Assembly: GCA_020351895.1 (NCBI GenBank)
Contig: CP070672.1
Location: forward strand, 129,819 to 165,973
Origin: Thermoplasmata archaeon
Lineage (GTDB): Archaea > Thermoplasmatota > Thermoplasmata > GCA-020350865
DNA length: 36,155 nt
Direction: 5' to 3'
Both the position numbers and the translations under genes were made by a program. The notes beneath the pieces are model-generated. The model saw only the letters and a list, made by a program, of their open reading frames with translations. It did no database searches and had not been told where the DNA came from. Of this stretch, positions 1 to 36,155 are shown one piece after another (the stretch's first letter is position 1; each line of letters begins with the position of its first letter).

Positions 1-156
1 ACCCTCTTTATACCGTGCATAGCCCAGGTTATGATGATGTACAAGGAGCGAGGGAAAAAAGTAACTCTTGCAATTATCGCCTTCATCTTCCCATTCGCAT
101 TTTTTATAGGATTTCTTCTAAACCTTTTATTCTCTACGTTGGGGGTGTTAGGCTGA
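1..156 (+). CDS. feoB: Ferrous iron transporter FeoB, C-terminal end (5' partial)
   Basis: The first 51 codons read in frame from the window edge to TGA at 154-156. The peptide begins with a conserved TLFIPCIAQV stretch, typical of the last part of the FeoB membrane domain, followed by a basic loop and one hydrophobic segment. FeoB is the GTP-dependent Fe(II) importer of the cytoplasmic membrane; its G domain and most membrane segments lie outside the window. The next genes (zinc ribbon, DtxR-FeoA fusion, second DtxR) are closely spaced on the same strand, which supports the assignment. The fragment alone is short, so the call rests on the PCIA-type motif plus context. Confidence 0.8.
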   Translation, partial: TLFIPCIAQVMMMYKERGKKVTLAIIAFIFPFAFFIGFLLNLLFSTLGVLG

Positions 157-164
157 GTGAAAAG

Positions 165-356
165 ATGCAGGTATGCCAGTTCTGCGGATTCGAGTTTACG
201 TTGCAGGAGGGAAGAAGCGCCTGTGCATCATGTCCCATATCGTCCTGTGATAAGCTCCGCTGCCCGAATTGTGGCTTTGAATATCTGCCGGAGCCTAAGC
301 TCGTTGGATTCATTCGTAATTGGAGAAAAAGGAGGAAGAAGGAGGTGAGTCAATGA
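165..356 (+). CDS. Small zinc-ribbon protein associated with FeoB
   Basis: This 63-residue protein has CxxC pairs at residues 4/7, 20/23 and 33/36 plus Cys28, and a very basic C-terminus (RKRRKK). The pattern is a zinc ribbon or rubredoxin-like metal knuckle. It starts 8 nt after the feoB stop and its TGA overlaps the ATG of the next gene, so it is probably co-translated with the iron-uptake genes. A role in FeoB assembly or iron sensing is inferred from position only. I chose ATG 165 because the first CxxC follows at once; no ATG lies between the feoB stop and this codon in this frame. Confidence 0.75.
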   Translation: MQVCQFCGFEFTLQEGRSACASCPISSCDKLRCPNCGFEYLPEPKLVGFIRNWRKRRKKEVSQ

Positions 357-1000
357 ACATATCAGAAGATGCGGAAGAAGCATTGGAGAAATTGTGGATT
401 TCCCTTGTCGAGAAAGATGAAAAACGTGTCAAGGAAAAAAGCATTCGTGACGCAAAAGTGCTTAAAGAGTTAAAAGACAATAAACTCATAGCAATAGACG
501 AGAAGGGCCTCAGGTTCACTGGGAAGGGGAAGGAGATCGCAGAAGAGGTTATCCGCAGGCACAGGCTCTCGGAAAGGCTCTTTCATGATGTCATAGCCAT
601 GAGCAAAAAGGACATGGAATCACCTGCTTGCCGATTCGAGCATCTGCTCATCTCAGGGGAAGTGGAGGAGGGGGTATGCACGCTTTTGGGTCATCCAAGA
701 GAGTGCCCGCACGGTCGAAGGATTCCCAGGGGAAGGTGCTGCCATGAGCACAGAAAAATGGCAGGTCGTGTCATCCACCCATTAACAGAGATCAAACCCG
801 GTCAGAAGGGCATGGTGGTATACATACAGGCCGAGGACCACAACATGCTAAAGAAGCTCATGGCCATGGGTATACTTCCTGGAAGGAGCATAACCCTTAT
901 CCAGAAATCGCCGTCCTATGTATTTTCCATTGGAAGGACCCAGGTGGCTGTGGACAATGAAATAGCATCCAGTATCTATGTGAGAACCGAGCCGAGGTGA
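353..1000 (+). CDS. DtxR-family metal regulator fused to a FeoA (SH3-like) domain
   Basis: The 215-residue protein has an N-terminal winged-helix-like region (about 1-60), the DtxR metal-binding and dimerisation domain (about 65-135; Cys93, Glu96, His97, Glu106, His114, Cys118 and His120 are candidate ligands), and a C-terminal FeoA/SH3-like domain (about 140-212) with the LMAMGILPG signature. Proteins of this kind repress iron or manganese uptake genes when metal-bound. The start is ATG 353, preceded by GGAGGTGAG at 341-349 and overlapping the upstream TGA. The helix-turn-helix is shorter than usual and lacks the S-P-x-S/T-V-T-x-M-L recognition-helix motif seen in the next gene, so DNA binding may be altered. 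Confidence 0.85.
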   Translation: MNISEDAEEALEKLWISLVEKDEKRVKEKSIRDAKVLKELKDNKLIAIDEKGLRFTGKGKEIAEEVIRRHRLSERLFHDVIAMSKKDMESPACRFEHLLISGEVEEGVCTLLGHPRECPHGRRIPRGRCCHEHRKMAGRVIHPLTEIKPGQKGMVVYIQAEDHNMLKKLMAMGILPGRSITLIQKSPSYVFSIGRTQVAVDNEIASSIYVRTEPR

Positions 1001-1049
1001 GAAAATGAAAGAGAGAACAAAGACATACAAGGATTGGAGGGAGTAATTC

Positions 1050-1496
1050 ATGCAAACTAAAACCATAGAGGAATATATCGAAGCAATCCATGCATTGCAA
1101 AAAGACCATGGTCATGTACATACAAATGACCTCGCCTCGTCACTTGAAGTCGCTCCTCCAAGTGCAACAGAGATGCTGCAGAAGTTGGCCCAAAAGAAAC
1201 TCGTGAATTATGTACCATACCATGGTGTGACTCTCACTGAATCCGGAGAAAAAATGGCAAGGGAGCTGATTGCGAAGCACAAAACACTTGCTGAGTTTCT
1301 CGAGATCATTGGTGTGGATAAAAAGGATGCTGAAATCGACGCCTGCCAAATCGAGCATCATGTCTCCTCCCAAACCATAAAGCAGCTTCATATGTTCGTG
1401 GAATTCGTACGGGAGTCTCCCCAGGATCCCAGATGGCTGGAGAACTTCATGCAATATTGCAAGACAGGAAAAAGATTAAAATGTGGGAAGAAATGA
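1050..1496 (+). CDS. DtxR/MntR-type iron- or manganese-dependent repressor, no FeoA domain
   Basis: This 148-residue protein shows a complete DtxR helix-turn-helix (about 20-62, including APPSATEMLQKL) and wing (YHGVTLTESG), then the metal-binding/dimerisation helices with candidate ligands His77, Glu82, Cys99, Glu102 and His103. It lacks the C-terminal SH3-like domain, as MntR-type proteins do. It starts 49 nt after the DtxR-FeoA gene with GGAGGGAG at 1036-1043 as ribosome-binding site. With feoB upstream, a role as metal-responsive repressor of the iron cluster is the simplest reading. The C-terminus is basic with two cysteines. Confidence 0.88.
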   Translation: MQTKTIEEYIEAIHALQKDHGHVHTNDLASSLEVAPPSATEMLQKLAQKKLVNYVPYHGVTLTESGEKMARELIAKHKTLAEFLEIIGVDKKDAEIDACQIEHHVSSQTIKQLHMFVEFVRESPQDPRWLENFMQYCKTGKRLKCGKK

Positions 1497-1528
1497 CCAT
1501 GGAAATAATGAATCCGAGGTGATCTAAG

Positions 1529-2062
1529 ATGGATACAGGCAGAACTTTGGACAGAGATGAATTGATGGACATGCCCAAAGAAAGATTGCTAGATCTATTG
1601 TTTTTGCAGATGAGGAACATGTGGACCGTGGATGGCCTATATTACCTGAGCATCGAGGAAAGATTCGGGACAGAAGTGGCCACAGAGATAGACAAAAACA
1701 TATGGGCGGTAATGGGAAAGATCGAAGCCAGAAGGCTGAAAGATTCCCTGGGAATAAAAGATGATGGCATCCCTTCACTCATCAAAGCCTTGAGGTTCAC
1801 ATCCTGGTCTTTGGATCTGGAGGACAAGGAGATCGTAGTCGAGGAAAACAAGGCCATTTTAAGAAATACAGATTGCCGGGTTCAGAAAACCAGGATCCAA
1901 AAGGGACTGGGGGAGTTTCCATGCAAAAATGTGCGCTGGGGATATCTTAAAAACTTCGTCAAGGAATTCAATGAGAATATGGTGGTTGATTGTAAGGTGT
2001 GCCCCCCTGATGAGCATCCCAATAAAAAATGGTGTGAATGGGAATTCAGGATAATGGAATGA
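1529..2062 (+). CDS. DUF6125-like protein of unknown function
   Basis: The 177-residue soluble protein has an N-terminal helical part with an LQMRNMW and SIEERFG pattern, and a C-terminal part with conserved-looking cysteines in CRVQKTR, FPCKNVRWGY, CKVCPPDEHP and KKWCEWEF. This resembles the DUF6125 / L-2-amino-thiazoline-4-carboxylate hydrolase-like group; I recognise the overall pattern but cannot confirm it without a profile search. GAGGTG at 1516-1521 lies 7 nt before the ATG. It lies in the same direction as the DtxR genes (32 nt gap) and the phosphatase gene after it (10 nt gap), so it is probably co-transcribed. No enzyme activity can be assigned from the window. Confidence 0.7.
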   Translation: MDTGRTLDRDELMDMPKERLLDLLFLQMRNMWTVDGLYYLSIEERFGTEVATEIDKNIWAVMGKIEARRLKDSLGIKDDGIPSLIKALRFTSWSLDLEDKEIVVEENKAILRNTDCRVQKTRIQKGLGEFPCKNVRWGYLKNFVKEFNENMVVDCKVCPPDEHPNKKWCEWEFRIME

Positions 2063-2072
2063 GTGATTGATC

Positions 2073-2870
2073 ATGGAAAAATGGCTGGATATTTTCAGGG
2101 AGATAGGGGAGGAAGCCTCGAAGGTGACAATGGATATTTATGGTAAGGATGAGGCAAAGAAAAAGATTAAAAGAGGTGCTGCCGGAGATATAACCAGGGG
2201 AATCGACCAGGTTGTGGAGGATATCATCCTAAAAAAGCTAAAGGAAATAGGAAATGTGAAACTCATTTCAGAAGAGATAGGAACCATAGAGTTGGGTGAA
2301 CCTGAGGGTATCGTGATTGCGGACCCCCTGGATGGCTCCGGCAATGCCAAAGACGGCATACCTCTTTTTTCCACATCCTTGGCTTTCACAGAAAACGAAT
2401 CCAAGATGGGAAAAATCGAGATTGGCTATGTCAGAAATTTGATTACTGGTGACGAATATCATGCAATTAAGGGAAAAGGCAGTTATCTGAATAAAAGGAA
2501 AATTACCACCTCGAAAGACAAGGTTTTGAGTGCCGTGGGTTTCGAGCTCTATCCACATACTACCTTCAACCTGCAAAAGGCCATGAGGGTCATGGATAAA
2601 GTAAAGAGGGTGAGATGCTTCGGCTCTGTGGCATTGGACATATGCTTTGTTGCACAGGGGGCACTTTCCGGGTACTGTGATTTTAGGGATGTATGCAGGC
2701 TTTTGGATGTCTCAGCCGCGGCTTTGATTTTAAAAGAGGCCGGTGGAGTCATCACAGATGATAAGGGTAAAAGTATAGACGATAAAGTGATAGGCCTAAG
2801 AAGTCATTCAAATTTGATTGCTGCTCAAAATAGCGATCTACACACTCGACTTTTAGAAATATTAGATTGA
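2073..2870 (+). CDS. Inositol-monophosphatase-fold phosphatase (archaeal FBPase/IMPase type)
   Basis: The 265-residue protein carries the metal-dependent phosphatase signatures of the FIG superfamily: SEE at 66-68, DPLDGS at 84-89, and a C-terminal DVxxLLDVSAA followed by KEAGG. These residues bind two or three Mg ions and the substrate phosphate. Archaeal members commonly hydrolyse fructose-1,6-bisphosphate and inositol-1-phosphate, so gluconeogenesis or inositol-lipid/osmolyte synthesis are the likely roles; the substrate is not settled by sequence. The usual WD in the third motif is LD here, as in other archaeal members. I chose ATG 2073; a TTG at 2067 in the same frame is an alternative. 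Confidence 0.88.
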   Translation: MEKWLDIFREIGEEASKVTMDIYGKDEAKKKIKRGAAGDITRGIDQVVEDIILKKLKEIGNVKLISEEIGTIELGEPEGIVIADPLDGSGNAKDGIPLFSTSLAFTENESKMGKIEIGYVRNLITGDEYHAIKGKGSYLNKRKITTSKDKVLSAVGFELYPHTTFNLQKAMRVMDKVKRVRCFGSVALDICFVAQGALSGYCDFRDVCRLLDVSAAALILKEAGGVITDDKGKSIDDKVIGLRSHSNLIAAQNSDLHTRLLEILD

Positions 2871-2933
2871 GGATAAGTTAGGATATCAATGCTCCTCCTG
2901 TATTCCCCCACAAACCACCCTGTATTTTTGGTA

Positions 2934-2965
2934 TTTAGAAAGGATAGATTTCTAAAAACTTTTTA
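2934..2965 (+). terminator. Hairpin followed by T run, likely terminator of the iron cluster
   Basis: A perfect 8-bp stem (TTTAGAAA at 2934-2941, TTTCTAAA at 2949-2956) with a 7-nt loop is followed by a short T run at 2960-2964. It lies about 65 nt after the phosphatase stop. Archaeal termination depends mainly on the T-rich tract, so the hairpin may be incidental. Confidence 0.45.
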
Positions 2966-3263
2966 ATTCATCGCCGTCGATATTTATCAATTTCATAATA
3001 TTAAACGTCATTGTCTCAATATTTCAAACAATCGTTATATTTCTGAGTTTCTTAATAGGGTACAGCCCACCATTTTAAACAGTCCCTCACTCAAATCATT
3101 TATTTATAAAGCAGTAAATGTCAAAAGTCTTATATGTTCTTAATTTCATTGATTCCTTTAGGAAAATGGTTAACCTCTAGGAAAAACCAGAAATCAAATA
3201 AAAAATCAAGAGGTTTTTCCAGATTGGAAAGACTCTCTAAATTTGAAAGGGGAAGAATAAAAA
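2966..3263 (+). promoter_or_regulatory. AT-rich gene-free stretch with a candidate TATA box at 3101-3110
   Basis: No open frame with coding character is visible on either strand between the phosphatase gene and the SBBP protein gene. The best TATA-like element is TATTTATAAA at 3101-3110, which would give a leader of about 130 nt. A weaker AT-rich box lies near 3195-3205, closer to the start. GGGGAAGAA at 3250-3258 may serve as a ribosome-binding site. Confidence 0.35.
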
Positions 3264-4955
3264 ATGCAAGATAAGGTATTTAGTATAGCCCTATGCGCTC
3301 TAATGTTTACTGTTACCTTAATAATAGAAGCGCCAATGGGTGTAAGCACCCAAGTGACTGAGGAATGGGTGGCAAGATACAACAGCCCAGAAAATCTTCA
3401 TGATTCCGCCAGGGCCATAGCCATCGACTCATCCGGAAACATCTTTGTGACTGGATATAGTCGCAACATCGCGACATGGCAAGATTATCTCACAATAGCC
3501 TATGATTCATCAGGTAATGAACTCTGGGTTGCCAGGTATAATGGTCCTGAGAATCGTCATGATAGAGCCAGGGATATAGCCGTTAATTCATCTGGAATTG
3601 TATATGTAACCGGAGATAGCGATGGGAACTTTGGCACCATAGCTTATGACTCGGCAGGTAACGAGCTCTGGGTTGCAAGATACGATGGGGGTAATGCAGT
3701 TGCCATAGTCATTGGCTCATCTGGAAACGTCTATGTAACTGGTAGAAGCTGTGGTAATGGGACAGGCTATGACTACGCAACTGTGGTCTATGACTCATCA
3801 GGCAGCGAGCTATGGGTGGCGAGGTACAATGGTCCAGGAAACGGTGATGATGTTCCCAGTGACATGGCAATCGATTCATCAGAGAATATATATGTGGCAG
3901 GAGCTGTCCACATTGCTGGAACAAATTATGACTATGCCACTGTAGGCTACGACTCATCAGGCAACGAGCTCTGGGTTGCAAGATACAATAGCCTGGGAAA
4001 TGGCCGAGATAATACCCGGGCCATAACCACTGATTTGTCCGGTAATGTCTATGTTACTGGGACGAGTGATGGTGACTATGCTACGGTAGCTTATGATTCC
4101 TCAGGTAACGAGCTCTGGGTTGCAAGATACAACGGTCTAGGAAATGGTTATGATGTGCCTTGGGCCATAGTCACTGACTCGTCTGGGAATGTCTATGTGA
4201 CCGGAGATAGTTATGGCAATGGCACGCATGACGACTATGCCACTGTAGCATACGACTCGTCAGGGAACGAGCTCTGGGTGGCGAGGTACAATGGCCCTGG
4301 AAATCACGATGACCATCCTAGTAGTATGGCTGTGGACCCATTTGGAAATGTCTATGTGACTGGAAAGAGCTATGGTGGTGCGTCAGATATGGATTATGCA
4401 ACTGTAGCATATGACTCGTTAGGGAATGAGCTCTGGGTGAAAAGATACAATAGTGTTGATAATAGGACTGATCGAGCCCGTGATATAGCCGTTGACTCAT
4501 CCGGAAATGTCTATGTGACGGGATACACCATTAGTATTGGGACATCAGCTGATTGTATAACGATTAAGTATTCCCAAGAACCATTTAGTAATGAGGTAAT
4601 CATAGACATAGACCCGAACACATTGAATCTCAAATCCAAAGGCAAATGGATTACCTGCTACATCGAACTACCGAAAGGCTACGATGTGAGAAACATCGAT
4701 GCAACCACAATTCTTCTTGAGGATTCCCTTCCACCTATTCTAAACCCCAAATATGGTTTTGTTAAATCCGAGAATTCCTATATAATGGATCATGATAATG
4801 ATAGTATTCTTGAGAGAATGGTTAAGTTCGATAGAAGCGAGGTTGAGGATATGCTTTCGCCAGGGATATACAATCTTAAGATCACTGGGGAACTAGTGGA
4901 TGGGACAGAATTTGAGGGGTACAGCGATGAGGTAAAGGTTATTGAGCCGCCTTAG
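3264..4955 (+). CDS. Secreted SBBP-type beta-propeller protein
   Basis: The 563-residue protein opens with a signal peptide (hydrophobic about 5-25), then about eight copies of a roughly 50-residue repeat built around DSSGNVYVTG and YDSSGNELWVARYN (about 32-445), the pattern of SBBP / YVTG beta-propellers. The C-terminal 110 residues begin with DIDPNTLNLKSKGKW, a domain seen at the end of various prokaryotic surface proteins, including an MVKFDRSEVE motif. No membrane anchor follows, so it is probably secreted or held by other surface proteins. Repeat units are also very similar at DNA level. Function is unknown; binding or structural roles at the cell surface are typical for such propellers. 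Confidence 0.85.
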   Translation: MQDKVFSIALCALMFTVTLIIEAPMGVSTQVTEEWVARYNSPENLHDSARAIAIDSSGNIFVTGYSRNIATWQDYLTIAYDSSGNELWVARYNGPENRHDRARDIAVNSSGIVYVTGDSDGNFGTIAYDSAGNELWVARYDGGNAVAIVIGSSGNVYVTGRSCGNGTGYDYATVVYDSSGSELWVARYNGPGNGDDVPSDMAIDSSENIYVAGAVHIAGTNYDYATVGYDSSGNELWVARYNSLGNGRDNTRAITTDLSGNVYVTGTSDGDYATVAYDSSGNELWVARYNGLGNGYDVPWAIVTDSSGNVYVTGDSYGNGTHDDYATVAYDSSGNELWVARYNGPGNHDDHPSSMAVDPFGNVYVTGKSYGGASDMDYATVAYDSLGNELWVKRYNSVDNRTDRARDIAVDSSGNVYVTGYTISIGTSADCITIKYSQEPFSNEVIIDIDPNTLNLKSKGKWITCYIELPKGYDVRNIDATTILLEDSLPPILNPKYGFVKSENSYIMDHDNDSILERMVKFDRSEVEDMLSPGIYNLKITGELVDGTEFEGYSDEVKVIEPP

Positions 4956-5035
4956 TATATTCAGGTTTTACCTTTTGACTTACGAATTTATAGAAATCTG
5001 TATTTAGCCTATAAAAAATAAATCATTTATCATAA

Positions 5036-5051
5036 TTATCAATTTTGATAA
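5036..5051. repeat. Short perfect inverted repeat
   Basis: TTATCAA at 5036-5042 and TTGATAA at 5045-5051 form a 7-bp inverted repeat with a 2-nt spacer, about 80 nt after the SBBP gene. It could be part of a terminator region or a protein-binding site. The rest of 4956-5184 shows only AT-rich sequence and a more GC-rich patch near 5095-5160 with no gene. Confidence 0.35.
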
Positions 5052-5184
5052 AAATATGGCTATGAAAATTTCCCTTCTTTTACAGTGGTATATGTGAGTC
5101 CCTCCCGGCTGAGCGCACTTTCAGCATTGGAACCACCGAGATATGTGGAACAAACTAGAACATCCCCTATACCCCTGCAATATC

Positions 5185-5193
5185 CTTATATAG
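5185..5193 (+). promoter_or_regulatory. TATA box for the first B-box membrane protein gene
   Basis: CTTATATAG lies about 60 nt upstream of the chosen ATG at 5252. A start of transcription about 25 nt downstream (near 5215) leaves a leader of some 35 nt that contains the GAGGG ribosome-binding site at 5239-5243. Confidence 0.5.
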
Positions 5194-5251
5194 CCATATT
5201 GAATGATAGTTTTTGAAAAATGGATAATTTGATATGTGTGAGGGATTACAC

Positions 5252-5995
5252 ATGGCTCATGGGGAAGGAACCGAAGTAAAAAAGGATTCTTCTAAGCCCA
5301 AGGTAAGGGTAATAGCACCCATAGAGGGTCCTGAGAAAAGGGCTCAGATGGCTCCCATTAAAGTAACTGAATCCATATCACGCATGTGTACCTATCATCC
5401 CAACATACCTGCCATTTATATCTGCACCAAATGCTCAAAGTCCATGTGCATAAGTTGTGCCTTGCCATACGGTCATCTTTTCCTATGTCCACAATGCTAC
5501 ACACCACCAAAGCCAATGGAGGTCGAGAAGAAAAAGACAGAGCCAAAAAAGCCGCCTTTGGAATCCATAATGGGCCTTTTTGGGGCCCTTCTCATAATTG
5601 TGGGATTCTTTTTACCATGGGCCACATCGGACTACCAGTCACCAGATTTTGAGGAACATTTCGATTCAGTGATCTCGGGTTTCACAATAGCAGGTGATTA
5701 CCCAGACGTGTCTTTGGTTTTCATAATGGCGATTCTGATTGTGATTATCGAATTTCTTCTATTGATCCTTTCCACTTCTCCTATGTTTACTGGAAAACCC
5801 CCAATTGGCATCAGGCTTCTGCCCATGTTTCTTTGCTTTATCGTTTTAATTGTTCTGATTGAGATCCTGTTCAGAGCGGAGAGCCTCATGTCCAATATTC
5901 ATGTGGGCTGGTTTGTATGTTTATTTGGAGCAGCCATCATTCTGTTTGGAACCGTAATGGAGATATGGAAGCACTACAAGGGCATCGAGGAGTGA
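5252..5995 (+). CDS. B-box zinc-finger membrane protein (paralog 1)
   Basis: The 247-residue protein has a basic, proline-containing N-terminus, a B-box-like binuclear zinc finger (Cys46, His49, Cys58, Cys61, Cys66, Cys69, Cys79, Cys82; spacing C-x2-H-x8-C-x2-C-x4-C-x2-C), then four hydrophobic segments (about 105-127, 150-172, 185-206, 214-238). The finger precedes the membrane part, so it is probably cytoplasmic. I prefer ATG 5252 over ATG 5234 because GAGGG stands 8 nt before it. B-boxes are protein-interaction modules of TRIM ubiquitin ligases; the neighbouring ubiquitin-like operon makes a link attractive, but that is inference. Confidence 0.8.
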   Translation: MAHGEGTEVKKDSSKPKVRVIAPIEGPEKRAQMAPIKVTESISRMCTYHPNIPAIYICTKCSKSMCISCALPYGHLFLCPQCYTPPKPMEVEKKKTEPKKPPLESIMGLFGALLIIVGFFLPWATSDYQSPDFEEHFDSVISGFTIAGDYPDVSLVFIMAILIVIIEFLLLILSTSPMFTGKPPIGIRLLPMFLCFIVLIVLIEILFRAESLMSNIHVGWFVCLFGAAIILFGTVMEIWKHYKGIEE

Positions 5996-6012
5996 TTCTA
6001 TGATTTCGAAGG

Positions 6013-6020
6013 ATTTAAAT
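6013..6020 (+). promoter_or_regulatory. TATA-like box for B-box paralog 2
   Basis: ATTTAAAT at 6013-6020, just after the stop of B-box paralog 1, would start transcription near 6042, about 20 nt before ATG 6062. A second AT-rich element, CTATATATA at 6042-6050, is too close to the start to act as its TATA box. Confidence 0.4.
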
Positions 6021-6061
6021 AACTATAAACTGATGTTAATTCTATATATAATCAGGAATTG

Positions 6062-6832
6062 ATGGGTATGGTCGAGGAAAATAGGGCAATTGGGGCCAAG
6101 AAGGGGCAATCAAAGGTTGCACATTCAAAAACAAGCGGTAACAAGACCAAACCCCCACCTCCAGGATCAGGTGGGAGGCCTGGCATAAAGACGAAGCCGG
6201 GAATAAGATTAAAGGGAGGCATCCCTGACCCTGGCATGTGCGCATATCACAAGGAATTGCCAGCTGGCTTCATCTGCAATAAATGTGGGAAGTCCATATG
6301 CCAAAGCTGCTCAATAAGATACGGTCAAGTAGTTTTCTGTCCTCAATGCTCTCCTTTCCCTGGTGGATATCAGCCTTATGCCTATCCCTATCCTTCCTAT
6401 TACCCATACTACCCGTATTATTATCCACAGTATTACAGGCAGCAGACTAATGTAGCCTCGGTTGGAGGCCTGCTCGTCATATTTGCCGGTATCCTGGGCT
6501 TTCTCTACATCGCAACAATAGTGATGCTTCCTTCAGGTTTCGGATTCATTGATCCTTTCACGTTCGGGTCCGCAGAAGCACTGTTCTGTTTGAGCTTCCC
6601 CTTGATATCATCAACCATAGCCGTTGTTGGGGGGCTTCACGGTTACCATAAAACGAACTTTTCAATTGCAGTGGTGGGAGGCATATTCAGCCTATTTGTT
6701 GTTGGCTTCTTCATTGGATCGCTTCTTGGTTTCATTGGCCTTCTTCTTATAGGAACTGGAAGGTATGAATTCGAGGATGTGAAGTCACAGATGCCACAGC
6801 AACCGAGTCAACCTGGGCAACCTGGCTATTGA
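6062..6832 (+). CDS. B-box zinc-finger membrane protein (paralog 2) with Tyr/Pro-rich linker
   Basis: The 256-residue protein has a basic, low-complexity N-terminus (about 1-58), a B-box-like finger (Cys60, His63, Cys72, Cys75, Cys80, Cys83, Cys93, Cys96) with the same spacing as its neighbours, a Tyr/Pro-rich linker (about 97-130), and several hydrophobic segments (about 136-158, 175-195, 203-222, 225-245). The C-terminus is a Gln/Pro/Gly tail. ATG 6062 and ATG 6068 are both possible; an in-frame TTG stands at 6059. It follows paralog 1 in the same direction by about 65 nt and converges with the third paralog, suggesting local duplication. Function is unknown; a membrane-tethered adaptor or ligase cofactor is an inference. 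Confidence 0.78.
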   Translation: MGMVEENRAIGAKKGQSKVAHSKTSGNKTKPPPPGSGGRPGIKTKPGIRLKGGIPDPGMCAYHKELPAGFICNKCGKSICQSCSIRYGQVVFCPQCSPFPGGYQPYAYPYPSYYPYYPYYYPQYYRQQTNVASVGGLLVIFAGILGFLYIATIVMLPSGFGFIDPFTFGSAEALFCLSFPLISSTIAVVGGLHGYHKTNFSIAVVGGIFSLFVVGFFIGSLLGFIGLLLIGTGRYEFEDVKSQMPQQPSQPGQPGY

Positions 6833-6914
6833 TTTTTTATATAATAAACTGAGCATTAGTTGTCTAAAGGTGCCGTTCTTAAGAAAAATGTATGAGGCAA
6901 GCCTTATGGATCCA

Positions 6915-7856
6915 TTAAACAGGTCCTCGCTCATCCTTTGTGGTTCCTTCCCCTAGTCTTCCCCCAATGGAATCTGAGATCCGTGATTCATCCACTATTT
7001 TTTGTTGTCGAGTGAATAAATAGTAAATAACAACCAAAATCACCCCAAAAATGATCATTGCGTAAAATACCAAATCAATAGAAATGGTGTGGTCGATGTT
7101 GGAGATATTGGGTAGATTGTTGTTGTACTCTCTTATTACTTCATTGTGTGTTCTCTCGTCCTCATCCACATGCAGCGTTATAGAAACTGTGTCACCGACA
7201 TGATAGTCCCGCTCGAGGTCAGCATCGAAAATAAGAGTAAAGTCATTATCATCTTTTCCTGTACTATCGAACCACAGTCGAGTAATAGGGCCATATGATG
7301 GATCCCGTTCAATGGATCTTCTGACTATTTTATCTCGAATTACGATTACATCACCGGGTCTGTAATCCTTGAAATTATAACTCCCTGTTTCGGGGCCCGG
7401 GCCGTCAGGGTCCTTTTGATATTCCTCCATGAGGCTTTCGAACTCTGCGGCGCTCATGGAAGTCAAAGGCCAGTAAATCAAAACAAATATCAAGCCGATT
7501 ATTATGAGGATAACACCTATTGAAAACAGGGCCTTATACCACCCAATATCTCTTTTGGTTTCCTGTGGTGGGGGAGGTGGTGGTATCTGGGTCTCAAAGG
7601 GAGCGCACTGGGGACAGAAGAATACCTCTCCAAGATTCTTTGCGCAGGTTACGCACACGCTTTTACCGCAGGAGGTGCAGATATAGGAAGCAGGCTTTGC
7701 AGGATGATAGTAACATTTGCCCTGCCTCACCACTTTTACGGCTTGGGGACTCGGTTTGAAGGGTTTTATTACCTTGACCTTCATTTCTGAGGGCTCATCT
7801 GGTAAAAGGGATGATTCTTCCCCGCCGATTTTGTCTCCTGGGTCCCCTTCTTCCAT
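6915..7856 (-). CDS. B-box zinc-finger membrane protein (paralog 3) at the 3' end of the ubiquitin-like operon
   Basis: The 313-residue protein has an acidic N-terminus, a KVKVIKP segment resembling the KVRVIAP of paralog 1, a B-box-like finger (Cys48, His51, Cys60, Cys63, Cys68, Cys71, Cys81, Cys84), a polyproline linker, one membrane segment (about 105-128), a roughly 135-residue extracytoplasmic part that may be a small beta barrel (PGDVIVIRDKI, YHVGDTVSITLHV), and a second membrane segment (about 265-285) with a cytoplasmic tail. I chose ATG 7856 because GGTGAG precedes it by about 5 nt; ATG 7868 is in frame. It begins 43 nt after the E1 stop and has its own TATA-like box, so it may be both co-transcribed and separately transcribed. 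Confidence 0.8.
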   Translation of the reverse strand: MEEGDPGDKIGGEESSLLPDEPSEMKVKVIKPFKPSPQAVKVVRQGKCYYHPAKPASYICTSCGKSVCVTCAKNLGEVFFCPQCAPFETQIPPPPPPQETKRDIGWYKALFSIGVILIIIGLIFVLIYWPLTSMSAAEFESLMEEYQKDPDGPGPETGSYNFKDYRPGDVIVIRDKIVRRSIERDPSYGPITRLWFDSTGKDDNDFTLIFDADLERDYHVGDTVSITLHVDEDERTHNEVIREYNNNLPNISNIDHTISIDLVFYAMIIFGVILVVIYYLFTRQQKIVDESRISDSIGGRLGEGTTKDERGPV

Positions 7857-7884
7857 GGCTCTCACCATCCTATTATATACATTC

Positions 7885-7894
7885 GATATTTAAG
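7885..7894 (-). promoter_or_regulatory. TATA-like box before B-box paralog 3
   Basis: Read on the minus strand, CTTAAATAT lies inside the gap/E1 3' end and would place transcription start near 7864, 8 nt before the preferred ATG at 7856. It may provide an internal promoter of the operon. Confidence 0.35.
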
Positions 7895-7899
7895 TATTT

Positions 7900-8916
7900 T
7901 TACTTTTCTTCATTTTCCAGGGAAACGGTTTTTAAAGAGTCCTTTCCACAGACAAAACAGCCCATATTTCTACTGAGTGGCATTATTGAATAATTGCTCT
8001 TCAGAAAGTCCATCAAAAGAACTCCCTTTAAAGTGGGCAAGCCTGCTATGATCTTCATTGCCTCGTTGGCCTGCACCCCTGCAACAATGGAGCCTACAGT
8101 GGAAAAGGAGGCAATGGCTCCGAACTCGAGGCCCTCGCATGGATTTGAAAGCTCCATTATCTCGGCATACCTATCCATTGGGATATTGCATGCTAGACAC
8201 GGTCCATTAGGTATGTATGTCTGAATTCTGCCTTGAAACTCCTTAACACCTCCATCGATTAGAGGAATGGCATTCTTGACACAGAAAGAGACCAGCCAAA
8301 TCCTGGTTGGCATGTTGTCCAAGGCACTTAGAATCACGTCACATTTTAATTGCTCAGAATCGCATTCCTCCACTCTGGCAGATAGTGCTTCTATCTCTGC
8401 ATAGGGGCTGTTTGTTCCGATCTTTTCCGCCAGAACCTCTGCCTTGTTCCTGCCGATGTCCTCCTTTTCAAATAGGCCCCTGCTCACATTGGAGAACTCC
8501 ACATCATCATAATCAACTATCAACACCTTGCCAAAACCCAGCCACACAAGGTTTTTTACGATCTCATTTCCCAAAGCCCCGGCTCCCACAACCAGGGCTT
8601 TTGCCTCTCTCAACAGCCTTTGTTTATCTTTGAGTGCTATCATCTGCCTTGCCCAGATGTAGTCAACAATCACGATTTTTAAGGGTTTTTCAAGTTCCTC
8701 CCTCTCATCCTTATAATCCTCTAGCTCCTCGGCGGAAATTGGAATCAGGTCCTCATCCACATCCACGAATATCAGGTTGGTAAATTCGGGTTCGATTCCC
8801 AGCTTTTTGCAGATCTTGTCCTTTAGATCCTCCTCGCTCTCATAGTTTACCTTAAAAGAAGCTACAGAGGGCATCACTGCCTTGATCCTCTTATTATTTT
8901 GTTGGTTTTCAGTCAT
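7900..8916 (-). CDS. E1-like ubiquitin-activating enzyme (ThiF/MoeB/Uba4 superfamily) with N-terminal beta-grasp-like extension
   Basis: The 338-residue protein has the ATP-binding GAGALG at 111-116, Asp135 and the YDDVEFSNVSRGLF motif, Lys158, the ALDNMPTR motif at 198-205, two CxxC zinc pairs (240/243 and 320/323), and Cys260 in SNPCEGLEFG, which aligns with the thioester cysteine of MOCS3/Uba4-type E1s. It should adenylate the C-terminal glycine of the ubiquitin-like protein encoded two genes upstream and pass it to the E2. Residues 15-85 form an extra domain with a possible beta-grasp or PB1-like pattern (SFKVNYE, LKDKICKKLGI, VDVDEDLIPISAEEL). ATG 8916 overlaps the E2 stop (ATGA) and has AGGAG 7 nt upstream, so translation is probably coupled. 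Confidence 0.9.
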   Translation of the reverse strand: MTENQQNNKRIKAVMPSVASFKVNYESEEDLKDKICKKLGIEPEFTNLIFVDVDEDLIPISAEELEDYKDEREELEKPLKIVIVDYIWARQMIALKDKQRLLREAKALVVGAGALGNEIVKNLVWLGFGKVLIVDYDDVEFSNVSRGLFEKEDIGRNKAEVLAEKIGTNSPYAEIEALSARVEECDSEQLKCDVILSALDNMPTRIWLVSFCVKNAIPLIDGGVKEFQGRIQTYIPNGPCLACNIPMDRYAEIMELSNPCEGLEFGAIASFSTVGSIVAGVQANEAMKIIAGLPTLKGVLLMDFLKSNYSIMPLSRNMGCFVCGKDSLKTVSLENEEK

Positions 8917-9410
8917 TCTTTTTTCTCCTGTTCCCACTCCACAATGGGCTCAAGAAAGACCCTTTTTGGAAATCCATAGGCCTTGCAAACCTTTGCTGCA
9001 GAAATGCATTTTTGATTGGGATATGTGTTGTCTGGGTTCGGATCCGAGAGAAGAAAATAGAGGGCATTAACCACTGCAGGCAATGTGGTTTTCGGGGTCC
9101 ATTCTTTGCCTAAGATGCTTATGCACACCATACCCTTTTTTTGGGGTATGATATTGGGATGGGGGATATCGGTAATCCAGGTGACTGCAGGAGGTTTGAA
9201 GGGATGAAGTGAATGAAGCTCCATTTTGAACTTGTGCCATTTCACATACTCTGTGAAGGGCCAAATGCCCTGTTTGGCCAGGGTTTTCACATGGCCCCTC
9301 TTGCAACGCACCATACCCGAAAACAGCGCATCTCCCATCCTTGATACCAAGGGAAACTGCTGCTTTAGATATTCATATTCGTCGTCTATCTTTTTTATGT
9401 TCAAAGCCAT
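8913..9410 (-). CDS. E2-like ubiquitin-conjugating enzyme (UBC fold)
   Basis: The 165-residue protein carries the E2 hallmark block: HPN at 84-86, the presumed thioester Cys96 in GMVCISILGKEW, WTP at 104-106, and LLSDPNPD downstream, as in eukaryotic E2s. The length is close to that of a classical single-domain E2. It would accept the ubiquitin-like protein from the adjacent E1 and transfer it to lysines of targets, perhaps with help from another factor. An N-terminal Cys36/His40 pair (CKRGH) is extra. Its TGA overlaps the E1 ATG, and the ubiquitin-like gene ends 32 nt upstream, so the three form one transcription unit. I see no RING domain in or fused to it. Confidence 0.92.
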   Translation of the reverse strand: MALNIKKIDDEYEYLKQQFPLVSRMGDALFSGMVRCKRGHVKTLAKQGIWPFTEYVKWHKFKMELHSLHPFKPPAVTWITDIPHPNIIPQKKGMVCISILGKEWTPKTTLPAVVNALYFLLSDPNPDNTYPNQKCISAAKVCKAYGFPKRVFLEPIVEWEQEKKE

Positions 9411-9442
9411 CCCCAGAAGGATGAGATCATTAATACCTATTC

Positions 9443-9688
9443 TTACTTTCCACCTACAATGTCCAGGGGCATTATGGCAAGTTGGCTATTTTCCGCGATT
9501 CCCAGCTCTGCAATGGTTCTGTTTTCATCCAATACTTCTCCACCATACATCAGGGCCACACCGGAACCATCTATACCGAATGCCCTGCAGACCTCTCTCT
9601 TCAGATCCTTTATCCTATGATTGGGAAGTACATCTATCTCTGCCAGCCCTGCCTCTTCCCCTATGGGTGCCTGTACCATTACTTTCAT
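9443..9688 (-). CDS. Ubiquitin-like modifier protein with C-terminal Gly-Gly-Lys
   Basis: The 81-residue protein matches ubiquitin along its length: MKVMVQAP at the start, IKDLKREVCRAFGI for the central helix, LMYGGEVLDENRTIAELGI for strands 3 to 4, and NSQLAIMPLDIVGG at the end. The diglycine (79-80) is followed by one lysine, so the last residue must be cut off before activation; the adjacent JAMM protease is the natural candidate. Lysines are at 2, 27, 30 and 81, and ubiquitin's Arg72/Arg74 positions are not basic here. I prefer ATG 9688 because it aligns with ubiquitin Met1 and has AGGGGG upstream; ATG 9697 is in frame and adds three residues. Confidence 0.92.
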   Translation of the reverse strand: MKVMVQAPIGEEAGLAEIDVLPNHRIKDLKREVCRAFGIDGSGVALMYGGEVLDENRTIAELGIAENSQLAIMPLDIVGGK

Positions 9689-9725
9689 GTCTTTCATCCC
9701 CCTAATTCTCTTTCTAAACTATTTT

Positions 9726-11015
9726 CTATCGATTATGGAGTATGTTAACCGTTATCATCTCCTCATCCATATATAGATTCCTATCCTCAGCCTCGACTTT
9801 GATTGTATATGTGCCGTTTCGGAATTGGTTGGTGTCCCAGTTGGTTACATAAACAAGCTCCCCTACATACCTGGTTTCACCTATTTTACTCCAATTTATA
9901 GTCGAGTTCTCATAATAAAATCCGACACTGTATATATTGTTCTCATTATCTTTCACCTCTGCATAAATAGTGATGTTTCCATCAATTGTCTGTCTATTTC
10001 TAGGGTCTAAAAACCTCACAGATGGCGGGTCTGGGGTGTTGTCAATAATAAAAGGCTCTGAATCCTTTTCCCAGGTATGATCCAGGGAATCTGAGAAGTT
10101 CACCTTGATCTGATGAATTCCTTCGGAATATCTATTGGTACTGAATATAAGGGTGTATGTATCATTGACAGGTGCTGAATCGTTTCCCAGAAACACCCAG
10201 CCTCCACCTCTTAGGCTCAAATAGAAACTTAATCCTTCCCCTGTGATTTTTCCTTCCACAACTGTTACATTGGCATGAATTTCTATCAAATTATCAAATA
10301 TGGAAACATTCTGCTGGTTCTTTTCTCTTTCACCTACAAGCGAGACATTGTCAACACTGGAGAACTTAGGCTCTTCTTGGATGTACCTCCACAAAATAAA
10401 ACTCCCAATGGCCACACATACTATGGCAACAGCGAGTCCCACTGCTATCAATTTCGTACTCGAGCTTGTGGGTTCAAATGGAGGGGGCATCACTACCTTT
10501 GTTCTCCTTGCTTTTTTTTTGGCCTTTTTGGGAATTTCAGGGGGAGATGAGAATCTCTCTGGTATCATCTCTTCCTCCTCATCATAAACATGTACCTGAT
10601 TTTTCTCCAGCTGGATCGTACCCTCTGGATCAAGAATTGTAAAGAAACCGAAATCCTCATCGTCAGGATCCACGATCAATGCAGTGACTTTGGAGGAAAA
10701 CTGCTGAAGGGTATTTTGGGTGTTGACGTCTGTTTGGGACATGAATATGCCGAAGCCTGGATGGGAGTGATACCAGCCAACGATGGTTCCCGATATCTCG
10801 CCTTTCAGTATCTTGTCTGTCACCTCTGCAATGGTTTTTGGAGGTAAGGAGGCTCTCGTATTATCTGATTCATGCTCACCCGAAACAGCGTCTTCAATCA
10901 GTATGGTATGTTCCTCGATATTGCCCACAAGAATTCCGATGATCTCCTTATCCGTTGATTTCGCCCTATCCATTACCTTGTTTAGAACGCTCCTGGAGAT
11001 GCTGACATAAAACAT
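9726..11015 (-). CDS. Membrane-anchored JAMM/MPN+ metalloprotease with Ig-like ectodomain
   Basis: The 429-residue protein begins with an MPN+ domain (about 1-145) holding the complete JAMM site: Glu24, His83-Ser-His85-Pro, Ser93 and Asp96. This Zn protease fold, as in Rpn11 and CSN5, cuts isopeptide bonds or C-terminal extensions of ubiquitin-like proteins. A proline/basic linker (KKAKKKARR at 163-171) leads to a membrane segment (189-209), then an ectodomain of about 215 residues with at least two Ig-like units and many N-x-S/T sites. The positive flank puts the protease in the cytoplasm. It is the first gene of the operon, ending 29 nt before the ubiquitin-like protein's first ATG, so it probably processes and recycles that modifier. 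Confidence 0.92.
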   Translation of the reverse strand: MFYVSISRSVLNKVMDRAKSTDKEIIGILVGNIEEHTILIEDAVSGEHESDNTRASLPPKTIAEVTDKILKGEISGTIVGWYHSHPGFGIFMSQTDVNTQNTLQQFSSKVTALIVDPDDEDFGFFTILDPEGTIQLEKNQVHVYDEEEEMIPERFSSPPEIPKKAKKKARRTKVVMPPPFEPTSSSTKLIAVGLAVAIVCVAIGSFILWRYIQEEPKFSSVDNVSLVGEREKNQQNVSIFDNLIEIHANVTVVEGKITGEGLSFYLSLRGGGWVFLGNDSAPVNDTYTLIFSTNRYSEGIHQIKVNFSDSLDHTWEKDSEPFIIDNTPDPPSVRFLDPRNRQTIDGNITIYAEVKDNENNIYSVGFYYENSTINWSKIGETRYVGELVYVTNWDTNQFRNGTYTIKVEAEDRNLYMDEEMITVNILHNR

Positions 11016-11061
11016 GCAAACACATCTTTGCGACTACGAATCATGCTAAGGTTTTATCCCG

Positions 11062-11070
11062 TTAAATACT
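11062..11070 (-). promoter_or_regulatory. Operon promoter (TATA box) for JAMM-Ubl-E2-E1
   Basis: Minus-strand AGTATTTAA lies about 47-55 nt before the JAMM ATG, giving a start of transcription near 11040 and a leader of about 25 nt. No other strong TATA element stands between the JAMM, Ubl, E2 and E1 genes, which supports one transcript. Confidence 0.5.
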
Positions 11071-11099
11071 TTTTTACTTTTATCCTCTGTGGACATACT

Positions 11100-12095
11100 T
11101 TACCGATTCTTAGGCCCCAATTTGGAGGAAGTTATGGTTTTTATTTCCTCCCGGCTTTCTTTTTTTTTACTCTTTTTCTTTTTCATATATTTCATTGAAG
11201 CCGAGATAACTACAACTGGTATTAATATGATGCATATGACCAGAGGTATCTCTAGATGGTCAGGGATGCCATTTCCATTATAATCTTTATCCTCATTATC
11301 GCCTATTCCGTCCCTATCGGTATCTCTCCACTCTTTTGGATTAATTGGGAACCAGTCATTTCTATCAGAGTGGCCATCATTGTCATCATCCGAATCTGAA
11401 TAATCGCTTAAACCATCACAGTCAGTGTCCAAGTCAAAAGGAATCTGGATGTAGGAATTAAAAGGGCTGCAATCTATTACATAGTTTACGGTGAGGTTGT
11501 CTGTTCTGGAAACACCTAACTCTATTGTTCCATTAATCAAGTCAATAGGTTCTCCTGTGGTGGATGTAGATTCTAGATTCCAAAACTCCAGGTCCTCAGT
11601 ATAATCCGCTATATATTCATAGTTATTATCGCCATCGCTATCAACTCTCAATTGGTATGTAATATTAAAATCAGGGATTGAATAATCCCATGGATCTATC
11701 CAAGTATTCAAAGAAAAGTCCCATTCTATATCAGGATTATAAAATCTTTCCATAATCCTGGTAATTGAAAAAGTGATATTTTCGTTCGGCCCTATTTCTA
11801 CTGAGCTATCCCAATAAGTCTCCTGTCCAAAAATATCTTCATTATAAGCGTAAATATCCAGGTCATAATAGTAAGAATCATAGTCATCATAGTAAAAATA
11901 ATCCGGATTATGTCCAAAATATAACATAAGTTCGCCCGAAGTTTGGTTGATACCAGGATACAACCATATAGAACCATGGAAGTAATGACCACTAGGTTGA
12001 TAGTAATAGGGGCGGACATCTTTTGATACCACATTCGGAGTTGAAGCCAATAATAAAATCAATACGATGCACACAATAGGTAATTTCACCCTCAT
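11100..12095 (-). CDS. Surface protein with thrombospondin type-3-like Ca-binding repeats and C-terminal anchor
   Basis: The 331-residue protein has a signal peptide (about 3-20), a Tyr/Asp-rich extracytoplasmic region of about 190 residues, then acidic repeats (DTDCDGLSDYSDSDDDNDG, DTDRDGIGDNED, DYNGNGIPDHLE) typical of calcium-binding TSP3-like linkers at about 225-280, a membrane segment (about 281-300), and a basic cytoplasmic tail rich in Lys. The topology is mostly outside with a short inner tail. It starts with its own promoter and lies upstream of the JAMM gene in the same direction, about 85 nt away, but a promoter for the operon intervenes. The N-terminal region is not recognised. 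Confidence 0.75.
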   Translation of the reverse strand: MRVKLPIVCIVLILLLASTPNVVSKDVRPYYYQPSGHYFHGSIWLYPGINQTSGELMLYFGHNPDYFYYDDYDSYYYDLDIYAYNEDIFGQETYWDSSVEIGPNENITFSITRIMERFYNPDIEWDFSLNTWIDPWDYSIPDFNITYQLRVDSDGDNNYEYIADYTEDLEFWNLESTSTTGEPIDLINGTIELGVSRTDNLTVNYVIDCSPFNSYIQIPFDLDTDCDGLSDYSDSDDDNDGHSDRNDWFPINPKEWRDTDRDGIGDNEDKDYNGNGIPDHLEIPLVICIILIPVVVISASMKYMKKKKSKKKESREEIKTITSSKLGPKNR

Positions 12096-12126
12096 GGTTT
12101 TATACCCCTTAAAACATGGAAGGTGT

Positions 12127-12134
12127 AATATATC
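12127..12134 (-). promoter_or_regulatory. TATA box for the TSP3-repeat surface protein gene
   Basis: Minus-strand GATATATTA centres about 35 nt before ATG 12095, which gives a leader of about 9 nt. Confidence 0.5.
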
Positions 12135-12142
12135 CTAGTGGT

Positions 12143-13294
12143 TTAGATTCTGATCATGCCTATATCGTACTCGACTTCCCCATTTTCAGGTATGTACACT
12201 TCTCCATGGTGGTCCTGATAACCATCCGACTTGCAAAACACTCGGTAATTTCCCGCAGGAATGCCGATGATCCTGTAGTTACCTCCCATGTCGGTCCAAG
12301 TGGAAATTGCGAAGTTCTCGTTTGATATCTCAATGTAAGGATCAAAGCCCTGCCTGGTTGTGGCATCTCTTACCACACCATACATGACGCCTCCCTCGAC
12401 CTCGGCATTCTCTTTATAGATTGTAATCGTCACCATATCGGAGGCTGTTTTACCGAAATTGTCCTCCACAACAAGCTCAACTTCATGGACTCCCACAGGC
12501 AAAAGATAGCTTAAAACAGATCTTGCGCTGCCTATCCATTCTGTGCCCAGATACCAGGAATACTTAACAATTGTGCCATCTGGATCGTATGAGCCTGAGC
12601 CATCAAGGTACACTGGATTCTTCTCGAAAGCCATCTGGTCGCATCCAGCATCTGCTATTGGAGCTTCATTGGGAGTTCCATGGATTACGGTGACGTATAG
12701 TGGCTCAGTTGGGCCATCGTATAGAATTTCCTGTGTGGAAGGTAAGAATCCAGAAGCTGTGGCACCGCTATTTAATACATAATCACCTGCCTTTGAAAAT
12801 ACACCTTCGATGATACCAATCCTAAGTAATAGAGTGGCTTGTGCCTTTGACTCAAGAATACCCACATCCCATGTCAGTGAGGTACCACTATTATCCCCGA
12901 TCTCAATTCTAACATCTCCCTGGGATGGTGTAAACTCGGTTAGCTCGAATTCACTGGGTATGGTATCCTTCACAACCACATCCATGATTGTTGATTTGGA
13001 GATCGTTTGAGTTGTTTCATAATCAATCCCTTCACTTCTGGTTGCATAAAAAACTATAGGTTCTTCAACATCTGGCTCCACAACCTCAACATCTTCATCG
13101 AGATTGTTGGTAACAGTGATTTCAAGTTCCCAAAGAGCCTGATCCCCTAAAACAACCACAACTGGACCTGAGATTCTATCCTTCTGAACCTCAAGAGGTT
13201 TAACGTCATTGCAGCAATCCTCGTTGGAGGGAACCATAGCTACAACTGTAAAAGCAGCGCCCAGGAAAATTACCATTATTAACAAGGACTTCAA
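12143..13294 (-). CDS. Secreted protein with DUF11-like, PKD and carboxypeptidase-regulatory-like domains
   Basis: The 383-residue protein has a signal peptide (about 1-19), a CC pair at about 27-28, a DUF11/conserved-repeat-like beta domain (about 50-205, with VVVKDTIPSEFELTEFTPS), a PKD domain (about 208-297, with YLDGSGSYDPDGTIVKYSW), and a C-terminal carboxypeptidase-regulatory-like domain (about 303-383, with GGNYRIIGIPAGNYRV). No C-terminal anchor is seen. The start is TTG 13294 with a purine-rich GGGGAAGGAAG upstream; an internal ATG at residue 7 would cut into the signal peptide. Such proteins act as adhesive or structural surface parts; no enzyme activity is evident. Confidence 0.78.
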   Translation of the reverse strand: MKSLLIMVIFLGAAFTVVAMVPSNEDCCNDVKPLEVQKDRISGPVVVVLGDQALWELEITVTNNLDEDVEVVEPDVEEPIVFYATRSEGIDYETTQTISKSTIMDVVVKDTIPSEFELTEFTPSQGDVRIEIGDNSGTSLTWDVGILESKAQATLLLRIGIIEGVFSKAGDYVLNSGATASGFLPSTQEILYDGPTEPLYVTVIHGTPNEAPIADAGCDQMAFEKNPVYLDGSGSYDPDGTIVKYSWYLGTEWIGSARSVLSYLLPVGVHEVELVVEDNFGKTASDMVTITIYKENAEVEGGVMYGVVRDATTRQGFDPYIEISNENFAISTWTDMGGNYRIIGIPAGNYRVFCKSDGYQDHHGEVYIPENGEVEYDIGMIRI

Positions 13295-13342
13295 CGTCTC
13301 GCTTCCTTCCCCATTGATTGTATCACAACCTTTTATTTTTCG

Positions 13343-13352
13343 AATATATATG
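13343..13352 (-). promoter_or_regulatory. TATA box for the PKD-domain protein gene
   Basis: Minus-strand CATATATATT about 50-58 nt before the TTG start gives transcription near 13321 and a leader of about 27 nt. Confidence 0.45.
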
Positions 13353-13404
13353 ATTTTTAAGACTTAAATAATTATTGGTATGGTTAGGTAAGGGTTTTAT
13401 GAAA

Positions 13405-13457
13405 GGTTGGAGGGGATATATCATCAACTTTACCCGCCATCCATATCCCCCTCCACC
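13405..13457. repeat. Imperfect inverted repeat in the divergent intergenic region
   Basis: GGTTGGAGGGGATAT (13405-13419) pairs with ATATCCCCCTCCACC (13443-13457) with one bulge and one mismatch and a loop of about 23 nt. It lies between divergently transcribed genes in a 339-bp gene-free stretch (13295-13633), away from both TATA boxes. It could be a protein-binding site or a small RNA hairpin; nothing else in the stretch looks coding. Confidence 0.35.
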
Positions 13458-13559
13458 CCCCTAAAAATACAAATTATGGATGAAGATTTGTTCCTCTTTC
13501 CCCTCCAATTACATCCTTCTCCTCCACTTTGATTTTTGCTCTCACTAATTATCTTCTAC

Positions 13560-13601
13560 TCGCGAAGAGAAACAGTAACAAAAAAAGCTAGTTCGCGAAG
13601 A
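13560..13601 (+). promoter_or_regulatory. Two copies of TCGCGAAGA upstream of the permease TATA box (candidate operators)
   Basis: TCGCGAAGA occurs at 13560-13568 and 13593-13601, 33 bp apart (about three helical turns). The second copy, with TTCGCGAA as a perfect palindrome at 13592-13599, touches the TATA box. The spacing on one face of the helix and the position suit a repressor or activator site. The regulator is unknown. Confidence 0.45.
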
Positions 13602-13602
13602 A

Positions 13603-13610
13603 AATATATA
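13603..13610 (+). promoter_or_regulatory. TATA box for the FtsX-type permease gene (leaderless)
   Basis: AATATATA at 13603-13610 is centred 27 bp before ATG 13634, so the transcript probably starts at or within 2-3 nt of the start codon. Confidence 0.55.
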
Positions 13611-13633
13611 CAACCTCCACATATATCGAACAT

Positions 13634-16600
13634 ATGAACGGTCTTGGCGTTGGGGCCATAATATCACTGGTAATTTTCTTGCTGTTCGTGGGAATACTGC
13701 TTATATTCAGTGTAAGGCAGCCCTCCATCATTAGAATCGCCATAAGGAACCTAAGAGGCCTCACCAAGATGAACCTGGCCCTGTTGAGCGCAACCTGTGT
13801 GAGCACCATCGTTATTACAGGTTCACTCATTGCTGGTGATTCACTGCGAGAAAGTATCACAAATGCTGCATACGATAATCTCAGCGAAGTGGATGAGATT
13901 GTGACATCGTACCGACTCTTCAATGCCTCTGTTTTGGATGGGCTTTCCGAAAATGAGAATCTGATGGATGAAGTGGATCATCTTTCGCCTCTTATTCATA
14001 TGAGAGGCATAGTCGAGAATCCCAAAACCGGATCCAGAACGAACACTGCATATGTCATCGGATTCAACCATGCTTTTTTGGATTTTGGTGATATGATATC
14101 AGTTGATGGAACAAAGCTTGATTATTCACTTGGAGCAAACGAGGTTTACCTAAATAAGAATCTAGCCGATGAGGTCGGGCTAGACAAGGGAGATAGGGTC
14201 AATATTTCCTTTTCGAAAATCGATCAACTATTCGAGGCCATTTTCCTTGGAAATCAAGAGAAGACCAATTTAAAGGTGCAGTTCGTAGTAAAGGATGTTT
14301 TAAAATCGGAATCACTGGGAAGGTTTCAATTGAATGCAAATAGAAATCCCCCTCAGAACATCTATGTCCCCCTTGATAGCCTGCAGAAGGTGCTGGGAAC
14401 GCAAGATTCTGTGAACATGATATTAGTATCGAATGAAGGGGACGAGAAAGAAGGAGTAGGAAGCTGCGATGTGGTTTCTAAGAATCTAGAAAATGCCCTA
14501 GATGATATTGTTGGTTACAAGGATGCGGGATTCAGCATAATACAAAATCCTGAGAAAGGATACATAAAATTGGAGGCAAGCGATGTATTTTTCCCCTATG
14601 ATTACTATGAACATTTGAGCTCTTCATCGGAAATACAGGATTTGGATTCGGCTTCTCCTATTGTAACATATTTTTGGAACTTTCTAACACTCAATAACCG
14701 CTCTGTACCTTACTCCACGGTCACGGCATTTGATTCGGATTTAGATGAAAAATTCGGATTATTTAAAGTCAACGGAACTTCAGAAGAGATCAAAGGTGAA
14801 TTGGAGAAAAATGAGATAATACTAAACAGCTGGACTGCCGATCGGCTTGAAGCAAATATCAATGATGTCGTGTCATTGAACTACTCATTAATGGATGAAT
14901 TCTACAATATCAGGTACATAACCGAGGAATTCACTATCAAGTACATCGTCGATATGGAAGGAAAGGCAAACGACAGTATGCTCATGCCAGAATTTCCAGG
15001 TATTGAAGGTAAAAGCACAGTATTGGATTGGGATCCGCCTTTTTCAGTGGACCTAACCCGAATCACAGATGATGACGAGCAATACTGGGAGGATTTTAAA
15101 GGAACACCAAAGGCCTTTATCAGCCTCAAGGCCGCAGCCGAGCTCTGGAACACCGATATCGGCAACATAACACAGGTCAGATTACAGCCTACGGACTCGA
15201 ATCTGAGTGCCTTGACGTTTCAGGTGGAGGATGTTCTAAATGATTATGTGGGAATGAGCGAGGCAGCCCTTCAAATAAGAAGGGTAAAGCTCGATGCCAT
15301 CAATTCGGCTGAGGGAACAGATATTTTCACTGGTATGTTCCTTGCATTTAGCGCAGCTTGCATCATTGCAGCGGCGGTTCTTATCGTACTTTTAATAACA
15401 TTGAGAATCGAATCCAGAAGAGCCGAGATAGGAATCTTAAGGGCTATTGGCTTTAAAATAGGTGCCATAAACCATATATTCCTGATCGAAGGCACCATTC
15501 TCTCGATAATAGGAGGATTTGCGGGGATCATAATAGGATTTCTTTTCGGTATATTTCTTATAGGGGGAATGAACACATTCTGGTCATCTATTGTGGAAGG
15601 CTCACCTGTAATATTCTATTTCACACCTGACAGCCTTGTGGTTGGCTTCACGTCAGGAATAATTGTTGCCATAATAACCTTGATTGTAGCCCTCAGATTT
15701 GAGGGGAAGAAAACGGTCATAGGATCCATAAGACAGATACCAATAAGAAAGGAGATGAAAATGGAGATTCTTCTACCCGCGTTATCATTGGTTCTAGGCC
15801 TTGCAATTTTATTATCCATGCCTTTCTTAGACATGGAGATAGAAAGCCAATTAGGCCTTTTTGCCTTGGGCTTTGGACCACTTCTTATTATTTACGCAAT
15901 AAGCCAACTTATCCTTGTGAGGCTAAATCGGGATATTAACAATTGGGCAGGGCTTGCCATAGTCTTATACACGGTGTTTTTGATGTTCTATTTCATTGAG
16001 ATTGCGTCTCTTTTGGAGCTGTTCTTTCTTTCAGGCTTCATGCTTTTATGCGGTTTTCTGCTCATGTTCTATTACTCCTTGATGAAAGTCGAAATGATTG
16101 CCACCCACGAAAAGGAGAAGGTAAGTCTCCCAAGCGGTAAAAGATGGCTTTTTAAGCTTGCCAGAAAAAATGTGGCCAGAAGACCCACAAGAACCATGTT
16201 CATGATGATTCTTTTCTCCCTGACGTTGTTCGTTTTGGTAAGTCTTACCATAAATCTTCAGGGTGCCTTAATCGATGTGGAGAGGGCAGTTGAGGAAAGC
16301 GGCGGTAGCTACGACATTATGGGTGATAGCGCCACACCGATATTTGCCAATCTTGCAGATGAAAGCTCCAGGACAAGCAGTAATATCCAATCGCAGGTAT
16401 TCGAAGAGCTCGAAGTAGAACAGTTTAAAACCAAAGGCGATGTAGGTGGTACATGCTCGAACCTAAACCGTATCGCAAGCCCCCGTATAATCGGGGCCAA
16501 CGAATCCTTTTTTGTTGACAACACCTTCATCTTTATTTCCAATGAGGATTCGAACAATGAGGATAATCCCTGGCTTTTACTAGAAGAACCCCGTGAAGAT

Positions 16601-17332
16601 AATGAGGTCCCGGCAATAGGTGATTATAACACCATCGTATGGATCCTGGGATGGGATGTGGGTTCAACAATATCTGTTTTTGATGAGAACGGGGATTCCG
16701 TGAATTTAAAAATTGTCGGCATCATTGGCAACTCGATCTTCCAAGGAAGCCTGATCATATGGGATGAATATTTCGATGAGCTATACCCAACAAACAATGG
16801 ATACCAATTGTTCCTGTTCAACTCCCAACTTGAGGATTTAAAACCGCAAATTACGGAATTAGAAAGTGCGCTGACAAGATATGGTTTTGATGCGTACACT
16901 GTGGAGTCGGTGGTGGTTGAGAACATCCTCATAGAAAACACGTATATTTCGATATTCCAGGTTATTCTCATGTTCGGATTGATCATAGGCACTCTAGGTT
17001 TCGGTATTGTGGCTTCAAGGAACATGCTAGAGCGTAGAACAGAGATCGGTATCCTCAGGGCAATAGGTTTTTCAAAGGAAATGATATTGAAGGTATTGAT
17101 ACTTGAGAATTCTTACGTAATTCTCTGTGCAATGATCATTGGGACCTTATCGGGCATCATAGCTTCCAGTGTTTATCTAATAAAAATGCAACTTGCCATA
17201 ACTTCATGGCCATGGCTTTATGTTTTTGCTATACTAATAATTTCATTCGTAATAGCCATGACCTCAGCATTGATACCAATTTTTAAGACATCAAAGATGT
17301 CGGTAACAGACTCCATTCGGGCATACGAATGA
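13634..17332 (+). CDS. Large FtsX/MacB-type ABC transporter permease (two tandem units)
   Basis: The 1232-residue membrane protein has an N-terminal hydrophobic segment (about 7-27), a RNLRGLTKMN loop and another segment, then a large extracytoplasmic MacB-PCD-like part (about 75-560), an FtsX core with three membrane segments around about 562-690 including RRAEIGILRAIGF, a middle hydrophobic cluster (about 710-810), then a second unit starting with ARKNVARRPTRTMFMM (about 845) and ending with a second FtsX core (about 1110-1230) including RRTEIGILRAIGF. FtsX-like permeases work with an ATPase to move lipids or lipoproteins or to transmit mechanical signals. No ATPase gene lies in the neighbourhood. 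It is followed by a PQQ-propeller gene in the same direction. Confidence 0.88.
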   Translation: MNGLGVGAIISLVIFLLFVGILLIFSVRQPSIIRIAIRNLRGLTKMNLALLSATCVSTIVITGSLIAGDSLRESITNAAYDNLSEVDEIVTSYRLFNASVLDGLSENENLMDEVDHLSPLIHMRGIVENPKTGSRTNTAYVIGFNHAFLDFGDMISVDGTKLDYSLGANEVYLNKNLADEVGLDKGDRVNISFSKIDQLFEAIFLGNQEKTNLKVQFVVKDVLKSESLGRFQLNANRNPPQNIYVPLDSLQKVLGTQDSVNMILVSNEGDEKEGVGSCDVVSKNLENALDDIVGYKDAGFSIIQNPEKGYIKLEASDVFFPYDYYEHLSSSSEIQDLDSASPIVTYFWNFLTLNNRSVPYSTVTAFDSDLDEKFGLFKVNGTSEEIKGELEKNEIILNSWTADRLEANINDVVSLNYSLMDEFYNIRYITEEFTIKYIVDMEGKANDSMLMPEFPGIEGKSTVLDWDPPFSVDLTRITDDDEQYWEDFKGTPKAFISLKAAAELWNTDIGNITQVRLQPTDSNLSALTFQVEDVLNDYVGMSEAALQIRRVKLDAINSAEGTDIFTGMFLAFSAACIIAAAVLIVLLITLRIESRRAEIGILRAIGFKIGAINHIFLIEGTILSIIGGFAGIIIGFLFGIFLIGGMNTFWSSIVEGSPVIFYFTPDSLVVGFTSGIIVAIITLIVALRFEGKKTVIGSIRQIPIRKEMKMEILLPALSLVLGLAILLSMPFLDMEIESQLGLFALGFGPLLIIYAISQLILVRLNRDINNWAGLAIVLYTVFLMFYFIEIASLLELFFLSGFMLLCGFLLMFYYSLMKVEMIATHEKEKVSLPSGKRWLFKLARKNVARRPTRTMFMMILFSLTLFVLVSLTINLQGALIDVERAVEESGGSYDIMGDSATPIFANLADESSRTSSNIQSQVFEELEVEQFKTKGDVGGTCSNLNRIASPRIIGANESFFVDNTFIFISNEDSNNEDNPWLLLEEPREDNEVPAIGDYNTIVWILGWDVGSTISVFDENGDSVNLKIVGIIGNSIFQGSLIIWDEYFDELYPTNNGYQLFLFNSQLEDLKPQITELESALTRYGFDAYTVESVVVENILIENTYISIFQVILMFGLIIGTLGFGIVASRNMLERRTEIGILRAIGFSKEMILKVLILENSYVILCAMIIGTLSGIIASSVYLIKMQLAITSWPWLYVFAILIISFVIAMTSALIPIFKTSKMSVTDSIRAYE

Positions 17333-17363
17333 TAATTTGTGTATAAAAGACATGGGAAAGGAT

Positions 17364-17370
17364 TTTATAA
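17364..17370 (+). promoter_or_regulatory. TATA box for the membrane-anchored PQQ-propeller gene (leaderless)
   Basis: TTTATAA is centred about 28 bp before ATG 17395, so the transcript is probably leaderless, as for the upstream permease gene. Confidence 0.5.
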
Positions 17371-17394
17371 GTGTAAGTCCTATTCATATTTCCA

Positions 17395-18708
17395 ATGAAA
17401 AGCAGAATCCAGCATGGGGGAGTATATCTTTCTATCTTCGCTTTAGTATTTCTCGTAGCAAGCAGTCTTTTTAGTGTTAACTCTTCAGCAGATTGGCCTG
17501 GATTCCTGTACGATGCCCAACATACGGGTTTCACAACATCCTCGGCACCGGAGGATGTAGAGGTGCTCTGGACATATGAGACAGGTGGGGCAGTGCTGTC
17601 CTCTCCTGCAGTTACCGATGGTATAGTGTATGTTGGTAGTGATGATGAATATCTCTATGCCCTCGATGCGGAAACCGGTGAATTACAATGGCAATTCAAG
17701 ACCCTGGGCCTTATTGAGTCCTCTCCCTTAGTGGATGGAAATGTGGTGTATGTTGGCTCTAACGATCGAAACCTATACGCTGTTAATACTGAAACTGGCA
17801 AAAGAATCTGGCAATATCCTACCTTGGGTGAAATTAAAACCTCACCAACGCTATGGAAGGGATATGTTTTCATAGGTTCGGATGACACCAGGCTGTATGC
17901 AATTAATGCAAATACCGGGCTTAAAGAATGGGATTACACCACTGGTAATATAGTACAGAATTCTGCTGCGGCCTGGGGAGATATGGTTATCATAGGTGGT
18001 TGTGACGGTATACTGACAAGCCTCAACGTATACTCGGGGGAGGAGGTTTGGACATACGATACAGGGGGAAATTACATAACAACCTCCCCCACAATTTACG
18101 ATGGCAAGATATTCTTTGGAAACATTGAGCCTAAGATGTTCTGCGTGGACCTATTTAATGGTGAAGAGATATGGACATACCAACTTCAGGATGTGGCGGC
18201 ATCCTCACCTGTGATCGGGTACGATATGATATTCTTTGGTAGCAAAGACGGCTATGTCAGGGCCTTAGATACCGACACAGGAGATCTTATTTGGGAGTTC
18301 GAAACAAATGGAGGTGTCGATGCTTCCCCTTCCATAGCCGATGAGAAGGTTTTAATAGGTTCCAGCGATGGAACTTTTTATGCCCTTAATACCAGCGATG
18401 GTGGATTGTTGTGGTCGTATCCCATAGGAGGGGAAATAAAATCCTCAGCAGCCATATCTGATGATTGTGTATTTGTGGGTTCCAAGTCCAATGAAATATA
18501 TGCTTTTGAACCAAAAGAACAAACACAAAATGGCAACGGTCAAAATGGAGATGGAAACGGAGGAACCACAAACGGCGATTCCGGATCTGACAAAGGAATA
18601 TTTGGGGAAGCAACCCCGCTTATTTTAGGCGGCGTTGCGGTTGCAATCTTGGTAGTCATTATATTGATTGTTGTCATACTATCTAAAAAACGAAAACAAA
18701 ACACTTAA
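17395..18708 (+). CDS. PQQ-like beta-propeller protein with C-terminal membrane anchor
   Basis: The 437-residue protein has a signal peptide (about 8-30) followed by about eight repeats around the pattern SSPAVTDGIVYVGSDD-YLYALDAETGELQW (about 38-375), typical of PQQ-like/BamB-type propellers. A Gln/Asn/Gly-rich linker (about 378-402) leads to one membrane segment (about 408-430) and a basic KKRKQNT tail. It is therefore exposed outside and anchored. No catalytic calcium or PQQ site can be claimed. Position after the FtsX-type permease could mean a functional pair, but the separate promoter weakens the operon argument. Confidence 0.85.
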   Translation: MKSRIQHGGVYLSIFALVFLVASSLFSVNSSADWPGFLYDAQHTGFTTSSAPEDVEVLWTYETGGAVLSSPAVTDGIVYVGSDDEYLYALDAETGELQWQFKTLGLIESSPLVDGNVVYVGSNDRNLYAVNTETGKRIWQYPTLGEIKTSPTLWKGYVFIGSDDTRLYAINANTGLKEWDYTTGNIVQNSAAAWGDMVIIGGCDGILTSLNVYSGEEVWTYDTGGNYITTSPTIYDGKIFFGNIEPKMFCVDLFNGEEIWTYQLQDVAASSPVIGYDMIFFGSKDGYVRALDTDTGDLIWEFETNGGVDASPSIADEKVLIGSSDGTFYALNTSDGGLLWSYPIGGEIKSSAAISDDCVFVGSKSNEIYAFEPKEQTQNGNGQNGDGNGGTTNGDSGSDKGIFGEATPLILGGVAVAILVVIILIVVILSKKRKQNT

Positions 18709-18744
18709 GTGAAAGTAAAAGTGTGTTACTTTTGAGAGGCCGAG

Positions 18745-18754
18745 TATTATAAAT
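18745..18754 (+). promoter_or_regulatory. TATA box for the NifB-like gene
   Basis: TATTATAAAT gives a transcription start near 18776 and a leader of about 21 nt that holds GGAG at 18784-18787, 9 nt before the TTG start. Confidence 0.5.
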
Positions 18755-18796
18755 AGGACTTAATAATGTACAACTTGTTAATCGGAGAAAATTTCC

Positions 18797-19531
18797 TTGG
18801 CATCTGAACCTTTTATGGAACTCGCTCAATCCCATCCGTGTTATGATGCTAATGCACACAACAGGATAGGCAGAATTCATCTTCCAGTGGCGCCCAAATG
18901 CAATATCGCCTGCAGGTTTTGTGATAGGAAAATCTCGCCCTATTATCATACCTCACGTCCGGGTTTGGCTCATTCTCTTTTACAACCTGAAGACGCCATT
19001 TTCGTGGTTGAAAATGCCATTGAAAAAAATCCACAGATAGAGGTTGTGGGAATATCCGGCCCCGGGGAGCCTCTATACAATGATGAAACTTACAAAACTC
19101 TAAAAATAGTCTCAGAGAATTTTCCCTTCTTGAAGTTGTGCATTTGCACAAATGGTTTGCTATTACCCGAAAAAACCAAAATACTGAGGGAACTGGGTGT
19201 GAAATCACTCACTATAACCATCAATGCAGTTGATCCTAAAATAGCCTCGAAACTATCATCCTTTTCCATTGTTGAGGGAAAAAAAGTAAGAGGCCTAGAA
19301 GGAGCCAGATTACTTGTTAATAGACAGTTAAAAGGTCTTGAAATCGCAGCAGAATTGGGTTTCTTAATAAAGATCAACACAGTTCTCATTCCAGAATTAA
19401 ACCTCACTCATATCAAGGACATCGCATATGAAGTTCAAAAACGCGGGGCATACCTGTTGAATATCATGCCCTTGATACCGTTGGGGAAGTTTGACAATTT
19501 AAAGGCCCCGACATGTGAGGAGCTAAGATGA
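18797..19531 (+). CDS. nifB: NifB-like radical SAM protein, ended early by an in-frame TGA
   Basis: The 244-residue product has the NifB HPCY motif (13-16), the radical-SAM triad Cys35/Cys39/Cys42 (CNIACRFC), SGPGEPL for SAM binding, and CTNG. NifB makes the FeS core (NifB-co) of nitrogenase-type cofactors from two Fe4S4 clusters. Translation starts at TTG 18797 with GGAG upstream. The frame stops at TGA 19529-19531, yet continues without further stop to 19630 and encodes the conserved NifB end CKQCRADSIG, so about 32 residues, including a CxxC pair thought to hold one precursor cluster, are lost or need readthrough. No nifHDK genes are in the window, so the role could also be outside nitrogen fixation. 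Confidence 0.85.
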   Translation: MASEPFMELAQSHPCYDANAHNRIGRIHLPVAPKCNIACRFCDRKISPYYHTSRPGLAHSLLQPEDAIFVVENAIEKNPQIEVVGISGPGEPLYNDETYKTLKIVSENFPFLKLCICTNGLLLPEKTKILRELGVKSLTITINAVDPKIASKLSSFSIVEGKKVRGLEGARLLVNRQLKGLEIAAELGFLIKINTVLIPELNLTHIKDIAYEVQKRGAYLLNIMPLIPLGKFDNLKAPTCEELR

Positions 19532-19630
19532 GCAAGAGAAACTAGCGAGGCTGTAATCCCCATATTTAGAGCATGCAAGCAATGCAGGGCAGATTCCATT
19601 GGAATCCCTGGGAAAGAAGATAAATATTAG
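19532..19630 (+). pseudogene. In-frame continuation of the NifB-like gene beyond the TGA
   Basis: Codons 246-277 follow the TGA in the same frame to TAG 19628-19630. They encode AREx-type residues and the CKQCRADSIGIPG motif, which is a hallmark of the NifB C-terminus. A single C-to-T change of an Arg codon (CGA to TGA) would explain the stop. A sequencing or assembly error, a recent nonsense mutation, or programmed readthrough are the choices; the window cannot decide. Confidence 0.75.
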
Positions 19631-19693
19631 ATACCATTTACCCCCTCCAATTCATTCAAAAACACCTGTTACATGGAGGTTGAGGTGCTTTCT

Positions 19694-20215
19694 TTGAGTG
19701 TACAAGACAACAATATGTCCAAAAAGGTACAAGGGAACAATGAAAGAAGAAAGAGGATTTTTCTTCATAATCTTCCAGAATATGTAATGTATGTTCTCGG
19801 CTCCATAATCATGGCATTTCTTGGAATATTGTACTTAATCGCCTATATCGTCTACGGTCTTGTAAGCACCCTCTGGTATATGAGGTTCGTGTGCACCTAT
19901 TGTCCGCATTATGATAAGATCAAATGTCCAAGTGGTTACGCAACAATAGCTGGAAAACTTTTCAAAAAAAGGGATGCTCGCAAATTTGAAATCATGTTCA
20001 AGAGACATATGGGTTCCGTCTTTTTATCTTGGTTCGCTCCAGTGATTGCAGGGATATACTTATTGGCGAACGAAATCACTTTAACTATGATCATCCTGCT
20101 TGTGGTTTTTGTAGTTGACGCCTTCATCATCCTTCCATGGGCATCGAGAAGATACGGATGTAATTACTGCGATCTAAGCGATAGATGCCCCTGGATGGGT
20201 CGCTATGGTAAGTGA
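19694..20215 (+). CDS. Cys-rich small membrane protein (paralog A)
   Basis: The protein of about 173 residues has a basic N-terminus, two hydrophobic segments (about 30-58), then a loop with CTYCPHYDKIKC and an AGKLFKKRD element, two more hydrophobic segments (about 112-150) and a C-terminal CNYCDLSDRCPW. The pattern CxxCP-x(5-6)-C plus CxxC-x(5)-CP suggests a metal or FeS site near the membrane. A homologous protein is encoded at 23448-23966. TTG 19694 is preferred because GAGGTG stands at 19681-19686; ATG 19673 and ATG 19715 share the frame. It lies 63 nt after the NifB-like gene's tail and may be co-transcribed with it. I do not recognise the family. Confidence 0.7.
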   Translation: MSVQDNNMSKKVQGNNERRKRIFLHNLPEYVMYVLGSIIMAFLGILYLIAYIVYGLVSTLWYMRFVCTYCPHYDKIKCPSGYATIAGKLFKKRDARKFEIMFKRHMGSVFLSWFAPVIAGIYLLANEITLTMIILLVVFVVDAFIILPWASRRYGCNYCDLSDRCPWMGRYGK

Positions 20216-20282
20216 TTTTTTCATCATTCCTATTTGCCCCTCCTTTCACCCCTCTTAAAATAATTCTTAAGAACCGCTATTG

Positions 20283-20384
20283 AATTTCTCATGAAATTTC
20301 ATTACTATATGTTAAAGAGGAACATTTTGGATCCCCTTAGAATTTTTCATGAAATTTGAACACTATATGTTAAAGAGGTACATT
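20283..20384. repeat. Two 44-bp direct repeats at the 3' end of the FG-GAP protein gene
   Basis: Copy 1 (20283-20326) and copy 2 (20341-20384) are 58 bp apart and differ at about five or six positions. Copy 2 includes the last codons and stop of the FG-GAP gene; copy 1 retains matching NVPL-stop codons outside the gene. Each copy includes a small palindrome around TTCATGAA. The arrangement looks like a tandem duplication of the gene's end, lying in the convergent spacer after the Cys-rich membrane protein gene. Confidence 0.6.
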
Positions 20385-23294
20385 CCAGACGATATCAACA
20401 TCTCTCATTGAATGTATCCAATAACCCATTCCAACTTCAAAATAATCCGAGGGTCCTATCTCTTCCCAACTCTGTGTCGCAGCATCATAAGTCCAAATTG
20501 AATCTACATCGGTATCGAAAAAGAGGTTGCCCAATGCATCATCCCGGAGCTTATCGGTTTTCGAAGGATAACCAACCAGATTCCATCCAGGCCTTATGGT
20601 GATAGATTGCCCCATGCCTATTTCGTTACCATTAACAGTTAATACAGTTCCTCCTGGTTGGATAACATAGATCCAGATTCCCATGGTATGATTCACATCT
20701 GTTAAATCAATCATTTCCGAGGGTTTTTGAGTATGATAGTGCTTCCAAGGATCGTTTGCATAACTTGAATCATAACACTGGACAGCATTGTACTGTCCAT
20801 CTATTGTTGAAAAGACTGAATCAACATTGGTTTCTGATTGTATTAGCGGTAGGGAGATGAGATTCCATCCCTCTGAAAGATCAATTTTATAAAATATCTG
20901 AGTTTGGGTTATGTAGACTTCGACACCATTTGCAGATGTTATGGCAATATCCAAAACACCATCGTTATTCACATCACCAAAGTCAACTCCCCAGTAGTTT
21001 CCTGCGGAGGGTAAATCGGGTAGTAATGCATCGGTCCATACCATGGAGCCTCCTTCGCCACCATTACCCATAGTCAGACTTATGCCATTATTTGTTCCCG
21101 AGGTACTTCCTGATAGAAGGTCAAGGTCACCATCATTATTAATGTCACCCAATTCAACACCTGCAAAAACACCTGATGTTGGGAGGCCACTTGATTCTTC
21201 GGTCCAATTCACATCTCCGTCTTTTCCCCCATCACTCGTATAAACACGGATGCCAAAATTTCCGGTGACCCATGCACCTATGGCGATATCCAGGTTCCCA
21301 TCATGGTTGACATCACCAAAGCATGCACCTAGTCCTCCCCCACCAGTATCAGGAATGCCGCTTTCGGGAGGTTGTAGATTCCATCCACCGTTGCCATCAC
21401 CTAGCCAAAACCTGAATCCCATCATGTGCCCTGTGGCAAACAGATCTGCTTTCCCATCATGATTCACATCCCCAAGGGCAACATCGTCATAACCTAGGTC
21501 TTGGGGAGGACCAGTATCACTGCCCCATCCCCCATCACCTGTTCCGTTCCAAATGTAGACTTTGTCTCTGGAACCCCCGCTCGGTTGATAATAACTGGAA
21601 GCAATATCTAAGTTGCCATCATTATTGATATCTCCGACATCCACCCCAGCGAGAGGTGTAGAGCTAACAGGACCCGTATCAGGCCCGAAACGACCAGTCC
21701 CATTGCCTAACCATACTCTGCCGAGATTCCCAGTGTTGTTTGCCGCAATCAAATCCAAATTGCCATCATGATTAATATCTGTCAATCTCACACCATTGTA
21801 GTTCTCACTTGATGGGATATCAGGATCAGATATAGTTTTCCAGACACCGTTTCCATTTCCCAACCATACCCCCACACCCAGGCCTGAGCTGCTTGCAGCT
21901 GCAATATCCAATTTCCCATCGTGATTTATATCACCAAAATCCACATCATACCATCCTGATCCCATTGGTAGGCCTGTTGAGGAATTACTCCACCCTGTTA
22001 TTGCCAAATCTGGCAAATTGCCTGCCCATATTTGAACACCTTGTGTAAATGTTGTGACTCCGATATCCAATCGCCCATCATTGTTGACATCGCCAAGACA
22101 TACATCTATAGCCTGGGTACCATCCGGTAAACCATCCCTTGCCGAAATCCAATCCAATGCTCCTCCCACACCCCCGTCTCCGAGCCATACCTCTAAATTT
22201 CCACCAGAATAATTCCCTGCCACCAGATCTAATTTCCCATCGTTGTTCACATCACCAAAAGAAATACCCATATGGCGATCTTGCGTCGTAAGACCATTTG
22301 ATTCCTCAACCCAGGAAAATCCGCCATCGCCACCGTTACCTTTGAAGAATCTAGCACCACCAGGATCCTTTACAAAAGCTATGTCCAGATTCCCATCATT
22401 GTTTGCATCTCCAAAACGAACTTGAGCATAGTTATCAGATATGGGTAAATCGGTCCCAGAATAAGCATCTGTCCAGAACGCCAAAGATCCAGATTCTCCA
22501 TTTCCAGTCCACACCTTCACACCTTCTCCGCTATGACTGGCAGCCAACACATCTAGATTCCCGTCATTATTAACATCACCAAAATCAACACCCCAATATT
22601 GAAGTGAAGAAGGCAGGCCATTTGAGGCGGGAGTCCATACAAAGCTTCCACCCAATCCTCCGTTGCTGGTCCAGACCCTGACACCGCCATCGGTACCTGC
22701 CACGATATCTATTGTTCCATTATTATCCACATCACCCAGTGCAACGCCATACCAATTAATAGCTGGGAGAGGACCTATTTGTGGAGTCCAGATCATCGTA
22801 CCACCTTGTCCACCGTTGCCAGTCCAAACACCTCTGTTACATATGATATCTAGATTTCCGTCCTTATTAAGATCATCCACCTCCAAATCGGGGTAATAGT
22901 TCGTGGTTGGAAGCCCTGTGGAATTCTCTGTCCATCCCCCATTTCCGTCACCCAAATAGCAATGAACACCATCCCGTGGTGTTTGACCAGAAGCAAATAT
23001 CACATCCAATTTTCCATCGTTGTTCACATCCCCAAAATCAATACTGTGATAATCATTTGTGCTCGGTAGCGATCCCGATAAAGAAGACCAGGAAGGAGTT
23101 GAGGATCTAACACCGTGCATTTTGGGTGGTAAAAGGTTTTCTTGAGGATTATCTACTTGGTTCAAATCCTCTTCTTTAAGCTCAACATAAGTCGATAAAG
23201 AGAATATATCCATGATGGAGGCGATTATGAGAATTGAAAACAAAATCACGATTCTCCTGCCAACAAGTCTTTTATTGCCCACTCCAGATTTCAT
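20370..23294 (-). CDS. Secreted FG-GAP/VCBS repeat protein with C-terminal GWN module
   Basis: The 974-residue protein has an N-terminal signal/anchor segment (about 14-35), then 14 repeats of the calcium-binding pattern FGDVNNDGKLDI spaced about 50-55 residues (about 85-810), which equals two seven-bladed integrin-like propellers. The last 160 residues (about 815-974) form a duplicated module with GWNLISLPL, DPWKHYH, GWNLVGYPS and MGYWIHS, shared with the proteins at 26802-28754 and 33987-36155. ATG 23294 has TGGAGG 6 nt upstream. Surface adhesion or a structural role is likely; no enzyme site is seen. The MKSGVGNK start resembles that of the two PQQ-propeller proteins downstream in the window. 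Confidence 0.85.
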   Translation of the reverse strand: MKSGVGNKRLVGRRIVILFSILIIASIMDIFSLSTYVELKEEDLNQVDNPQENLLPPKMHGVRSSTPSWSSLSGSLPSTNDYHSIDFGDVNNDGKLDVIFASGQTPRDGVHCYLGDGNGGWTENSTGLPTTNYYPDLEVDDLNKDGNLDIICNRGVWTGNGGQGGTMIWTPQIGPLPAINWYGVALGDVDNNGTIDIVAGTDGGVRVWTSNGGLGGSFVWTPASNGLPSSLQYWGVDFGDVNNDGNLDVLAASHSGEGVKVWTGNGESGSLAFWTDAYSGTDLPISDNYAQVRFGDANNDGNLDIAFVKDPGGARFFKGNGGDGGFSWVEESNGLTTQDRHMGISFGDVNNDGKLDLVAGNYSGGNLEVWLGDGGVGGALDWISARDGLPDGTQAIDVCLGDVNNDGRLDIGVTTFTQGVQIWAGNLPDLAITGWSNSSTGLPMGSGWYDVDFGDINHDGKLDIAAASSSGLGVGVWLGNGNGVWKTISDPDIPSSENYNGVRLTDINHDGNLDLIAANNTGNLGRVWLGNGTGRFGPDTGPVSSTPLAGVDVGDINNDGNLDIASSYYQPSGGSRDKVYIWNGTGDGGWGSDTGPPQDLGYDDVALGDVNHDGKADLFATGHMMGFRFWLGDGNGGWNLQPPESGIPDTGGGGLGACFGDVNHDGNLDIAIGAWVTGNFGIRVYTSDGGKDGDVNWTEESSGLPTSGVFAGVELGDINNDGDLDLLSGSTSGTNNGISLTMGNGGEGGSMVWTDALLPDLPSAGNYWGVDFGDVNNDGVLDIAITSANGVEVYITQTQIFYKIDLSEGWNLISLPLIQSETNVDSVFSTIDGQYNAVQCYDSSYANDPWKHYHTQKPSEMIDLTDVNHTMGIWIYVIQPGGTVLTVNGNEIGMGQSITIRPGWNLVGYPSKTDKLRDDALGNLFFDTDVDSIWTYDAATQSWEEIGPSDYFEVGMGYWIHSMRDVDIVWNVPL

Positions 23295-23330
23295 GTTTTG
23301 CCTCCAATATTATATGAATGCAGGTTCCAT

Positions 23331-23340
23331 AATATAAATC
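23331..23340 (-). promoter_or_regulatory. TATA box for the FG-GAP protein gene
   Basis: Minus-strand GATTTATATT gives transcription near 23309, 15 nt before ATG 23294, so the TGGAGG site lies in a short leader. Confidence 0.5.
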
Positions 23341-23447
23341 ATTCGACTGCTGTTTAAAATCACCCTTTAGGTTCACAAGTTACTTGATCAAATTCCTTTG
23401 TATCAAGAGGAAACCTGGATAATATGGATTCACGCTGCCAGACCTTG

Positions 23448-23966
23448 TCAAGGACATTCTTTTCTCAATGGGCAGTTTTTACAGTACGTGAGCATTGGGA
23501 TAAAGGGAACTAGGACGAACCCAAAAATGGAAAATAGAATGAGTAAGCCCAGGAGAAATGTGGAAAAGTTCTGCATGAGTAGATAAATCCCTGCAATAAA
23601 TGGAATGAACCACAGAAGTGATAAGAGAGGCATAAACGTCTTGAACTTTTTTGGGAATAAGGTCTCATCCCTTTTTTGGAACAATTTTGCGGCAATATCT
23701 CCGAATCTTGTTGTGCAAGAAGTGGTCCCATACAATGGACAGTATACGCAAAGCAAACCTGCAAAGCCCAGGACATATAGACCACAGGATAAAACATATA
23801 ATATCATGATTAATAGGCCAAAATTATACATTATTATAGCGCCTAAGAACCAGGTAATCATGGCAGGTGTATCGTTTAATAGCGCTCTTTTAATTGAATA
23901 TGTAGGACACTTGCTGCAGAATTTTCTACCTTCGATACGACCGAGATGTTCGTCTACTTTCGTCAT
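23448..23966 (-). CDS. Cys-rich small membrane protein (paralog B)
   Basis: The 172-residue protein has an N-terminal FCSKCP motif (about 17-22), two hydrophobic segments (about 36-72), CVYCPLYGTTSC, an AAKLFQKRD element, two further hydrophobic segments (about 110-155) and C-terminal CKNCPLRKECP. It aligns with paralog A (about 19694-20215) through the CxxCP, KLF-KRD, F-P-IAGIYLL and final CxxC elements, and has an additional N-terminal CxxCP. The repeated CxxCP motifs suggest several metal or FeS centres or a redox-active protein at the membrane. It is encoded just upstream of the FG-GAP gene, on the same strand, with its own TATA box. The family is unknown to me. Confidence 0.7.
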   Translation of the reverse strand: MTKVDEHLGRIEGRKFCSKCPTYSIKRALLNDTPAMITWFLGAIIMYNFGLLIMILYVLSCGLYVLGFAGLLCVYCPLYGTTSCTTRFGDIAAKLFQKRDETLFPKKFKTFMPLLSLLWFIPFIAGIYLLMQNFSTFLLGLLILFSIFGFVLVPFIPMLTYCKNCPLRKECP

Positions 23967-24010
23967 TTCTTTCCACTACGCATTTTGGTGAGAGGCGGTT
24001 ATAGATTGCA

Positions 24011-24020
24011 TTTATAATAA
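24011..24020 (-). promoter_or_regulatory. TATA box for Cys-rich membrane protein B
   Basis: Minus-strand TTATTATAAA would start transcription near 23990, some 24 nt before ATG 23966. Confidence 0.45.
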
Positions 24021-24110
24021 ATCTTATTCAACCGAAACTAGGCAAATCCATCCTGCAATAAAGATGATATCGTTATTCATGCGAAGGAATCCGCAATCAA
24101 CTTTTAGTTG

Positions 24111-24245
24111 TTAACATTCACGAGACTGTGGTTCCTCCTTTGGAATCTCATAAGCTAATGGAGGCTCTTCTTCATCGTCAGGAGGGGGTAATTTATCCTC
24201 AGGTATTTTTTCATCGCAAGGAAGAGGTAGCTCCTCCCCTTCTAG
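24111..24245 (-). pseudogene. Eroded acidic tail continuing beyond the stop of the 840-type propeller protein
   Basis: After TAG 24246-24248 the same frame stays open for 44 codons to TAA 24111-24113 and encodes an acidic, proline-rich stretch including PEDKLPPPDDEEEPP. That matches the cytoplasmic tail of the giant protein at 29005-33873. It therefore looks like a former C-terminal tail cut by a stop codon. Confidence 0.65.
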
Positions 24246-26741
24246 CTATGATGATTCCCCCTCTTTTGTGGGAGATTCAGATGATGGGGTCAACCTGGAT
24301 TTTCGCTTCTTAAAGAGGATAAATATTAACAGTAGCCCCACTAAAATGGCCAATATCAGTAATATCCAGTTCAAAATCGGTGAGGCTTCCTCTTCTTGAG
24401 GTTTGGGGACTTTTATACTTGCCACATTTGAGTCTAAAGATTCGTTGTTGTTGTCATCAATTGCCCTTAAACGATATTCGTAAGTTTTGCCAGCCTCCAC
24501 ACCTTCATCGATATATGTGGTTGTTGAGGCATTCACAGTTACTATCAACTCCCAATCTCCACCCTGTTCTCTTCGATATAAGCGATAGCCTGCAAGATCG
24601 GATTCAGAGTTGGCTGACCATGATATCTCTATATTCTTTCCAATGATATTAACGGTGGGCTCATTCGGTTGTGCCGGTGGCGTTGTATCAGGGTTCACAG
24701 TTATTGTCCCAGTAGAATTAATTATGCCTGTTAGATTGACCGTTATATTGCCAGTTCCAACATCTGTAACCGTGAAATTCGTTGAGATTCCGGAAACTGG
24801 GTTTAGGGTGCCTATGCCACCATTAACACTCCACTCAGCAGACCTATCCCCTATGTATCCTGCTGTGTGATTGTAGGCTGCGCAATAGTACATACCTGCC
24901 ATCACACCACCTATCATGAAATCCACAGTTGTGGTTACATTACCCTCCCCACCAGGTTCATCTCTTATTTGGATATAATCAACCCTCGGCTCTAAAACTG
25001 TTATCTGGGTTGAATTCATATACACTTCACCATCATTAAAGGTTATATTGACGGTGCCGTAATTAGTGATACTGCATATTACGGAGGTGAAACTACCAAA
25101 GGTTGTGACATTAACTATTGTATCGTCATCGCTTGACCAAAAAACAGGAATATCTATAATAAAGTTGGAGTTGTTATAAGCGGCTGCATAGTATGTCGCA
25201 GTATATCCCACAGGATAGATTTGATAGTTGGCAGGATCGCAAAGATTGCGGCCTCCTCCATTTGGTGCATCTCTGATCAGGATGTAAACTGGTTTTTGCC
25301 CAATGATTGTAACCTTTGTTTGATTTGTATGACCCTTGCCATCATCCAATACAATCCAGACCCAGCCACTGTTTGTGCTGCTGCAGATTATGGTGGTGGA
25401 ATTACCCACTAAGGGTGCCACCGTGACCAAGGCGGTATCGTTGCTTTCCCAGGTTGATGTTACCGGAACATCAAATATATAACCGTCGCCAGGAGCAGAT
25501 TTGTTGTACGCTGCACCGTAAAATGTGGTGGAGTAACCCACAGGATAACTCGGATAGTTAGCAGGATCGCAGAGATTTTTCCCTTCCCCACCGGGAGCAT
25601 CTCTGATAAGGATATGATCTATTGTTGGTGGTGGATTCCCAAAACAGTAGACTGTACCTTGATTCACAAATACTCTGCCATTTGCCACAGCAGGTGACGA
25701 ATAACCCTCTCCACCAGTTGCTATCTTCCAAATCTCCGCGCCATTGCTGTTGTTTAGGCAGAAAGTAAATCCCTCGCCATTCACGATTAATTTACCGTCG
25801 GAAGTCAACGCAGGTGTCGAACATGCAAACCCTGTAATTCCTAAAGATTTATTCCATCTTTCCGTGCCGTTATATTCATAAAAACAACGTATGATCCCAT
25901 CATTATTCACATAAACTTTACTATTGGAAAGGGCTGGTGATGAATAACCATTACCTCCATTGGGTTTGCTCCATATCTCGGAACCATTGTTCTCATACAG
26001 ACATTTAATTTGGTCGGGATTATAAAAGACCTTGCCATTTACTATCACCTGTGAATTGGATCCTCCACCTGTTTTACTCCAGACTTCAGTCCCGTTATTT
26101 GCATAAAAACAGTACAATTTATCGCCTATTACAAATACTTTACCATTAGCAATAGCAGGTGTTGAATAACCAAAACCGCTTATGGATTTACTCCAGATTT
26201 CAGTTCCGTTGTTTGCATAAAAACAATAAAGAGTCTGTGTGTTTACAAACACTTTACCATCATCTACTTTAGGCGAAGAGACCCCGGTCCCTCCACCAGA
26301 TATGGTTTTATTCCACACAAAGGTACCGTTGTTTTCATAGAGGCAGTACAATTTATCTCCTATGACAAATACTTTCCCGTTGGCCACAGTAGGTGTTGAA
26401 CATGCCATTCCAGCGATTCCTATGGATGTATTCCATATGTCGGTCCCATTAATTTCATATAGACAATGTAACGTTCCTCCATTGCTTTCTCTAATAAATA
26501 CCCTGCCATTGGCAACAACTGGCGATGACCAGCCATTCCCGCCGATAATCGATCTGGTCCATAGAGTAATATTGGTATTCGGTGCAGTTGAGGTTGTGTT
26601 TCCCGTGTTCTGAGGATCATGAAAGAGCATGGGCCAAGAGCCCGAACTTGCCATTTGATATGAAGAAAAGAGTAGGAGAAAAGTAAATATTATAGTTAGC
26701 TTTCCATTTACCTTACTTTTATTATCCATTCTAAATTTCAT
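24246..26741 (-). CDS. Membrane-anchored PQQ-like propeller plus Ig-like and fibronectin III domains
   Basis: The 831-residue protein has a signal peptide (about 14-33), an eight-blade PQQ-like propeller (about 40-375; each blade has the pattern NGKVFV--LYCFYENNGTEIW), three Ig-like domains beginning with IxIRDxPxGxG (about 380-680), a fibronectin type III domain (about 690-780, with GYRLYRR), a membrane segment (about 788-808) and a short tail. ATG 26741 is preferred: its MKFR start matches the paralogs and a TATA box sits 30-36 nt upstream, which rules out the earlier in-frame ATG at 26768. It is a tandem paralog of the next gene upstream. Likely a surface-exposed scaffold or adhesin. Confidence 0.85.
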   Translation of the reverse strand: MKFRMDNKSKVNGKLTIIFTFLLLFSSYQMASSGSWPMLFHDPQNTGNTTSTAPNTNITLWTRSIIGGNGWSSPVVANGRVFIRESNGGTLHCLYEINGTDIWNTSIGIAGMACSTPTVANGKVFVIGDKLYCLYENNGTFVWNKTISGGGTGVSSPKVDDGKVFVNTQTLYCFYANNGTEIWSKSISGFGYSTPAIANGKVFVIGDKLYCFYANNGTEVWSKTGGGSNSQVIVNGKVFYNPDQIKCLYENNGSEIWSKPNGGNGYSSPALSNSKVYVNNDGIIRCFYEYNGTERWNKSLGITGFACSTPALTSDGKLIVNGEGFTFCLNNSNGAEIWKIATGGEGYSSPAVANGRVFVNQGTVYCFGNPPPTIDHILIRDAPGGEGKNLCDPANYPSYPVGYSTTFYGAAYNKSAPGDGYIFDVPVTSTWESNDTALVTVAPLVGNSTTIICSSTNSGWVWIVLDDGKGHTNQTKVTIIGQKPVYILIRDAPNGGGRNLCDPANYQIYPVGYTATYYAAAYNNSNFIIDIPVFWSSDDDTIVNVTTFGSFTSVICSITNYGTVNITFNDGEVYMNSTQITVLEPRVDYIQIRDEPGGEGNVTTTVDFMIGGVMAGMYYCAAYNHTAGYIGDRSAEWSVNGGIGTLNPVSGISTNFTVTDVGTGNITVNLTGIINSTGTITVNPDTTPPAQPNEPTVNIIGKNIEISWSANSESDLAGYRLYRREQGGDWELIVTVNASTTTYIDEGVEAGKTYEYRLRAIDDNNNESLDSNVASIKVPKPQEEEASPILNWILLILAILVGLLLIFILFKKRKSRLTPSSESPTKEGESS

Positions 26742-26770
26742 GTGCTTCGCCTTGGTCATTAACTGCAATT

Positions 26771-26777
26771 TTTATAT
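26771..26777 (-). promoter_or_regulatory. TATA box for the propeller/Ig protein gene (near-leaderless)
   Basis: Minus-strand ATATAAA is centred 33 nt before ATG 26741, which predicts a leader of only about 7 nt and supports that start. Confidence 0.5.
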
Positions 26778-26801
26778 CATTTTTGAAAACGCATCTCTCT
26801 T

Positions 26802-28754
26802 TCACCAATCAACTGTCCAAGTGCAATCGTTTGTGATATGAATCCAGAGACCATAGCCAGGTTTTACCTCAAGGAGGTCATCTGGAGAATAAGAGCCCGG
26901 GTCCCACTCTTTCCATGGATCTAAGACATCGCTTGCATTATAATACTGTACCAGGTCAAATGAGCCTGAGATAGATTCGAACGCTTCACCTGCACCTGTT
27001 CCTGAACTTCTTGAGGTCAGTGAAGGATACCCCACAAAATTCCATCCTATTTTCAATTCAATATCTGTGGTAGGAGGTACCGGTTCAAACCCAATAACTG
27101 TTAATGTATCATCCACTCTCATAAGAATCCATATGCCCATTTTATTGTCAATGTTAGAAAGGTCGTTTTTCCCTGCTTTATCAACATGATAATGTTTCCA
27201 TGGGTCCTGAAGATCACTCATATTGTACCATTGGACACCTATGTAATTACCATCGATGTCTGAGAGTATATCTTCAAGCTGGGTATTAGTCGTATTAAGA
27301 GGAATTGATATCATGTTCCATCCTTCTTTCAGGGGTATAGAAAAGAGTGGCCCAATGATCTCTATAATGAAATCATCGCTTAGTCCCATGGTTTCATTTT
27401 CACCTGTGATGGTTGTAATTCCACTGACCAAACCTGCAGTGTACAAGGAAGATGCCCCTGTTTCTGGGCTGAACACTCCAAGGACTGGGCTACCGCTCCA
27501 GTTAACTTCCACATATCCCATGAAAAGGGAAGTGGTGCTGTTATAACCGGCTGCAAATATTGTTATGGAATCCTCAAGATACAGGGTGACTGTGGTAAGT
27601 TCGTTTTGAGCACCATCCTCGATTACGATTTTATCGATTGTTGGTGGTGGCCCTCCAACTCCAAAGCAATAGACTGTACCTTGATTCAAAAATACTTTAC
27701 CGTTTGCTATGGCTGGTGATGAGTAACTAGGTCCTCCTATTATATCGCTCCATATTTCATTACCATTATTCTCATTGAAGCAATATATACGACCCATACC
27801 ATTAACAAACACCTTACCATCATTGGAAATAGCAGGTGTCGAATATCCTTCTCCTGTATCTGGTGTGTTCCAAACCTCTGCACCGTCGTTTTCATAGTAA
27901 CAATATATTTCTCCCCCAAAGTTCACGAAGACTTTGCCATTTGCTACCGCAGGGGATGAGTAGCCATCGCCTCCATTAGGTTTATTCCAAATCTCGGTGC
28001 CATTATTTTCATATAGGCAATAAAGTGTCCCTGGGTTATAAAATACCCTACCGTTGGCTATTACTGGAGAATTAGAGCTCCATGCACCAGTTGTGTTCCA
28101 AATCTCGGTTCCGTCGTTCGTATCGAAGCAATATAACCTGTCTCCATTGATAACCACTTTTCCGTTAGCCGCTGCAGGAGTGGATTCACCTGAACCACCA
28201 ACTGCCTTATTCCAGATATCGGCACCGTTATTTGCATAAAAACAATAGAGAGTTTGTGTGTTTACAAAGACTTTACCTTCCGCTATTGTTGGGGAGGAAG
28301 TTCCGGCTCCCATACCTGATATTGATTTATCCCAGACATCGGTTCCATTGTTTTCATAAAAACAGTATAATCTGTCGCCCACCACGTATACTTTACCGTT
28401 GGCCACTGTAGGTGTTGAACAATCCATCCCTGCATATCCTATGGATTTGTCCCATATATCTGTGCCGTTATTCTCAAAGATACTGTATAATATTCCCCCG
28501 CGATTCACAAATACCCTACCATTGGCTACAACTGGCGACGACCAGCCGTCCCCACCTATTAACGGTCTGGTCCATAGTGTATCATTCGTGTTTGGAGCAT
28601 TTGAGGTTGAACTTCCTGTATGCTGAGGATCATTTAGAAACATTGGCCAGGCATCCGAGCTTGTTAATGGGTATGTAGGAAATATTAAAAGTACCAAAAA
28701 TAGAATTGTTAGCCACCTACTAACATTGCCTTTATCGCCCACTCCGAATTTCAT
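26802..28754 (-). CDS. Secreted PQQ-like propeller protein with one Ig-like domain and C-terminal GWN module
   Basis: The 650-residue protein has a signal peptide (about 12-33), an eight-blade PQQ-like propeller (about 40-378) very similar to the next protein downstream, one Ig-like domain (about 385-475, IDKIVIEDG start), and a C-terminal duplicated GWN module (about 480-650: GWNMISIPL, DPWKHYH, GWNFVGYPS, YGLWIHI). It has no membrane segment after the signal peptide, so the GWN module may be the means of attachment or export. ATG 28754 is chosen because GGGGG lies 6 nt upstream and the TATA box at 28792-28801 would start transcription downstream of the alternative ATG at 28793. Confidence 0.85.
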   Translation of the reverse strand: MKFGVGDKGNVSRWLTILFLVLLIFPTYPLTSSDAWPMFLNDPQHTGSSTSNAPNTNDTLWTRPLIGGDGWSSPVVANGRVFVNRGGILYSIFENNGTDIWDKSIGYAGMDCSTPTVANGKVYVVGDRLYCFYENNGTDVWDKSISGMGAGTSSPTIAEGKVFVNTQTLYCFYANNGADIWNKAVGGSGESTPAAANGKVVINGDRLYCFDTNDGTEIWNTTGAWSSNSPVIANGRVFYNPGTLYCLYENNGTEIWNKPNGGDGYSSPAVANGKVFVNFGGEIYCYYENDGAEVWNTPDTGEGYSTPAISNDGKVFVNGMGRIYCFNENNGNEIWSDIIGGPSYSSPAIANGKVFLNQGTVYCFGVGGPPPTIDKIVIEDGAQNELTTVTLYLEDSITIFAAGYNSTTSLFMGYVEVNWSGSPVLGVFSPETGASSLYTAGLVSGITTITGENETMGLSDDFIIEIIGPLFSIPLKEGWNMISIPLNTTNTQLEDILSDIDGNYIGVQWYNMSDLQDPWKHYHVDKAGKNDLSNIDNKMGIWILMRVDDTLTVIGFEPVPPTTDIELKIGWNFVGYPSLTSRSSGTGAGEAFESISGSFDLVQYYNASDVLDPWKEWDPGSYSPDDLLEVKPGYGLWIHITNDCTWTVDW

Positions 28755-28791
28755 ACTCAGCCCCCAATATACATTGTAAGGAGATTTGAGC

Positions 28792-28801
28792 AATATAAAT
28801 T
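28792..28801 (-). promoter_or_regulatory. TATA box for the propeller/GWN protein gene
   Basis: Minus-strand TAATTTATAT predicts transcription near 28771 and a 17-nt leader holding the GGGGG site before ATG 28754. Confidence 0.5.
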
Positions 28802-28866
28802 ATTCGGTATATTCATTGAATTTCATAATGGTGATGCGGAAAGTCATAGATTCTTTTGAATTATTT

Positions 28867-29004
28867 CTAATCTTCAGAGGATGGAGGTTCTTCATCATCA
28901 TGTGGAGGTAAATCATCTTTAAGGATTTATTCGTCATCCGGAGGAGGTAATTCATACTCGAGAAATTCTTCATCCTCATGAGAAGGTAAATCATCCTCAA
29001 GAGT
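28867..29004 (-). pseudogene. Eroded acidic repeat tail continuing beyond the stop of the giant protein
   Basis: After TAA 29005-29007 the same frame continues with LEDDLPSHEDEE and YELPPPDDE, meets a second TAA at 28927-28929, then reads KDDLPPHDDEEPP and ends at TAG 28867-28869. These are further copies of the ELPPPDDE repeat of the protein's tail. In both TAA positions the expected codon is GAA after GATGAA, so single G-to-T changes explain the stops. Confidence 0.7.
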
Positions 29005-32000
29005 TTATTCATCATCAGGAGGAGGTAACTCATCCTCTGATATTTCTTCATCATCTGGAGGAGGTAATTCTTCTTCAGGTATATCATCCTCTGAGGCTTC
29101 TTCTCCTCCCTCCTCAGAAGGTACTGTTTGCTTATCTTCGGGGGCAATTTCTTTCTCCTTTTTACGCATGCTAGGCGGCGGAGGAGGCAGTTCTCTTCTT
29201 TCGGATGCAATGGGTGGAGGTCCCTCATCTTTTTTGCGTCTCTTTGAGAGGAGGATCACCAAAATCGGTATTAGGATGATCACGATTATTGGAACCAAAA
29301 GAAGGATCAGTGGTATACCTTTATCTTCCTCTTTCTCTTTCACCCATTTATTTTCGTTTCGTGGATAATAATCATCTTTATCATTTACTTCGTCTCCATC
29401 CGAATCCCAGTTCAATGGATCTGTTCCGATATCTGCCTCTTCTGTATCCGAAAGACCATCGTTGTCGTCATCATCGTCTTCATAATTGAGCAATCCATCG
29501 GAATCGGTATCTATATCTGGAACGCCGCTTGCTTTCTCTGAAGGATCTGAAAGTTTATTGGAAGAATCCACAGCCACGACATAATAATAATACCTGATAC
29601 CGTTGACTAAAGACTCATCTATGTAATATTCTGATGTTATCAGATCCGTATTTATCATCCTAAACTCGGAATCTGGAAGCAGGGAGCGATAGATGTTGTA
29701 ACCTGCAAGGCTTTCCTCGGGATTTCGATTCCATGAGATGTTCAACGCCTTCCCTTGAGGTAACGGTGTCACAACCAAGCCGGTTGGTGCAGATATTCTT
29801 GGGTTAATGGTGATCTGTGTTGAATTCGATATTGCAGAATCAAAGGTTGCCATAAGAATTGTGGAGCCATTGATCGTTGCAGTGAGATTCGTGTAATAAT
29901 CCTGTTCTGGTATGATTGTGGCGAGCTCGTTTCCAAGGGACCATGATACAATGACATTACCAAGAGGTCCAACGGTGTGGTTATAACCCACAGTATAGTA
30001 ATGCACCCATTCCTCCAAGTCGAGAGTTATTGCCGTTATTACTTCATGATTTTCACCCAGTATCTGAATGAAGTCAATGGATGGAGGAATCACGGTAAGT
30101 TCTTCCGTTGAATTGGATATCAAATCGGAATATTGGGCGGTAACAATGCATGTGCTTACCTCGTCAACCAATTGAGCCGTGAAGTTCGTCCAGATACCAG
30201 GATAAGTAACTTGCCCTACATGGCTGTCATTAACCGACCAGTTGACTTCAACATCAAACAGATAATCAACAAAATTACTGTAGGCTGCAGCATAGAACTT
30301 GTCCACTTCGTATACAATATATGATCCTGTAGTGACAATATTTCCTAATCCATTTGCCGCATCTCTAATTTGTATATAATCAACAGTGATGAGCAAGACA
30401 GTCAGCAAACCCGTTGAGGCGCTTATCTGTGGGCTGAAAATTGCTGTTATAGAACATGTGCCACTTCCCTCCACCTGCTGTGCTGTGAAATTCGTCCAGA
30501 TACCGACAGGGGTGACCTGAGCCACGGAGGTGTTATCGCTTGTCCATGTGACCCCCACATCATATAGGTAGTCGGATGTCAGATTGTATGCAGCAGCGTA
30601 AAAGAAATCTGCATCTAAATCATAATATGTGTTGGTTGTGACCACATTTCCCCCACCGCCTGGAACATTCCTGATAAGTATGTAATCCACTGTTGGCTCG
30701 TTAATTACGATGGTAAAATCATCTGTCAAACCAAATGTGGTGTAGTTGGCTGTTATGGTGATATTTCCTCCAACCATCCCAGCAGTAAACGTGGTTGAGC
30801 TGCCTGTAAATGGATCGAATTGACCCAATGATGATGTTTGAGTCCAATCGACACCCACCACCCCCAGAAATGTAGGTCCTGAGGAATTGTAGCTTGAGGC
30901 GTATAATGTGATGCTCTTTCCTACATCCAAATAAACGGTAGTAAGCTCCACACCGTCAGAAGCATTTGTAATCAATATGTAATCAATTCCCGCAGTCAGA
31001 ACAGTTAGCGTACCTGTAACATCTTGAATCAAAGGACTGTATATGGCAGTGACGTTGCATTCGCCACCAACAAACTGAGCCGCAAATAGTGTCGATATTC
31101 CAGGAGTCGTGACATTGGCGACAGTGATATTACTTGAAGACCAGACAACACTTACATCTCCGATATATTGGCCAGGAGCCGAGGTATTATAGGCAGCAGC
31201 ATAGAATTCTGTTGTTTCTCCCACACCAAATATCCTGTCCCCCACCTCGGCACCGTCACCTCCTGGTGAGTCCCTGATTATGATGTAATCCACTGTATAT
31301 CCCGTGATGGTTATTACACCTGTGCTATTGGAAAATATGTCATAGGTGGCTGTTATCGTGCATGTTCCATTGTCTATGGCATCGAAGTTTGTGGAGGCGG
31401 ATGGACCTGATGTAACATTACCAATTAAGGGAGCATCGCTGCTCCAATTGGCGGGAACATCCTCAACCCAACCAGCTGTGATGTTGTAACCCGCTGCATA
31501 AAACGTATCGTTTTCACTGAACACGTATGTGGTATCTCCTATCCAGGTTCCGATTCCTCCAGGCGCGCTGCTTATAATGATATAGTCTGTTTCTGGTTCC
31601 AACACATCAACCTGGGTAGTGTTCTGGTGACCGCTACCATCATTCAATGTTATGGTAACTGCACCCCAATTTACATTGCTACATGTTGCATTTGTCATGC
31701 CGCCTGGGCTCGTGACCGATACAATAGAGGGATCGCTTGAAACCCAAGTTGATAATCCGGGAACATCCCCGATATAGCCTGCAGTGCTGTTGTACTCAGC
31801 CCCGTAATATTGTGCGAAACCTCCCACAGGGTAACTCCTGTAATTTGAAGGATCGCAAAGATTGTTACCAAGTCCTCCTGAAGCATCTCTAATCAGGACA
31901 TAATCAACAGTTGGTTCTGAGACTGTAACCTGTGTGGTGTTCTGATTCTCAGACAGATCATCCAATGTGATGGTAACAGTTCCCCAAGCTGTGTCGCTGC

Positions 32001-33873
32001 AAGTTATGGTTGAGGAGATACCCGGTGATGACACGCTCACAATGGCAGGGATGTTGCAGTCCCATGTGGATGTGCTGGGGACATCTCCTATGTAGCCTGC
32101 TGTGTTGTTATATTCTGCACTGTAGAAGGTGGTTGTATGTCCAACAGGATAACTTGGATAGTTCAATGGATCGCATAGATTATTTCCACCTCCACCGGGT
32201 GCATCTCTGATCTGTATGTAATCCACTGTAGGTTCTATGACCGTTACCTGTGTTGAATTCTGATGCCCTTGGCCATCATTTAAAATAATTGTTACAACAC
32301 CCCAACTCGTATCGCTGCACGTTATTATTGAGGAAGCTCCTGGAGAAGTCACATCTACAACACTAGGTATTAAGCTGGCCCAAGTGGATGTTATCCGGAC
32401 ACTCCCAAGGTAACCAATAGAGCTGTTGTATTCAGCCCCATAAAAGGTGGTTGTATGACCAACAGGATAACCGGGAAAGTTGGATGGATCTCCCAGATCA
32501 TTTCCTCCCCCACTGGGCGCATCCCTGATTTGGATATAATCGGTGGTGGGCGGTACTGTATCGTTACCAAAACAGTATAGTCTACCCCCGCTGACCTGTG
32601 AGGCAACATAGGCCTTACCATCAACGATTGCAGGTGAGGAATCAACATCATCCCCAGTATTGTATATCCAATAATAATCTTCAGAACCAGGTGTTTGGGA
32701 TAGGTTAAAGCAGTAGAAAAGACCACCCCTTGCACCTATGTACAGCCTATCTTTGGTAATTGCCGGAGAGGACCATGTTTGCCCCATGGTGTACTGCCAA
32801 TGGGTCCAGGTCGAACCTCCACTTCCAGTGGCATTGAGACAGTAGAGGTTGCCATCAATAGATCCAATATATATCTTATCATCTAGGTAACCTGCCGAGG
32901 AAAAGAAGCTTGTTTGAATGCCTGGGTAGAACTGCCAAATCAAGGATAGATCCACTTCACTTAGGCAATATACCCTGTTTCCGGTTGTGGTGAAGGAATA
33001 ATAACCATTTCCAAAATAAACCCTGCCGTTCACAACCACTGGAGCGGAATAAATGGACATTCCCGAATTAAATGAATAATCTGCCGAGGCGATGCTGGTC
33101 GGTTGGTTTTCATTTATCTTGTAAACGTAACCATCGCATGCAGCCAATATGACATATCCGTTGGAAATTGCAGGGGGAGCGTATAAGCCATAATTTGTCG
33201 AGGGACTGGATAATGTCTGAAAAGTCCAATCAACATTTCCTGTGTCCTGATTTATGGCGTAGAGTTTCCTGTCACTTCCCCCGCAGTATACCCTCCCATT
33301 TACCACGGTTGGAGTACCGTCTCCCCAGTTTTGAGTAGGTGTGTCAACGAACCATTTAACTGTTCCGTTGTTCTCCCAAAGGCAGTAAATACCGTCTCCG
33401 CCAAAATAAATAAAACCATTGGAATACGCGGGTGAGGAGGATACACCGAGTCCTCCAGGAACATTATTATAAGTCTTGGTTCTCCATGCTAATGTGCCAT
33501 TATTGGCATAAAAGGCGTTCATATAATCCTCATTTAAAGAGTTATCCTTGCTACCAACAAAAGCCTTGTCGTTTACAACAGCAGGAGAACCATAGGTCGT
33601 TCCGCCAGTCCCGCTGTACCACAGATAATTATCTGTGATGGGTCCATCATCAGTGGTGTAGCTTGTATGAAGGGGATTGTTGAGGTGCATGGGCCAGGGT
33701 GTGCCTGCCCTTGTTGGTCTGCTCAATGGTGAATTGGGAGGAAAATATGTCCTTTCATCCACAGGTTCCTTTTCGTCGGATTTCAAATCCCGAGGAAACA
33801 TTACAAGAAAACCAGTTACAATTAAAATTGTCATAACAATCAGAGCAAATATCCTAAGACTATTATCTTTCAT
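29005..33873 (-). CDS. Giant membrane-anchored surface protein: PQQ-like propeller, nine Ig-like repeats, Fn3, TSP3-like repeat, acidic tail
   Basis: The 1622-residue protein has a signal peptide (about 7-26), a PQQ-like propeller (about 60-440), nine Ig-like repeats opening with a YIxIRDAPGGxG pattern (about 445-1360), a fibronectin type III domain (about 1375-1465, with GYNIYRS), a calcium-binding DTDSDGLLNYEDDDDDNDG segment, a membrane segment (about 1517-1540), and a cytoplasmic tail of about 80 residues with polyproline and ELPPPDDE repeats. GGGAG precedes ATG 33873. It is the largest member of the propeller/Ig family in this island. Roles in cell-surface structure or adhesion are likely. 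The tail frame continues beyond the stop as eroded repeats. Confidence 0.87.
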   Translation of the reverse strand: MKDNSLRIFALIVMTILIVTGFLVMFPRDLKSDEKEPVDERTYFPPNSPLSRPTRAGTPWPMHLNNPLHTSYTTDDGPITDNYLWYSGTGGTTYGSPAVVNDKAFVGSKDNSLNEDYMNAFYANNGTLAWRTKTYNNVPGGLGVSSSPAYSNGFIYFGGDGIYCLWENNGTVKWFVDTPTQNWGDGTPTVVNGRVYCGGSDRKLYAINQDTGNVDWTFQTLSSPSTNYGLYAPPAISNGYVILAACDGYVYKINENQPTSIASADYSFNSGMSIYSAPVVVNGRVYFGNGYYSFTTTGNRVYCLSEVDLSLIWQFYPGIQTSFFSSAGYLDDKIYIGSIDGNLYCLNATGSGGSTWTHWQYTMGQTWSSPAITKDRLYIGARGGLFYCFNLSQTPGSEDYYWIYNTGDDVDSSPAIVDGKAYVASQVSGGRLYCFGNDTVPPTTDYIQIRDAPSGGGNDLGDPSNFPGYPVGHTTTFYGAEYNSSIGYLGSVRITSTWASLIPSVVDVTSPGASSIITCSDTSWGVVTIILNDGQGHQNSTQVTVIEPTVDYIQIRDAPGGGGNNLCDPLNYPSYPVGHTTTFYSAEYNNTAGYIGDVPSTSTWDCNIPAIVSVSSPGISSTITCSDTAWGTVTITLDDLSENQNTTQVTVSEPTVDYVLIRDASGGLGNNLCDPSNYRSYPVGGFAQYYGAEYNSTAGYIGDVPGLSTWVSSDPSIVSVTSPGGMTNATCSNVNWGAVTITLNDGSGHQNTTQVDVLEPETDYIIISSAPGGIGTWIGDTTYVFSENDTFYAAGYNITAGWVEDVPANWSSDAPLIGNVTSGPSASTNFDAIDNGTCTITATYDIFSNSTGVITITGYTVDYIIIRDSPGGDGAEVGDRIFGVGETTEFYAAAYNTSAPGQYIGDVSVVWSSSNITVANVTTPGISTLFAAQFVGGECNVTAIYSPLIQDVTGTLTVLTAGIDYILITNASDGVELTTVYLDVGKSITLYASSYNSSGPTFLGVVGVDWTQTSSLGQFDPFTGSSTTFTAGMVGGNITITANYTTFGLTDDFTIVINEPTVDYILIRNVPGGGGNVVTTNTYYDLDADFFYAAAYNLTSDYLYDVGVTWTSDNTSVAQVTPVGIWTNFTAQQVEGSGTCSITAIFSPQISASTGLLTVLLITVDYIQIRDAANGLGNIVTTGSYIVYEVDKFYAAAYSNFVDYLFDVEVNWSVNDSHVGQVTYPGIWTNFTAQLVDEVSTCIVTAQYSDLISNSTEELTVIPPSIDFIQILGENHEVITAITLDLEEWVHYYTVGYNHTVGPLGNVIVSWSLGNELATIIPEQDYYTNLTATINGSTILMATFDSAISNSTQITINPRISAPTGLVVTPLPQGKALNISWNRNPEESLAGYNIYRSLLPDSEFRMINTDLITSEYYIDESLVNGIRYYYYVVAVDSSNKLSDPSEKASGVPDIDTDSDGLLNYEDDDDDNDGLSDTEEADIGTDPLNWDSDGDEVNDKDDYYPRNENKWVKEKEEDKGIPLILLLVPIIVIILIPILVILLSKRRKKDEGPPPIASERRELPPPPPSMRKKEKEIAPEDKQTVPSEEGGEEASEDDIPEEELPPPDDEEISEDELPPPDDE

Positions 33874-33905
33874 ATCGATCTCCCACTCCGTATCCTTCTT
33901 GTTTC

Positions 33906-33914
33906 CTATAAATT
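33906..33914 (-). promoter_or_regulatory. TATA box for the giant surface protein gene
   Basis: Minus-strand AATTTATAG is centred about 37 nt before ATG 33873, which gives a leader of about 11 nt. A second AT box (TATTTATACT, 33929-33938) is a weaker alternative. Confidence 0.45.
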
Positions 33915-33986
33915 GGAATAATTTGGATAGTATAAATAATTTGTTAAAAAATTATTTTGTCTGTAATGGAGTAGCTTAGATTTGGA

Positions 33987-36155
33987 TTAAAGGATGAGGA
34001 CACAATCCTCGGTTGCATGTATCCAATATCCCAAACCCGGTTGTATAAGATCATCTGGCTCTAATCTAACCTCTTTATGTATAACAGTATCGTAATACTC
34101 TACTTTATTGTACTTCCCTGCAATGGAGGAAAGTGCTACATCCCTTGTTTTTTCAATCAGGCATGGATAGCCCACTAGATTCCACCCCGCTTTCAGAGGT
34201 ATCTGCGTGTTGGTTGGAACCACTCCCACAACAACGATGTAGTCTGGGATTACACTGTCTATGTAATATCCATTATTATGTTTGATATCTATAGCATCAT
34301 TAAATTTGTTGGGTTTGTCCCTGTGCCAGTGCAGCCAAGGTCTAGACTTGCCTGCATGGTATCCCTGTAATACCACAAAATTACCTTTTATGGTCTGAAG
34401 AGCATTTCCCATTGATGTGTCTACTTGAATTAATGGTACAGAGAATACATTCCACCCCTCTACAAGATAATTAACGAATTTGCCTACCTTATTCAGATTC
34501 TGCTCCTCAATGTTTGAAGTGTCATTTGCTCTAACCAGATAGAAATAATTATTCCAATCTCCATCCCCGGCCCCCACGTCGGTCCAATTATATTTTGCAG
34601 AACTACTTTCAGGTATCCAAGATGCAAATTCGTAGCTTCCGTTCACTCCTGTAATAGATTTGTAAACTGTATAACCTGCCACATCGTCCTCACCGCCTCC
34701 ATCGTCGGAAGAAGCGTTCCAGGTGAGTGTAACATTGTTATTGCTCCCTGTCAATTCAGCCTGCAATCCTGTAGGTGGCGGAGGAGTTGGCATAGGTGGT
34801 TGACCATGGTTAAAGACCCACCCTGCTGCGATTGAGCTTGCATCATCATACCCATCCCTGGTTCCATTTCCATCCGGTACCCGGCTCATGGTTTTCCCCT
34901 GTTCATGTTGTGAACTCCAGCCTACCATATCCAGAAGTCTGCCATTGTTATCATATAAATAAACATTATCTCCTGTGGAGGAGATACCATTTGGCTCGTT
35001 AAAGAATGATGGATCCATAGCGTAAAGAAGATAGAAAAAGCGGTTATCGAAATCCAGGATGGTTCCGCCTGGGATGACATAATCTCTATCACAGACGATC
35101 CTGTATCCAGATATATCCACTGGTGTTGCACCCATGTTATAGACCTCGACAAAATAGTCTGCTGGGGCAACTGGATAGAACATAATCTCATTTAATAACA
35201 AAGCTGAATTGAAATTAGCTGGTGGCACATCATTTTGAGCTCCAAAATTTGGGCCAGTTGTATAGTTCCTTTCCCAAACATCTGTATACAATGTTCCATC
35301 CCAATATCTTTGTACGCTTTCCCCTGCTAAAGGATCTGGAACAGTTCCTTTTAGGCCATATGAAATCTCTTCCACGAAGACGTTGTTTTGGTTTAACCTA
35401 ATGATATCTCCTTCAGTATCCAAGGGAGTACCTGCATTCACATCGAAGACTGCATATTCTCCACTGTCCGCGGTTAGGATTGACCAAGTACCTGACAATA
35501 ATCCTGATGAGCTAGATAGAGTGAACCCAGCATTAATGAAATCGATCATTGGATACCAGGGATTGTAGACCTCGATCTGCGAAGGTGAGGTTCCACTGTC
35601 AGACACTTCAGTAATAAGCACTTGTAACGGGGAATTGAAAACCCAGCCTGCGGCCTCTGATGTGGGATCATTATAGCCTTGATAGGTACCGTTTCCATCA
35701 GGAACTCTTCTCACACACATTCCCGGAATATGTGATGTATTCCAACCAACCATATCAAGAAGATGCCCAGCAGAATCATAAAGATATACATTATCTCCTG
35801 ATGGTGTCATCCCCGTAAAGAAAGGATCAGAAGCAGGAGAATCGTCTGCGAATCTGATTATCAGGTTCCAATTGGGAAAGAGTATCCCATCAAATCCTCC
35901 GGGAACCAAAGGATAAGAAGGTAATTGATAAACATCATCGCAGACTAAGTAGAAATTTGAAATATTGACAGTCCAAAATGGATCTTTATTCATGATAACA
36001 ATGTATTTTCCTTCGGGGTCATTGATTGGATTGAACATGACCTCGTTCAATATGACAAAAGAAGTTTTATTAATTGGTGGAACATCGTTTTGGGCCCCGA
36101 AAGTTGGAGTATCTTCTCTAGTCCAGTCGTCATTGTATCCCGGTATCGAATCCTC
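33987..36155 (-). CDS. Surface protein with lamin-tail-like domains and C-terminal GWN module (5' partial)
   Basis: The frame is open from the window edge (36155) and contains at least 722 residues; the start and signal peptide lie outside. Homologous blocks opening with LNEVMFNP (near 36050) and LLNEIMFYP (near 35190), together with DNVYLYD, DMVGW and RVPDGNGT, are lamin-tail-domain-like units; three such units are visible, the middle one reduced. A proline linker and a fibronectin III-like domain (TGLQAEL, GYTVYKS) follow, then the duplicated GWN module (GWNVFSVPL, PWLHWHRDKP, GWNLVGYP, GYWIHA) at the C-terminus. The repeated FGAQNDVPPAN/INK linker before the units suggests internal duplication. 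Surface or secreted role; not an enzyme as far as can be seen. Confidence 0.83.
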   Translation of the reverse strand, partial: EDSIPGYNDDWTREDTPTFGAQNDVPPINKTSFVILNEVMFNPINDPEGKYIVIMNKDPFWTVNISNFYLVCDDVYQLPSYPLVPGGFDGILFPNWNLIIRFADDSPASDPFFTGMTPSGDNVYLYDSAGHLLDMVGWNTSHIPGMCVRRVPDGNGTYQGYNDPTSEAAGWVFNSPLQVLITEVSDSGTSPSQIEVYNPWYPMIDFINAGFTLSSSSGLLSGTWSILTADSGEYAVFDVNAGTPLDTEGDIIRLNQNNVFVEEISYGLKGTVPDPLAGESVQRYWDGTLYTDVWERNYTTGPNFGAQNDVPPANFNSALLLNEIMFYPVAPADYFVEVYNMGATPVDISGYRIVCDRDYVIPGGTILDFDNRFFYLLYAMDPSFFNEPNGISSTGDNVYLYDNNGRLLDMVGWSSQHEQGKTMSRVPDGNGTRDGYDDASSIAAGWVFNHGQPPMPTPPPPTGLQAELTGSNNNVTLTWNASSDDGGGEDDVAGYTVYKSITGVNGSYEFASWIPESSSAKYNWTDVGAGDGDWNNYFYLVRANDTSNIEEQNLNKVGKFVNYLVEGWNVFSVPLIQVDTSMGNALQTIKGNFVVLQGYHAGKSRPWLHWHRDKPNKFNDAIDIKHNNGYYIDSVIPDYIVVVGVVPTNTQIPLKAGWNLVGYPCLIEKTRDVALSSIAGKYNKVEYYDTVIHKEVRLEPDDLIQPGLGYWIHATEDCVLIL

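What the first reader, a model, noticed from the sequence alone, without database searches (positions are those of the whole stretch)
7900..11015. Compact archaeal ubiquitin-like conjugation operon: JAMM, Ubl, E2, E1
Four consecutive minus-strand genes encode all core parts of a ubiquitin-type system: a JAMM protease with an intact Glu/His/His/Asp site, a ubiquitin-like protein ending in GG plus one residue, an E2 with HPN and Cys96, and an E1 with ATP site, zinc pairs and Cys260. E2 and E1 overlap by ATGA, other gaps are about 30 nt, and one promoter is seen. Such complete sets are known from Caldiarchaeum and Asgard archaea and from bacterial Bil/6A-6E-type operons; the surrounding genes here suggest another lineage (Thermoplasmatota-like), which would broaden the range of genuine E1-E2-Ubl systems.
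Basis: partly seen in the sequence, partly recalled or inferred. Interest (0 to 1): 0.95.

Follow-up and report, generated by a model that had tools for sequence, protein, structure and literature searches.

The report
Membrane-tethered archaeal ubiquitin-like tagging cassette
This stretch of archaeal DNA carries adjacent genes for a ubiquitin-like tag, its two loading enzymes and a tag-removing enzyme; the remover is predicted to sit in the cell membrane with part of it outside the cell, so ubiquitin-style tagging likely exists in a membrane-bound form in archaea far from the known eukaryote-like lineages.

Summary
In detail: JAMM, Ubl (ending GGK), E2 (HPN, Cys96) and E1 (Cys260, four zinc Cys) lie in one intact minus-strand run at 7900-11015, each matching its Pfam family above the cut-off. 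The JAMM has one predicted membrane segment and a sequon-rich Ig-like half predicted to lie outside. A fifth gene 31 nt behind E1 encodes a B-box zinc-finger membrane protein, a likely E3-like partner. The E1 has an N-terminal ubiquitin-like domain and lacks a C-terminal one. This E2 type occurs in 1 of 300 sampled genomes of the nearest relative's class, that relative itself, and in 14 of 256 of a Bathyarchaeia class; there Ubl, E2 and E1 are adjacent in 14 of 14, a B-box gene beside them in 13, the JAMM domain in 6. The Ubl is the best conserved part and keeps GG in all 16 loci. E2 systems are not new to this class: 96 of 300 genomes have an E2. Best reading: an E1-E2-Ubl cascade acting at the membrane, a new variant of the archaeal ubiquitin system. 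No biochemistry was done; substrates are unknown.

The parts
9726..11015 (-). JAMM deubiquitinase-like gene, 429 aa: JAB domain aa 4-119, one predicted transmembrane segment about aa 189-207, Ig-like (Big_7) C-terminal half
   Evidence: Pfam JAB 3.5e-15 and Big_7 2.5e-11; closest solved relative 6fjv, 2.1e-19, the N11-like protein of Caldiarchaeum; E24/H83/H85/S93/D96 invariant in 20 of 20
10395..10451 (-). predicted transmembrane segment of the JAMM protein (aa 189-207)
   Evidence: hydropathy maximum 2.8; sequons 0 before and 10 after it in the window protein
9443..9697 (-). free ubiquitin-like modifier, 84 aa (81 from the second ATG), ends ...IVGGK
   Evidence: Pfam ubiquitin 1.3e-9; GG at or near the C-terminus in 16 of 16 loci
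9449..9454 (-). diglycine of the modifier (one Lys follows)
   Evidence: sequence; conserved
8913..9410 (-). E2 ubiquitin-conjugating enzyme, 165 aa, HPN and Cys96
   Evidence: Pfam UQ_con 6.6e-17; UBE2D-type PDB hits 3e-12; H84, P85, N86, C96 invariant in 23 of 23
7900..8916 (-). E1, 338 aa: N-terminal Ubl-like domain, ThiF adenylation domain, two zinc Cys pairs, Cys260; no C-terminal domain after the last zinc Cys
8659..8892 (-). N-terminal ubiquitin-like domain of E1 (aa 9-86), without diglycine
   Evidence: profile match to the modifier, hhalign probability 96.4, E 1.1e-9; Pfam ubiquitin 3e-9 to 3e-8 in three of three Bathyarchaeia homologues tested; strand-strand-helix-strand order in the model. 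Pfam on the window E1 alone gives only a weak PB1 hit
6915..7868 (-). fifth gene of the run: B-box zinc finger and two predicted transmembrane segments with a domain between them, 317 aa (relatives begin at 7856)
   Evidence: Pfam zf-B_box 2.8e-5, 24.6 bits against cut-off 24.1; eight Cys/His ligands invariant in 15 of 15; 31 nt behind E1; a TATA-like box lies between
7605..7715 (-). B-box-like zinc finger (aa 52-88), C-x2-H-x8-C-x2-C-x4-C-x2-C-x9-C-x2-C
6059..6832 (+). convergent B-box multi-transmembrane protein, like the first gene of the Bathyarchaeia cassette
   Evidence: zf-B_box 6.3e-6; BLASTP 9e-19 to L007 5298-6089
5234..5995 (+). second convergent B-box multi-transmembrane protein
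   Evidence: zf-B_box 1.5e-4, below cut-off; BLASTP 1e-13 to the L060 protein, over the zinc-finger region only

Best explanation
The locus encodes a ubiquitin-like modifier with its E1, E2 and a Rpn11-like JAMM protease, and it likely works as a conjugation-deconjugation cycle held at the inner face of the cell membrane. Inferred steps: the JAMM trims GGK to GG; the E1, as a UBA5/MoeB-like dimer, adenylates the Ubl and holds it on Cys260; its N-terminal Ubl-like domain recruits the E2 in place of the missing C-terminal domain; the E2 takes the Ubl on Cys96; the B-box membrane protein acts as E3-like scaffold or ligase; membrane-associated proteins are the likely targets; and the membrane-anchored JAMM removes the tag. 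Shown: the genes, their domains and residues, their conserved linkage in Thermoplasmatota and Bathyarchaeia, and sequence signals that put the JAMM domain inside and its Ig-like half outside.
For: Four Pfam matches above cut-off and key residues conserved in relatives. The Ubl is the best conserved part between phyla: window against 12 Bathyarchaeia loci, Ubl 57-61%, E2 46-52%, E1 38-46%, JAMM 35-46% (6 loci); it keeps GG plus 0-8 residues in 16 of 16 loci. Ubl, E2 and E1 are adjacent in 14 of 14 Bathyarchaeia genomes with this E2. One E2 relative, P0043, is a direct Ubl-GG-E2 fusion. JAMM topology, in 57 of the 59 closest JAMM proteins (window included; 2 dropped for no clear membrane segment; 120 were listed of 337 found): sequons 26 before the segment (37 expected from shuffles) and 460 after it (154 expected); more positive charge on the N side in 51 of 57. 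B-box link: at E 0.01, 14 of 14 genomes with the cassette against 3 of 20 without, Fisher 1e-6; above the curated cut-off, 9 of 14 against 3 of 20, p 0.005; 20 of 34 B-box hits lie within 7 kb of the E2, in 13 of 14 genomes. The Caldiarchaeum cascade works in vitro (PMC5654768, section 6).
Against: No biochemistry. The nearest named relative, G001, has the cassette but no B-box at E 0.01. Of 14 Bathyarchaeia genomes, only 6 show the JAMM domain in the operon, plus one cut by a contig end (G324); in 3 (G002, G331, G332) a membrane protein remains without it, in G334 there is neither, and in 3 the contig ends too soon. G334 keeps a tail after GG yet has no JAMM in the operon. Shorter JAMM frames lie elsewhere in many of these genomes, so anchoring of the protease is not universal. 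The B-box model is poor, pLDDT 60.6, and the RING_5 match is sub-threshold. The B-box gene may have its own promoter. No target is known; ESCRT-III shows no association (11 of 15 with, 20 of 20 without). Sequon, charge and B-box counts come from related, not independent, sequences.
Confidence: 0.72

Rival explanations
1. The four genes form a working E1-E2-Ubl-JAMM cascade, but the membrane parts and B-box neighbours are incidental: the system is an ordinary cytosolic archaeal ubiquitin system and the membrane segment only localises the protease.
For: A type with a short JAMM lacking a strong hydrophobic stretch (23 of 24) exists in the same class; JAMM frames lie outside the operon in many Bathyarchaeia and 4 of 14 lack the JAMM domain in it; G001 lacks B-box.
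Against: A membrane segment is found in 57 of the 59 closest JAMM proteins; a membrane protein stays in the operon in three genomes that lost the JAMM domain; the B-box link is strong.
Confidence: 0.15
2. A sulfur-carrier or cofactor system: the ThiF-like E1 activates the Ubl for thiocarboxylate formation, with MoaD/ThiS/SAMP-like chemistry.
For: E1 is close in fold to MoeB and ThiF; NCBIfam ThiF, MoeB and UbaA models match, though far below cut-off.
Against: A canonical E2 with HPN and Cys sits between Ubl and E1; the JAMM is nearest to Rpn11 among solved structures; the Ubl matches ubiquitin, not ThiS or MoaD, in Pfam.
Confidence: 0.05
3. An antiviral conjugation system of the Bil, CBASS or 6A-6E kind.
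For: PADLOC E1-E2 and JAB models match the ThiF core and the JAMM domain.
Against: E2 and Ubl match no PADLOC model. Of 18 other window proteins scanned, only an FtsX-like transporter and a radical SAM protein gave weak hits, to CARF-fusion and viperin models. The cassette recurs in the same order in Bathyarchaeia. A pattern-based scan of IMG/VR found no relative.
Confidence: 0.06

Closest known systems
Caldiarchaeum subterraneum and Asgard E1-E2-Ub-RING-Rpn11 operons (PMC5654768: passages and section 6; PMC6043591: passages and section 6)
   Same: Ubl with a short tail after GG, ThiF-type E1, canonical E2 and Rpn11-like JAMM in one gene cluster; type-A E1 groups with three Asgard E1 rows on our tree, 100/99, with a long-branch warning
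   Different: JAMM predicted membrane-anchored with an Ig-like outer half; no RING found in the genes scanned, B-box proteins instead; E1 has an N-terminal Ubl-like domain and, in the window, no C-terminal one. Caldiarchaeum E1 and E2 were not compared directly
Bathyarchaeia type-A cassette (L002-L007, L056-L066; no paper describing it was found)
   Same: B-box-TM, JAMM-TM, Ubl, E2, E1, B-box order in the fullest loci (L006, L007, L056, L059, L060, L066); same Ubl family, 57-61% identity
   Different: E1 keeps an extra C-terminal domain; the B-box gene behind E1 has no predicted membrane segment there and two here; JAMM domain absent from the operon in 4 of 14
E1-Ubl-E2-JAMM operons in the class of G001 (type B, L016-L044)
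   Same: the same enzyme classes, adjacent
   Different: other gene order, short JAMM without a strong hydrophobic stretch in 23 of 24, no B-box in 29 loci, E1 and E2 in other clades
Bacterial Bil (BilABCD) (PMC11354881, passages)
   Same: E1, E2, JAB and Ubl logic
   Different: BilD has an inactive and an active adenylation domain and BilB a CEHH motif; here one ThiF domain and an HPN/Cys E2
RING-less B-box E3 ligases such as TRIM16 (PMC3357404: start of abstract in the listing)
   Same: B-box without a RING, in a ubiquitin setting
   Different: archaeal, membrane-bound, ligand set CHC6; E3 activity untested

Membership tests
Archaeal E1-E2-Ubl-JAMM conjugation system | ubiquitin-fold modifier with C-terminal GG | tested here: met
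Archaeal E1-E2-Ubl-JAMM conjugation system | ThiF-fold E1 with ATP site and active-site Cys | tested here: met
   by sequence and model only
Archaeal E1-E2-Ubl-JAMM conjugation system | E2 of the UQ_con family with HPN and catalytic Cys | tested here: met
Archaeal E1-E2-Ubl-JAMM conjugation system | JAMM with intact metal site, Rpn11-like | tested here: met
Archaeal E1-E2-Ubl-JAMM conjugation system | covalent Ubl-protein conjugates | not testable with these tools
   needs biochemistry
Caldiarchaeum/Asgard-type ubiquitin operon | small RING finger (srfp) E3 in the cluster | tested here: not met
   no RING above cut-off in the four genes or the three B-box genes; zf-RING_5 16.8 bits against 27.9; the rest of the genome could not be searched
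Caldiarchaeum/Asgard-type ubiquitin operon | C-terminal UBL domain on E1 | tested here: not met
   window E1 ends 15 residues after the last zinc Cys; Bathyarchaeia and Asgard rows go on
B-box zinc finger family (PF00643) | profile match and eight metal ligands | tested here: met
   24.6 bits against 24.1, only just above; ligands invariant in 15 of 15
E3 ubiquitin ligase | stimulates Ubl transfer from E2 | not testable with these tools
   inferred from linkage only
Bil (BilABCD) | E1 with inactive plus active adenylation domains | tested here: not met
   one ThiF stretch, aa 94-320
CBASS | CD-NTase and effector beside E1/E2 | tested here: not met
   none among 18 scanned window proteins; two large ORFs at 29005-36050 and a short one at 15-356 were not scanned
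SAMP/UbaA system | UbaA-type E1, desampylase, no E2 needed | tested here: not met
   UbaA 110.6 bits against 450, desampylase 36.5 against 130; an E2 is present

The most novel reading that the evidence does not exclude
A surface-gated ubiquitin circuit in archaea: the Ig-like outer half of the JAMM protease and the outer domain of the B-box protein sense the cell surface and, across one membrane, set how strongly a ubiquitin-like tag is put on or taken off proteins inside. That would be a receptor-type deubiquitinase paired with a receptor-type E3, run by an E1 that docks its E2 through an N-terminal ubiquitin domain.
Probability: 0.3. Interest if true: 0.9.

Novelty: new variant of a known kind. 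Interest (0 to 1): 0.74.

Why it matters
In the papers seen here, archaeal ubiquitin cascades are discussed mainly for Aigarchaeota and Asgard archaea as forerunners of the eukaryotic system. This locus shows an E1-E2-Ubl-JAMM branch in Thermoplasmatota and Bathyarchaeia with its own architecture: a predicted membrane-anchored protease, B-box rather than RING neighbours, and an N-terminal ubiquitin-like domain on E1. If it works as read, ubiquitin-style tagging was tied to membranes in prokaryotes, and E1-E2 docking by a ubiquitin fold has a second layout. The proteins are small enough for in vitro reconstitution, so the question is directly testable.

Tried and rejected
ESCRT link: Snf7-family matches in 11 of 15 genomes with the cassette and in 20 of 20 Bathyarchaeia without it, so no association.

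Fused Ubl-E2 as a general modifier precursor: 29 of 73 E2 relatives carry an N-terminal Ubl, but 28 of them lack GG at the junction; only P0043 keeps it. So the fused Ubl is mostly a fixed domain, not a precursor.

Viral carriage: 14 stretches in IMG/VR matched a pattern, none encodes a relative. Defence setting: see the rival. B-box fold search: not run, since the model was too weak. Foldseek and VIA on E1 were filled by the ThiF core and show at most 50 rows, so they say little on the N-terminal domain; no match of that domain to a ubiquitin structure was seen there, which excludes nothing.

Literature: no held paper describing this cassette, an N-terminal Ubl on an E1, or a membrane JAMM in archaea was seen in the listings. 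The library lacks most subscription papers. The supplements of PMC5654768, which show a Cluster III, could not be read and may include members; the Burroughs 2011 paper is not held.

The two Bathyarchaeia genomes left out of the identity table (G331, G337) were read.
Full report
Observation. The four genes are real, intact and adjacent on the minus strand. The promoter claim is not supported by a crude scan.

Where it comes from. No whole genome is held for the window. Its own B-box and JAMM proteins are listed on a contig of 4,229,406 bases, the same length as the contig of P0035, named Thermoplasmata archaeon JSV09_09320. So the source is very likely that Thermoplasmata chromosome (inferred from the identical length). 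P0035 is a partial protein that groups with the Ubl-fused E2 class, so this genome seems to hold a second E2.

(1) The JAMM protein has a predicted membrane segment at about aa 189-207. I took the 59 closest JAMM proteins (window included) of 120 listed and 337 found; two (P0157, P0158) have no clear segment and were dropped. In the other 57, N-glycosylation sequons number 26 before the segment against 37 expected, and 460 after it against 154 expected. This places the JAMM domain inside and the other half outside. (2) A B-box zinc-finger protein with two predicted membrane segments starts 31 nt behind E1; its eight ligands are invariant in 15 of 15 rows. Two more B-box membrane proteins lie convergent at 5234-6832. 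(3) The E1 begins with a ubiquitin-like domain. Three of three Bathyarchaeia E1s tested give Pfam ubiquitin at 3e-9 to 3e-8. The window E1 alone gives only a weak PB1 hit, but the E1 N-terminal profile that includes it matches the modifier profile at 96.4% probability, and the model has the expected strand and helix order.

Relatives. The E2 profile found 11 loci in named genomes: one Thermoplasmata (L001), six Bathyarchaeota or unnamed archaea (L002-L007) and four that I know as Asgard (L008-L011, weak). Among 256 genomes of the class of G002 (the genome of L005, a Bathyarchaeota record), 14 have this E2 at 5e-67 or better. Among 300 of the class of G001 (the genome of L001), 96 have an E2 at 0.001, but G001 alone has this type, 5e-84 against 7e-21 for the next; with the JAMM profile, 1 of 400, again G001.

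The Bathyarchaeia cassette. In the 14 genomes, Ubl, E2 and E1 are adjacent in 14; a B-box gene is beside them in 13 (the contig of the other ends first); the JAMM domain is in the operon in 6. In G324 a JAMM piece lies at the contig end. In G002, G331 and G332 a membrane protein without the JAMM domain fills the place; G334 has neither; in G335, G337 and G338 the contig ends too soon. JAMM frames of 145-188 and 304-336 aa lie elsewhere in G002, G331, G332, G337 and G338, and further JAMM frames also in G003, G004 and G324, which keep the operon copy; whether they are soluble was not tested. G334 has a tail after GG and no JAMM in the operon, which does not fit simple dependence; a weak JAMM match (2.6e-13) lies elsewhere in it.

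B-box link. At E 0.01, 14 of 14 genomes with the cassette have PF00643 matches against 3 of 20 without it (the 20 shown of 242 without), Fisher 1e-6. Above the curated cut-off it is 9 of 14 against 3 of 20, p 0.005. Twenty of the 34 hits lie within 7 kb of the E2, in 13 of 14 genomes. G001 has none. Genomes of one clade are not independent, so the p values overstate.

Metagenomic contigs. So in related contigs JAMM and B-box can be neighbours while the E2 may be elsewhere, as in L001, where a Ubl-E2 fusion lies before the JAMM.

The modifier. The Ubl is the best conserved component between phyla and ends in GG with 0-8 extra residues in 16 of 16 loci. K30 is the only invariant lysine in 11 rows, so long chains of the usual kind look unlikely (inference).

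Trees. Type-A E1 (14 rows) is one clade, 100/98, grouping with three Asgard E1 rows, 100/99, apart from type B and a MoeB-like gene; window and L001 group at 100/98. Type-A E2 splits into a clade with the window, L001 and metagenomic rows (96/96) and a Bathyarchaeia clade (99/97), with P0043 outside both. The program warns of long branches, the root is a midpoint, and no Caldiarchaeum, eukaryotic or Bil rows were included.

Mechanism. Shown by sequence: domains, residues, linkage, membrane signals. Inferred: processing, adenylation, thioester relay, E2 docking by the N-terminal Ubl, E3-like role of the B-box, membrane targets. The Caldiarchaeum proteins do this chemistry in vitro: Rpn11 trims pro-ubiquitin, and E1 and E2 become modified (PMC5654768, section 6). 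[quoted passage not shown] PMC4327156 (passages) speaks of toolkits in three archaeal lineages, Euryarchaeota among them, where it names one marine group II genome with a DUB and RINGs. RING-less B-box proteins can act as E3 ligases in animals (TRIM16, PMC3357404, start of abstract).

Verdict. By sequence a genuine ubiquitin-type system, of a distinct and probably membrane-tethered variant shared by Thermoplasmatota and Bathyarchaeia.

Noticed in passing
L016-L044 (class of G001): Another E1-Ubl-E2-JAMM operon type is common: 96 of 300 genomes have an E2, one of them G001; of 29 loci read, 24 have a JAMM, 19 an E1, 17 both, none a B-box, within about 1.5 kb. The L028 Ubl ends EGGF.
   Followed up: partly
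L001:7767-8456 and 28 of the proteins P0001-P0073: E2 with a fixed N-terminal ubiquitin-like domain lacking GG in 28 of 73 E2 relatives, and a GG-bearing fusion in P0043. What a built-in Ubl does on an E2 is unexplained.
   Followed up: partly
L002:4734-6269, L005:6430-7707, L057:8595-9761: In place of the JAMM gene lies a membrane protein without the JAMM domain, ahead of a Ubl that ends exactly in GG.
   Followed up: partly
L002-L007, downstream of the cassette: In six of six loci a convergent large protein follows whose C-terminal tail looks by eye like a winged helix.
   Followed up: no
L001:7174-7647 and L001:11680-12135: Two related proteins with two hydrophobic stretches and C-terminal Cys pairs, by eye, flank the cassette in the genome that lacks B-box proteins; possible stand-ins.
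   Followed up: no
window 18797-19531: Radical SAM protein with a weak match to prokaryotic viperin models, 2.8e-9; may be an ordinary radical SAM enzyme.
   Followed up: no
window 19673-20215 and 23448-23966: Two small membrane proteins with Cys clusters, similar by eye, on opposite strands about 3 kb apart.
   Followed up: no
window 17395-36050: Several large, repeat-rich proteins that look by eye like surface proteins; not analysed.
   Followed up: no
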